Shown here one piece after another: positions 1 through 50,550 of a stretch of DNA of 50,550 nt (within the stretch, counting starts at the first letter, position 1; the number at the start of each line of letters is the position of its first letter). The notes under the pieces were generated by a model that did not search any database, had not been told where the DNA came from, and saw only the letters and a list, made by a program, of their open reading frames with translations. This stretch comes from a virus. The stretch covers positions 1-50,550 of IMG/VR virus record IMGVR_UViG_3300042691_040812. The stretch is one strand, 5' to 3'. The position numbers were made by a program, and so were the translations under genes.

Positions 1-63
1 ATTTTATAACACCATTTTTAAAGTTAACAAGAAAAGAAAAAAGTAAAACAAAGTAAAATTTTT

Positions 64-519
64 ATGAAAGAGCAAAATGTAGATTTAACTAAGTTGGAGT
101 TCCTTATGACAGTGAACGATAACTTCATCGTTCAACGTTACTTCAACGTTAAGGATTACAACCCAAAGGCAAAAAACTCAGTAGAGCTTTTGGATTTATT
201 AAATGAATTTGTTGGTAATATGAAACAACACCTAAAGATGAAGAGTGTTTCTTATATGTCTGACAATCAGTATGAAATTATGGAGAACCCCGAGGTTCTT
301 GAGACATCTTTTACAGATGGTCCAGAGGTGTTTAATTTGTATTTAAAGTATAATGGTAACATTATGTATCACTACACTTTTGACGCTAAGCCATACCCTC
401 CTAAAGTTCGTTATACTGTGGATATTCGCCCATATTTGAAGGGTGTTCTATCAAATCTTACTGAGGTTTTCTCATCAAAAAATTTAACTTACAATTTGAT
501 GAATTACTCACTAGTCTAA
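64..519 (+). CDS. hypothetical phage protein, 151 aa
   Basis: I do not recognise this protein. It is acidic to neutral, has no signal peptide, membrane segment or cysteine motif, and reads as a small soluble cytoplasmic protein. The start is ATG after an A-rich leader without a Shine-Dalgarno sequence, the usual pattern for the replication-side genes here. It lies 25 bases upstream of the helicase gene in the same direction, so it is probably co-transcribed with it and may belong to the early/middle replication set; this is inference from position only. Whether another gene precedes it in the operon cannot be seen because the window begins 63 bases upstream. Confidence 0.75.
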   Translation: MKEQNVDLTKLEFLMTVNDNFIVQRYFNVKDYNPKAKNSVELLDLLNEFVGNMKQHLKMKSVSYMSDNQYEIMENPEVLETSFTDGPEVFNLYLKYNGNIMYHYTFDAKPYPPKVRYTVDIRPYLKGVLSNLTEVFSSKNLTYNLMNYSLV

Positions 520-544
520 CAATATTTAATAAAAAAAGACTAGA

Positions 545-1915
545 ATGGCTGACAAAAATTTTGATTATTTAGGGAACATATTCCAGCAACAACTTATCAA
601 TCAAATCGTAGTTGATAAGAACTTTGCCCACTCGATTTTGGAAGTAATCGACTCCAATTATTTTGAAAACAAGTATTACAAAATCATTATGCAGATGATT
701 AAGGAATACTATAAAAAGTTCGATTGTCCTCCAACCTATGACACTTTAAATCAAATTGTTAAGTCAGAGATTACCCAAGAGCTGATGTTAAAAATCACAT
801 TGGACACACTTAATGAAGTTAAGAATGTATCTGATGAGGGTTCACTTTTCGTACAAGAAAAGGCACTTAAATTCTGTAAGCAACAAGAGCTTCAGAAGGT
901 AATGACAAAGGCTCAAAAGATTATTGACGGAGGAGAATTTGAAAACTATGACACCCTTGAAGAAATGGTTCGAGAGGCCCTTCAGGTTGGTGTCATAGAG
1001 AAGGACACTGGCGATGTATTTGAGAATTTGGACCAAGTTCTTGAGGAAGATTATCGTCACCCAATTCCAATTGGAATACCAGGTATAGATAATCTTTTGA
1101 AGGGTGGTCTTGCAAAAGGTGAAATTGGAGTTATATTAGCACCCACAGGTGTTGGTAAGACGAGTCTAACAACAAAGTTTGCTAACCACGCTTTTAATAT
1201 GGGATTTAATGTGTTACAGATATTCTTTGAGGACAACCCAAAGATTATTCAAAGAAAACACTTTACCCTTTGGACTGGTATAGCCCCTGACCTTCTTGGA
1301 GAACACAAAGAAGAGGTTATGAAAAAAGTAACCGAAGTTCAAGATAAGATGAAAAACAAACTTATTCTTAAAAAACTTCCATCAGATACTTTGACTATGG
1401 GTCAAATAAAAAACCAAATCAGAAAGATGATTGCCGATGGGATTAAGATTGATGTTATTATCTTGGATTACATTGATTGTGTAACACCTGAGAAGATGAT
1501 GGACGATGAATGGAAGAGTGAAGGTTCTGTAATGAGAGCATTTGAAGCGATGTGTCACGAACTAAACATAGCAGGTTGGACGGCAACACAAGGTAACAGA
1601 AGTTCAATTTCATCTGAAGTTGTAACAACTGACCAAATGGGAGGTTCAATTAAGAAGGCTCAAGTAGGTCACGTTATTATATCGGTAGCAAAAACACTAC
1701 AACAAAAAGAACTTAAACTCGCAACAATTGCAATTACAAAGTCCCGTATAGGTAAGGATGGAGTAATCTTCGAGAACTGTAAATTTGACAATGAATTACT
1801 TTTAATTGATACAGAAAGTTCAATGACAATGCTCGGGTTTGAAGAAAACAAGGAACAGAAAAATAGAGATAGAATTCGTGAAATTCTAGATAGAAAGAAA
1901 CAACAAACAGTATAA
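545..1915 (+). CDS. replicative DNA helicase, DnaB/T4 gp41-like
   Basis: This is a hexameric 5'-3' replicative helicase of the RecA-fold DnaB family, expected to unwind the fork and work with the primase encoded at 45093. Seen in the protein (456 aa, close to T4 gp41 in size): an N-terminal helical domain (about 1-150); a linker; then the ATPase core with Walker A APTGVGKTS near residues 199-207, a Walker B strand VIILDYID at 304-311, and the conserved ATQGNR segment at 347-352 that carries the DnaB-type H4/sensor residues. The C-terminal tail (about 435-456) is charged and may be a protein-contact tail. It is followed 25 bases later by nrdB, giving a helicase-nucleotide reductase operon. No helicase loader gene is visible in the window. 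Confidence 0.93.
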   Translation: MADKNFDYLGNIFQQQLINQIVVDKNFAHSILEVIDSNYFENKYYKIIMQMIKEYYKKFDCPPTYDTLNQIVKSEITQELMLKITLDTLNEVKNVSDEGSLFVQEKALKFCKQQELQKVMTKAQKIIDGGEFENYDTLEEMVREALQVGVIEKDTGDVFENLDQVLEEDYRHPIPIGIPGIDNLLKGGLAKGEIGVILAPTGVGKTSLTTKFANHAFNMGFNVLQIFFEDNPKIIQRKHFTLWTGIAPDLLGEHKEEVMKKVTEVQDKMKNKLILKKLPSDTLTMGQIKNQIRKMIADGIKIDVIILDYIDCVTPEKMMDDEWKSEGSVMRAFEAMCHELNIAGWTATQGNRSSISSEVVTTDQMGGSIKKAQVGHVIISVAKTLQQKELKLATIAITKSRIGKDGVIFENCKFDNELLLIDTESSMTMLGFEENKEQKNRDRIREILDRKKQQTV

Positions 1916-1940
1916 TTATTAAAAAACAAGATTACTTATT

Positions 1941-2888
1941 ATGGAAAAAATATTGGTAGAAAATCCAAATCGTTTCGTTATCTTTCCGATTGAACACAAC
2001 GACATATGGGAATATTATAAGATGCACCAAGCCGCATTTTGGACGGCAGAAGAGGTGGATTTGTCGGGTGACATTCGTGATTGGGAGAACCTTTCAGAGA
2101 ATGAACAATACTTTGTTAAGAATGTATTGTCGTTTTTTGCGGCATCAGATGGAATCGTTAACGAAAATTTGGCCGAAAACTTCTACCGTGAAGTACAATA
2201 CCCCGAGGCAAAATTCTTTTACGGAATGCAACTTGCAATGGAGAATATCCATAGTCTAATGTATTCACTTTTGATTGACACTTATGTCTCAAACCCAAAT
2301 GAGAAGGACGAATGTTTCCACGCAATTGATAGATTGCCGGCCGTTCAGAAGAAAGCTAAGTGGGCTCTTGATTGGATTACAAACGCATCTTTCCAAGAAA
2401 GACTTGTGGCATTTGCGGCAGTAGAAGGTATCTTCTTTTCAGGTTCATTCTGTTCAATCTTTTGGTTAAAATCAAGAGGTATTATGCAAGGTTTGTGTAA
2501 TGCAAATTCACTAATATTCAAAGATGAAAACCTACACTGTGACTTTGCAATTCACCTTTTGAATAACCATATAGAAAACAAACCAAGTGAAAAGAGAATT
2601 AAAGAAATTCTATTGTCAGCACTTGAAATTGAGAAAGAATTTATTACAGAGTCTCTTCCAGTTTCTCTTATTGGAATGAATTCTAATTTGATGAAACAAT
2701 ACCTTGAGTTTGTTGTTGATGGACTCCTTGTTAAATTTGGATGTAAAAAACAATTTAATGTTGAACAACCATTTAAATTTATGGAACAAATCGCAGTTGA
2801 AACAAAGGGTAATTTCTTTGAGTCAAGGACTGTTGAGTATCAGAAAGCAAAACTTAATGAAACCCTCTCCTTTACGGATGACTTTTAA
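1941..2888 (+). CDS. nrdB: ribonucleotide reductase class Ia small (R2) subunit
   Basis: R2 holds the diiron-tyrosyl radical cofactor that starts reduction of ribonucleoside diphosphates by the large subunit. All expected metal ligands can be placed: D70 (in FFAASDG), E101 and H104 (ENIHS), E162 (AAVEG), E196 and H199 (DENLH). Y108 is at the radical tyrosine position. Y300 in the VEYQ motif fits the radical-transfer tyrosine, and the tail ending SFTDDF resembles the R1-docking peptide of eukaryotic R2 (SFTLDADF). At 315 aa it is shorter than E. coli NrdB (376 aa) and matches the eukaryote/Bacteroidetes type (for example [22 protein letters not shown]), without their long N-terminal extension. 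It is 19 bases upstream of nrdA, so the two subunits are co-expressed. Confidence 0.96.
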
Positions 2889-2907
2889 TTGATTATCTTT
2901 TTAAACT

Positions 2908-5340
2908 ATGATGTCACTAAAAATAAAAAAACGTAGTGGGGAAGATGCGTCTTTCAACCCACAGAAAATATATAATAGAATTAAAAGAGCTGCTAAAGGA
3001 CTCAACATTAATTCTGATGAGATTTTTATTAAGGTAATAACTTCAGTCCCAACTGAAGGGGAGATTACAACAAAAGAACTTGATAAGTTAATCTACGAGA
3101 TTGCTGCGGCATTTACGGGTAGTCACCACGATTACTCACGACTTGCATCATCTGTAGCGATTTCAGCTTATCATAAAGAGACTGACCCAAGTTTCTCTAA
3201 TACTATGATGACCCTTTATAATGAAGGAATTGTAAATGATGAGTTCATTAATATGATTAATACTTACGGACCGAGTAATATCGATGAAGTAATTAATCAC
3301 GATAATGATTATAACTTTGACTACTTTGCTTGGCGCTCATTACAAGAGATGTATCTTTTGAAATTACCAACAGGTAAAACAATTGAAAGACCTCAGCATA
3401 TGTATATGCGTGTGGCTATTTGGGTAACTAAATCATTTGAGCAAGCGGTTGAATATTACAAGTCGTTATCAAGTCAACTTATTTCACCAGCAACACCAAT
3501 TATGATTAACGCTGGTACAAAAATTCCACAACTTGCTTCTTGTGTATTACATTACAATGATGCTGATTCTCGCGAAGGTCTTTTGAATACTATGAGAGAT
3601 ATTTCTACATACTCATCAGATGCTGCAGGTATTGGACTATCTATGTCAAATATTCGTAGTAAGGAAAGTCGTATTACATCCTCAGGTGGATTTGCCGGTG
3701 GACTTTTGAAATATTTGAAGATTGTTAATGAGTCACTTAGATTCTTTAACCAACAAGGTCGTCGTCCTGGTTCTGCGGCAATTTACTTGGAACCTTGGCA
3801 CAAAGACATCTTTGACCTACTTGATATTAAAAAGAATACAGGTGCTGAAGAACTTAGAGCAAGAGATTTGTTCACCGCTCTTTGGATTCCTGACAACTTT
3901 ATGAATGCTGTTAGAAGTAATGATGATTGGTATTTGTTTTGTCCTAACGATATTAAGAAGGCCGGAGTGAAGGCGCTTCAAGAATGTTTTGGAGACGAAT
4001 ACGAGGAAAACTATAATAAAGCGATATCACTCGGAATCGGAAAAAAGGTTAAGGCTCAAGAAATTTGGAACAAGATTATTGAATCCCAAATTGAAACTGG
4101 CGTTCCTTATCTTTGTGCAAAAGACAGCGCAAACAGAAAAACAAATCATCAAAACATTGGTGTAATTAAACAATCTAACCTTTGTAATGAGATTTACCAA
4201 TACACTGATGAGAATACAACGGCAATTTGTACTCTGTCATCTATGGTGTTGAAAAACTTCATTAAAGATGGAGCGTTTGACCACCAACTACTATATAATG
4301 AAACTCGTAAGGTTGTAAGAGCCCTTAACAAAGTTGTTGACATTAACAACTACTCAACCGAGAAAGGTAGAAAGGGTGGACTCGAACAAAGAGCAATTGC
4401 GATTGGAACTCAAGGACTTGCCGATGTATTCTATTTGATGGATTATATTTTTACATCAGAGGAGGCTCGCAAACTGAATAAAGAAATATTTGAAACAATT
4501 TATTTTGCAGCAGTAACTGAAAGTTGCACATTATGTAAGTCAGGTGAATATGAACCATATAGTTATTTCAACGACTCACCAATGTCTAAAGGAGATTTCC
4601 AATTTGATATGTGGGGACTTAATGAAGATAACTTATCAGGTAGATGGAATTGGACTTCATTAAAAGAAGAAGTTAAGGACTATGGTGTATGTAACTCATT
4701 GTTTACCGCTCAAATGCCAGTGGCTTCTTCGGCTAAGATTACAGGTTCATATGAAATGACAGAACCAGCCCACTCGGCAATCTTTAACAGAAGAGTTGTT
4801 GGAGGAGAGATTATGATTGTTAACAAGTATTTGATTAACGATTTTGAAAAGATTGGAATTTGGGGCGAAGACCTAAAGAACGAAATTATTCTAAATGAAG
4901 GTTCAGTTCAGGGCATTAACTTCAACAATTATCTTGACCCTGAAGATAGGAACTATAATAAGAAGGTTAAAAGAATTGAACACTTGATTCCAAAGTATAG
5001 AACAATATGGGAAATTTCTCAGAAAGAATTGATTGAAATGGCGGCTGATAGAGCACCATTTATCGACCAATCTCAGTCAATGAATATCTATATGGGTAAT
5101 CCAACACTGTCAAAGATTTCATCATCTCACTTCTATGGTTGGGAAAAGGGACTAAAGACACTTTGTTACTATGTTAGAACAAAGGCAATTTCAACGGGGG
5201 CAAAACACTTGGCAGTTGACATATCAAAAATTAAAAAACCAAATGTTACACCCGAACCACCAAAGGTTGATTATTCATCAATGAACCTACCACCAAAACC
5301 TGAGAATAGCGAATTTGATTGTTTTGGATGTTCATCATAA
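2908..5340 (+). CDS. nrdA: ribonucleotide reductase class Ia large (R1) subunit
   Basis: R1 carries the active site and allosteric sites and makes dNDPs for phage DNA synthesis. The 810-aa protein has an N-terminal ATP-cone (about 3-95), which predicts activity control by ATP/dATP. The catalytic core has C212 (LASC), the NLCNE segment with C426 and E428, and C441 in AICTLSS; C426-to-C441 spacing of 15 matches eukaryotic R1 rather than E. coli. A YY pair in LKTLCYYVRT near the C-terminal end is the radical-transfer pair, and the tail CFGC (C805, C808) is the thioredoxin/glutaredoxin-exchanged dithiol. Two ATGs lie in tandem (2908 and 2911); either could be the start. A hairpin terminator follows the stop within 5 bases, so this is the last gene of the helicase-nrdBA unit. 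Confidence 0.96.
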   Translation: MMSLKIKKRSGEDASFNPQKIYNRIKRAAKGLNINSDEIFIKVITSVPTEGEITTKELDKLIYEIAAAFTGSHHDYSRLASSVAISAYHKETDPSFSNTMMTLYNEGIVNDEFINMINTYGPSNIDEVINHDNDYNFDYFAWRSLQEMYLLKLPTGKTIERPQHMYMRVAIWVTKSFEQAVEYYKSLSSQLISPATPIMINAGTKIPQLASCVLHYNDADSREGLLNTMRDISTYSSDAAGIGLSMSNIRSKESRITSSGGFAGGLLKYLKIVNESLRFFNQQGRRPGSAAIYLEPWHKDIFDLLDIKKNTGAEELRARDLFTALWIPDNFMNAVRSNDDWYLFCPNDIKKAGVKALQECFGDEYEENYNKAISLGIGKKVKAQEIWNKIIESQIETGVPYLCAKDSANRKTNHQNIGVIKQSNLCNEIYQYTDENTTAICTLSSMVLKNFIKDGAFDHQLLYNETRKVVRALNKVVDINNYSTEKGRKGGLEQRAIAIGTQGLADVFYLMDYIFTSEEARKLNKEIFETIYFAAVTESCTLCKSGEYEPYSYFNDSPMSKGDFQFDMWGLNEDNLSGRWNWTSLKEEVKDYGVCNSLFTAQMPVASSAKITGSYEMTEPAHSAIFNRRVVGGEIMIVNKYLINDFEKIGIWGEDLKNEIILNEGSVQGINFNNYLDPEDRNYNKKVKRIEHLIPKYRTIWEISQKELIEMAADRAPFIDQSQSMNIYMGNPTLSKISSSHFYGWEKGLKTLCYYVRTKAISTGAKHLAVDISKIKKPNVTPEPPKVDYSSMNLPPKPENSEFDCFGCSS

Positions 5341-5344
5341 AAAT

Positions 5345-5366
5345 AAATCCCGAGAAATCGGGATTT
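5345..5366 (+). terminator. rho-independent terminator after nrdA
   Basis: A perfect 9-bp stem (AAATCCCGA at 5345-5353 with TCGGGATTT at 5358-5366) closes a GAAA tetraloop, and T residues run through 5364-5367. It begins 5 bases after the nrdA stop codon. It would separate the helicase/reductase operon from the downstream structural block. Confidence 0.8.
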
Positions 5367-5379
5367 TAAATTTATAACT

Positions 5380-6003
5380 ATGTCAGTATTAAACGAAAAT
5401 ATAGATTTATTTAAATGTTTAGTTAGGGTTTCACATTTTACAAAAAATCCTGAAGATGATAATAAATTTCATAAAGCATATGCTTTTGGTATACAGTCAG
5501 TTGCGGGAAAAATATTAACATTTCACATAATGACAGATTATGGAATGTTAAGGTCAAGAGTTCCAATATCTGAAATTTTTATGAATGAACCAACAAAGGA
5601 CATTCCTTTTTATTTTAAACAATTATGGGACTGTTTTTCTGAAAATGTTACTGTTAAAATTTTTGATTATCTATATGAAAAAAGATGTGAAGTTGTTTTA
5701 AGAGATGGGACAAAAATTTGGGCGACTTATTTAATGACAGTTGATTGGTACAAAAATTCATATTCTGATGAACCGTCAGATTATAAGTGCGGTCACATAT
5801 TAATTGCCGATGACGGTTATTTATTATGTCAACCAAACAATAGAATTTATTGGAGAGACTCTAATTGGATTACAAATAAATTTCCTATTGAACCAAAATC
5901 AATTAAAGTTGATACAGAATTACCTTCAGTTGAAACATTATCTGACAGATGGGTTGCCGATAATGGAGATTGTTATTACTATGACCTTAATGAAATTGAA
6001 TAG
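5380..6003 (+). CDS. hypothetical protein at the head of the tail-gene block, 207 aa
   Basis: I do not recognise this protein. It is soluble-looking, rich in aromatic residues and aspartate, with no signal peptide, membrane helix or cysteine pattern. It sits between the nrdA terminator and the gp25-like baseplate gene, so it has its own transcription start or depends on read-through. AATTTATA at 5369-5376, three bases before the ATG, is a variant of the box seen before other structural transcription units, which weakly suggests late expression with the tail genes. Role otherwise unknown. Confidence 0.75.
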   Translation: MSVLNENIDLFKCLVRVSHFTKNPEDDNKFHKAYAFGIQSVAGKILTFHIMTDYGMLRSRVPISEIFMNEPTKDIPFYFKQLWDCFSENVTVKIFDYLYEKRCEVVLRDGTKIWATYLMTVDWYKNSYSDEPSDYKCGHILIADDGYLLCQPNNRIYWRDSNWITNKFPIEPKSIKVDTELPSVETLSDRWVADNGDCYYYDLNEIE

Positions 6004-6008
6004 TTCCA

Positions 6009-6016
6009 TATTTATA
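6009..6016 (+). promoter_or_regulatory. TATTTATA box, candidate late promoter element
   Basis: TATTTATA lies in the 17-base gap between the stop of the 207-aa gene and the ATG of the gp25-like gene, ending 4 bases before the ATG. The same or nearly the same octamer precedes the genes at 8373, 27202, 32607 and 35084 and, on the minus strand, the gene ending at 45019. If it works as a -10-like element, like the TATAAATA late promoter of T4, transcription would begin at or very near the start codon. An 8-mer of A/T is expected several times by chance in a window this AT-rich, so the evidence is its position, not its mere presence. Confidence 0.4.
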
Positions 6017-6020
6017 TGAT

Positions 6021-6482
6021 ATGGCAAATGGTAAAACATATGGTGTAACGTTTCCTTTCAGAGATTCATTTGATGGTAAGTACTTAGACACTACTGATTT
6101 TGACACAGAGGAGATTAGGAGTAATCTTATTCATTTGCTATTAACTAGAAAAGGAAGTAGATATTTTTTACCTGAGTTCGGTACAAGACTATATGAATAT
6201 ATATTTGAACCATTAGACGGACCCACATTTAATCAAATTGAGGCTGAGATAAGGGATTCAATTGAAACATTTATTCCAAATCTACAGGTTAATAGTATTT
6301 CTGTAACTGCGGCTAGCGAAGAGGAATTTACAAGTGCTCCTACTACTGCTGGTAATATAGAAACAAATACATTTTCTTTACCTGGCAGAGCAAGTATTGA
6401 ATATACCGCTAAAGTCAGAATAGACTATAATATTACATCAGGAGTATTTAATTCACCTGACTTCATAATTATTAATATATAA
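6021..6482 (+). CDS. baseplate wedge protein, T4 gp25-like
   Basis: This belongs to the gp25/GPW family, a small baseplate wedge subunit related to the lysozyme-like sheath-initiator proteins of contractile tails. The signature is at residues 39-57 (LLLTRKGSRYFLPEFGTRL), followed by YEYIFEPLDGPT and an IEAEIRDSIETFIP helix, all typical of the family; at 153 aa it is the usual length. It is followed one base later by the gp6-like gene, so the two baseplate wedge partners are coupled. The C-terminal part is more divergent, with an insertion rich in Ser/Thr near residues 95-120. Confidence 0.9.
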   Translation: MANGKTYGVTFPFRDSFDGKYLDTTDFDTEEIRSNLIHLLLTRKGSRYFLPEFGTRLYEYIFEPLDGPTFNQIEAEIRDSIETFIPNLQVNSISVTAASEEEFTSAPTTAGNIETNTFSLPGRASIEYTAKVRIDYNITSGVFNSPDFIIINI

Positions 6483-6483
6483 A

Positions 6484-8322
6484 ATGGCAAACAAACAAAT
6501 TTCATATACTACTAGAGATTTTGTAAATATAAGACAGGAATTAGTAAATTTTACAAAAAGTTATTATCCTGACATCGTACAAAATTTTAATGACGCAGCT
6601 ATTTTTAGCGTGTTTATGGATTTGAATGCTGCAGTAACTGACAATCTACATTATCATATAGATAGAAGTCTCCAAGAAACAGTACTTCAGTTTGCTCAAG
6701 AAAGGTCATCTGTTTTTAATATTGCCAGAACTTATGGACTTAAAATACCAGGACAAAGACCTTCAGTTGCGTTAGTTGAATTTTCTATAACTGTACCAGC
6801 TTTTGGAGATAAGGAAGATTTAAGATATTGTGGTATTTTGAGAAGAGGTAGCCAAGTACAAGGTGCGGGACAAGTTTTTGAACTGGCTAACGACTGCAAT
6901 TTTGCTTCTGATTTTGACAGTTCAGGATTTGTAAATAGATTGGTTATACCAAACTTTGACTCAAATAACCTTATTATAAATTATACAATTGTAAAAAGAG
7001 AGGCGGTTGTAAATGGAATAACTAAAGTATTTAAAAAAACAATTACAGATGTAGAATCAAGACCATTTTTTGAACTTTTTCTGCCTGAGAGAAATGTTTT
7101 AGGAGTAACAAGTGTGTTACTAAAAGATGGTACTGCATATACTAATGTACCAAGCGCTAGTGAATTTTTAGGGGTTTCTAATAGGTGGTATGAAGTGCAA
7201 GCATTAGCTGAGGATAGAATTTTTATTGAAGACCCAACAAAAACATCAGACACTCCTGGTATAAAGGTTGGTAGATATTTACAAACTAATACTAGATTTA
7301 TAACAGAATACACTCCTGAAGGTTATCTAAAAATTACTTTTGGAGGAGGTAATACGTCTACTGATGAATTACTTAGAGAATTTGCTAGAAATGGACAACC
7401 TCTCGATTTGTCTAAATATCAAAATAATTTTTCACTAGGGTCAGTTTTAAAATCCAATTCAACATTATTTGTGCAATATAGAATAGGAGGAGGGTTGTCA
7501 TCTAACATTGGTGTAAATGTAATTAATAATATCGGTGTTGTAAATTTTGCGGTAAATGGACCCTCAACAAACATTAACACAAGTGTTGTTAATTCACTAT
7601 CTTGTACTAATACAACCGCGGCTGTTGGAGGCGCCGGATATCCCACAACAGAAGAAGTTAGAAATTATGTCACATTTAATTTTTCTGCTCAAAACAGGGC
7701 GGTTACAATTAATGATTACGAGGCTTTGATAAGAAAAATGCCATCTACTTTTGGAGCACCGGCAAAGGTTGCAATTACTGAAGAAGATAACAAAATCAAA
7801 ATCAATATAGTCTCTTATGATTCTACAGGAAGACTAACCTCAACAGTTTCAAATACTTTAATAAACAATATTGCTAATTATTTGTCAAATTTTAGAATGA
7901 TAAATGATTATATTTTTGTTACCTCGGCAAACGTGATAGATTTGAGTTTTGATATATCTGTGGCTTTGGACGGTAAACAAAATCAGGGTGTTGTTATATC
8001 AAATATTATAAGTGCGGTTTCGAATTATATGGACCCAATTAATAGAGAAATGGGTCAAAACGTAAATGTTTCTGAAATTAGAAGATTAATACAGAGTGAG
8101 AATGGTGTAATTGCGGTTACTGATATATTAGTTTTTAACAGAGTTGGAGGCCAATATTCTTCTTTGGAAACATCACAAATATATTTAGACCCCGCAACAA
8201 AACAAATTGAACTTATTGACGAAACAATTTTTGCCGAACCACAGCAAATCTACCAAGTAAGGTTTCCAAATAAAGATATACAAATTAGAGTTAAGAATCT
8301 ATCTACAGTTAATTTCTCTTAA
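6484..8322 (+). CDS. baseplate wedge protein, T4 gp6 / baseplate-J-like
   Basis: This is a structural protein of the baseplate wedge that, with the gp25-like protein, forms the ring around the tail tube of contractile phages. The N-terminal 30-90 region (NDAAIFSVFMDLNAAVTDNLHYHIDR, in part) resembles T4 gp6 and baseplate-J proteins in having a helical segment that contacts its dimer partner. The region around 385-440 contains the typical TTEEVRNYV...RAVTINDYEALI pattern of baseplate-J proteins, and a beta-rich C-terminus follows (612 aa; T4 gp6 is about 660). The start is one base after the previous stop. The next gene has its own upstream box, so a transcription unit may end here. Confidence 0.85.
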   Translation: MANKQISYTTRDFVNIRQELVNFTKSYYPDIVQNFNDAAIFSVFMDLNAAVTDNLHYHIDRSLQETVLQFAQERSSVFNIARTYGLKIPGQRPSVALVEFSITVPAFGDKEDLRYCGILRRGSQVQGAGQVFELANDCNFASDFDSSGFVNRLVIPNFDSNNLIINYTIVKREAVVNGITKVFKKTITDVESRPFFELFLPERNVLGVTSVLLKDGTAYTNVPSASEFLGVSNRWYEVQALAEDRIFIEDPTKTSDTPGIKVGRYLQTNTRFITEYTPEGYLKITFGGGNTSTDELLREFARNGQPLDLSKYQNNFSLGSVLKSNSTLFVQYRIGGGLSSNIGVNVINNIGVVNFAVNGPSTNINTSVVNSLSCTNTTAAVGGAGYPTTEEVRNYVTFNFSAQNRAVTINDYEALIRKMPSTFGAPAKVAITEEDNKIKINIVSYDSTGRLTSTVSNTLINNIANYLSNFRMINDYIFVTSANVIDLSFDISVALDGKQNQGVVISNIISAVSNYMDPINREMGQNVNVSEIRRLIQSENGVIAVTDILVFNRVGGQYSSLETSQIYLDPATKQIELIDETIFAEPQQIYQVRFPNKDIQIRVKNLSTVNFS

Positions 8323-8349
8323 TCATTTATTTTTTTAAAAAATGACATA

Positions 8350-8372
8350 AACTATTTATTAAAAAAATAGTT
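8350..8372 (+). promoter_or_regulatory. inverted repeat with TATTTATT box just before the ATG of the 2192-aa gene
   Basis: AACTATTT (8350-8357) and AAATAGTT (8365-8372) form a perfect 8-bp inverted repeat with a 7-base loop, ending exactly at the ATG at 8373. It contains TATTTATT (8353-8360), a one-base variant of the box before other structural units. It could be a protein-binding site, a promoter element or a 5' mRNA hairpin that limits initiation; the sequence alone does not decide. Confidence 0.4.
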
Positions 8373-11300
8373 ATGCCCAATTCGTATAGAGTAAGAACTT
8401 CCTTAGGTGAAGATAAAGTTATACCAATAAAATTAGACCAAGAATTTGATACACTTGAAATTTTATCCTTATCGATATTTCCAAATGATGTCTATACTAG
8501 AAATTGTGCTGATTTTGGAGTAATATGTGGAAGAGTTTTTGCAAACAGAGGATTGGGAATACAAAACGCCAGGGTTTCTGTCTTTATACCAATCCAACCC
8601 GAGGATGAAGAAAATCCAATAATATCAACACTTTATCCATATAAAAGTTTTGCGGACTTTAATGAGGATGGTTATAAGTATAATTTATTACCATACGTAA
8701 AATCTTACACAGGCCACGTACCTGTGGGGACGTTTCCTGATAGAATTGATGCGTTAACAAATCCTGCCGTAGTTGAGGTTTATGATAAGTATTACAAATT
8801 CACAGCTAAAACAAATGACGCTGGTGACTTTATGATTTTCGGAGTCCCTGTTGGGGAATACGAAATTTTTATGCAAGTGGATTTATCTGATATTGGTGAG
8901 TTTTCTTTAACTCCTCAAGATTTAATCAGAATGGGTAGGGCTACTGAAAGTCAAGTTAATGGAACCACATTTAAATTTTCAGAAAACTATTCTGAACTTC
9001 CACAAATTATAACACTAACCAAAACAGTCCAAGTTGCACCATTTTATGGTGAAAAAGATATATGTGATTATTATATTGTAAGAGCGGATTTTGACCTTAC
9101 GAGTGAGGCGGCAATTGAATTTAAACCTACCGCTGTTTTTATGGGGTCACTCATATCAAGTAACAATAGAAAAAAACTTAAAAAAAATTGTAAAGTACCT
9201 GGTAAGCAAGGGTGGTTATGTGATTTGGTTACAGGTCCTGGCCAAATTGAATGTATACGACAAACTATTTTTACAGATGAAGATGGAAGACCGGTTCTTG
9301 AGGAACACAAATTAGAAAATGATGGTAAACTTATAGATAGTAATGGGGCGTGGCTCGTTGAACTACCCATGAATTTGGACTACATATATACTGATGAAAG
9401 TGGAAATAGGAGAATATCACCTGACGGAAGTGTTGGCGTTCCTATAAGGGGGAGATATCGATTTAAAATCAAATGGCAACAAACAACTTTATTAAATGAG
9501 GAAAATAGAAGGGCTTATTTTTTAGTACCCAACATTAAAGAATACGGGTGGACAAGTCCGGAAAGTCTAAGTGATGCTGATGACCCAGCATTATCAACAT
9601 CTATTCCTGATTTTGTACCATCTTTAGATAATAATACAAATATAATAAATTTAGCCCCCTCTACCACAACTTATTATGGTTTCGAAAGTTCTTCTAACGT
9701 TTCATTATACACCGTTTTGGTAGATGGAGTTGAAAGGCCTGAATACCAACAAATAATTCCTATGCCCCAATTAGTTGGAAGTTTAGTTCAAATAAGCTAT
9801 TCCTTAATAGATGCGGGCAGTGGAGATGGGTCAATAAGATTTAGTCGATTAAATGTTGGACAGTTCCAACTACAGTCATCCTATGCATTTAGTCTAAGTT
9901 GGGTTGATTATGGAACAGATGATATGATTCAAGAGGCCATAAACTGTGAAGACAGATTTTATGAGTTCCAATACAACAAAGTCTACACAGTTTCACAATT
10001 AATTGACAGATATAGCGGAGGTATATTTCCCTCAAAGACAATACAGATAAAACACATAACAGATAATAAATGTGAGGGAGATTATTATCCATTCCCCACA
10101 AACGATGCTCACTATAGATACGACATACTTTTTATACTTTTTAGTTTTGTAATTTCAATTTTAAAATTTGTTTTTATACCTTTAACATTAATGATGCACA
10201 TTTTGGCATTCATGTGGTTACCAGTTGGGGCGATTATTGTGTTTGTACAAGGAATAACTACAGTTATTGCTAAAATATGTAATTTTGTTAATACGCTGGG
10301 TGCAAATTTAAGTTGTCCAGAAGATACTGGATGGCCTCCATTCCCTGAAAACCCTTTTAAAAACATAGCTCTACCATTATTTCTTAACACTGAAGAAGGA
10401 TGTGAAAGATGTAGGTGTAATATTGAGGTAATTCCGGAGAATCCAAGTGAGTTGGCAAATGCGATTAACAATTCTATTAATCAAATTTTAGAGGGTAATA
10501 CAAGTGAATTTGCTAATTTTGCAACTAGCAGCGATTATACTCCAACATCAATTGTTTATCCTTTATTATCAAACAATCAGAACAATCCCACACAGTATAC
10601 TGACGACCCGCTCCAAGGAAGACTTAGAACTATACTTGCCGGATGGAACGGGGTATATCAAGAAGGATATTTGAACCAATCTAATCATTGGAAAAGATTA
10701 CCCGTTTTTACCAATACCCAAGACTTTTATCCTAATGAAGTATACGGAGGAATCCAAAGAGATATATTTTCTTTAGATTTAACATTAGCGGAAAGGTTAA
10801 ATTTATTTAATACAAAGGCGAAATATTTTGATAACATGGTTTCAGCTTGGATACCTGCAAATATTAATCAACTTTTTACTAATACCCCGTTTAATCCTGT
10901 AGCAATTAACTCAAATGATAATACCCAGCAAAGTAATGTTAATAATGTTTATACACCTGCATTCTTCGATAGAATTGATTCCTACATTCCAGGTTCAAGA
11001 GAAGAACTATATGAAAGATATGGTACGGGTGTTGTTGGAAATACAGTTGGAGGCCAACCAAGTTATATCTTGGACGCTGTCGACACTTTAAGTCCGGGAA
11101 ACACGGGTTGGAATCAGGTTAAAGTTAGTTGGGGTATAGATTTTACTGAAAATCTGAACTCACCAGCGAACGCTGATATATATGGAGATTTTAAATCACA
11201 TTTTGACAATTTAATTGTTATGGTAGTAGATAGTGGTTCCACACTTCAAAAAGGAGGATTATATACGTTCCAAAATCCTGACCAATCCTCAGACCCAAAT

Positions 11301-14300
11301 AGGAATGTAACTGATGGAATTTATACTTATCCAACAAATGTAACTGTAACATATGCAAATCCAAAATTTGCTGACACATCAAGACCCCCGAAACTAACAC
11401 AAACATATAAAATTAGAAATAGTAATTACATTGCAACTGGGACCACTTGTTATCCTTCTGATATTGAGTATTTCCAAGTAATCCATGAGATGTCACTAGC
11501 TGATTACCTAAATCTTACAAATCCGGCAAGTGATGTTGGGGGGAATGTAAATCTGTACGATTCCGATGGGGTTTACAATAATGAGTTTGGTAAAATTAGA
11601 GGTGACTATAGATTTTCCTTACCATTTAGATTTTTGAGAACTAATAGAGGGAAGACTCAATTACATTGGGGTAAACCTGAAACAATATTCCAACTACCTG
11701 AAGAGGAGGCTGACCCTATTTACCACAACGCAATAAGTGTTTATCAAGTTTTTTATCAAACCACACAGATAGACTCTGACGGCTCAACACCTTTAGTTTA
11801 TTGTAACGCTTGCGGAAGAGAAACGACTGCTAACTCATATACTTTAGATGCTTGGAGGTCATATAATAATAGAAGAAGATTGAAAGTTGTTTTTATACAA
11901 AGAGGAGTTGACCCGAACTCACCTAAAATCAAAATGGGATTTGATTTAAGAAGGTATTTTGGTTGTAAGAATCCATGGGACCAACTTACCTGTGAGAAAA
12001 CTGGACTTGCAGCAGGTGTTGACCCTGATACTAGTGGACAAAATATATCTGCCGGAAGTCCAGAAAACGCACCAACATGGAGAGTAGAAGGATTTTTTAG
12101 AATGAATATACCAATCCAACCAGGTGGGCAAGTGGATGGTGAATCTTGGACCACTACAAATCCACACGGACTTCAATTACCATATCATAATGAGGTACAA
12201 AATAACGAACCAAATCCCTCAACTAGATGGTCAAACATATTTTTTCCAAGTTATGTTTTCACATATAACGCTCCTGGTAATAATTTTGATGGGTCATGGA
12301 AAACAACGATGCCAAATTTCTACTCGGCACTCGATAAATACACAAAAACTTATGCAACTTCATGGGTTAATTTTGAGCCAACTTTAATATACCCTAATTT
12401 AAATTCTGCCGACGCCCTTGATATGGATGCTGTAAGTCCAGGATGGTTCAACGAAGGAGTTGTAACTTCTAACTTGAAAAATGGATTTACAAAATTTTTA
12501 GTTAAAGAACGAGCAAGAAATAAGTGGGATATACAAGGAATTGGAACCGATGGAAAATATAGTTATCAATTTAAAATACCATGCAGCATCTCAACGGGAC
12601 CTACCGCCGGAGGAGGACTTATGGTAGGAACTGCCCCAAATTTTGATATTGCAGGACAAGCTAATTTTGGTCCCCAAGGACTTTGTTGTTTAGATGGGTC
12701 TGGTTCATTCGATGATGGGGAGTATGAATGGGATGACCCGGATACCAGCACTTGTTTAGCGGGCGCAGTTAGATACCATAAAGTAGTTCCGAATTATTTA
12801 GTAAATAATGCAAGTGGATATTGGGGAAGAGAATACGTAGAAGGAGGAAGCTTCTTTTCTATTAGACTCAAAGTTAGGTCTCAAGGATTGAGAAGAGATT
12901 TAAATTGTAATTATAATTATGAACAATGTATGCAAGGTGGAGGACTTTCCTCAGGTATTTTAGCTCAACAAAGAACCATTGCATTTTCCATTGCCGAACC
13001 CAGAATTTCACCAGAAGGAATTAGTTCATATTTCTATGATGATGAAGGTTTGTATTTTGGGTCAAATAATAGGGGATTGTACGTTTCTCCAGTTTATGCC
13101 GCATTCCCTGAAAACGTACCACCACCTGCAGGAGTTTCACAAGAAAATTGGTATGTCAATCCCCAACATGAAATTACAATGTCTAATCCATCAAGGATAG
13201 TTTTTAGAACCGACAGATTACCCTCATCGGATTATTTACAAACGGATGAAAATGGTAACGCTTATATTTTAGGACAAAATAGTGGATTTAAAGTATATTT
13301 AATTGAAGAATGTGAAGTTGAACAAATAGGTGGAGGAGAGGTTGCCTTAGTTTTCCCAACAGATAGTAATATTTCGGACTTAATGCCTAATGGGAATTAT
13401 AATCAAGTTGCCAATTCACTTGTGAATTGTAGAGATGCCGTTGACTTAAACAGTTATGGTGTTGACGGCACCGGAATTCCCTTTATACATAATTTTGGAG
13501 ATAATAATCCATCACCTTATAGTCGACTAAATGCTAACTCAGGGCCTGACTACGTTTGGTTTAAAAGAGGGACTGGATGTTATAATTTAGTATCTAAAAC
13601 ATTTGCTTCTTTATTTAATCGAACCATTGATGCAAATGAGTTTGAACCTGTAAAAAAATATAATGATATTAGAAGTGTTGTTGAATGGACCCAAAGACTT
13701 AAATTAACTTTTGCACAATGCTTCGATATATTCTCACATACCTTTTCCAACAACTGGATAAATGGTACTTTATATGCTTTTTCATTTCAAAATGCAACAA
13801 TATTTGACTCCAACAATCAACCAAATAGAGAATATTGTAAAAATACAATATATTTTCACAGTCCTCTGAAAAATTACTATTATAGGTCGAGCCCATGGAA
13901 TGGGACTGATTTTGTAGGTAAAGCTAAATATAATTTGACTCTTATTGATGATAATGCACCTAATAGATATGGAAATACAAAAAATTTGTTATTCCCAACA
14001 ACTATTTTAGACATGGGACCAAAAAATAGGTTTATACAAGAAATAGTCTTCTCGGATGAATACGACGGATATATTGCGGATGTTATACCGACCACAAGTT
14101 TTAAAGATATTACTACTTTACAAAATTTATTTGTCCTTAGTCGATTAGTTAATACCAAGTTTATTCAAATTCTTTTCCCAACTGGTAATGTTGATGATGA
14201 CACAGGTAATGAAAGTGGAAGTGATGACCCATCTATTGCTGCATTTTTTGGTAATCAAAGATGGTACAGTACTAATATTAATCCGGAAGGAGAACTATTT

Positions 14301-14951
14301 TTTGGCGGATTACTACCCGCACAAATAGATGGTGACTATTCACAACTAATATCGATTAATTCTGAATTCGGAGTTTTGGAATATACACCTGAAAATTATG
14401 GACAAAATTCTATTTATTTTGCAATTGAAGATGATAACGGATATCCATATTATGGTGTATTTTTTAGTGGAAATAATCAACAAAGGGATTATGTTACACC
14501 GAGAAGAACACTTTGGAATCCCACCGCAACAGTACCTTTGGGTAGTGCGGACACGACTAATATTTTAGTGAGAACCCAAGTAGTTCCTTTCTATCAATGG
14601 AGAACTAATCAATCATTGGGTGACCCACTCCCAAACATATTCGCAGCACAAAATAACAATTTTAATACAATTACCTCAAATTATTATCCATATGGTTACC
14701 AATCACTTGATAGACTAAATCCAGCATCTAGATATTTCAGACCAAATGGTAATAATAGTTTTAATTATAAAGGGTATATATATAATATTGATAATGCAAC
14801 GGGTGAATTTGAAACAACAAGTCCGAGCGGGTTTGTAAGAAACTATGTCTTTGGTGCTCCATTTCACTTTTATTTCGGATTAATACGAGGAGCGAGCGCT
14901 ATGGATAGATTTATAACTAAATATGTTGACACAAACTTTGTAAATGAGTGA
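8373..14951 (+). CDS. giant tail/baseplate structural protein with internal hydrophobic helices, 2192 aa
   Basis: No full-length family is recognised. Residues about 50-175 look like a carboxypeptidase-regulatory-like beta-sandwich (ICGRVFANRGLGIQNARVSV, then the typical TNDAGDFMIFGVPVGEYEI strand pair). Residues about 585-640 form two or three strongly hydrophobic helices (FILFSFVISILKFVFIPLTL and following), followed by a cysteine cluster CERCRC near 677-682. The remaining 1500 residues are Asn/Tyr/Gly-rich beta structure typical of tail proteins. It lies directly after the gp25/gp6 pair and overlaps the next structural gene by 8 bases, so a baseplate or tail-hub peripheral role is likely. 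The hydrophobic segment is unusual for a virion protein and might contact the host membrane during infection. T4 gp7 occupies a comparable position after gp6, but no homology can be claimed. Confidence 0.75.
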   Translation: MPNSYRVRTSLGEDKVIPIKLDQEFDTLEILSLSIFPNDVYTRNCADFGVICGRVFANRGLGIQNARVSVFIPIQPEDEENPIISTLYPYKSFADFNEDGYKYNLLPYVKSYTGHVPVGTFPDRIDALTNPAVVEVYDKYYKFTAKTNDAGDFMIFGVPVGEYEIFMQVDLSDIGEFSLTPQDLIRMGRATESQVNGTTFKFSENYSELPQIITLTKTVQVAPFYGEKDICDYYIVRADFDLTSEAAIEFKPTAVFMGSLISSNNRKKLKKNCKVPGKQGWLCDLVTGPGQIECIRQTIFTDEDGRPVLEEHKLENDGKLIDSNGAWLVELPMNLDYIYTDESGNRRISPDGSVGVPIRGRYRFKIKWQQTTLLNEENRRAYFLVPNIKEYGWTSPESLSDADDPALSTSIPDFVPSLDNNTNIINLAPSTTTYYGFESSSNVSLYTVLVDGVERPEYQQIIPMPQLVGSLVQISYSLIDAGSGDGSIRFSRLNVGQFQLQSSYAFSLSWVDYGTDDMIQEAINCEDRFYEFQYNKVYTVSQLIDRYSGGIFPSKTIQIKHITDNKCEGDYYPFPTNDAHYRYDILFILFSFVISILKFVFIPLTLMMHILAFMWLPVGAIIVFVQGITTVIAKICNFVNTLGANLSCPEDTGWPPFPENPFKNIALPLFLNTEEGCERCRCNIEVIPENPSELANAINNSINQILEGNTSEFANFATSSDYTPTSIVYPLLSNNQNNPTQYTDDPLQGRLRTILAGWNGVYQEGYLNQSNHWKRLPVFTNTQDFYPNEVYGGIQRDIFSLDLTLAERLNLFNTKAKYFDNMVSAWIPANINQLFTNTPFNPVAINSNDNTQQSNVNNVYTPAFFDRIDSYIPGSREELYERYGTGVVGNTVGGQPSYILDAVDTLSPGNTGWNQVKVSWGIDFTENLNSPANADIYGDFKSHFDNLIVMVVDSGSTLQKGGLYTFQNPDQSSDPNRNVTDGIYTYPTNVTVTYANPKFADTSRPPKLTQTYKIRNSNYIATGTTCYPSDIEYFQVIHEMSLADYLNLTNPASDVGGNVNLYDSDGVYNNEFGKIRGDYRFSLPFRFLRTNRGKTQLHWGKPETIFQLPEEEADPIYHNAISVYQVFYQTTQIDSDGSTPLVYCNACGRETTANSYTLDAWRSYNNRRRLKVVFIQRGVDPNSPKIKMGFDLRRYFGCKNPWDQLTCEKTGLAAGVDPDTSGQNISAGSPENAPTWRVEGFFRMNIPIQPGGQVDGESWTTTNPHGLQLPYHNEVQNNEPNPSTRWSNIFFPSYVFTYNAPGNNFDGSWKTTMPNFYSALDKYTKTYATSWVNFEPTLIYPNLNSADALDMDAVSPGWFNEGVVTSNLKNGFTKFLVKERARNKWDIQGIGTDGKYSYQFKIPCSISTGPTAGGGLMVGTAPNFDIAGQANFGPQGLCCLDGSGSFDDGEYEWDDPDTSTCLAGAVRYHKVVPNYLVNNASGYWGREYVEGGSFFSIRLKVRSQGLRRDLNCNYNYEQCMQGGGLSSGILAQQRTIAFSIAEPRISPEGISSYFYDDEGLYFGSNNRGLYVSPVYAAFPENVPPPAGVSQENWYVNPQHEITMSNPSRIVFRTDRLPSSDYLQTDENGNAYILGQNSGFKVYLIEECEVEQIGGGEVALVFPTDSNISDLMPNGNYNQVANSLVNCRDAVDLNSYGVDGTGIPFIHNFGDNNPSPYSRLNANSGPDYVWFKRGTGCYNLVSKTFASLFNRTIDANEFEPVKKYNDIRSVVEWTQRLKLTFAQCFDIFSHTFSNNWINGTLYAFSFQNATIFDSNNQPNREYCKNTIYFHSPLKNYYYRSSPWNGTDFVGKAKYNLTLIDDNAPNRYGNTKNLLFPTTILDMGPKNRFIQEIVFSDEYDGYIADVIPTTSFKDITTLQNLFVLSRLVNTKFIQILFPTGNVDDDTGNESGSDDPSIAAFFGNQRWYSTNINPEGELFFGGLLPAQIDGDYSQLISINSEFGVLEYTPENYGQNSIYFAIEDDNGYPYYGVFFSGNNQQRDYVTPRRTLWNPTATVPLGSADTTNILVRTQVVPFYQWRTNQSLGDPLPNIFAAQNNNFNTITSNYYPYGYQSLDRLNPASRYFRPNGNNSFNYKGYIYNIDNATGEFETTSPSGFVRNYVFGAPFHFYFGLIRGASAMDRFITKYVDTNFVNE

Positions 14952-16734
14952 TTTAGGTAACATAAAATTCTTGAAGGGAGGGGCTAGATTTGCCCAAGCA
15001 CCCGAGAAAACCATTCAGGTTAACATACCACTCTCGGTAACAAGTAAAGAGTCTGATGAATATGAAAGGCAGATTTCTATAAATTTAGCGCAAGTATTCG
15101 AAACTGAAAGACAAAAGTCGACTTTATTCCAACCTTCCTGTAAGTTTCAATTTATATTTTCTAATGCCTACAGCGGAGTTGCCCAATACGACTCAACAGG
15201 GACACCATATCCGCCTATAAATTATAATTTATATTATGTAAATGAAGTAGAAACTAAATTAACACAAGTACAGTCTGACACGATAATTGCTTGGCCCGGA
15301 CAATTGCAGTATAGTGAATTTTCATTCATCAGAAATGATTTAAACGTTGAAGGGTATACAACTGGATTTGGTTATCATATTGATGGACAACCAAGACTCT
15401 CCACAACCTATAATTGGTCTCATTATTTGAGTGTACCCTATAACAATCTTGATTCAAAAACTTTAAGTTATGATTTTAATGACGGAGGACCAATCTTCAA
15501 TTGGGTTTTGTCTGACGGTATTCCATTTGTTATTAATAGGGTTTTGTCCGATGGAAAATATTATTGGCAAGTAAGAAGTCCAATACCACATAATTTGACT
15601 GCTGGAGAATATGTTAGATTTAATAATATAGTTGTTGTCGACACCACATTTTCACCGGTGGTCGGTAGAGAAACTTTTGAGGTATATAGTTTAGGTAACG
15701 GACAATTTGATTCGGAAAAATTTATTTTTAACATATTAGATGTTGGATATATACAAAATATTGGGCTCTCATTTACAAATGGAAAAAAAGGAACATTTAA
15801 GAGAATTGTTGATAACGATAATCCTATAGAATCAGAATCTAGATATTATATAAGACAACATAGAATTCTTACCAATCCCTTCGATTCTGTATTAACAAAT
15901 GCAGGATTTGAAAAAAATGCATTTAATACTAGAAGAAAATATCAAACAGCATCCCTAACCCCAAATAATTTATCAAGAGTTGCGGTTTTAGAGGACTCAC
16001 AGTCATATAACTTATCATTTAATCCAACAATTAATCTTGCAGGTTTAAGGGATAATTTGAATAGACCTGTTACCGAAATATTTTTTACAGTTGTAAATAG
16101 AGGATTTTTTGGGTATTTTAATCCGCCAACACCCCAAGGTAATGCTTTGAAGGAAGGATGGTCTTTTAATATAACGTCAACTACAAATTTTTGGTGGGAG
16201 AGAAGTAATGCCAATTCTGACGTTAATTTATCTGTCAACAATTACTCTATTAATGGTTTAACTTTTTACTACAATAATTTTTATTTTGTTAACAATATTA
16301 TAAATGGACCAATATGTGAATGGAATGATATTGACCAAACCGAAACAGTTTTATCTGAATATTATCATAAATTTGTTCATAATGACGCAATTTTTAACAT
16401 AGGTACTGGTATTGAAAATCCATTTGGATATTATTATAATCCACATTTTGGAGTGAAGATTGCGGTATATTCTGACTACATTGAAGAAGGTAATCCATCA
16501 AATACTGTTGATGTTCCCGATTATGCATTTTATTCGAGTAAAAATGATACGTTAATATGGAGAGATATTTATCCTTATGGTTATGTTGATTCTGATGGTA
16601 ATGGGGTCACTTATCCTTTTATGAATAATAAACATTATCCTTATGGAAATTTTGTTTTTAGAGTTATACCCGAGGGAACAAATGTATCAACCGAAGGAGT
16701 CGTACAACCACCAATTATAGATGGATGTGAATAA
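14944..16734 (+). CDS. putative baseplate/tail structural protein, 596 aa
   Basis: I do not recognise a family. The composition (many Asn, Tyr, Phe, Gly; few charged residues; no membrane helix) matches the neighbouring tail proteins. The ATG lies inside the end of the 2192-aa gene (8-base overlap), which suggests translational coupling and a fixed stoichiometry with it. The N-terminal 60 residues are more charged (NIPLSVTSKESDEYERQISI region) and could be the attachment part. Downstream it overlaps the 348-aa gene by 14 bases. Assignment as structural rests on context. Confidence 0.7.
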   Translation: MSDLGNIKFLKGGARFAQAPEKTIQVNIPLSVTSKESDEYERQISINLAQVFETERQKSTLFQPSCKFQFIFSNAYSGVAQYDSTGTPYPPINYNLYYVNEVETKLTQVQSDTIIAWPGQLQYSEFSFIRNDLNVEGYTTGFGYHIDGQPRLSTTYNWSHYLSVPYNNLDSKTLSYDFNDGGPIFNWVLSDGIPFVINRVLSDGKYYWQVRSPIPHNLTAGEYVRFNNIVVVDTTFSPVVGRETFEVYSLGNGQFDSEKFIFNILDVGYIQNIGLSFTNGKKGTFKRIVDNDNPIESESRYYIRQHRILTNPFDSVLTNAGFEKNAFNTRRKYQTASLTPNNLSRVAVLEDSQSYNLSFNPTINLAGLRDNLNRPVTEIFFTVVNRGFFGYFNPPTPQGNALKEGWSFNITSTTNFWWERSNANSDVNLSVNNYSINGLTFYYNNFYFVNNIINGPICEWNDIDQTETVLSEYYHKFVHNDAIFNIGTGIENPFGYYYNPHFGVKIAVYSDYIEEGNPSNTVDVPDYAFYSSKNDTLIWRDIYPYGYVDSDGNGVTYPFMNNKHYPYGNFVFRVIPEGTNVSTEGVVQPPIIDGCE

Positions 16735-17767
16735 AATTAAAATACTGAATTCAACGCCCATAAAGGAAATTACTTTTCCTTTATCCATGAATTGGGACCT
16801 ATATGACAGAGAGGGAGCTATAATTCAAGAGGAGGAAAATATTATAAGAGAGGTAATCGGGGAGCCCACAAACTACGAACTTGTGAGGTTCTCAAGAAGA
16901 CCAATTAGTTTATCAATTACTAATCAAATTTATGAATTTAATTTCTATAGTGCTTCAACCGCTCAATGGGTAAATTCATATTTACCAAAATTCACAGAAA
17001 ACCAAGTTTTATATTACTCAAACCCATTCAAAAAATCTTTTTTCAAATTAGATTTATACGATAGTCCAGACCCTCTAACTCAAAAAATTTATTTAACAAT
17101 AATATTGAGAACTAATCAAAGTATTGCGGATTTATCTGTATTGGGACAACAGGCTGAATGTAATTTATATCGATTTTATTCGCCATTTGCGGGAAGTTTA
17201 GAGTTCACCAATTGCTGTGGGGATTTAGTTATATATGAGATTTCCTTGGGTCAAACAATAGATTTTTGTTCGGTAGAACCATCCACCGCACGTTTCACGT
17301 ATAGTTTTCCGGCATTGGGTGAACAAACCCTTATATTACCAATAAACGGGACTTCTTTTCCGTTTGAAATCCTTCCTTGGGTTTTTAATTTTTTGGGAAC
17401 CGAGTGTAGTTGTACTACACAAATAAGTCAAGGACTGAATTATTTAGTCAAACCTGAAATTAATTTGGACCATATAGGAGACCAAAAGGGGTATTTTATA
17501 CATTGGTACCAAGACAGAGATTTAATTGGGTTGGATGAATTATATATGAGGGCTAAATTTTTTAACGGAAATACCGGAACCTATACGGTTTTTACTAGAG
17601 AACCCCAATCCAATTATGTTGGAAATGAAAATAGATTACCAAATGAACTATTTTATTATCAATTACATTTTGATTATAGCAATTTTTATTATTGGTTTAG
17701 TAATTTTATAAATGATGATATCATCCAAACTTTAGAATGGTATGAATATTTAAATCCAAATACTTAA
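16721..17767 (+). CDS. putative tail structural protein, 348 aa
   Basis: No family recognised. The protein is beta-rich with aromatic residues and a Cys-containing segment (FTNCCGDL near 165-170, ECSC near 227-230), and no signal peptide or membrane helix. The start ATG overlaps the preceding gene by 14 bases; the stop codon shares a base with the ATG of the next gene (TAATG). Tight overlap on both sides places it in the same translationally coupled structural operon as the giant 2192-aa protein. Confidence 0.7.
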   Translation: MDVNKIKILNSTPIKEITFPLSMNWDLYDREGAIIQEEENIIREVIGEPTNYELVRFSRRPISLSITNQIYEFNFYSASTAQWVNSYLPKFTENQVLYYSNPFKKSFFKLDLYDSPDPLTQKIYLTIILRTNQSIADLSVLGQQAECNLYRFYSPFAGSLEFTNCCGDLVIYEISLGQTIDFCSVEPSTARFTYSFPALGEQTLILPINGTSFPFEILPWVFNFLGTECSCTTQISQGLNYLVKPEINLDHIGDQKGYFIHWYQDRDLIGLDELYMRAKFFNGNTGTYTVFTREPQSNYVGNENRLPNELFYYQLHFDYSNFYYWFSNFINDDIIQTLEWYEYLNPNT

Positions 17768-19164
17768 TGGAAGTTTTTAAAATTAAAATATCACCCGAAG
17801 TTTTACGAAATGACCTCACACCTGAAAGTTATAGTGGTGTTAGTTTTGGATATTATAGTGGGTTATCTTATGTGTTATCAGCCGGAACTACTGATTTAGG
17901 TAATTGGAATATTGGTACTTCAGGTAATTTACAAGGTAATTTGGGAGGGGCTAGTATTTTATCTCCATTGGGACCTAATACTACAAATATTTTCATCAAT
18001 GACTTCGATAGTTCAGGATATAACTGGAAAAGTTATGTGTTAAATATTAAAATTGGTTCGCTAATTAATATAACTACTGATTCAGGAGAATTATATCAGT
18101 TCAGAACTACACTACCCACAAGTGATGTAGGTGTAATGCAATCTTTAAGGATACCTGTTGAATCAGTAAATGTTACATCTATAATACCAATAGGTATTAG
18201 TGTAAATCTTACAATAATACAACCTAATTCTTCACAATTAATTGATTTATCCATTCCTGTTTTATTAAAACAAAATTTCGAGGACATAGGGTATTATTCC
18301 CCTTTTGATGGTTATATATCACAATGTGATAACAATATAAATTTTTTATTAGTAGTTGGTGTTAATAATAATCAAGTATGTCTTTATAACACAACACCAA
18401 ATAAAACTTTTTTAAATGGGATGGAATATACTGTAGATTGGGGAGACGGTTCACCAATTGAGAATGTTACACTCTCTATTTGTCATGATTATTTAATAGA
18501 CGGAAATTATTCCGTTAGTTTTAATGGGGTTAATGATTTTGGTAATTTTACAACGATAAAAATAATCACAATTCCATTTACAACTTCGGTTTATACTAAT
18601 CCAAATGGTGAGGTGGGATTTATTACAAATAATGGTTCTTGGTCAGGTACTCCAACATTACAATTATATAATTATTTTTTTGATGCTGACAATACAATTG
18701 CGGGACAAGTTAGCTCTAATTTTACATCTGTACCTTTTATAATATCAGGTCAAACCTCTTCAAGAATTAATGAATTGATTCAATATGGACCGAATCAACT
18801 TGTTGATGGTCGAATTGTAACTTTAGAAGATGGTACAACTGGATTTACAAATTCACAAAGTGAACAATTTACCGCATACACTATTAACGATGTATTATAC
18901 GTGGACTTTTCAGGAGGAACGTCAATATTTTATTCTTACTCATATGGTCTCACAACAGATAATATAGTTGCATCTGCGATGACAAAATACGAATATTTAA
19001 TGAACGTCATTACTCAACCAGAAATACAAACTTATGTATTTATTGAAAGAGGTAAAAACTCGGGAGTTGAAGACTTCAGAAGAATTGGGGAAATTTCTAA
19101 TACGGGAGATTTGACTGATTACGGTTACGGGTTTTTTGATGTTAGAAATTATGATGATATTTAA
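17767..19164 (+). CDS. structural protein with a PKD-like domain, 465 aa
   Basis: The most recognisable part is a PKD-like Ig domain at about 195-280: VDWGDGSPIENVTLSICHDY has the WGDG turn and the later H-x-Y strand typical of PKD folds, followed by GNYSVSFNGVNDFGN. The rest is Gly/Ser/Asn-rich beta sequence (opening YSGVSFGYYSGLSYVLSAGT). It starts on the last base of the previous stop. PKD domains are common in Bacteroidetes surface proteins and in virion decorations, where they space binding parts. A virion surface or fibre-attachment role is likely, the exact role is unknown. The same WGDG motif occurs twice in the minus-strand giant adhesin. Confidence 0.75.
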   Translation: MEVFKIKISPEVLRNDLTPESYSGVSFGYYSGLSYVLSAGTTDLGNWNIGTSGNLQGNLGGASILSPLGPNTTNIFINDFDSSGYNWKSYVLNIKIGSLINITTDSGELYQFRTTLPTSDVGVMQSLRIPVESVNVTSIIPIGISVNLTIIQPNSSQLIDLSIPVLLKQNFEDIGYYSPFDGYISQCDNNINFLLVVGVNNNQVCLYNTTPNKTFLNGMEYTVDWGDGSPIENVTLSICHDYLIDGNYSVSFNGVNDFGNFTTIKIITIPFTTSVYTNPNGEVGFITNNGSWSGTPTLQLYNYFFDADNTIAGQVSSNFTSVPFIISGQTSSRINELIQYGPNQLVDGRIVTLEDGTTGFTNSQSEQFTAYTINDVLYVDFSGGTSIFYSYSYGLTTDNIVASAMTKYEYLMNVITQPEIQTYVFIERGKNSGVEDFRRIGEISNTGDLTDYGYGFFDVRNYDDI

Positions 19165-19185
19165 TAAACTTAAATTTAAAATAAA

Positions 19186-20094
19186 TTGGCAACAGGAAAT
19201 TATGGCGTTGTAAGACCCGCAGATGTCAGTCCCGAGGATGTTGATATAATTTTACACTATGTCCCCTCAAGGGACCAAACAACTGACTTTGTATTAACTA
19301 GATTGGATTCGCTAGAATTTTTAAGACCATATTATAATAATGGGGATACTGGAGGTAATCCTAATGAATTACTAGGTGGACTATATAATTTAACTTTACC
19401 TTCAGACCAATTTAATCAATTAGGTATTTACACAATTTATTTTAGGCCTGCCGAGATAAGAACTATAATAGAAGATTGTGGCGTTCTTTCCTCCGCACCA
19501 AACACTAAAGGTATTGTAATTAACTTACAAAATGTTCCATCACAATATAGGAATAAATTTGTACAACAGGGATTAGTAGGGTTTAGAATTGAGTACTTAA
19601 CGGACAGTGGAACTAAGATACCAAATTTTTATAGAATTATAACATCCAATTTTTATTGTGAACCAGTAACTCAAAATTTAACAAACACTCTACAAAAAAA
19701 TGTTAGATATCGATATACTGACGCTGCAACAAATTTAGTTTTTTGCACCGTCACACCTGCCTCATCGCCAACAAATAAACCAAATGCAATACCATATATA
19801 GGGGCACCAAATCAAAATGTCATAATTACAAATACATTTTTTAATCCAACTGTCGTTGAAGTTGAAATTGTTGAACACGATGCTTCAACACTTGCAATTG
19901 CTCTTTACGGAAACCAAACCAAATCAATCGAGGACGGAGTTTATACCATATACGATAGTAGTAATAACATTTATAAACAATACAACCTCTATGAAATTAG
20001 AGACCAATACAATGAATTATTGTATGAGGTTCGACAAGATAGAGGTACTAATATTGATTTTAGTAAGAACTTCCAAAATATAATTGCAACATGA
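19186..20094 (+). CDS. putative baseplate/tail structural protein, 302 aa, TTG start
   Basis: No family recognised. The reading frame has no ATG near its 5' end and no internal methionine in the first 200 residues, so TTG at 19186, giving M-A-T-G-N-Y, is the only sensible start; it follows an A/T-rich leader. The N-terminal region (PADVSPEDVDIILHYVPSRD) looks like a folded domain, and the C-terminal end (YNLYEIRDQYNELLYEVRQD) may be helical. It overlaps the 981-aa gene by 4 bases (ATGA), which predicts coupled translation with that baseplate-type protein. Confidence 0.75.
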   Translation: MATGNYGVVRPADVSPEDVDIILHYVPSRDQTTDFVLTRLDSLEFLRPYYNNGDTGGNPNELLGGLYNLTLPSDQFNQLGIYTIYFRPAEIRTIIEDCGVLSSAPNTKGIVINLQNVPSQYRNKFVQQGLVGFRIEYLTDSGTKIPNFYRIITSNFYCEPVTQNLTNTLQKNVRYRYTDAATNLVFCTVTPASSPTNKPNAIPYIGAPNQNVIITNTFFNPTVVEVEIVEHDASTLAIALYGNQTKSIEDGVYTIYDSSNNIYKQYNLYEIRDQYNELLYEVRQDRGTNIDFSKNFQNIIAT

Positions 20095-23036
20095 GTAAGT
20101 ATGCATGTCCTCCCCAAACCGGAAGTGGCCAAGGTACTTTTTCGGATAATTTGGTTGGGTTACAACTTACCCAAGGAGGGGGACTTACGCAAGGTAATTT
20201 TATTTTTACTAATACTATAACTGAAAAAGTTAATAGAAGTTTTCAAACAGGTACTTATTCAAACCCAATAAATTTGGATAATTTGAATATTAGTTCACTC
20301 GCTCAAGCGGAACAAATCTCTAAGGTTAACTTTAAAATTTATCCCAATTTTGATGAAACAGTTGTTACTAATTATGTTGCATATGGGCCACTTACAAAAA
20401 GACTGTCTGCGGCTGTTTTAAATATTATAAATTATTTTCCCGCGGCTTTAGAAATAACCGCAATTAGACCAAATTACTCATCAGGAGTAACGGCCCAAAA
20501 TATTTACTACGATTCATTAGAGGACATAACTTATTTTAGTATTAATACTGATTCGATTAAAAACCCATTTTCGATTGATTATACAACTCAATCTACTTTG
20601 AACCTTAGTAATTTGGGATTTGAAGTTTCTAAATATAGAAATCTACCAAACTATTTTAACAGTTATATAGTGCAAGTTACAGGTTCAAGTTTTTCAATCG
20701 CAGACCTAACAGCATCAACCTCAACAACGGCTGATAATTTATATTTTTCAGCGTTTGGAAATTTGTTCGGGGATTCAGTCACAGAAGTTTATGAAACAAT
20801 TATAATCAGACCTAATGATTTTACAGTTAATGAAGTTTTTAATTTGGACTTGGATGAGGTCGAAGAGCTTCTTTTGAACAGGTATTCGGTACCACAATAC
20901 ACTTCACAATATAAAGTCTTGTCAGAGGGTGAAGATGGAACTGAATTTTTTAATACTATATATGCGACATGGCCAAAGGATGGTCAGTGGAATATTGACA
21001 TTAGAACTCCATCTTTTATAAAATATTTAGAAAAATTAGATAATGTAGGACAAAGATTTGATGAGACAGAAACAAACTTAATATCAAGATATTATACGAC
21101 GGATTCATTCAAAGAATTTGACACCATAGACCAAAAAGTTGATAAAACTTTAAAAATATATGGTAGAAGTTTTGACGAAACTAAAAAATATGTTGACTCT
21201 ATATCACATATGGTTTCAGTAAATTATACTATAAAAGATGATGTACCATCTGGTCTTTTAACAAATTTCGCGGAAACTTTAGGGTGGAAGACTAATATTT
21301 CACCAATACAAAGTGATTCCTTTTTAGGTACACTATATACATCTTATTCTTCGCAGTTTAACGGAATGTCCACGTCACTTCCACTTGAAGAACTTCAGAA
21401 TCAATACTATAGAAATTTAATTTTAAATTCTGGTTATTTATTCAGGTCAAAAGGTACTAGGAGGGCCGTAGAGTTTTTGATGAATAATATTGGGGCCCCA
21501 GAGGCTCTACTTGAATTTAATGAAAATGTATATTTGGTTGATGGTAAATTCAGTATTGATAGATTTAATGAATTATTTTTTACCGTAACTGGAGGTACTT
21601 ACACTCCAGATGTTCCTGTATATGACCCCAACAACGTATATAGGTTTAATGGTGCTCCTTACACCGCATACACACCGTCAACGGATATTCAAGATGTACC
21701 CCTTATAAGGGATGATTATCCTGTAGATGATAATGGATACCCAACTAATGCGTCTTTTAATAGTGACTTTTATTTCCAAAAAGGTTCAGGATGGTTTGAA
21801 TCAACCCCACAACACAGAAGTCCTGAAATATTGGATACGGTTAATAGTACTTTTACAGGTCAAAATTTTAATATACAAACAGCTTTAGAACCATTTACAT
21901 ATGGTGAAAAATATTTTGAAAGATTTAGAAACTTTCCATTCCTTAATACAGGGTATGAACTTCTAAGAACTATTGATAATAAAAAATCTTGGGCTCGTTC
22001 TATTGATGATTTAAGAAAAAATAGTGATGGAAATTACGACGCATATTACATAGTTCCTGACGACAGACTCGTAATGAACGTTAAAAATGTTGATTTGTTT
22101 TTAAATCCTGCTCAAGCATTGGCATATGATGTTTGGTATATGTCATTAAATAAATCTTACCCAATACCATTAACAGGATTGAGTGACCCGTACCCAACAA
22201 CAGGAAACACTGACTGGACCGTAATAAATCCTAAACCACAACAAAAAGATTTCTTCGAGTTTTATCAAACTTTTTGGACTAACATGATTAATGTTAGAAA
22301 TAGACAAATGGCTTATGACGGTAAAACAAGTGGATACCCAACGCTACAATCTATATTTTGGAGATACTTAACATCATTTAATGATGTAGGTATTGAAAAT
22401 GATAATTTTAGTTATACAACAATGATTAAATACATTGAGGGTATAGGTGATTTTTGGGTTAGATTAGTAGAACAATTTATACCTGCAACTACAATATGGA
22501 ACACAGGGACTAAATACGAAAATTCTATTTTTCACAGACAAAAATTTGTATATAGACCACAGAGGGGATGTATACAGGTAAATCTCGATATAAGTGGACC
22601 ACAAGTTGTTGGAGGACTTGCCCCTAACATATGCAATACAATTGATATATTTTTGAATTTACAATACAATTCTAATAATATACAAGAGGGTATAAACCAA
22701 ATTCCTTTACAAGGGTCCTGTCCTTCAGGATTACCATCTGTAGTTTCTTTAAGATATGGATTTGATTTGATAATTGTAAAAAATAATCAAACAATAACTC
22801 TTACTTATTCTGACCCTCAGACGTATAATTCACCAAATTTAGTTATCAACGGTAATCAATGGGATACATTTATTTTACAGGGTATTGGATTTTTAACTGA
22901 TGAAATAAATGCGTTGGCTATTTCGGCAACCTATGAACCAACGACTAATAATTTGATATTAGAATCTCAAGATTGTGATGATATTCAATTAGTTGATTTC
23001 GAATTGAAATTTATAAACGTAATATATGGATGTTAA
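20091..23036 (+). CDS. putative baseplate wedge protein with a gpI-like segment, 981 aa
   Basis: A segment at about 430-480 (LILNSGYLFRSKGTRRAVEF then LMNNIGAPEALL) matches the pattern seen in tail protein I and related baseplate wedge proteins, where an FRSKGT(R/K)-x-AVEFL helix precedes an IGxPE motif. Residues 385-425 (WKTNISPIQSDSFLGTLY) fit the same region. The C-terminal 120 residues form a separate Cys-containing beta domain (from CIQVNLDISGP to the end INVIYGC). No membrane segment. The length is close to T4 gp7, but that is not evidence of homology. It is coupled to the 302-aa gene by an ATGA overlap and followed three bases later by the SprB-like repeat protein. Confidence 0.75.
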   Translation: MSKYACPPQTGSGQGTFSDNLVGLQLTQGGGLTQGNFIFTNTITEKVNRSFQTGTYSNPINLDNLNISSLAQAEQISKVNFKIYPNFDETVVTNYVAYGPLTKRLSAAVLNIINYFPAALEITAIRPNYSSGVTAQNIYYDSLEDITYFSINTDSIKNPFSIDYTTQSTLNLSNLGFEVSKYRNLPNYFNSYIVQVTGSSFSIADLTASTSTTADNLYFSAFGNLFGDSVTEVYETIIIRPNDFTVNEVFNLDLDEVEELLLNRYSVPQYTSQYKVLSEGEDGTEFFNTIYATWPKDGQWNIDIRTPSFIKYLEKLDNVGQRFDETETNLISRYYTTDSFKEFDTIDQKVDKTLKIYGRSFDETKKYVDSISHMVSVNYTIKDDVPSGLLTNFAETLGWKTNISPIQSDSFLGTLYTSYSSQFNGMSTSLPLEELQNQYYRNLILNSGYLFRSKGTRRAVEFLMNNIGAPEALLEFNENVYLVDGKFSIDRFNELFFTVTGGTYTPDVPVYDPNNVYRFNGAPYTAYTPSTDIQDVPLIRDDYPVDDNGYPTNASFNSDFYFQKGSGWFESTPQHRSPEILDTVNSTFTGQNFNIQTALEPFTYGEKYFERFRNFPFLNTGYELLRTIDNKKSWARSIDDLRKNSDGNYDAYYIVPDDRLVMNVKNVDLFLNPAQALAYDVWYMSLNKSYPIPLTGLSDPYPTTGNTDWTVINPKPQQKDFFEFYQTFWTNMINVRNRQMAYDGKTSGYPTLQSIFWRYLTSFNDVGIENDNFSYTTMIKYIEGIGDFWVRLVEQFIPATTIWNTGTKYENSIFHRQKFVYRPQRGCIQVNLDISGPQVVGGLAPNICNTIDIFLNLQYNSNNIQEGINQIPLQGSCPSGLPSVVSLRYGFDLIIVKNNQTITLTYSDPQTYNSPNLVINGNQWDTFILQGIGFLTDEINALAISATYEPTTNNLILESQDCDDIQLVDFELKFINVIYGC

Positions 23037-23039
23037 AAA

Positions 23040-25220
23040 ATGAGTTTTTATAATGGAATTAATACCTTAACTGGGGATTGCTCAAATACAGGAAGTGGTG
23101 GGTTTACAGTGTACCTAACAAATGAGAATTTTTTTTCACCACCTTTTACCGTGCAATGGATTTTTCCTGAATCAGGTACAACTTTTTCATCTACAACTAT
23201 TTTAAATTCGACTTATAGTGTTACAGGTTTAACTGCAGGAACATATTCCTTTAATGTTTTGGGACAATCAGGGGCAATTGTAGGACCAATCAATTATACA
23301 ATTTTTATAAATTCTGCAAATACAATATCACTACAGAGTTTTCAATCAACTACTTGCGGTAGTAGTAATGGGACTATAACTTTAAATGCCCCAAATACGA
23401 TATTTGTAAATAATTATTACCTTTATAATCAAAATGGCCTTGTTAATTCGGCAACTACCTCTAATTCTATTTATACTTTTACAGACCTCTCATCAGGACT
23501 ATATTATGCTGAAGCGGTTGATTATGGTAACTGCCAAGGTATAAGTAATAGTATTTTTGTAGGTGAATCAACACAACTTGATTTTGGTTTGTATACAATT
23601 AACAGTCCGGCTTGTTTAGTGGATAATGGTCAAATTTATGTTACGGGAGTAACAGGGACCCCTCCATATACTTATTATTGGGGGGAAGGTGTATATGAAA
23701 ATTCTAGTGAATCATTTAAAACTGGATTAACCTCGGGGGCATATTCTGTTGATGTAACAGATGTTTTTGGGTGTACAACAAGTAAAAATACTGTAGTAGG
23801 AAATGCTAGTGCTTTAGGGATACAAACGTATAGTGTTATATCACCAAACTGTATGATTAACAACGGAAGTATTACCTTAATAATTAGTGGTGGGTCTGCT
23901 CCATATTATTACCTTTTAAGTAACGGCGATTCACAAATTTTATTATCTAACGAAGTAACTTTCACGGGGTTAAGTAGTGGAAACTACGTTTTAAATGTCA
24001 CAGATGTTGGACTTTGTACTACCAGTTTAAATTTTTCTTTATTAACCCCACAAACTTTTTCAGTTATATCGACTTCTTCAGTTGAACAATCTTGTAACAC
24101 CCTTGGCTCAATTAATGTAAATTTACAAGGAGGTACTCCTCCATACCATCTGAATTTGAGTGGGAACTCAACAAGTCTATCACAGACAATTTTTGTTAAT
24201 TCAACCACATTCAATGGGTTAATTGGGGGTACTTATAATTTAACAATTAATGACACGGCAAGTGCGTGTACCTATACGGAAACTTTGATTGTTGGAAATA
24301 ATTCTCATTTTGACATTGGCCTCTCATCTACAGGGTCAACATGTGCTAACAACAATGGAGTTGTAAGAGTGGACATTATTAATCAATATTTAACTGGATT
24401 AACATGGGTTTACAGTTTGTCAAATGGATTAACTAGTGTTCCTACAGAACAAAATTTTTACCAATTTACAGGACTAACTACAGGTTTTCATACAGTGACC
24501 GTAACAGATACTACAGGTTGCTCAAAACAACTTACTCAATTTGTTACAGGTACTTCTCCTTATTCTATATTTTTATATACTACTGAGTGTTTGCAAGGGG
24601 ATGCTGGAACAATAACCGCTTTAATTCAGGAATCTGACGGGCCATTCATTCTTACGTGGAGTGATAATGTAAATGGACAAACAGGTTATTATGTTACAGG
24701 TTTGACCGCTGGTACATATACACTAACAGTAAGTGGTGAAACAGACTGTATTACTTCTGTCTCAACCACTATTTCTTGTACACCACTTAGTGGTACAAAT
24801 CACTCATTTAAATATACTTCAGGTAATAAGACATCCTCATCAACATCAAAATTGAGTTTGAAAAATATGATGTACCAAGGGTACAGTCAAATTGCGACTA
24901 GTGGAGATAGTTGTTCTTTGAGTTCTTGTACATTCTATTTAAAAGTAAACATTGCAGGAACTGATTACCAATTCCCTTTTTATAACACATCAACATTTAA
25001 TAACATACCTGAATTTAGTGAATTTACTACTGTCTTACAAAACGCAATACTCACAATACCGCATATTACAACTTGTATAATAGACCCTATAAAAAATACA
25101 ATAAACATAGTTTCAGAGTCAGATGGGAATACTGAATACTACAAAGGTGAAACGGTTTTATTTACCGTAATTTTAGATTTCACCATAAAATGTAGGTCTG
25201 TAAATAGTGTTCCATGTTAA
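23040..25220 (+). CDS. SprB-like repeat tail protein, seven Ig-like repeats, 726 aa
   Basis: About seven repeats of roughly 75-85 residues fill residues 1-575. Each has a conserved Cys near its start followed by an NG(x)I strand, then in the clearest copies GG(T/S)xPY, and ends in TGL(T/S)xGxYxVxVTDxxGC. This is the pattern of SprB repeats, known from the SprB gliding adhesin of Flavobacterium and other secreted Bacteroidetes proteins. The last 150 residues are a different domain with Cys pairs (CSLSSC) and a beta-rich end. No signal peptide or sorting signal is present, so it is a virion protein, likely a fibre shaft or decoration. It begins 3 bases after the 981-aa gene. Repeat architecture suggests acquisition from, or exchange with, Bacteroidetes hosts. 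Confidence 0.8.
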   Translation: MSFYNGINTLTGDCSNTGSGGFTVYLTNENFFSPPFTVQWIFPESGTTFSSTTILNSTYSVTGLTAGTYSFNVLGQSGAIVGPINYTIFINSANTISLQSFQSTTCGSSNGTITLNAPNTIFVNNYYLYNQNGLVNSATTSNSIYTFTDLSSGLYYAEAVDYGNCQGISNSIFVGESTQLDFGLYTINSPACLVDNGQIYVTGVTGTPPYTYYWGEGVYENSSESFKTGLTSGAYSVDVTDVFGCTTSKNTVVGNASALGIQTYSVISPNCMINNGSITLIISGGSAPYYYLLSNGDSQILLSNEVTFTGLSSGNYVLNVTDVGLCTTSLNFSLLTPQTFSVISTSSVEQSCNTLGSINVNLQGGTPPYHLNLSGNSTSLSQTIFVNSTTFNGLIGGTYNLTINDTASACTYTETLIVGNNSHFDIGLSSTGSTCANNNGVVRVDIINQYLTGLTWVYSLSNGLTSVPTEQNFYQFTGLTTGFHTVTVTDTTGCSKQLTQFVTGTSPYSIFLYTTECLQGDAGTITALIQESDGPFILTWSDNVNGQTGYYVTGLTAGTYTLTVSGETDCITSVSTTISCTPLSGTNHSFKYTSGNKTSSSTSKLSLKNMMYQGYSQIATSGDSCSLSSCTFYLKVNIAGTDYQFPFYNTSTFNNIPEFSEFTTVLQNAILTIPHITTCIIDPIKNTINIVSESDGNTEYYKGETVLFTVILDFTIKCRSVNSVPC

Positions 25221-25223
25221 TGA

Positions 25224-26213
25224 ATGAGCACAATAACTATAAATAATATAAGCGGGATACCCCCATATAACATATATGTTTGTGATGTATATGAAATTAA
25301 TTGTATTTTAACACTTTCAGGTGTAAGCTCGGTACCACCCGCAATCACCCTTTCAACACCGCAAACTTTTTATAATGCACCATCGGTAGTTATAAAAATT
25401 ATAGACAGTCAAAATTGTGTTTTTAAACAAACTTATACTTGTTTAACACCTACCACAACAGAAACAAATACCCCAACACCAACAATCACACCCTCAGTTA
25501 CCCCAACATTATCAATAACCCCAACTAATACCCCCACACAACAAACGCCAACACCAACCGCTTCGGTTACACCAACAATGACCCAAACACCAACTAATAC
25601 CTCAACTCCGATGTCAACACCAACACCAACATTACCTCCTGTAAATGGTATTGTTATATTGGTAGAACCTTTGAGTGGTAATACTCTTATTGGTGATTAC
25701 TTAAATTCTGAAGGTAGTGGATTTTATGGTTTTGGTAATGGTGTACATCCATCTTTAAATCAATATGATTTTTCTTTTGAAATGAATAAATATGTTGATG
25801 CAATTTTTAATTACGGTGGATTTGTAAGTTTTCCAGTATTTTTCCCAAATAGAAATAGTGTTGATAATTTTGGTAATAAAATCTATGAACCAAATTTTCC
25901 CACAGTAGGTACTCGAGAAACGTCTATCATAACTACAGCATGGTATACATTTTTGATTCCAACAGGAGCTACTATAATGGAAATAGATGGTATTTTAACC
26001 CCGAAAAAACAAATAGAGATTGATTTGAGTCATGATGACCCTACAAATTTTGTTTCGATTAGAATGAGTTCACAAATTTACCAAAACGCTTTTCAATATA
26101 CTGGAAATTCCATTTCAAGAACTTATTACTACGTATACACCTCTTTCCCATCACCGGATTTTTTGATTGACAATTCAACACCAATCTATTTTAAAGGAAG
26201 TAGGGTTGGATGA
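25224..26213 (+). CDS. tail fibre-type protein with SSPY/C-type head, Thr/Pro linker and C-terminal domain, 329 aa
   Basis: Three parts are visible. Residues 1-75 are a small Cys-containing domain (ITINNISGIPPYNIYVCD, then a later IIDSQNCVF) shared with the proteins at 32255 and 44795-45019. Residues 76-142 are a Thr/Pro/Asn-rich linker of TPTxTPT repeats. Residues 143-329 form a globular C-terminal domain with aromatic and Gly-rich strands (IVILVEPLSGNTLIGDYLNS), perhaps a binding domain. There is no signal peptide. The start is two codons after the previous stop. A host-contact role is inferred from architecture. Confidence 0.75.
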   Translation: MSTITINNISGIPPYNIYVCDVYEINCILTLSGVSSVPPAITLSTPQTFYNAPSVVIKIIDSQNCVFKQTYTCLTPTTTETNTPTPTITPSVTPTLSITPTNTPTQQTPTPTASVTPTMTQTPTNTSTPMSTPTPTLPPVNGIVILVEPLSGNTLIGDYLNSEGSGFYGFGNGVHPSLNQYDFSFEMNKYVDAIFNYGGFVSFPVFFPNRNSVDNFGNKIYEPNFPTVGTRETSIITTAWYTFLIPTGATIMEIDGILTPKKQIEIDLSHDDPTNFVSIRMSSQIYQNAFQYTGNSISRTYYYVYTSFPSPDFLIDNSTPIYFKGSRVG

Positions 26214-26225
26214 TAATTATAGAAT

Positions 26226-27155
26226 ATGTCGCAGCTTAACTATAGTTTACCAAGTTCTCCTCAAAAAGTTTATGGGGCTCCCTCCTTACTGAACGGGGTT
26301 TTTTACGGAACACATTTCAATAATTTGGGTGTTGGGGGTATATTTCAGTTATATAATATTTCTGACCTATATTATACCATACCACCAAGCACTTACGGAT
26401 TAATTCAATATTCAGGAAATGTAATTCCAATAAATTTTGTAAAAGGTAGCGGGGTGAGTTATTCTTATGATGTATTAACACTTAATAGTGATAATATTTC
26501 ATCGGGTAGGAAACAACTTGGTATGCTTGCATACGTTTATGAAGAAGACCAAATTTATCAATTTGTTATCAATAATTATGATAATCTTTGGTCAGCGGCA
26601 ACGGCTTCTACAGGTACTGTTACATTTACTGATTTTGGGACAATAGTTAGGGGAAACACCGCAGCTGGTGCTGCTTTTATTTCTGGTTGGACTGCAAATA
26701 CTGTTGAAGGTATTAGTGGCGAAACAAGTTCAACTGCGGTTTGGAAAAAACTAACAACAGGAGGGGGAGGTGGTGGAAGCGGAATTACAGGAGGAACTTT
26801 CAACATCAACACAGGCGACCTTGACCTTAATTCATCTGGTGGGACCATAACAATACCCGGATTTTTATATGGGTCAGGAACAACCAATACAATACCAAAA
26901 TATCAAACATCAGATGGGTTTACAGATAGTCAAATATTTGATAATGGAACATCTGTTGGTATTGGAACTGTAACTCCTGACGCAAGTGCAATCCTTGATT
27001 TAAGTGCAACAACCAAAGGATTTCTTCCACCAAGAATGACCGAGACAGAGAGACTTGCAATTGCTTCTCCAACAATTGGACTTATGGTTTACCAAACAGA
27101 TGAACCCGATGGAGTGTATGTTTATAAAGCTGCAGGGTGGATACAGATGATATGA
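26226..27155 (+). CDS. tail fibre protein with PRMT/GW-type C-terminus, 309 aa
   Basis: The N-terminal 170 residues are a beta-rich head (SQLNYSLPSSPQKVYGAPSL). A Gly-rich hinge (GGGGGGSG near 179-186) leads to a module also present in the next two genes: TNTIPKYQTSDGFTDSQIFD, NGTSVGIGT, and then the C-terminal GFLPPRMTETERLAI...GVYVYKAAGW. The last pattern (PRMT...R.AI...G...Y.T....LY.Y...GW) is common at the C-terminus of Bacteroidetes and phage fibre proteins, where it may trimerise the tip or be a chaperone-like end. No membrane segment. The next gene opens a new unit preceded by a TATTTATA box. Confidence 0.8.
   Translation: MSQLNYSLPSSPQKVYGAPSLLNGVFYGTHFNNLGVGGIFQLYNISDLYYTIPPSTYGLIQYSGNVIPINFVKGSGVSYSYDVLTLNSDNISSGRKQLGMLAYVYEEDQIYQFVINNYDNLWSAATASTGTVTFTDFGTIVRGNTAAGAAFISGWTANTVEGISGETSSTAVWKKLTTGGGGGGSGITGGTFNINTGDLDLNSSGGTITIPGFLYGSGTTNTIPKYQTSDGFTDSQIFDNGTSVGIGTVTPDASAILDLSATTKGFLPPRMTETERLAIASPTIGLMVYQTDEPDGVYVYKAAGWIQMI
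26881..27152 (+). repeat. shared fibre C-terminal module, copy 1
   Basis: The coding part for TNTIPKYQTSDGFTDSQIFD through the PRMT...GW end. A related copy ends the next gene at about 28330-28608. Similar order of motifs (TNYIxKW/Y, NGTSxGxGT, AxxxxxxSTxxGxLxPRMT) shows a common ancestor. Amino-acid similarity is clear; base identity looks moderate. Confidence 0.7.
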
Positions 27156-27165
27156 CATATTCTAC

Positions 27166-27173
27166 TATTTATA
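27166..27173 (+). promoter_or_regulatory. TATTTATA box upstream of the 469-aa fibre gene
   Basis: TATTTATA sits in the 46-base gap after the 309-aa fibre gene, inside the small inverted repeat ACTAT-TT-ATAGT (27164-27175). It is 28 bases before the ATG at 27202, the longest spacing among the sites seen. As for the other copies, the claim that it is a late promoter element is inference from its recurrence before structural units. Confidence 0.4.
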
Positions 27174-27201
27174 GTTAAGATAATTTTCTTAAAATTTTAT
27201 A

Positions 27202-28611
27202 ATGTCAGATATTTCAAACCAGTTAATAAAAGATAGTTACAATTACGTATTACAATCCGATACAACAACTGGTGTAGTATATAGAATTGGGGGTCAAATT
27301 CCCGTCAATCCAATATTCCAATCAGGATTAACTGTTACAGGAGGTTTTACATATTCAGGGGCTGGTGAACAAGTTGGTTACGCTTTATTGACAGATGGTA
27401 CGGGTTATTCTTATTGGGGTCCAGTAACTGGACCTTCTACAGGATTTTTACCATTAAGTGGTGGTACTTTAACTGGAGATGTAAATTCTCAAGATGGGTT
27501 TACTGCTTCTACAATATCTGCAACAACATACCAAAACTATCCTGGAAGCTCAGACCAATACTGTATACCAACTCTTTATGTTAGTCAAATTAGTGGGTGC
27601 TCACCTGTAACAGTTCTTACTGAATTAAAGGCCGAGTCAGGATTATTAGTAACAGGTACAACTGAAATAGATGGTTCGGTCACAATTAAACAAGGGGTTA
27701 CAGTCACTGGGGACACCACAATAAGCGGGTTTCACTATAAGGCTTCAAGTAACGGTACAAGTTTATTTATAACAAAGGATAATGTGACTGGAGGTAATTC
27801 GTCCACTGAAGAAATTTCGATTGGATATGGGGGATTGGCTAATAGCCAAGGTCAACAGAATATTGCAATCGGAGGATATGCTTTGAATCTTAATAACACC
27901 GGTTCAACAAATGTTGCAATAGGATACAGTGCAGGTGAAGGTAATACAAATGGTGATGGAAATGTTTATGTTGGTACAAAGGCTGGTGAACAAAACAATG
28001 GTAATAATAATATTTTCTTGGGAACTGAAGCTGGACAAACATCAACAACTAACTACAGTATTATAATTGGAAAATATGCTGGTTATAACGAAACTTCGGA
28101 TTATAGACTTCACATTGGAACAAACTCATTAATTTACGGAGAGTTTGACAATAGAAGAATAGGAATTAATACAACCAATATAACAAATACTTTTCATGTA
28201 TCTGCTTTAACAAATCCGGTCAGATTTGAAGGTTTACAACCATCAAGTGAAACAAGATTTTTAGTGACAGATACTAACGGAGTTGTAACATATACAACAT
28301 CGTCGCCAGGGGCAGGACTATCAGGTTCAGGTACAACAAATTATATATCGAAATGGACGGGCTCAACAGGACTTGGGAATAGTGGAATTTATGATAATGG
28401 AACTTCGATTGGAGTGGGAACATCTAACCCAAATGTTGCTGCCATAGTAGAAATTGCATCAACAAGTCAAGGTGTTCTATTTCCAAGAATGACAATTGCT
28501 CAAAGGAATGCAATTACTTCTACACCAGTCGGTCTTATACTTTTTGTAACCGATGGAGATAATGAAGGATTGTATATTTATAAAACAAGTGGATGGGTTC
28601 AAATAATTTAA
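27202..28611 (+). CDS. tail fibre protein with YadA-head-like repeats and PRMT/GW C-terminus, 469 aa
   Basis: Region about 205-300 contains a run of repeats of the type NVAIGYSAG, NVYVGTKAGE, NIFLGTEAG, the left-handed beta-roll pattern of trimeric adhesin heads (YadA-type), also seen in phage fibres. Before it is a block SATTYQNYPGSSDQYC...ISGCSPV, which recurs in the next gene. Between 370 and 469 it carries the shared GTTNYISKWTGSTGLGNSGI module and the GVLFPRMTIAQRNAI...GWVQII end shared with the 309-aa protein. The N-terminus (MSDISNQLIKDSYNYVLQSD) should be the attachment part. It is likely a homotrimeric fibre contacting the host surface. Three bases separate it from the next fibre gene. 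Confidence 0.85.
   Translation: MSDISNQLIKDSYNYVLQSDTTTGVVYRIGGQIPVNPIFQSGLTVTGGFTYSGAGEQVGYALLTDGTGYSYWGPVTGPSTGFLPLSGGTLTGDVNSQDGFTASTISATTYQNYPGSSDQYCIPTLYVSQISGCSPVTVLTELKAESGLLVTGTTEIDGSVTIKQGVTVTGDTTISGFHYKASSNGTSLFITKDNVTGGNSSTEEISIGYGGLANSQGQQNIAIGGYALNLNNTGSTNVAIGYSAGEGNTNGDGNVYVGTKAGEQNNGNNNIFLGTEAGQTSTTNYSIIIGKYAGYNETSDYRLHIGTNSLIYGEFDNRRIGINTTNITNTFHVSALTNPVRFEGLQPSSETRFLVTDTNGVVTYTTSSPGAGLSGSGTTNYISKWTGSTGLGNSGIYDNGTSIGVGTSNPNVAAIVEIASTSQGVLFPRMTIAQRNAITSTPVGLILFVTDGDNEGLYIYKTSGWVQII
27514..27664 (+). repeat. SATTYxNYPGSS/ISGCSPV block, copy 1 (copy 2 near 31006-31150)
   Basis: The 469-aa and the 1146-aa fibre proteins share a block with SATTYxNYPGSS, a Cys, a (Y/F)V-x-x-ISGCSPV segment and a following VTGT strand. 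In the second gene the block lies at about 31006-31150. The coding DNA is similar enough to suggest duplication or exchange between the two neighbouring genes. Confidence 0.7.
28330..28608 (+). repeat. shared fibre C-terminal module, copy 2 (partial third copy near 30463-30560)
   Basis: Encodes GTTNYISKWTGSTGLGNSGI, NGTSIGVGT and the GVLFPRMT...GW end. A shortened third copy, GGITNYIPVWTGSTGLGNSI plus NGSEIGVG, is inside the 1146-aa gene near 30463-30560 without the PRMT end. The three consecutive genes thus share a movable module. Confidence 0.7.
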
Positions 28612-28614
28612 GAA

Positions 28615-31600
28615 ATGGCAAATAACGGAATATACTATAGTTCAGGTAATACTTTAAATTTTACAACAAACAACACTACTTGGATGAATTTATCGAGTGG
28701 TGGAACACTCACTGTTAATAATATTGATTTTGACACAACTCCAAATGTACCGGCACCAACGGGAGGAACATTATATTTTGACTCAAATGAAAACGCCTTA
28801 TCTTATAAACCAATTACAAATAATAATGATGTTACGGTTAATTTAGGTCAAGAAAGTTTAATTAGAATTTATAATAATTTAGGTTTTCAAATTACTAACG
28901 GACAAGCTCTCCACATTACAGGTGCAACATCGGGTACCGCAACAGTTTCCTTAGCGGTTGGTACTGGAGGTGATGCGGTACAATTCCAAATATCAGGTAT
29001 TGCAACTCACGACATTCCAGATTCGTCTTTTGGATTTATGACAGAGTTTGGTGTTGTTAGAGATATAAATTTAACAGGTTTTACAGTTGGGGAACAAGTT
29101 TATTTATCCCAAACAGTTCCGGGGGCATTTGCGTCTTATTCTGAACTTTCTTTTACAGGTAGAACATGCGAGGTCGGACACGTTTTAGATAATTCAGCTT
29201 CAGGGAAAATACAAGTTACAATATTAAACGAGATTGAGGGAACCATTATTACGACTCAAGAAAACAATATACTTGCGGCAAACAACAGCTCAACAGGCGT
29301 GTTTCAATTTAGTGGATTATCAATTACTACTCCATCGGGAACAACATTTAATGTTGGAGCGGTAGAGGGGTGGATTATTGATAACGTAACCGCACCGGCA
29401 AATCCAACAATTCAACTTATTATATACCCTGGTTCAACAGGTAATACGGCAACATATGTAACATCAGATACAGAAACATATATTTTACTTACAAGTGGAT
29501 TAACAATTATCCAACAAACAACATTTCCAACACCACAACAAAGAAGACAAAATTTATATCTTGGAAAATTCGGTCACGGAAATAGACAATTTTTAATAAA
29601 TGCGTTTAATGAACCTGATTCATCTTTATCTCCATTATCTCAATTAAGAGATATGTTTACCGCAGTTAAATTAGTTAATGACGGAGTACTTGCATCAGCA
29701 AACGGAGCGAATTTAAATATTAATACATCTGCGGGTGTATTATATGGACTTGGAATTGGGTATGTTACAAACAAATTAAACCCAAATAGTTTAACAATTA
29801 ACAGTCAGAGTCCTGCAACTTTTCAGTATAGAACTCAAACTGGTGGAACTGCGGTAAATACAACTTTAATTGACCCATTAAATTACGATGTTGGTGGAGT
29901 TATTACGGCTTTAACAGGAACAAAGGCCACCAACCAAAGAATTTATTTATTACAAAACGGACAAATAAGAGTTCAATACGGACAACAAGATTATAATCAA
30001 TTAGCCGCGGCGGTTGCTGCATTACAAAATGAAACATTTGTTACATTTCCTAATTTTAGAGATAATGGTATTTTGATTGGTATTTTATCTGTTTTAAGTA
30101 CTTGTACTGACTTAACTGATACGAGCAAAGCTCAGTTTTTCTCCGTTTCTAAATTTGGTGAATTAATCGGTGCTGCTGGTGGAACATCAACAACAACATT
30201 ACAACAAGCTTACAATAACTCTGCCGACCCTGAAATTACGATTAACTCAACTTTAGATGGTGTTAGTATTAAAAATGGTACAGGAAACGCCGATAACGTA
30301 AGTCAATTATTACAAGGTGTTAATTCAGGTGGAACCGTCACATCATTCATTAGAGCTGACGGAGCATTCTCGGGAACATCAATATTTGGAACGGGATTAA
30401 CGGCAACAACGGTATCCGCAACAACATATCTTAATTTACCACAATCTGTATCAGGGGGTGGAATAACAAATTATATACCAGTATGGACAGGTTCAACCGG
30501 ATTGGGTAATAGTATCATTCAGTCTAATGGTAGTGAAATTGGTGTTGGTATATCTCCTGACCCGTCCTACCTAGCATGGTTTTATACAACTGGTACAACA
30601 GGACTTTTATCAAATGCCACTACCTACGGTATTATAGGCAATGCTGGTTCAGGCGGAATAGGAGTACAGGGAAACGCATCGGGTAGCGGTTATGGAGTTC
30701 AAGGGATTAATATTACTAGTGGAGGTGGTGGAGGATGGGGAGTTTATGGTGAAGGTTACAATGGTATTGGGGTTCACGGTAAATCTTACGGAGATACAGG
30801 ACCAAATATTGGTGTTAGAGGTGAAACCGATATCGAAAGTGGGGGTACTCCTGAAAATATTGGTGGATATTTTTCAGCTATAAATGGAGGAACAAATTAT
30901 TCTGTTCAATTAACAGACGGAACGGAAGGAACAAATAAAGTTTTAGTTTCACAAACATCTGACGGTAAGGCTAATTGGTCTGATAGTTTAACCGGGTTAA
31001 CTTCAATATCGGCTACCACATATTACAACTATCCTGGTAGTTCATCAGCAAATTGTGTTACAACATTTTTTGTTACAAATATAAGCGGATGTTCACCTGT
31101 TAATATACTTTCCCCATTAAATGTTACTGACGGATTAACAGTTACAGGAACATCAACATTTACAAGTGGATTATCTGCTTCAACATTCTCGGCCGGAACA
31201 TATCAAAATTTACCCGTTAGTGCGGTAACTAGTGGAACAGGTATTTCCGCATCCACAAGTAATGGGGTTGTTACAGTATCTAATACGGATTTAGGTTCTT
31301 CACAAAACATATTTAAAAATATTCAAATAGAAGGAGTAAACCAATTCAGTGCGGGTTCAAACAGTAGTGATTTAAACTTTAGTGGAATTAATATTACAAT
31401 TACTTCCGCTTCAACAAATACATTAGTGTTCAGCGCTGGAACAGGAGGAGGTGGAGGAGTTACAAGCTTAACTGCGGGAAGTGGACTATCAGGGAATTCT
31501 ACAACAGGTGCGATTACGTTAATAAATACTCAAGTACAAGGTATAACAGGAGTAACTGCTGGAGATGGAATAACTGTGAGTACTGTTGATAATGTCTCAA

Positions 31601-32055
31601 CTATAACTAACGGAATTGGTGTTGCTGTAATGACAACACAGAATGTTGAAAACCAAACAACAACACTAGTGAATTTACCAGAATTAACTTTTTCAGTCCT
31701 TAGCGGAAGCACGTACAGATTTCGATTTGTAATTCACTATGAAGCGTTCAATACTGCAACTGGTAGTAGATTTACACTGAGTGGTGCTGCAACAACATTT
31801 TTATCTTACAGGTCAATGTATTCATTAGGAGCCGGTACTCAAACACTAAATCCAGCACTTTCAGCATATAACCAACCCGCGGCGTCAAATACATCATCTA
31901 CCGCTACCGCGGGTAACATTGCAATTGTTGAGGGTATATTAAAGGCTTCGGAAGATGGTTCAGTTGTTGGTAGATTTGCATCAGAAGCCCCCATTGCCGG
32001 AGCTTTTATACGGGCCATGATTGGTTCCTATGTTGAATATCAAAAAATTGCTTGA
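28615..32055 (+). CDS. long tail fibre / receptor-binding protein, 1146 aa
   Basis: A mosaic fibre. Residues 1-200 hold a structural domain frequent in phage fibres (LGQESLIRIYNNLGFQITNG and the following GDAVQFQISGI part). A beta-rich shaft of about 200-560 follows. Near 610-650 is the shared GGITNYIPVWTGSTGLGNSI module, then a Gly-rich stretch of GxGVxG motifs (about 675-760), then a second copy of the SATTYYNYPGSS...ISGCSPV block (about 800-845) found in the previous gene. The C-terminal 140 residues (from NVENQTTTLVNLPELTFSVL) differ from its neighbours and resemble the C-terminal jelly-roll of many minor tail proteins (YRFRFVIHYEAFNTATGSRF), a good candidate receptor-binding tip. No intramolecular chaperone cleavage motif recognised. 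Confidence 0.82.
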   Translation: MANNGIYYSSGNTLNFTTNNTTWMNLSSGGTLTVNNIDFDTTPNVPAPTGGTLYFDSNENALSYKPITNNNDVTVNLGQESLIRIYNNLGFQITNGQALHITGATSGTATVSLAVGTGGDAVQFQISGIATHDIPDSSFGFMTEFGVVRDINLTGFTVGEQVYLSQTVPGAFASYSELSFTGRTCEVGHVLDNSASGKIQVTILNEIEGTIITTQENNILAANNSSTGVFQFSGLSITTPSGTTFNVGAVEGWIIDNVTAPANPTIQLIIYPGSTGNTATYVTSDTETYILLTSGLTIIQQTTFPTPQQRRQNLYLGKFGHGNRQFLINAFNEPDSSLSPLSQLRDMFTAVKLVNDGVLASANGANLNINTSAGVLYGLGIGYVTNKLNPNSLTINSQSPATFQYRTQTGGTAVNTTLIDPLNYDVGGVITALTGTKATNQRIYLLQNGQIRVQYGQQDYNQLAAAVAALQNETFVTFPNFRDNGILIGILSVLSTCTDLTDTSKAQFFSVSKFGELIGAAGGTSTTTLQQAYNNSADPEITINSTLDGVSIKNGTGNADNVSQLLQGVNSGGTVTSFIRADGAFSGTSIFGTGLTATTVSATTYLNLPQSVSGGGITNYIPVWTGSTGLGNSIIQSNGSEIGVGISPDPSYLAWFYTTGTTGLLSNATTYGIIGNAGSGGIGVQGNASGSGYGVQGINITSGGGGGWGVYGEGYNGIGVHGKSYGDTGPNIGVRGETDIESGGTPENIGGYFSAINGGTNYSVQLTDGTEGTNKVLVSQTSDGKANWSDSLTGLTSISATTYYNYPGSSSANCVTTFFVTNISGCSPVNILSPLNVTDGLTVTGTSTFTSGLSASTFSAGTYQNLPVSAVTSGTGISASTSNGVVTVSNTDLGSSQNIFKNIQIEGVNQFSAGSNSSDLNFSGINITITSASTNTLVFSAGTGGGGGVTSLTAGSGLSGNSTTGAITLINTQVQGITGVTAGDGITVSTVDNVSTITNGIGVAVMTTQNVENQTTTLVNLPELTFSVLSGSTYRFRFVIHYEAFNTATGSRFTLSGAATTFLSYRSMYSLGAGTQTLNPALSAYNQPAASNTSSTATAGNIAIVEGILKASEDGSVVGRFASEAPIAGAFIRAMIGSYVEYQKIA

Positions 32056-32057
32056 TT

Positions 32058-32258
32058 ATGAAAAAATATTTGATTTACAATTATGTTGGAAACAGTTTTT
32101 GGGGAGGAACCCAAAAAGGATTCTCGGAAGGATTTATTTATAATGATAAAATATTAGTTTTTGATTCACGTTTGGAGGCTGAAGACGAGATATCTAATAA
32201 TGTGATTTCGAATTACGAGGGAGTGTTCGAAGTAATTGAAGTTTTTAGAAACATATGA
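32058..32258 (+). CDS. small hypothetical protein, 66 aa
   Basis: A short acidic protein starting MKKYLIYNYVGNSFWGGTQK. ATG at 32058 is preferred over an upstream in-frame TTG at 32052 because the latter lies inside the end of the preceding gene and gives a less usual MIMKK N-terminus. It overlaps the next gene by 4 bases (ATGA), so it is translated in the same unit as the small cap-domain gene. Function is unknown; it may be a fibre-assembly chaperone by position, which is a guess. Confidence 0.6.
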   Translation: MKKYLIYNYVGNSFWGGTQKGFSEGFIYNDKILVFDSRLEAEDEISNNVISNYEGVFEVIEVFRNI

Positions 32259-32566
32259 GTTGTAGTATTCAAATAAATTCAATATCAGGAACATCTCCTT
32301 TTAATGTTTATTTCTGTGATAATTTATTTTATCAATGTATTTTAGTTGATACTTTGGTTTCACCAACATTTCCTGTATCGGTAGAATTACCAACACAATT
32401 TGTCGGTACAACCTATCTTACCATAAAAGTTATAGACGCTAACGGATGTCAATCGTTCATACCCATAACATTCCCAACTGCTACCCCAACGCCAACAATA
32501 TCATTAACTCCGTCTTTAACACCCACTCTTACCCCAACGCCAACCCCTACATCAACAAGTCCATAA
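32255..32566 (+). CDS. small SSPF/C-type cap-domain protein with Thr/Pro tail, 103 aa
   Basis: Residues 1-72 are the same small domain as in the N-terminus of the 329-aa protein and in the 74-aa minus-strand protein: INSISGTSPFNVYFCD, a second Cys (QC) a few residues later, and a C-terminal IKVIDANGCQSF strand. Residues 73-103 are a Thr/Pro tail ending TPTPTPTSTSP. In the 329-aa protein the tail continues into another domain; here it ends. It immediately precedes a large CC-domain protein at 32607, the same order as the minus-strand pair 45019/44793, so the two probably act together. Role unknown; a fibre adaptor or decoration is possible. Confidence 0.75.
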   Translation: MSCSIQINSISGTSPFNVYFCDNLFYQCILVDTLVSPTFPVSVELPTQFVGTTYLTIKVIDANGCQSFIPITFPTATPTPTISLTPSLTPTLTPTPTPTSTSP

Positions 32567-32594
32567 AAACACTACAAAAAAATTAAAATTCAGT

Positions 32595-32602
32595 TATTTA
32601 TA
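32595..32602 (+). promoter_or_regulatory. TATTTATA box before the 820-aa gene
   Basis: TATTTATA in a 40-base intergenic gap, ending 4 bases before the ATG at 32607, the same spacing as at 6021 and 35084. Candidate late promoter element; a -10-type role would give an almost leaderless mRNA. Confidence 0.4.
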
Positions 32603-32606
32603 GGTA

Positions 32607-35069
32607 ATGGCACTTGGATTTAGAGATTGCTGTAATTCAGCAAGTTATTTTTTATTAAACGGTATTCCTGGTACAGTTTCTCAAAATGAAGTTTATGAGA
32701 TTATTACATTAGAAGGACCGATTTTTTGCGCGACGTATTCTACTTTACCTGTATTAAACTATTCTCCCCCAACGTATAATTTGGTGGAAATGACAATGCA
32801 AGATAACTCAACTGGTAATGGTTGTTCCAATTGTATTGCAAATAATCCATGCCCATCAGTCCAAAACATCCAACTGTCCCAATTTGGACCTGGTTCAATT
32901 GCAGTCGGAACAGACTGCGATATTAGAACTATGTATCCAATGTCAGTAAGTTGTGATATAACAAACCCATCATTTGATGGGTTTGCAGACGGTACTGTTA
33001 GACTTATCGTAACGGGAGGTAGTTATCCTTACACTTTTTTTAGTGCGGGAACTAATCCACCGGTATATTTTGGTAATGCTAATCCTGACCCAAATACCCC
33101 TGCACCACCTAACAATACATATATAATAATTGATGCTGCTGAGGAGGGAATATATAATATTACAACGGTAGATGCTCAATCGGATTATGTTATTACAACA
33201 ACATGTGTATTGGAATCACCGCCAGCACCTTTAGAAGTTGTCGTAACACCATCAATTGTAAGTATAATTGGGGAATGTGATGGGTCTTTATTGATATCTA
33301 TAGAAGGAGGAACTCCTCCATTTACTGTTTCGGTAAATTCAATACCAATCATTACTAATACAATTACTGATTTGTGTGCAGGAGATTACGAAATTGTTGT
33401 AATAGATTCGGGTGAATTCCCCAATCAACAGATAGTAACAACAAACGTCACAATTGGGTCACCACTACCTGTCGAATATACCCCAAATCTATGTTTTACA
33501 GTTGGTCAAATTTGTTCAACTACCTTTAACTTGGAATTTCAACTTCAAGTTGGGGTTATATATAATTTAAGGGCGGTATATCAATGTACAAATCCTCAAG
33601 TATTAGGTTTAACAAACTTATTATTAAGATGGGAAGAAAATGTTTCAGTGGGTATAACACCTTACACTGGATGGGGAATTGGATTACCTTTTCAGTTATC
33701 AAATGGTAATGTTTCTTTTAATGAATCTTGTGGGCAGTCACCAATAAATTCGTTTGTTAGATTTGTTAAATCTGACCCTGAAACAGAATTACCACTTGGT
33801 AATTATACAACTGATGTTGGATTTTTGTCAGGATTAATAGGAAATGTTGCTGAAGGAACTTGTGCTGAAGTCGGAGGAGGAGGCGGAGGTGGAGGAGACG
33901 GAGGTGGAGGAGACGGCGGCGGCGGAGACGGCGGCGGCGGAGGCGTAGGAGGACCATTATCATTTACTTTCCAAGTTGTGCCCGCGCCATGCGGTCAACA
34001 ATCTGGAAGCATTATTATTGTAGCTCAAGGAGGTACCCCACCTTATACATATTTTACTAACAACGGTGGAGGGAATGTTTCATCTCCAGTCCCAACAATA
34101 CCACTAACTGTTGGTAATTATACGGCATATGTTGTTGACAGTACTGGAACAGAAAGTGCCACAGCACCTTTTACAATTACACAATTACCTTCAGTTCCAA
34201 TAAACATGTTATTTACAAGTATTATTGATACTGGGGATGTAGGGAATTATCTTGAATCTCCCACGGCCTCTCAAGGTATTGGGCAAGGAGGACAACCAGA
34301 TTGTACTACGGCTTGTCCTGAGATAATAATTGCTCAAGGTGAAATGTCTGAATTTAATTATCCTATTAATATAAATATTACAATTGATGGGTTAGGGCCT
34401 GGACAAACATTACAAGGATATTTTATAGTAACTCTAAAACTTCAGAATGTATTTAGTGTAAATTATCCGAGTTGCGTTTCAAGTATAGACACCTTTAATC
34501 TATTAGGGGGAAGCATAGGGTTTATATATAATGGAACAGGATATCCAAATACACCAGGTGTTACTACAGATGATATATTTAAACCAAGACCAACAAATAT
34601 AAATACTAACTTATTAACAGCTTCTCAGAGCAATGGATGTGTTAGTAGTCTTTCTGTTTCAATCTTGGATGCCTTTGTGAGTAACCAGTGTAATGTTTCG
34701 GTTGCAACCTTTGAGGAATTACTTTCATTTGCTCAAGATAGATGGGATGCATCTAGAGTTCAAACAAAAACTTATACAATAGGTAGTGCTGGCTCACCAA
34801 TTACTTTATCGAATGGTATAGGTGAGTTTAAATTACAGTTTGATGGTAGATTTAGAACGGCATCTGAGAACTGTGCACCAGCAAAAGGATTTCAGTGGGA
34901 AGTTCAGTTTATAAGAACATCATCAGATATTTTATGTACAACATTTAATTTCAATGGGGCAACCTATGTTCCTGGTGGAAACCAAGTCTACAGGGCATCT
35001 ATAAAACAAGTAGGACAACAGCTATATCCATCAGTAAATGGAATAAGTAATATTCAAATTATAAACTAA
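32607..35069 (+). CDS. modular tail protein with CC-type head, SprB-like repeats and poly-Gly hinge, 820 aa
   Basis: Residues 1-88 form a Cys-rich head (FRDCCNSASYF, later PIFCATY and CSNC) that resembles the head of the 2272-aa minus-strand adhesin ([18 protein letters not shown]). Two Ig-like repeats follow (about 110-205 and 215-295), the second with the SprB-type start EGGTPPF and end CAGDYEIVVID. Residues about 300-420 are a separate domain. A poly-glycine hinge with Asp spacers fills 423-449, then a third SprB-like repeat (AQGGTPPYTYF) and a 290-residue C-terminal domain with FTSIIDTGDVGNYL at its start, a motif reminiscent of the 329-aa protein. No signal peptide. Likely a host-contact virion protein preceded by its own box and by the small cap-domain gene. 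Confidence 0.8.
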   Translation: MALGFRDCCNSASYFLLNGIPGTVSQNEVYEIITLEGPIFCATYSTLPVLNYSPPTYNLVEMTMQDNSTGNGCSNCIANNPCPSVQNIQLSQFGPGSIAVGTDCDIRTMYPMSVSCDITNPSFDGFADGTVRLIVTGGSYPYTFFSAGTNPPVYFGNANPDPNTPAPPNNTYIIIDAAEEGIYNITTVDAQSDYVITTTCVLESPPAPLEVVVTPSIVSIIGECDGSLLISIEGGTPPFTVSVNSIPIITNTITDLCAGDYEIVVIDSGEFPNQQIVTTNVTIGSPLPVEYTPNLCFTVGQICSTTFNLEFQLQVGVIYNLRAVYQCTNPQVLGLTNLLLRWEENVSVGITPYTGWGIGLPFQLSNGNVSFNESCGQSPINSFVRFVKSDPETELPLGNYTTDVGFLSGLIGNVAEGTCAEVGGGGGGGGDGGGGDGGGGDGGGGGVGGPLSFTFQVVPAPCGQQSGSIIIVAQGGTPPYTYFTNNGGGNVSSPVPTIPLTVGNYTAYVVDSTGTESATAPFTITQLPSVPINMLFTSIIDTGDVGNYLESPTASQGIGQGGQPDCTTACPEIIIAQGEMSEFNYPININITIDGLGPGQTLQGYFIVTLKLQNVFSVNYPSCVSSIDTFNLLGGSIGFIYNGTGYPNTPGVTTDDIFKPRPTNINTNLLTASQSNGCVSSLSVSILDAFVSNQCNVSVATFEELLSFAQDRWDASRVQTKTYTIGSAGSPITLSNGIGEFKLQFDGRFRTASENCAPAKGFQWEVQFIRTSSDILCTTFNFNGATYVPGGNQVYRASIKQVGQQLYPSVNGISNIQIIN
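33873..33953 (+). repeat. glycine-codon repeat encoding a poly-Gly/Asp hinge
   Basis: About 81 bases of GGA/GGC/GGT codons with GAC inserted every fifth codon encode GGGGD-type repeats (residues 423-449 of the 820-aa protein). The stretch is strongly G-rich, unlike the AT-rich surroundings. It separates the N-terminal two SprB-like repeats from the third, so it probably acts as a flexible hinge. Repeat length could vary between isolates by slippage without breaking the frame. Confidence 0.85.
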
Positions 35070-35071
35070 GG

Positions 35072-35079
35072 TATTTATA
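35072..35079 (+). promoter_or_regulatory. TATTTATA box before the 735-aa gene
   Basis: TATTTATA begins 2 bases after the stop codon of the 820-aa gene and ends 4 bases before ATG at 35084. This gap is only 14 bases, so the box occupies most of it, which argues for a function rather than chance. Candidate late promoter element. Confidence 0.42.
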
Positions 35080-35083
35080 AACG

Positions 35084-37291
35084 ATGGGATATATAATAAA
35101 AGGAAATCAAGGTTTAGTTGTTACAAGATTAACCGATGTAGGAAGAAGAAAAATTTCACAAGGAAATTTTAATGTTTCATATTTCCAAGTAGGAGACAGT
35201 GAAGTGAATTATCAACAACTTCCTGATGATTATGATTTTTCTAATGCGATGATTTTGGAACCACCATTTAATGCTCAAAATAATTCGGGTGTTCCTCAGT
35301 CTACTAAAAATGAAGTTAAATATCCTTTTTATTTACAAGGAACTTCTGGTGTGACATACGGAATTCCATATCAGGCATCAGGGATTGATGAAGTTTTTAA
35401 TACCGCATCACCAGCAGGATTTTTTTCACAAGAATCAGAGTATTGTTTCAAGTTTATAGATGATGGTATTTGTATTAATTCACAATATGTTATATTGTTA
35501 AGTCAATTTAATGGTGGTACTACTATTAATTTACTTAATTTCCCTTGTTCTGATTCTGCAACAGGAACAATTACCGCCGGCATGAAAGTTGCGGTTTGGA
35601 TGAGAGGTGGAAGTATAGGAAATTCATGTTCGGCTTCAGTTAGTTGTGTAGAAACTTGTCAACCTGTCTTATTTTATAATGTGGTTTTTTTTGGAGGAAA
35701 CATCTTATCTTTAGATAGACCTTTACCGAATTTTGATAACTCAGGTATTTTAGGATACGCTAGATTTTTCTTTTATTATGGTGATGTAAGTCAATATGAT
35801 TTACCGACACCAATGACTTATTTTACTGACTCAGTTATAAACTATGAATCAATTTGTTATCCTACAGATGGATTCGTTAGAGTTTGGAACTTAAATATTC
35901 CATGGTCTGAGAGTCCCGCAGGGAGTAACGTTTCAAATTTAACATATCAAGAATTTGATTCGGTTGATTATTTAGGTACAAAAGAATATTATGGGTATTC
36001 ATCTACAGGACAAACAGATACTTCAGGAACTTGGTATTATAATTCATACGGAGAAAGAATAGATGTCGTACCTGTGGACCAAAAGGTAATTGGAATTGTA
36101 CACTACACTAATAATACGATTATAAATTGGTATGGTGAAAAATTTGCTTGTGAAGTTTATGATGTGGCAAATCCAGGACAAACAGGACAGGCAAGAAATT
36201 TCCAAATAACAATTCCATGGTTATCTTGGCATAAAAATGATTTCTGTTGCTCATCTTTAAATGCCGCTAATCAAAGACCGACAACATTTTATATTGACCC
36301 TCCAGGATTTGATGAGTTTGATTTATTAACACCTCATTATATACAATCACCTTATAATAGTGATATGAATAGTCCTGGTATTAGGTATTTTCATTTATAT
36401 GATACAAACGAAGCTTACACAGACGGACCCCCAAATAGAGTTGGAAAAGTATTTCCTGACGACAGAGTAATTGTATTTGACGATGAAGAAATAGTTGCCG
36501 CTTTAAGTTATGCATCAAATAGACATTTTACATTACCGGCTCCAAGACTCGGATTAATTAATCCTGGTACAACCGATGGGATATTAAATGATGATACAGA
36601 ATGTATTTGGGTTACCTACGCATTTAGGAGTGAAGTTGAACAAGGATTACATTGTAATTACTATCAGAAAATTTGTGGTCCATCACAAGACTGTGGAGGT
36701 GGAGACCAAAACGTAATTTTTTCATTTGGGGGAGATTTTCAGTGTATGAGTAGAAACTTATCTTATGGATGGGCTGCTCAAGATTTTTTAATTTTAGCTC
36801 AAAAGACCAACACTACAAATAGACCTGACCCTGCTCTTTGGAAAGAGATGGATTTTACAACTACTTTATTTAATGCTGGTTTTATTGACGGTAACGGATT
36901 TATAGACCCTGTAGGTATGACATCTTTGAGTTTTACTTTAAATCAAACTGATTATGATGCGGCTCCTTTCTATTCCTTATCGGACCAAGTTGTAGTTCAG
37001 GTTGTAAATGATACCGACCCATTTGCAATGAATTTCGGAGAGGAAAGTTTTTTCCACGGATATATAAGAACAGACATTCAAGCGACTATTTATGAAATGA
37101 GGTACTTAATTAATTTACCAAATAATCAATTTGTAAATTCTTCAAATCCTACATGGTCAAGTGGAATAACTCCTAGAATGACTGAGATTGGTTTGTATGA
37201 TTCAGATAGAAATTTACTTGTTACATCAAAATTACAAGCTCCGCAAATTAGAGAAGGGGTCCAACAAGTGGTGGTTAAATTAGATTTTTAA
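35084..37291 (+). CDS. tail fibre/structural protein with EIGLYD-type C-terminus, 735 aa
   Basis: The C-terminal segment at about 699-717 (MTEIGLYDSDRNLLVTSKL) matches the EIGL(Y/F)D-x-DxxL pattern found in tail-collar and fibre attachment proteins of tailed phages. The N-terminal 40 residues (IIKGNQGLVVTRLTDVGRRK) read as a compact structural domain, possibly the attachment to the particle. The middle is aromatic-rich beta structure with scattered cysteines (SCSASVSCVETC near 182-193). No membrane helix or signal peptide. It closes the plus-strand structural block and is followed by the resolvase gene. Confidence 0.75.
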   Translation: MGYIIKGNQGLVVTRLTDVGRRKISQGNFNVSYFQVGDSEVNYQQLPDDYDFSNAMILEPPFNAQNNSGVPQSTKNEVKYPFYLQGTSGVTYGIPYQASGIDEVFNTASPAGFFSQESEYCFKFIDDGICINSQYVILLSQFNGGTTINLLNFPCSDSATGTITAGMKVAVWMRGGSIGNSCSASVSCVETCQPVLFYNVVFFGGNILSLDRPLPNFDNSGILGYARFFFYYGDVSQYDLPTPMTYFTDSVINYESICYPTDGFVRVWNLNIPWSESPAGSNVSNLTYQEFDSVDYLGTKEYYGYSSTGQTDTSGTWYYNSYGERIDVVPVDQKVIGIVHYTNNTIINWYGEKFACEVYDVANPGQTGQARNFQITIPWLSWHKNDFCCSSLNAANQRPTTFYIDPPGFDEFDLLTPHYIQSPYNSDMNSPGIRYFHLYDTNEAYTDGPPNRVGKVFPDDRVIVFDDEEIVAALSYASNRHFTLPAPRLGLINPGTTDGILNDDTECIWVTYAFRSEVEQGLHCNYYQKICGPSQDCGGGDQNVIFSFGGDFQCMSRNLSYGWAAQDFLILAQKTNTTNRPDPALWKEMDFTTTLFNAGFIDGNGFIDPVGMTSLSFTLNQTDYDAAPFYSLSDQVVVQVVNDTDPFAMNFGEESFFHGYIRTDIQATIYEMRYLINLPNNQFVNSSNPTWSSGITPRMTEIGLYDSDRNLLVTSKLQAPQIREGVQQVVVKLDF

Positions 37292-37330
37292 TTTACAAAA
37301 GTAATTTTATTATTAACTTTTTTCTAACGT

Positions 37331-37921
37331 ATGGCAAAAAGTATAAAAAACTCGCCCAAGATTTTGGGTTTAGACGTGTCAACAAAAACTATTGGTATGG
37401 CACTTTTTGATATGTCCTCGAGAGACCTTCTTGAATTAACTCATATATCACCAAGACCTAAACCAATTTCTGATAACAAGATGGAGGAATTATTTACAAA
37501 GTCCGCAACCTTTAGGAAAAAACTTGAAGAATATAAGGGACTTGGTATAATTAAATGTGTTATTGAGGAACCACTTCTTAACTCTAATAATGCTTACACA
37601 ATTGGAACGCTACTTCGTTATAATACTTTAATTAGTAAGGAAGTTTATGATGTTCTTGGAATTGTCCCTGAATACGTATCGACCTATGAGTCAAGAAAAA
37701 GAGCATTTCCTGAACTTGTCCAAAAGAATGAAAAAGGAAAGTTTGTCTTGTTTGGAGGATATCCTAAAGATTGTGATAAGAAACAAATAGTTTGGGAACT
37801 CGTCGCCAAAAGAGAACCACAAATTCAGTGGTTATATACTAGAAACAATACTCTAAAGAAAGAAAATTTTGATATGTCAGACTCTTACGCAGTAGTTTTA
37901 AGTTATCTAAACAGTAAGTAA
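37331..37921 (+). CDS. RuvC-like Holliday junction resolvase / RNase H-fold nuclease
   Basis: A 196-aa RNase H-fold endonuclease. The first strand ILGLDVSTKTIGMALFD carries the catalytic D15; E79/E80 in CVIEEPL is the second acidic position; D181 and D184 in FDMSDSYAVVLSYL are the C-terminal pair, as in RuvC (which has D, E, D, D). Such enzymes cut four-way DNA junctions and would be needed to debranch replicating DNA before packaging, the role T4 fills with the unrelated endonuclease VII. An insert of about 30 residues near 125-155 (PELVQKNEKGKFVLFGGYPK) may be substrate-specific. It has its own 39-base leader and is followed by a terminator, so it may be a single-gene unit. Confidence 0.85.
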   Translation: MAKSIKNSPKILGLDVSTKTIGMALFDMSSRDLLELTHISPRPKPISDNKMEELFTKSATFRKKLEEYKGLGIIKCVIEEPLLNSNNAYTIGTLLRYNTLISKEVYDVLGIVPEYVSTYESRKRAFPELVQKNEKGKFVLFGGYPKDCDKKQIVWELVAKREPQIQWLYTRNNTLKKENFDMSDSYAVVLSYLNSK

Positions 37922-37951
37922 AACAGTTTAGTTTTTTTTGTTTTTGTTGAG

Positions 37952-37976
37952 CCCCGATTTAATATCGGGGTTTTTT
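37952..37976 (+). terminator. rho-independent terminator after the resolvase gene
   Basis: CCCCGAT (37952-37958) pairs with ATCGGGG (37964-37970) across a 5-base loop and is followed by six T residues (37971-37976). It lies between the converging plus-strand resolvase gene and the minus-strand adhesin gene. On the minus strand the stem is not followed by a T run, so it should mainly stop plus-strand transcription. Confidence 0.85.
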
Positions 37977-40900
37977 ATATTGGGCTGTCACCGTCGAAAG
38001 TCCATGTATATGATGATTGTATGTAAGTTCTTGCATTTTCGGCCGTACCACCTGAGGTATAAGTTAGACCATTAACACCAAATGTTACTCCAGTTTGTAA
38101 AGTTAAACCTGACCAACTAATTAAAAGGTTATCATAGTTAGTTGTACTTATATTAGTGTTATCGAGCATATTAATCATACTTGAAACGTTTGAAACATTC
38201 CAACCTGAAATTGGTTGATTGAAGGAAGTTGCCCCCAAGAACATGTTATTCATATTTATAACAGAACTAACGTCCCAATTTCCGATTGGTTGATTGAATG
38301 GGACATTAATAGACTGACCAAAGAACATACCAATCATATTTGTTACGGCTGAAGTTGTCCAAGCACTAATTGACGGACTTCCACCGTTATTAAAGGCAGT
38401 GTTTGAGAACATCTCTTCCATATTCTCAGATGAGGAAGTGTTCCAATTTCCAATGTTTTGGTTGAATAAATAACAACCCTTGAAAGTTCTATAGAATGAT
38501 TCAACGTTTGAAACGTTCCATCCACTTAATGGTTGATTGAATTTATGATTTGAGGTTAGGGTATGGAACATCCAACCCATATCGATAACATTATAAACAT
38601 CCCAATTTCCGATTGATTGGTCAAAATTTATAGCTGATGCGAACATTCCATACATGCTTGTTGCGGCCGAAGTATTCCAACCACTTAATGGTTGATTAAA
38701 TGAGGTATTATTTCCAAACATAGACCTAAAATTCTGAACATTAGAAACATCCCAATTATTTATATTTTTATTGAAAGAGCTAGACGCAAACATATAACTC
38801 ATATCTTCGACATTAGATGTGTTCCATCCACTAAGAGGTTGATTAAACACGCTACTATTGAACATAGAACTCATAGTTGTGACCGCAGATGTGTTCCAAT
38901 TATTTATAGGTTGATTAAAACTAATATTTCCATCAAACATTGAAGACATTTCTTGAACGTTTGATGTATTCCAACCACTTAATGGTTGATTAAATGTTGT
39001 TGAGTACAAGTTACCGTAAAACATTCTGTTCATGAAAGTTGCTGCTGATGTGTTCCAAGAACCAATAGGTTGGTTAAAAGATTGAGCGTCTCTAAACGTA
39101 TCATTGAATCTTGTTACATTTGAAACGTTCCAGTTAGAAATATTGTCGTTGAAGTTTCTCGCCCCATAGAACATTGTTGTCAAGTTATTAACCGAAGATA
39201 AATCCCAACTATTAACATTATTTATGGTTGTTAATGAATTACAATTTCTGAACATTCCTGATAAATTAGTAATACCTGATAAATTTGGAGTGTCAGTAAC
39301 ACCTGTTAATACCAAATTATTACAATTTAAGAACATACCACTGTTACTTGTAGAACTTCCTTTAATGTTACCCCATTGAACAATTTCTCTGATATTTAAT
39401 CGACTTGTGGTTACAGAATTAAAATTATAACCTATAACAGAACCATCAATTACTATAGTGTAAGTACCGGCACTAACAAAAGTTTTTGTTCTATTTGTGT
39501 AAGTGTTAGATGATGTTGAACCGTCACCCCAATAAATTGTACCCGAATAGGTTCCCGTTGGGATATATGGTAAAGTAATTGTTTGATTTGAGGTTGTTGT
39601 TCTCCAATTACTTATAAATGCTGTTGATGGCCAAGGTGTTGATGAAGGGGTTATTGTAGGGGTTACAGTTGGAGTATTTGTGTTTGTGGGTGTTTGTGTT
39701 ACAGTTGGAGTATTTGTGTTTGTAGGTGTTTGTGTGACAGTTGGTGTTATTGTTTCTGTTATACTTGGTGTAACTGTATTTGTTGGAGTAACACTTGGTG
39801 TAACTGTATTTGTTGGAGTATTTGTTGGAGTCGGAGTTGGAGTTGGTTGAATACAACCTGAATCATTTATAATCCAATTATACGGACTTCCAGTTAGTAT
39901 TGAGTATGAGGCGCTTGCTGTTACACATTCGTAAAATAGATTGGAAGCACCTAGCTCAACATTAGACTGTATTGAAGGGGCTTGAGATGCCCAACCAATT
40001 AAAATACTACTAAAATTGGTAATATCAATCGATGTATTATCCAACATAAATGACATTGTATAAACATTAGAAATATTCCAACCACTCATTGTTTGATTGT
40101 ATGATGATGTATTATAAAACATGTTAGACATACTTAAAACGTTTGAAGTATTCCAAGAATTTATGTTTTGATTGAATGAGGTTGCGTCATAAAACATAGA
40201 TTCCATATTGTTTACGTTTGAAGTATCCCATCCACTAATATCTTGATTAAATGAAGTTGCTCCATAAAATAAACCAGACATATCAGTAACATTGACAGTG
40301 TTCCACGAACCTATATTTTGGTTAAATGAAGTTGCAAATTCAAACATATATGACATATTCCCTAAATTGGATATATCCCATCCACTAATATCTTGATTGA
40401 ATAAAGTTGCCGAGCAAAACATATTCGACATACTCTGAACGTTGGATACATCCCACCCCCCAATATTTTGGTTAAAGTATGAATCACCATCAAACATAAA
40501 TCTCATATCATCCACGTTGGTGGTGTTCCAAGAAGATATATCCCCGTCAAATATACTACCTGCAAATACACTATTCATACTTGAAATATTTGAAGTATCC
40601 CAAGAATTTATGTTGTTTACAGTTGAAAGTGACGTACAATCTTTAAATAGGGACGCTATACTCGAAATACTAACCAAGTTAATTGTATCTGTTACGGCTG
40701 TAATTACCAAATTTGAACATCCCGAAAACATACCAAAATTACTACCTGAGTCACCTTTTAAATTTCCAAATTGTAGAATTTCTTTAATTGAGTTCGAACT
40801 ACCATTATCATATAGACCAAAACTAAATCCTTCTACCTTACCATTAATTGTTATTATGTAGTCTGTTGGTATATTATATGTGTGAGTTCTATTTGTGTAT

Positions 40901-43900
40901 GTATTTGATGAAAAAGTACCATCACCCCAATCGATTATTCCTGTATAAATTCCTGTAGGGGAATATGGTAAATAAATTGTAGATGTACCATCCCACTTGG
41001 AGATGAATGGTACTATTGCAACTGAAGTTGGAGTTGGTGTAATTGTTGGTGTTTGTGTTGTAGTAGGGGTCGTTGTAGAAGACGGGAATGGTGTAATTGT
41101 GTTTGTGGGGGTTATTGTTGGAGTTGGAGTTGGAGTTGGTGTTTGGGTTTCCGCCGGCTCAACTGAAGGAACAAAACATGCCATATGTAGATTATTATTA
41201 CCGGCATCCAATAAGTATATTTTATTATCATAAGAATTATAACCTATTTGTGAAATACTAGAAATTGTTGTATAAGTTGTTGAGTTCAAAGTAAAGTTAT
41301 TCAAGTCGAAATGTGCAACAATATTTGGAGACATAGCGGCATGAATAAAGTTGTAATCGTAATCATATGTTATACTAATTATAGGTGATGAAAAACTAGA
41401 CAAATCTATAACGAATTGAATAGAATTTGTTGACATATCCCAAGCCATGATTCCTGAAAAATTATTTGATGGGATGTAGGTAAGACCATCAAATTCATTG
41501 AAAATTATTTCTGAATATGGAATAGAATAGAAGTTTCCTAAAACAGTAGTAGAAAAAGTTGTACAATCAATTTTAGTGATTGTGCTATTATTTCTACCCA
41601 CACAAACTATACAGTTATTTAATGAGTCATATACTAAAGAACCCATATAACCATCACTTAAACCTATATTAATAACTGTAGTATTAGTAACTAAACTATA
41701 AACTTGAATAGATGATTCTGAAGAATATAAAATGTAAGCTCTTTGGTTTATGGTGTCGATGGCTACAGAAATAGGTTGGGTTAAGAATGATGAAATTGAA
41801 AATACACCAGTGTTTGTGGGTGTGTAGAAGACATCGGTATTATTAGTAGTTGTGTTAGGTACGAACAAATAGTTTTGGCTCTCATCAAAAAATGGCTGAG
41901 ACATATTTTCACCAGTAGGTAGTTGACCAAGTATGTTTGTAGTCGAGGCTGAAAAATACTCTACTAATCCAGCATAACCTAAATAAGTTTCGCTAACATA
42001 TACATAACCATTATTTATATCAAAGGTAATCGTATTAGGTGTACCTGATAAACTTGTAATTAAAGTCGGAGCACATATTGGAGTTGAAGTTTGTGTTGGA
42101 GTAATCGTCGGAGTATTTGTCGGAGTAGGAGTAGGGTAAATTGATTGACAAGGTAAAAGTCTAATTATACCATTGAAATTAAAACCATTAAAATTATTAA
42201 ATGACCCTAAACACATTACTTTATTATTTTCATCAACAAAAGTATCAACAACTTTGTTGTTGAATCCTGGTAATGTGTAAAATTGAGTGTTAATTAATCC
42301 ATCTTTATTTATTTTCAATATAGAACCGTTCTCAATACCGTTGAATGACGAACCACTAAACATTGTTATAATTAGGTTATCGTCAACAGATTGTGATATT
42401 GAAGTTATATATCCCACAGAAGAGGAAGTTCCAACATTTAATTGGAATACTGAGTCTGGAGTTCCACTTAAATTAAGTTTTATAAATCCATAGTTTTGAC
42501 CATAAACACTATAATTAGAGAATGTACCTGAAACATATACACTATTCTCAGAATCTACAAATAAAGTTATTGGAGTACCATCAAAACCAGAACCAACACT
42601 AAAAGTAGGGTCAACTGTACCATCGGAGTTTAATTTTATTATTTTTGAGGCTAAATAAACCGTATTATAATAACTGAATGAACCAACTACAATAATTGAA
42701 TCATCCTCCAAAACTGTAATTTTTGTAACAATTCCATTGAAACCACTTATAGATTGGAATGTTGAATCCAAAGTTCCATCAGAATTTAATCTACAAAAAG
42801 AATTTACTGAAACACCATCGTAACTGTTAAACGTCCCTCCAACTATTATTTTATTATTTGATTGAATATCTAAAGTTAAAACAGCGTCTGAAAAACCAAC
42901 TCCCACTGAAAAAGATGTGTCTAATGTACCATCGGAGTTAAGTCTACAAATACCATTTCTACTAACTCCACTATAGAATTGAAATAAACCACCACAAATT
43001 AATTTACCATTAGGTTCCTCTAAAACATTTACAGGTGAAAATTCTGAAATTGTTATTGAAGAAAAACCCGAAGAAGTAATAAAAGTATTATCAACAACTC
43101 CATTAGGTTTAATTTTTATAATTCCTGAACATGAGTAAGAATTGTAGGAAGTAAAACTTCCGACAATAATGTAATTTCCATCAGATAATTGAATAATTTT
43201 TTGGTTATCAATTAGTGGGTTAAGTCCTGTACCTATAACAAATGAATAGTCTATTCCTGTATTTTGACAAGGTGTTGTGCTGGGAGTTAAACTAATTGTT
43301 GGAGTTTGTGAAGGAGTTCTAGTAACTGTGGCAGTTGGAGTTACACTAGGTAAAGGTATACAGTTTAAACAGTCAAAGAGGTTACCACTTTGAATTAATT
43401 CTAAAGATGCTGTGGTAGGCGCAAAAATATCACTTATATAAGTAACACATAATCCTTCACCATTAATTATTGCATTGAAAGTAGAACCAGTATTAAATGG
43501 TATTGTTTCTTTAACTATGTAAGAATTACCATTAGAACAGTTTAATAATAATTTGTTAAAGTTACTCTCGAATGATGACTGAAAAATATTAAAATCTACA
43601 TTATCTTGTAGAATACAGTTCTGATTTGTGTTTATTGGTGTTGTACTTGGAGTTGGTGTTATGAAATTATAGAAGAAAGTAGTTGCTGAAACAGTTACCG
43701 ATTTGTTAAGGCAGTAACTAGTTGGAGTAATTGTTACCGTTGGAGTAATTGTTGGAGTAATTGTAACTGATGGGGTTGGAGTTCCTCCAGTCATTAAACA
43801 ATCAAAATTTGCCGTAAAATCAAAAGTATTACAAACATCAGTATTTGATGGGGTTGGAGTAGGACAAAATACATTAAAGAAAGAACTACTTAAATCTGGA

Positions 43901-44793
43901 CATAAACTATAACTTGGAGAACCACCAAATATTATACAATCACCACCTAAGTATGTTGAAATACACCATCTTGTCTCACCTGATTTATAAAATAAAAAAG
44001 AGTTAGTTTGACAATATGGGCAATAATAAAATGATTTTCCATTATATTCTCCATAATAATCATAAGAACCATTATATTGTGATGTTGCACTAAAGTTAGT
44101 AAAAACACAAAAACTATTATTTGTACAAGAAGTATATTGTGTTGTTGTGGGTGTTGGTGTTAAAGTTGAAGAAGGAGTTATTGTTGGAGTTGATGTTGTT
44201 ACAAAAGATGGAAGTGGTGTTTTAGTTTGTGTGTTGGTTGGGGTATTCGAAGGTGTTACTGTGTTGGTTTGGGTATTCGAAGGTGTTACTGTATTAGTTT
44301 GTGTATTGGTTGGAGTTACTGTGTTGGTTGGGGTATTCGAAGGTGTTGTCGGTGCGGAAGTAGATGTGGGAGTTTGAGTTGCCGTCCTTGTTGGAAATGG
44401 TGTTTTTGTATTACTTGGTGTTATAGTAGGGGTTACATTAGGTGTTGGTGTTTTTGTTGGTGTTGTTGTTTTTGTGGGGGTTAAAGTTTGACTAGGTGTA
44501 TTTGTTGGTGTTTTTGTGTTAGTTGGAGTCGGAGTTGGCGATGGTAATGGTAAACATGTGTAAACTGTAGTACAAGCACTACATGTGGAGTAACCGGATG
44601 ATGGGATGTTTAATATACTAACAACAGAGACTGTTGAAGTATAACCTGTTGAAATGAAGAAAGAACAACCACTATAAATTTCTGTTTCTAAATAATATGA
44701 TTCACCTACTATAAAGGGTGATGGGGTTGAAACTTGCGTTTGAAATGTGACAGAATCACAACAGCCTGAAAATTTGTGCCAAAGTAAACTCAC
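37975..44793 (-). CDS. giant modular adhesin: Thr/Pro linkers, two beta-propellers, two BspA-like LRR regions, 2272 aa
   Basis: It starts at GTG (44793), two bases after the stop of the 74-aa gene. Order from the N-terminus: Cys-rich head (1-85, [10 protein letters not shown]); Thr/Pro linker (about 86-222); a Cys-rich domain with [15 protein letters not shown] (223-310); further short domains and linkers; delta-60-type propeller repeats (about 520-888, [11 protein letters not shown] repeats); a linker; a second propeller of YVTN/NHL type (about 905-1212); a linker; then two duplicated units, each a WGDG-containing beta domain followed by BspA-like leucine-rich repeats (about 1263-1650 and 1728-2272) of the form FNQxxxxWNTSNVxxMSxMF. 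There is no signal peptide, so export is unlikely and a virion adhesin is the best guess; other binding roles remain possible. It is the only large gene on the minus strand. Confidence 0.85.
39671..39742 (-). repeat. 36-nt tandem repeat in the second Thr/Pro linker
   Basis: Two copies of a 36-base unit (39671-39706 and 39707-39742) differ at only a few bases and encode two copies of [12 protein letters not shown] in the linker between the two BspA-like regions of the 2272-aa protein. The unit is a multiple of three, so gain or loss changes the linker length without a frameshift. Confidence 0.8.
44241..44340 (-). repeat. 30-nt tandem repeat in the first Thr/Pro linker
   Basis: A 30-base unit begins at 44241, 44271, 44301 and, partially, 44331. 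Read on the minus strand it encodes ten-residue repeats of the type [10 protein letters not shown] in the linker near residues 150-185. The first two copies are almost identical; the third is more diverged. Because the unit is a multiple of three, slippage would change linker length while keeping the frame. Confidence 0.8.
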
Positions 44794-44794
44794 C

Positions 44795-45019
44795 TTATGT
44801 TACAGAAAAACAATTGTTTATTTCACACCCATCATTATCAACCACTCGCAAACAAAAACTTGGAAAAGATTGTAGAGGGGTTGGCACTGTAAAAACATAA
44901 GGTAATTGACTACTTTGAATGAAATCTATATAATAACATTCACTCGACCCCGACATGCATAAATAAATCTCATAGGGAGAAGAACCAACTACATTACTTA
45001 CAGTTACTGATACTGGCAT
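44795..45019 (-). CDS. small SSPY/C-type cap-domain protein, 74 aa
   Basis: A homologue of the cap domains at 25224 and 32255: [20 protein letters not shown], a second Cys at SECYYI, and the end [15 protein letters not shown]. Alignment to these proteins places the start at ATG 45019 (MPVSVTV) or, two codons earlier, 45025 (MNMPVSV); longer readings to 45133 would run back over the primase start and add unrelated sequence. Unlike its two relatives it lacks a Thr/Pro tail. It is followed after one base by the giant 2272-aa gene, so the pair forms an operon similar in order to 32255/32607. Function unknown. Confidence 0.75.
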
Positions 45020-45022
45020 ATT

Positions 45023-45030
45023 CATAAATA
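45023..45030 (-). promoter_or_regulatory. TATTTATG box upstream of the minus-strand adhesin pair
   Basis: On the minus strand TATTTATG runs from 45030 to 45023 and ends 3 bases before the preferred ATG at 45019; its last three bases are the alternative ATG at 45025. It differs from the plus-strand box by one base. Its presence before the only minus-strand structural-type unit supports a shared regulatory element of the adhesin and tail genes. Confidence 0.4.
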
Positions 45031-45055
45031 TAGAATGGTACAAAAGTTTGTGAAG

Positions 45056-45086
45056 TTTGATTTGTTTAGTTTTTTGATTATATTTC
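45056..45086 (+). promoter_or_regulatory. candidate host-type (Bacteroidetes) promoter for the primase operon
   Basis: TTTG at 45056-45059 is followed 19 bases later by TATATTTC (45079-45086), which matches the Bacteroidetes -7 element TAnnTTTG at all fixed positions except the last. The known arrangement is TTTG near -33 and TAnnTTTG near -7. It lies in the divergent gap of about 70 bases before the primase ATG at 45093 and would give a transcript starting close to that ATG. It differs from the TATTTATA boxes, consistent with early versus late expression; this is inference. Confidence 0.4.
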
Positions 45087-45092
45087 GTTGAT

Positions 45093-45989
45093 ATGGAAGA
45101 CCAAGAAGTATTGGTAGATTTATTACGGGACATACTTGGGAAAGAAAAACAATACTACCCGAGTAAGGGACAGATTGCCTTTAACTGTTATGTGTGCGAT
45201 GAGGGTAGAAATAAAGGAAATCTTGAAATTAATGTAAATCACCACGTTTACAAATGTTGGAGTTGTTGTGAGATAAACGGAACTCAAGGAGCCCTTGGGA
45301 AACTCGTTGACATTGTTGGAAATAAAAAACAAAAAAAATTATATTCAGTATTCAAACCCCAAGACTTACAAAGGGAAGAAAGAAAGAGAGTTTATCTAAG
45401 ACTTCCAAAAGATTTTATTTCATTCAAAGACTACAATCCAAGACATATTCCTCATATCCATGCAAAGAAGTACCTCCAAAGTAGAGGTATCACAGATGAA
45501 ATTATAGAAAAATACGGAATAGGATTTGCAACAGATGGTGAGTATGCTAATAGGATAATTGTACCTTCTTACGATAAAGAAGGGGAGTTAAACTTTTTTG
45601 TATCAAGAGCTTGGTATAAGACAAAGAGTAAATATAAAAACCCCGAAGCTCCAAAAGAGTTAATCATCTTTAATGAAAACTTAATTGATTGGAACAAACC
45701 AATTCACCTATGTGAAGGAGTATTTGATAGTTTCTTTTTGGATAACTCAATTCCACTTCTTGGAAAGCATTTATCTGAGTTATTATTTGGAGAGTTATAT
45801 GATAAAGCCAAAAGTGACATTATTATTTGTTTGGATGGGGACGCATTTGAAAATGCTAAAAAAATTTATCAACACTTAAACGGAGGTAAACTACAAGGTA
45901 GAATAAAAATATTAAAGTTACCTATTGATAAAGATGTTTGTGATTTACGTGGTAATATAAATGATTTTTACTATAAAATGAATTTTTAA
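45093..45989 (+). CDS. DNA primase, T4 gp61-like (zinc finger plus TOPRIM)
   Basis: The primase makes RNA primers at the fork together with the helicase at 545. Residues 32-58 form a zinc-binding motif (CYVC at 32-35 and CWSC at 55-58, with C59 beside it) inside a DnaG-type N-terminal zinc finger. The TOPRIM domain is seen at E208 in LCEGVFD and D248/D250 in ICLDGDAF. At 298 aa it is close to T4 gp61 (about 340 aa) and shorter than bacterial DnaG, and lacks a separate helicase-interaction domain of the DnaG type. It starts the plus-strand recombination operon and is divergent from the minus-strand adhesin unit. Confidence 0.88.
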   Translation: MEDQEVLVDLLRDILGKEKQYYPSKGQIAFNCYVCDEGRNKGNLEINVNHHVYKCWSCCEINGTQGALGKLVDIVGNKKQKKLYSVFKPQDLQREERKRVYLRLPKDFISFKDYNPRHIPHIHAKKYLQSRGITDEIIEKYGIGFATDGEYANRIIVPSYDKEGELNFFVSRAWYKTKSKYKNPEAPKELIIFNENLIDWNKPIHLCEGVFDSFFLDNSIPLLGKHLSELLFGELYDKAKSDIIICLDGDAFENAKKIYQHLNGGKLQGRIKILKLPIDKDVCDLRGNINDFYYKMNF

Positions 45990-45990
45990 A

Positions 45991-46335
45991 ATGCTCTATA
46001 AAAGAATAAAATTAAAAGACATAAAACAAAGTAATTGTGTGGATTATAAATCTAGTAGAAAAAAACTAAGTGAGACTTTTATATCTGAAGGGTATAATCC
46101 AAGAATTGGTTTTATATCGGTTGGGTTAGATAATAAAATAATTAATGGAAATCACAGGTATTGTTTATTATTAAAAAAATATGGAGGAGAACATAATATA
46201 ATTGTTAGGAAAAAAATGATTACACACGGAGTAATAAATTTTATAACAACCTTAATTTCTATTATACTATCACCTATTATTTTTCCGTATTATATGATAA
46301 AAGATTATTATAAAGAAAAAAATGAAATTGAATGA
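45991..46335 (+). CDS. small ParB-like domain protein with a C-terminal membrane helix, 114 aa
   Basis: Residues 1-75 resemble a short ParB/sulfiredoxin-like domain: IKLKDIKQS at the start and NGNHRYCLLL at 53-62, matching the GxHR motif of ParB-like nucleotide-binding domains. Residues about 82-102 are a hydrophobic helix (VINFITTLISIILSPIIFPY), followed by a charged Lys-rich tail. The gene starts one base after the primase stop and overlaps the nuclease gene by 14 bases, so it belongs to the replication operon. The combination suggests a membrane-bound regulator or anchor; that is inference, and ParB resemblance rests on one motif. Confidence 0.6.
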   Translation: MLYKRIKLKDIKQSNCVDYKSSRKKLSETFISEGYNPRIGFISVGLDNKIINGNHRYCLLLKKYGGEHNIIVRKKMITHGVINFITTLISIILSPIIFPYYMIKDYYKEKNEIE

Positions 46336-47176
46336 AATTGCATCTGAAATAAGACAGATACTTGAAGACAAAAGAAAGGAGATTGAACTCACTTTCGTTG
46401 AGGATACCCATACCTACTATATGAAGGATTTGGATGGAGAAATTAAAACTTCATTTCCATCGGTCAGTAAGGTATTGAAAAAATTCTACGAAGAGTTTGA
46501 TTCTGAAACTATATCTTACAATAAGTCAAATGGAGACCCCGAAGTCCAAAAGAAATTACTTGCTGAGTGGAAAGCTGCTGGAGACTATTCAACCAATATG
46601 GGTAGTAGGGTTCACTATATGCTTGAAAAGAAACTGATTGAGGATTACGGAAACTACAAAGAGGTTCGACAACCAATCTTTGAATGTGACTTCACTCAGA
46701 TATTGAAAGGGGACAGTATGATAAATGCGGGTAATAAGTATTTGAAACTTATGAACGAAAGGAATACTGTTTTACTTGATACGGAAATTGTATTAGGTCA
46801 TCCTGAGATTGGGTATACTGGTCAGCCCGACAAAGTTTGGATTGTTGAAAACAAACAAAAAACAGGATTTGGATTATTGATTACAGACTGGAAGACCAAC
46901 AAACCAAAAAACTTTATGCCAACAAGGTTCACCAAGAAGATGAAACACCCATTCCAAGACATAGATGATACCGCACTCGGACACTACTACCTCCAACTTC
47001 CTTTTTATGGTAAGTTAATTCTAAAGATGTTAGAGGGGACTAAGTATGAAAACATAAGATTGTATGGTTGTATTGTTACTTTACTTAGAGAGGATTCTGA
47101 ATTCGAAGAGTTTAGGGTTCCTCAGAAAGTAATTGACACTATTTTAGAGATGGATATGAAACAATATTTGATTTAA
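46322..47176 (+). CDS. PD-(D/E)XK exonuclease, RecB/Cas4-like family
   Basis: The residues of a RecB-type nuclease are visible in order: GSRVH (H98), D170 in GQPDKVW, D189-W-K191 in ITDWKT, and the Q225xxxY229 motif in HYYLQLPFYG. This is the metal-dependent core that degrades DNA ends. No Cys cluster is present, so an iron-sulfur Cas4/AddB type is unlikely. At 284 aa it is a single-domain enzyme. It sits with the primase and the gp46/gp47 pair, fitting a role in DNA end processing or recombination. Start is ATG 46322, in a direct-repeat context (ATGAAATTG twice); the second ATG at 46332 is out of frame. Confidence 0.85.
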   Translation: MKLNEIASEIRQILEDKRKEIELTFVEDTHTYYMKDLDGEIKTSFPSVSKVLKKFYEEFDSETISYNKSNGDPEVQKKLLAEWKAAGDYSTNMGSRVHYMLEKKLIEDYGNYKEVRQPIFECDFTQILKGDSMINAGNKYLKLMNERNTVLLDTEIVLGHPEIGYTGQPDKVWIVENKQKTGFGLLITDWKTNKPKNFMPTRFTKKMKHPFQDIDDTALGHYYLQLPFYGKLILKMLEGTKYENIRLYGCIVTLLREDSEFEEFRVPQKVIDTILEMDMKQYLI

Positions 47177-47208
47177 TACCTTTTTATAACTAAATTTAAT
47201 AAAAAATT

Positions 47209-47445
47209 ATGAGCGAAATTATCAAACCAAGAATTGAGTTATCCAAAATGGAACCAATTCAATGCGAAAAATGTGGATGTAAGTTGTTTGAAGAAGTATC
47301 TATGTTAAAAAAAGTTCCAGCACTTATGACTGGTTCACCACAAGATACAATCGTACCTTTCCCAACTTATGCTTGTAGAGACTGTGGACATATCAATGAC
47401 GAACTCAATCCATTCTTCGAAGACACCCCAAAAATCGAACTTTAA
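47209..47445 (+). CDS. small zinc-ribbon protein, 78 aa
   Basis: Two CxxC pairs (C19/C22 in CEKCGC, C56/C59 in CRDCGH) separated by 33 residues form a zinc-ribbon, a fold often used for nucleic-acid or protein contacts. There is no catalytic motif or membrane segment. It has a 32-base A-rich leader and shares its last stop base with the ATG of the gp47-like gene (TAATG), so expression is coupled to the nuclease. It could be a cofactor of the gp47/gp46 complex, which is inference from position only. Confidence 0.75.
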   Translation: MSEIIKPRIELSKMEPIQCEKCGCKLFEEVSMLKKVPALMTGSPQDTIVPFPTYACRDCGHINDELNPFFEDTPKIEL

Positions 47446-48224
47446 TGATTAAAAAGTTAGTTCATTTTAGTGACCTTCACATAAGGTTATATAAGGACCA
47501 TGCCCTTTACAAAAGTATTTTGATGGATGCTTTTGAGCAGTGGAAACAAATTACCCCCGACCGAATTGTGTTCACAGGTGATTTGGTTCATTCCAAAAAT
47601 CAAATGACTCCTGAGCTTGTTGAGTTTATTGCTTGGGTATTAACCGAGTGTTCCAAGATTGCAAAAACTATTTTGATACCTGGTAACCACGATTTTTTGG
47701 AAAACAATATGGAAAGACTAGATGCATTGACCCCTGTTGTGGATTCACTCCAAAATGAAATGGTTGTTTACTATAAGAACAGGGGAGTTTATGAAGACCA
47801 AAATATAGACTGGTGTGTTTATTCACTTATGGACCACAATATCCCACCTGATATGGAAAAGAACGATAGAGTTAAGATTGGTCTATTCCACGGACCAGTC
47901 CAAGGGCTTACAACAAATCTTGGATTTAAGTTTGAAGATGGGTTTGAAAGCTCTAAGTTTGCAGGATGTGATTTGGTTCTTTGTGGGGATATACATAAGA
48001 GACAAATATTTGATATACCTGGTGGAAAAAAGGCTTATATGATTGGGTCAACCATATGTCAAAACTATGGGGAAACTGTCACCAAACACGGATATGGCAT
48101 ATATGATGTTGAAAAGGATAAATACACAACTGTTGACCTTGACAACCCTAAACCGTTTCTTTCATTTAGAATAAACTCATACGAAGACATTGAAAATGGA
48201 ACAGAAAAATTCGTTAACTATTGA
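47445..48224 (+). CDS. recombination nuclease subunit, Mre11/SbcD/T4 gp47-like
   Basis: A calcineurin-type metallophosphoesterase that partners with gp46/Rad50. Metal-binding motifs are in order: HFSDLH (D10, H12), FTGDLVH (D46), IPGNHDF (N81, H82), LFHGP (H149), CGDIHKR (H184) and HGYG (H215). It is 259 aa, shorter than T4 gp47 (about 340), so the C-terminal capping/partner region is reduced. The reading frame overlaps the following coiled-coil gene by 29 bases. The gp46-like partner is at 49228 with three small genes between them. Confidence 0.93.
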   Translation: MIKKLVHFSDLHIRLYKDHALYKSILMDAFEQWKQITPDRIVFTGDLVHSKNQMTPELVEFIAWVLTECSKIAKTILIPGNHDFLENNMERLDALTPVVDSLQNEMVVYYKNRGVYEDQNIDWCVYSLMDHNIPPDMEKNDRVKIGLFHGPVQGLTTNLGFKFEDGFESSKFAGCDLVLCGDIHKRQIFDIPGGKKAYMIGSTICQNYGETVTKHGYGIYDVEKDKYTTVDLDNPKPFLSFRINSYEDIENGTEKFVNY

Positions 48225-48648
48225 TATAAACAAATCTGATTCATCCGACATTCAATCGTTCTGTGATTTGAATGAGATAACAGATATGAATGGTTTCATT
48301 ATGCTTTGTTTACGTAAAGGATTCTATATTGAAAAATATGGATTACTTAATCAGGGACAACTACCTGAGGTGATTGAAAGGGAGTTTGAGAAACAAGTAA
48401 TGATTGAAGACAGCTCAAAAATTGAGGAACTTCAAAATGAGATTTATATATTAAAAGGTAAACTTGAAGACCAAAAAGAGGTTGAGTGTGGAAAACTCCA
48501 AGAAACTATTATGGAATTGAATCGTCAACTTGGAGATAGGAACAGATTAGTAAAAGATTTAACAACAAAGGTTAACGAGCTTGAAAGTCTCACAAAAAGT
48601 TCTTATGCTTTCTACCTGAAAAGTTCAAATTTAAAAGACAGATTATAA
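48196..48648 (+). CDS. small coiled-coil protein between gp47- and gp46-like genes, 150 aa
   Basis: Residues about 85-135 form a long charged helix with heptad-like spacing (IEELQNEIYILKGKLEDQKE and following NELESL), predicted coiled coil. Residues 1-70 look like a small folded part (SFCDLNEITDMNGFIMLCLR). ATG 48196 is preferred over an in-frame TTG at 48190. The gene overlaps the end of gp47 by 29 bases, which suggests coupled translation and a possible function with the nuclease complex. No catalytic motif seen. Confidence 0.65.
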   Translation: MEQKNSLTIDINKSDSSDIQSFCDLNEITDMNGFIMLCLRKGFYIEKYGLLNQGQLPEVIEREFEKQVMIEDSSKIEELQNEIYILKGKLEDQKEVECGKLQETIMELNRQLGDRNRLVKDLTTKVNELESLTKSSYAFYLKSSNLKDRL

Positions 48649-48665
48649 AATAAAAAACAACAAAA

Positions 48666-49007
48666 ATGGTAAATTTAATTGCATGGTTCGTGTTGGCTTA
48701 TGGTTTCTCCAACATAATGGTTTACGGAAGTATATTTTCCGGTCTTAGAAACACAATTGCCCGTTGGGGTGAGTTAAACGGATTCTTTAATTTTATTTCA
48801 GGAATTCTTGGATGTATGATGTGTTGCTCAACTTGGATTGGATTTTTCCTTGGGGCATTTGTTGCGTCTCCATCTTATTGGTTTTTTGGAACAAGTCAAT
48901 ACATTTCTTGGTTCTTTGATGGATTAATGGCGTCAGGAGCCGTATGGGCAATTAACTCAGTAATCGAATGGTTTGAACAAAACCGACCAACAAATAGTAA
49001 CAATTAA
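48666..49007 (+). CDS. small multi-pass membrane protein, 113 aa
   Basis: Three hydrophobic segments are visible (about 3-22, 42-70 and 82-101), so this is a small inner-membrane protein. It contains the cysteine-rich motif CMMCCSTWIGF in the second segment, reminiscent of a motif in some uncharacterised small membrane proteins (DUF1360-like), which I cannot confirm. The C-terminal end is hydrophilic. It lies in the recombination operon between coiled-coil and basic small genes, not near lysis genes, so a holin role is possible but unsupported. Confidence 0.7.
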   Translation: MVNLIAWFVLAYGFSNIMVYGSIFSGLRNTIARWGELNGFFNFISGILGCMMCCSTWIGFFLGAFVASPSYWFFGTSQYISWFFDGLMASGAVWAINSVIEWFEQNRPTNSNN

Positions 49008-49019
49008 AATTAATATATT

Positions 49020-49202
49020 ATGCCAAAGTCAAGACAACGTAAAAACCACAAACAAAAGGTTCAGGCTCGTAACGACAGAAATCGAGGACTTCAGAAGAAG
49101 TATCAAGCCGCCATGGAAACTGAAATGCAAAAGTATTTGGAAAAACTCAGCGGAATGACCGAGACCCAATCAATCGGAGAAGTAAGTGGACCTGTTCAGT
49201 AA
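49020..49202 (+). CDS. small very basic protein, 60 aa
   Basis: The N-terminal 30 residues are strongly basic (MPKSRQRKNHKQKVQARNDR), the rest more neutral. Such small basic proteins often bind nucleic acid or act as assembly factors; the sequence does not say more. It has a 12-base leader and is followed 25 bases later by the gp46-like gene. The frame is open and starts with ATG, and the gene fills the gap between its neighbours, which supports it being real. Confidence 0.65.
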   Translation: MPKSRQRKNHKQKVQARNDRNRGLQKKYQAAMETEMQKYLEKLSGMTETQSIGEVSGPVQ

Positions 49203-49227
49203 TTACATAGATTTATCACCAAAGAAA

Positions 49228-50550
49228 ATGCTCAAAGATTTGGACTTAAACAAGTTGGATAATCCCCCAATCCAAGTGGTATGGGAAGATTATCCTGAAA
49301 ACTTTACACAAGAAAGATTAAAAAGTGTAAAGACATACTTTCAAAAGAAGTACAACACAACTTCAGTTAACTTAGTTACAAAACTAAAGAAGACTGAGGA
49401 TGTAGAGGACAATGTTGATGTATCCTTAAATATTATGGATAAGAATTATCAGCACGAACTTCTGAAAGGAATACTTGAGTCCAAAAATCAGGGTGAACTC
49501 TACGATGAAATCATCAAGATTGACAACTCTGTTGAAAACAAAATGTTGTCAGAACAAGAGGAAACTCCGGCATTTAAGAAGTGGTATATCAAAACAATTG
49601 AGTTTTCCAACTTCTTATCTTATGGTGAAAATCAAAAGTTAAATTTCCAAAAGTTAGGTGGGATTACTGTTATTGAATCAGACCCACCTAACTTCGGAGG
49701 AAAGACTGTATTGTCCGTCGACCTTTTAATGTTCCTTTTCTTCAACACAACAACTAAAACAAACAAAGCCGAAGAAATCTTCAATAGGTATTCTGATAGT
49801 AATAAAGTTAGTGTTAGAGGTGAAATAGAAATTGATGGAGAGGATTACATTATTGTAAGGGAACTCGAAAGGAAAAAAGGAAAGTCGGGGGAATGGAATG
49901 TTAAGACTGAACTGGACTTCTTTAAAAGATATCCTGATGGGTCACTGGTTAAATTCACAGGGGAACAACGAAGAGAAACAGAGAACTTCATTAAGTTATC
50001 CATTGGTAACTATGATGACTTTTTGATGACAATCCTTACCACTGGAACAAACCTCGAAGACTTACTTGAATCAAAGCCAACAGCAAGAGGACAGGTTATA
50101 TCAAGATTTTTGGGACTGGACTTCCTTAAACGCAAAGAAGAGACCGGTAAACAAATCTACTCAGAGTTCTCAAAATCTATGATATCAAACATCTACAATA
50201 CTGAGAGTTTGAAACAAGAGATTGACACTTTAAAAGATAAGAATAAGGAACTTCAAACACTTATTGACGAGAGTGATGTTAAACTATCTGATATAAATGA
50301 CAGACTTAAAAAAGGACAAGACTATCGTGATAACTTGCTTAAGTCAAAGGTCAATGTTGATAGAGAAATTGCTCTGTTAAACCCTGAAAATGCTCAAAAT
50401 GAAATTAAACAATACGAGTTTCAGGTTAACAAAAACATTAATGACAGGGACAATGTTAAAGTTGTTGAACCAAAAGAGTTTTATCACGAAGACAAACACG
50501 ATAAAGTTAAAGATGAATACAACAAATCATTTAAACAAATGGTTGAGGTT
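49228..50550 (+). CDS. recombination ATPase, Rad50/SbcC/T4 gp46-like (5' part, runs off the window)
   Basis: The reading frame is open from ATG 49228 to the window end (441 codons, no stop). After an extension of about 115 residues it enters the ABC-ATPase head: KTIEFSNFLSYGENQKLNF, then a P-loop region SDPPNFGGKT (151-160), RGEIEIDGEDYIIVRELE, and the pattern DDFLMTILTTGTNLEDLLES near 263-282, as in SbcC/Rad50. The segment from about 325 is helical with a high charge, the start of the coiled coil. Two features are unusual: Pro153 replaces the first Gly of the Walker A motif (GxNxGGKT type), and the usual Q-loop glutamine position is threonine. With the gp47-like protein it would process DNA ends for recombination-dependent replication. 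The zinc hook and C-terminal half lie outside the window. Confidence 0.88.
   Translation, partial: MLKDLDLNKLDNPPIQVVWEDYPENFTQERLKSVKTYFQKKYNTTSVNLVTKLKKTEDVEDNVDVSLNIMDKNYQHELLKGILESKNQGELYDEIIKIDNSVENKMLSEQEETPAFKKWYIKTIEFSNFLSYGENQKLNFQKLGGITVIESDPPNFGGKTVLSVDLLMFLFFNTTTKTNKAEEIFNRYSDSNKVSVRGEIEIDGEDYIIVRELERKKGKSGEWNVKTELDFFKRYPDGSLVKFTGEQRRETENFIKLSIGNYDDFLMTILTTGTNLEDLLESKPTARGQVISRFLGLDFLKRKEETGKQIYSEFSKSMISNIYNTESLKQEIDTLKDKNKELQTLIDESDVKLSDINDRLKKGQDYRDNLLKSKVNVDREIALLNPENAQNEIKQYEFQVNKNINDRDNVKVVEPKEFYHEDKHDKVKDEYNKSFKQMVEV

Follow-up and report, generated by a model that had tools for sequence, protein, structure and literature searches.

The gene at positions 37975–44793 of the window, i.e. 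the whole 50,550-base virus record analysed here, which is probably a fragment of a genome, is likely to encode a tail- or virion-surface adhesin consisting of a conserved base and exchangeable tips. Proteins of this kind, with a conserved base and a variable tip, are known; the architecture is new.

The record derives from an aquatic tailed phage and contains a myovirus-like gene set, including genes for a DnaB-like helicase, a ribonucleotide reductase, gp25- and gp6-like baseplate proteins, a primase, and an SbcD-like nuclease. The closest named phages are those of Flavobacterium and Microcystis on the basis of the baseplate protein and those of Microcystis and Tenacibaculum on the basis of SbcD, and no homologues of the products of genes 32607 and 35084 or of RuvC were found in the named phages searched. 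Two tail-cluster proteins (23040–25220 and 32607–35069) contain SprB repeats (PF13573), which are known from the gliding adhesins of Bacteroidota and likewise suggest a Bacteroidota host; no such repeats are present in the adhesin itself. The tail cluster contains another very long ORF (8373–14951; 2,192 aa), for which no Pfam family exceeded the cut-off.

The adhesin gene lies in the slot between the RuvC-like and primase genes, and the large proteins encoded there in the window and its relatives are referred to here as slot proteins. Its long reading frame, reported in the initial annotation, is intact, and the following features were identified in and beside it:

37975–44793, − strand: modular adhesin gene, GTG start, 2,272 aa, zero internal stops
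44545–44793, − strand: N-terminal 'CC' cap (residues 1–83), beta-rich fold, pLDDT about 80–87, proposed virion anchor
44134–44544, − strand: Thr/Pro linker, predicted to be disordered
43783–44133, − strand: Cys domain 1 (residues 221–337)
43318–43614, − strand: Cys domain 2 (residues 394–492), separated from Cys domain 1 by a further linker
42148–43269, − strand: delta-60 (DUF5122) beta-propeller (residues 509–882), from Pfam, AlphaFold, and Foldseek
41158–42075, − strand: YVTN-like beta-propeller (residues 907–1212), from the alignment of relatives, AlphaFold, and Foldseek
39856–41019, − strand: WGDG + DUF285 unit 1 (residues 1259–1646)
39619–39855, − strand: inter-unit Thr/Pro linker
37978–39618, − strand: WGDG + DUF285 unit 2 (residues 1726–2272), an orthologue of the last unit in relative L003
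37922–37974, between strands: gap where the RuvC and adhesin genes converge, containing a hairpin that resembles a terminator (CCCCGAT..ATCGGGG followed by a T run, + strand; sequence read directly)

Pfam matches comprise eight DUF285 stretches (E 2e-200), which agree with the BspA-type leucine-rich repeats proposed earlier, and four DUF5122/delta-60 stretches (E 6e-47). The second propeller has no Pfam match of its own, and slot proteins of relatives that match YNCE, Lactonase, and other propeller models align with it. AlphaFold supports both propellers (mean pLDDT 77.6), and the Foldseek matches are tandem-propeller proteins, e.g. BT4673 (E 1e-21), in support of the two propellers originally proposed. 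The Thr/Pro linkers described before are also real: threonine accounts for 14.8% of the protein, and the linkers are predicted to be disordered. The model of the stalk shows disordered linkers and a fairly confident cap, with low confidence outside the cap; its fold search returned no PDB match and nothing below E 0.7. The N-terminus appears neither hydrophobic nor signal-like, in line with the earlier statement that a signal peptide is lacking. By contrast, the description of the WGDG part as PKD-like was not borne out, no PKD family being found in the Pfam search at E 0.1.

The two WGDG-DUF285 units contain 18 DUF285 repeat cores, spaced mostly by 25 aa. They align with 47% identity over 352 aa and a score of 782, whereas 100 shuffles reach at most 140, and thus their likeness is not due to chance. 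The C-terminal unit is, however, more similar to the unit at the end of the L003 protein (62–63%) than to its sister unit (47%). A recent in situ duplication was therefore rejected; of the view that the units are internal duplicates, their relatedness stands and a recent origin does not.

Comparison of 27 slot proteins, including that of the window, revealed a base that is retained and distal parts that are replaced. The proteins range from 272 to 2,680 aa in length; Cys domain 1 is present in 27/27, Cys domain 2 in 16/27, and the cap in 12/27, and delta-60 and DUF285 repeats were found in four and two, respectively. The adhesin shares 40% identity with its counterpart in L004, the corresponding values being 97% for RuvC and 91% for sbcD. 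The slot proteins have the conserved base and variable tip that characterize phage tail fibres and receptor-binding proteins.

The adhesin gene had been regarded as isolated, but a small conserved ORF adjoins its start, and related proteins are encoded in the tail cluster:

44795–45025, − strand: small partner ORF of 74–76 aa with a Cys-containing domain and no Pfam family, its stop lying 1 nt before the adhesin start
45024–45030, − strand: TATTTAT box just 5' of the small gene, promoter-like, with a putative function
32255–32566, + strand: small-protein paralogue in the tail cluster (small-protein HMM, E 4e-19; the window's own small protein was part of the training set, with an effect mainly on its self-match)
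32607–35069, + strand: cap paralogue at the N-terminus of an SprB-repeat protein, partner of 32255–32566 (HMM of relatives' caps, E 5e-14)
25224–26213, + strand: tail-cluster protein with a copy of the small-protein domain fused on as residues 1–73 and a Thr/Pro linker behind it (HMM, E 5e-12)

Judging from the relatives and from where the TATTTAT box lies, the small gene probably starts at 45019 (74 aa). The cluster containing the paralogues comes after the gp25- and gp6-like baseplate genes. Elsewhere, larger proteins, some of them of the WGDG-DUF285 type, carry the small-protein domain as an N-terminal fusion (L052, 4424–5857; L104, 7461–9398; L131, 6915–9557).

The TATTTAT box distinguishes tail-type from replication-type genes. 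Among the relatives, which are not independent samples, it precedes the small gene in 25/25 distinct cases, 32607 in 12/16, and 35084 in 24/41, in contrast to 0/31 for the primase, 0/23 for exo, 0/25 for sbcD, and 1/47 for RuvC. Within the window, it was found upstream of 6/16 tail genes versus 0/12 replication-type genes. Boxes of the form TATTTATA on the + strand at 6009, 27166, 28575, 32595, and 35072 lie close 5' of tail genes 6021, 27202, 28615, 32607, and 35084, respectively, and none were found 5' of replication genes; over the whole window this sequence is weakly enriched (15 versus 9.6 expected). The T4-type sequence TATAAATA was not seen in coding orientation 5' of the tail genes, where its reverse complement, TATTTATA, is present. 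The TATTTAT box may act as a late promoter or as a signal for the start site, and would then imply regulation in common with the tail genes. Homology with the tail cluster and a shared upstream signal, both expected of a tail fibre, are combined in this two-gene locus.

The position of the locus was examined in 80 regions that surround the RuvC-like gene. Where these extend as far as the primase, most encode, next to it and divergently, a protein of ~70–75 aa; a few bases further on (about 200 at most) comes the gene for a large variable protein. The slot is occupied in nearly all relatives in which the region is intact and is empty only in L005 and L063/L075–77; in L063 and L075–L077, proteins with the small domain and the Cys domain are encoded upstream in the tail cluster. 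Two main arrangements were distinguished. In that of the window, the tail genes, 32607, 35084, and RuvC are followed by the adhesin and small-protein genes on the other strand and then by the primase gene. In the other (L020, L030, L041, L046, and others), the block 32607–35084–RuvC is inverted and runs in the same direction as the adhesin gene, which in L020 and L030 is only about 14–28 bases from the next gene. The orientation of the block (32607–37921) relative to the adhesin and primase genes changes at least five to six times on the RuvC tree, a count that block transfer could inflate because RuvC lies inside the block, and three to four times on the primase tree. No convincing site-specific inversion repeats were found at the ends of the block, and we therefore refer to a recurrent rearrangement rather than a switch.

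These results bear on the proposal, made in the initial annotation, that the gene is a late-acquired, moron-like insertion, and on the fuller form of this reading, in which a foreign gene for a surface protein entered between resolvase and primase and is expressed on its own to the benefit of the infected cell. Its strand is indeed opposite to that of the other tail genes of the window, its domains are common among bacterial surface proteins, and a putative promoter of its own and a hairpin lie alongside. The strand is, however, explained by the repeated inversion of the neighbouring block. The locus, with its conserved partner gene, is retained in place, nearly universally and co-linearly, with L005 and L063/L075–77 as the exceptions. 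Nor is the composition atypical: the GC content (0.330), GC3 (0.209), and codon distance (0.087) of the adhesin gene are within the range of the tail genes, and codon use is thus native. Together with the paralogues within the tail cluster, the tail-type motif upstream, and the N-terminus, which is not signal-like, these observations make a moron very unlikely, and synteny largely refutes this reading. Since the relatives keep the two-gene locus in place, it is probably a normal, fast-evolving part of the tail rather than a stray foreign gene.

Display on, or release from, the infected host cell, outside the particle, with a role in biofilm formation, aggregation, or superinfection exclusion, is also unlikely. 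BspA-like/DUF285 and propeller domains are known from bacterial surface adhesins, and the WGDG homologues L093 and L094, from actinobacterial records, have long, leader-like N-terminal segments; the adhesin, however, has no segment resembling a secretion signal, and the tail-cluster paralogues and the tail-type motif point to the particle. A decoration fibre on the capsid surface that binds environmental polymers, as opposed to a tail receptor-binding protein, would fit with propellers and repeat units being generic binders and with the presence of several separate adhesin-like genes in the genome, but it is quite unlikely given that the paralogues lie in the cluster after the baseplate genes.

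DUF285 was found in 8/42 relative records, both in slot proteins (L003, L021, and L031) and in a homologue of tail-cluster gene 23040 (L060 and L066). Viral contigs yielded 190 confirmed stretches with the WGDG-DUF285 module and prokaryote genomes 12, which is a lead rather than a measured ratio because the search patterns were derived from phage sequences and the two collections are unequal in size. In the viral stretches, the N-termini that bear the module are of many kinds, and some include the small-protein domain as a fusion. The best match in a prokaryote genome, L091 (CAIWBA010000291.1), is a 254-kb contig of a Bacteroidetes MAG in which phage-type genes surround the module, and is probably a large phage binned into this MAG. 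A simple scan, distinct from the MEME test of the PARCEL paper, revealed no excess of dyad symmetry or palindromes in DUF285 DNA over synonymous shuffles.

Like the DUF285/BspA-like/PARCEL repeat proteins (PF03382) described by Roske 2010 (PMC2996958), the adhesin has tandem repeats of about 25 residues that match the DUF285 profile and vary in number between relatives; unlike them, it adds the WGDG domain, propellers, and a phage-specific cap, and no membrane targeting was seen. DUF285 arrays also occur in large tailed-phage genomes, for example those of the jumbo phages Vibrio pir03 (ORF 287 and the PARCEL gene ORF 200; PMC7765460), Aeromonas D3/LAh10, and Pseudomonas OBP, but their proteins share at most about 43% identity with the adhesin, confined to its WGDG/DUF285 part. 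Coverage of the adhesin stays below 80% in all phage records, and no paper on delta-60 repeats in phages was found in the literature searched. In another virus, AaV, purified particles were found to contain DUF285 proteins (PMC7507832). As in fibres and receptor-binding proteins with a conserved base and variable tip, a conserved N-terminal part is combined with fast-diverging C-terminal modules and a small partner gene; in contrast to a classical trimeric fibre, the adhesin, known here from sequence, has a long disordered Thr/Pro stalk and modules of the bacterial-adhesin type.

The tail-cluster paralogues, the tail-type motif, a base that is kept while the tips vary, and the presence of the tip module on other tail-type proteins indirectly favour the multivalent surface-binding fibre originally suggested, and a role of the adhesin in sticking to the host or to another surface is probable. 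The cap, possibly with the co-encoded small protein, would anchor the adhesin to the particle; the stalks, predicted to be disordered, and the small Cys domains would keep the tips away from it; and the distal propellers and leucine-rich-repeat-like WGDG-DUF285 units would bind a ligand on the host or an environmental surface. As our comparisons show, recombination replaces, lengthens, and shuffles tips among phage tail-type proteins, so that a lineage could change what it sticks to. A broader scheme is possible, albeit doubtful: aquatic phages may be a main reservoir and vehicle of WGDG-DUF285, a cassette moving between unrelated tail-anchor proteins, and the block 32607–35084–RuvC may repeatedly flip its orientation between two paralogous small/cap cassettes, the two jointly forming a recombination-driven surface-changing system.

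Large uncultured aquatic phages carry very long proteins without an assigned role, and this locus provides a testable picture of one such case, in which a conserved anchor pair is joined to rapidly changing adhesin tips whose modules are more familiar from the surface proteins of bacteria. Such a picture would help to explain how these phages find or switch hosts and where the DUF285 repeats, with their patchy distribution, move.
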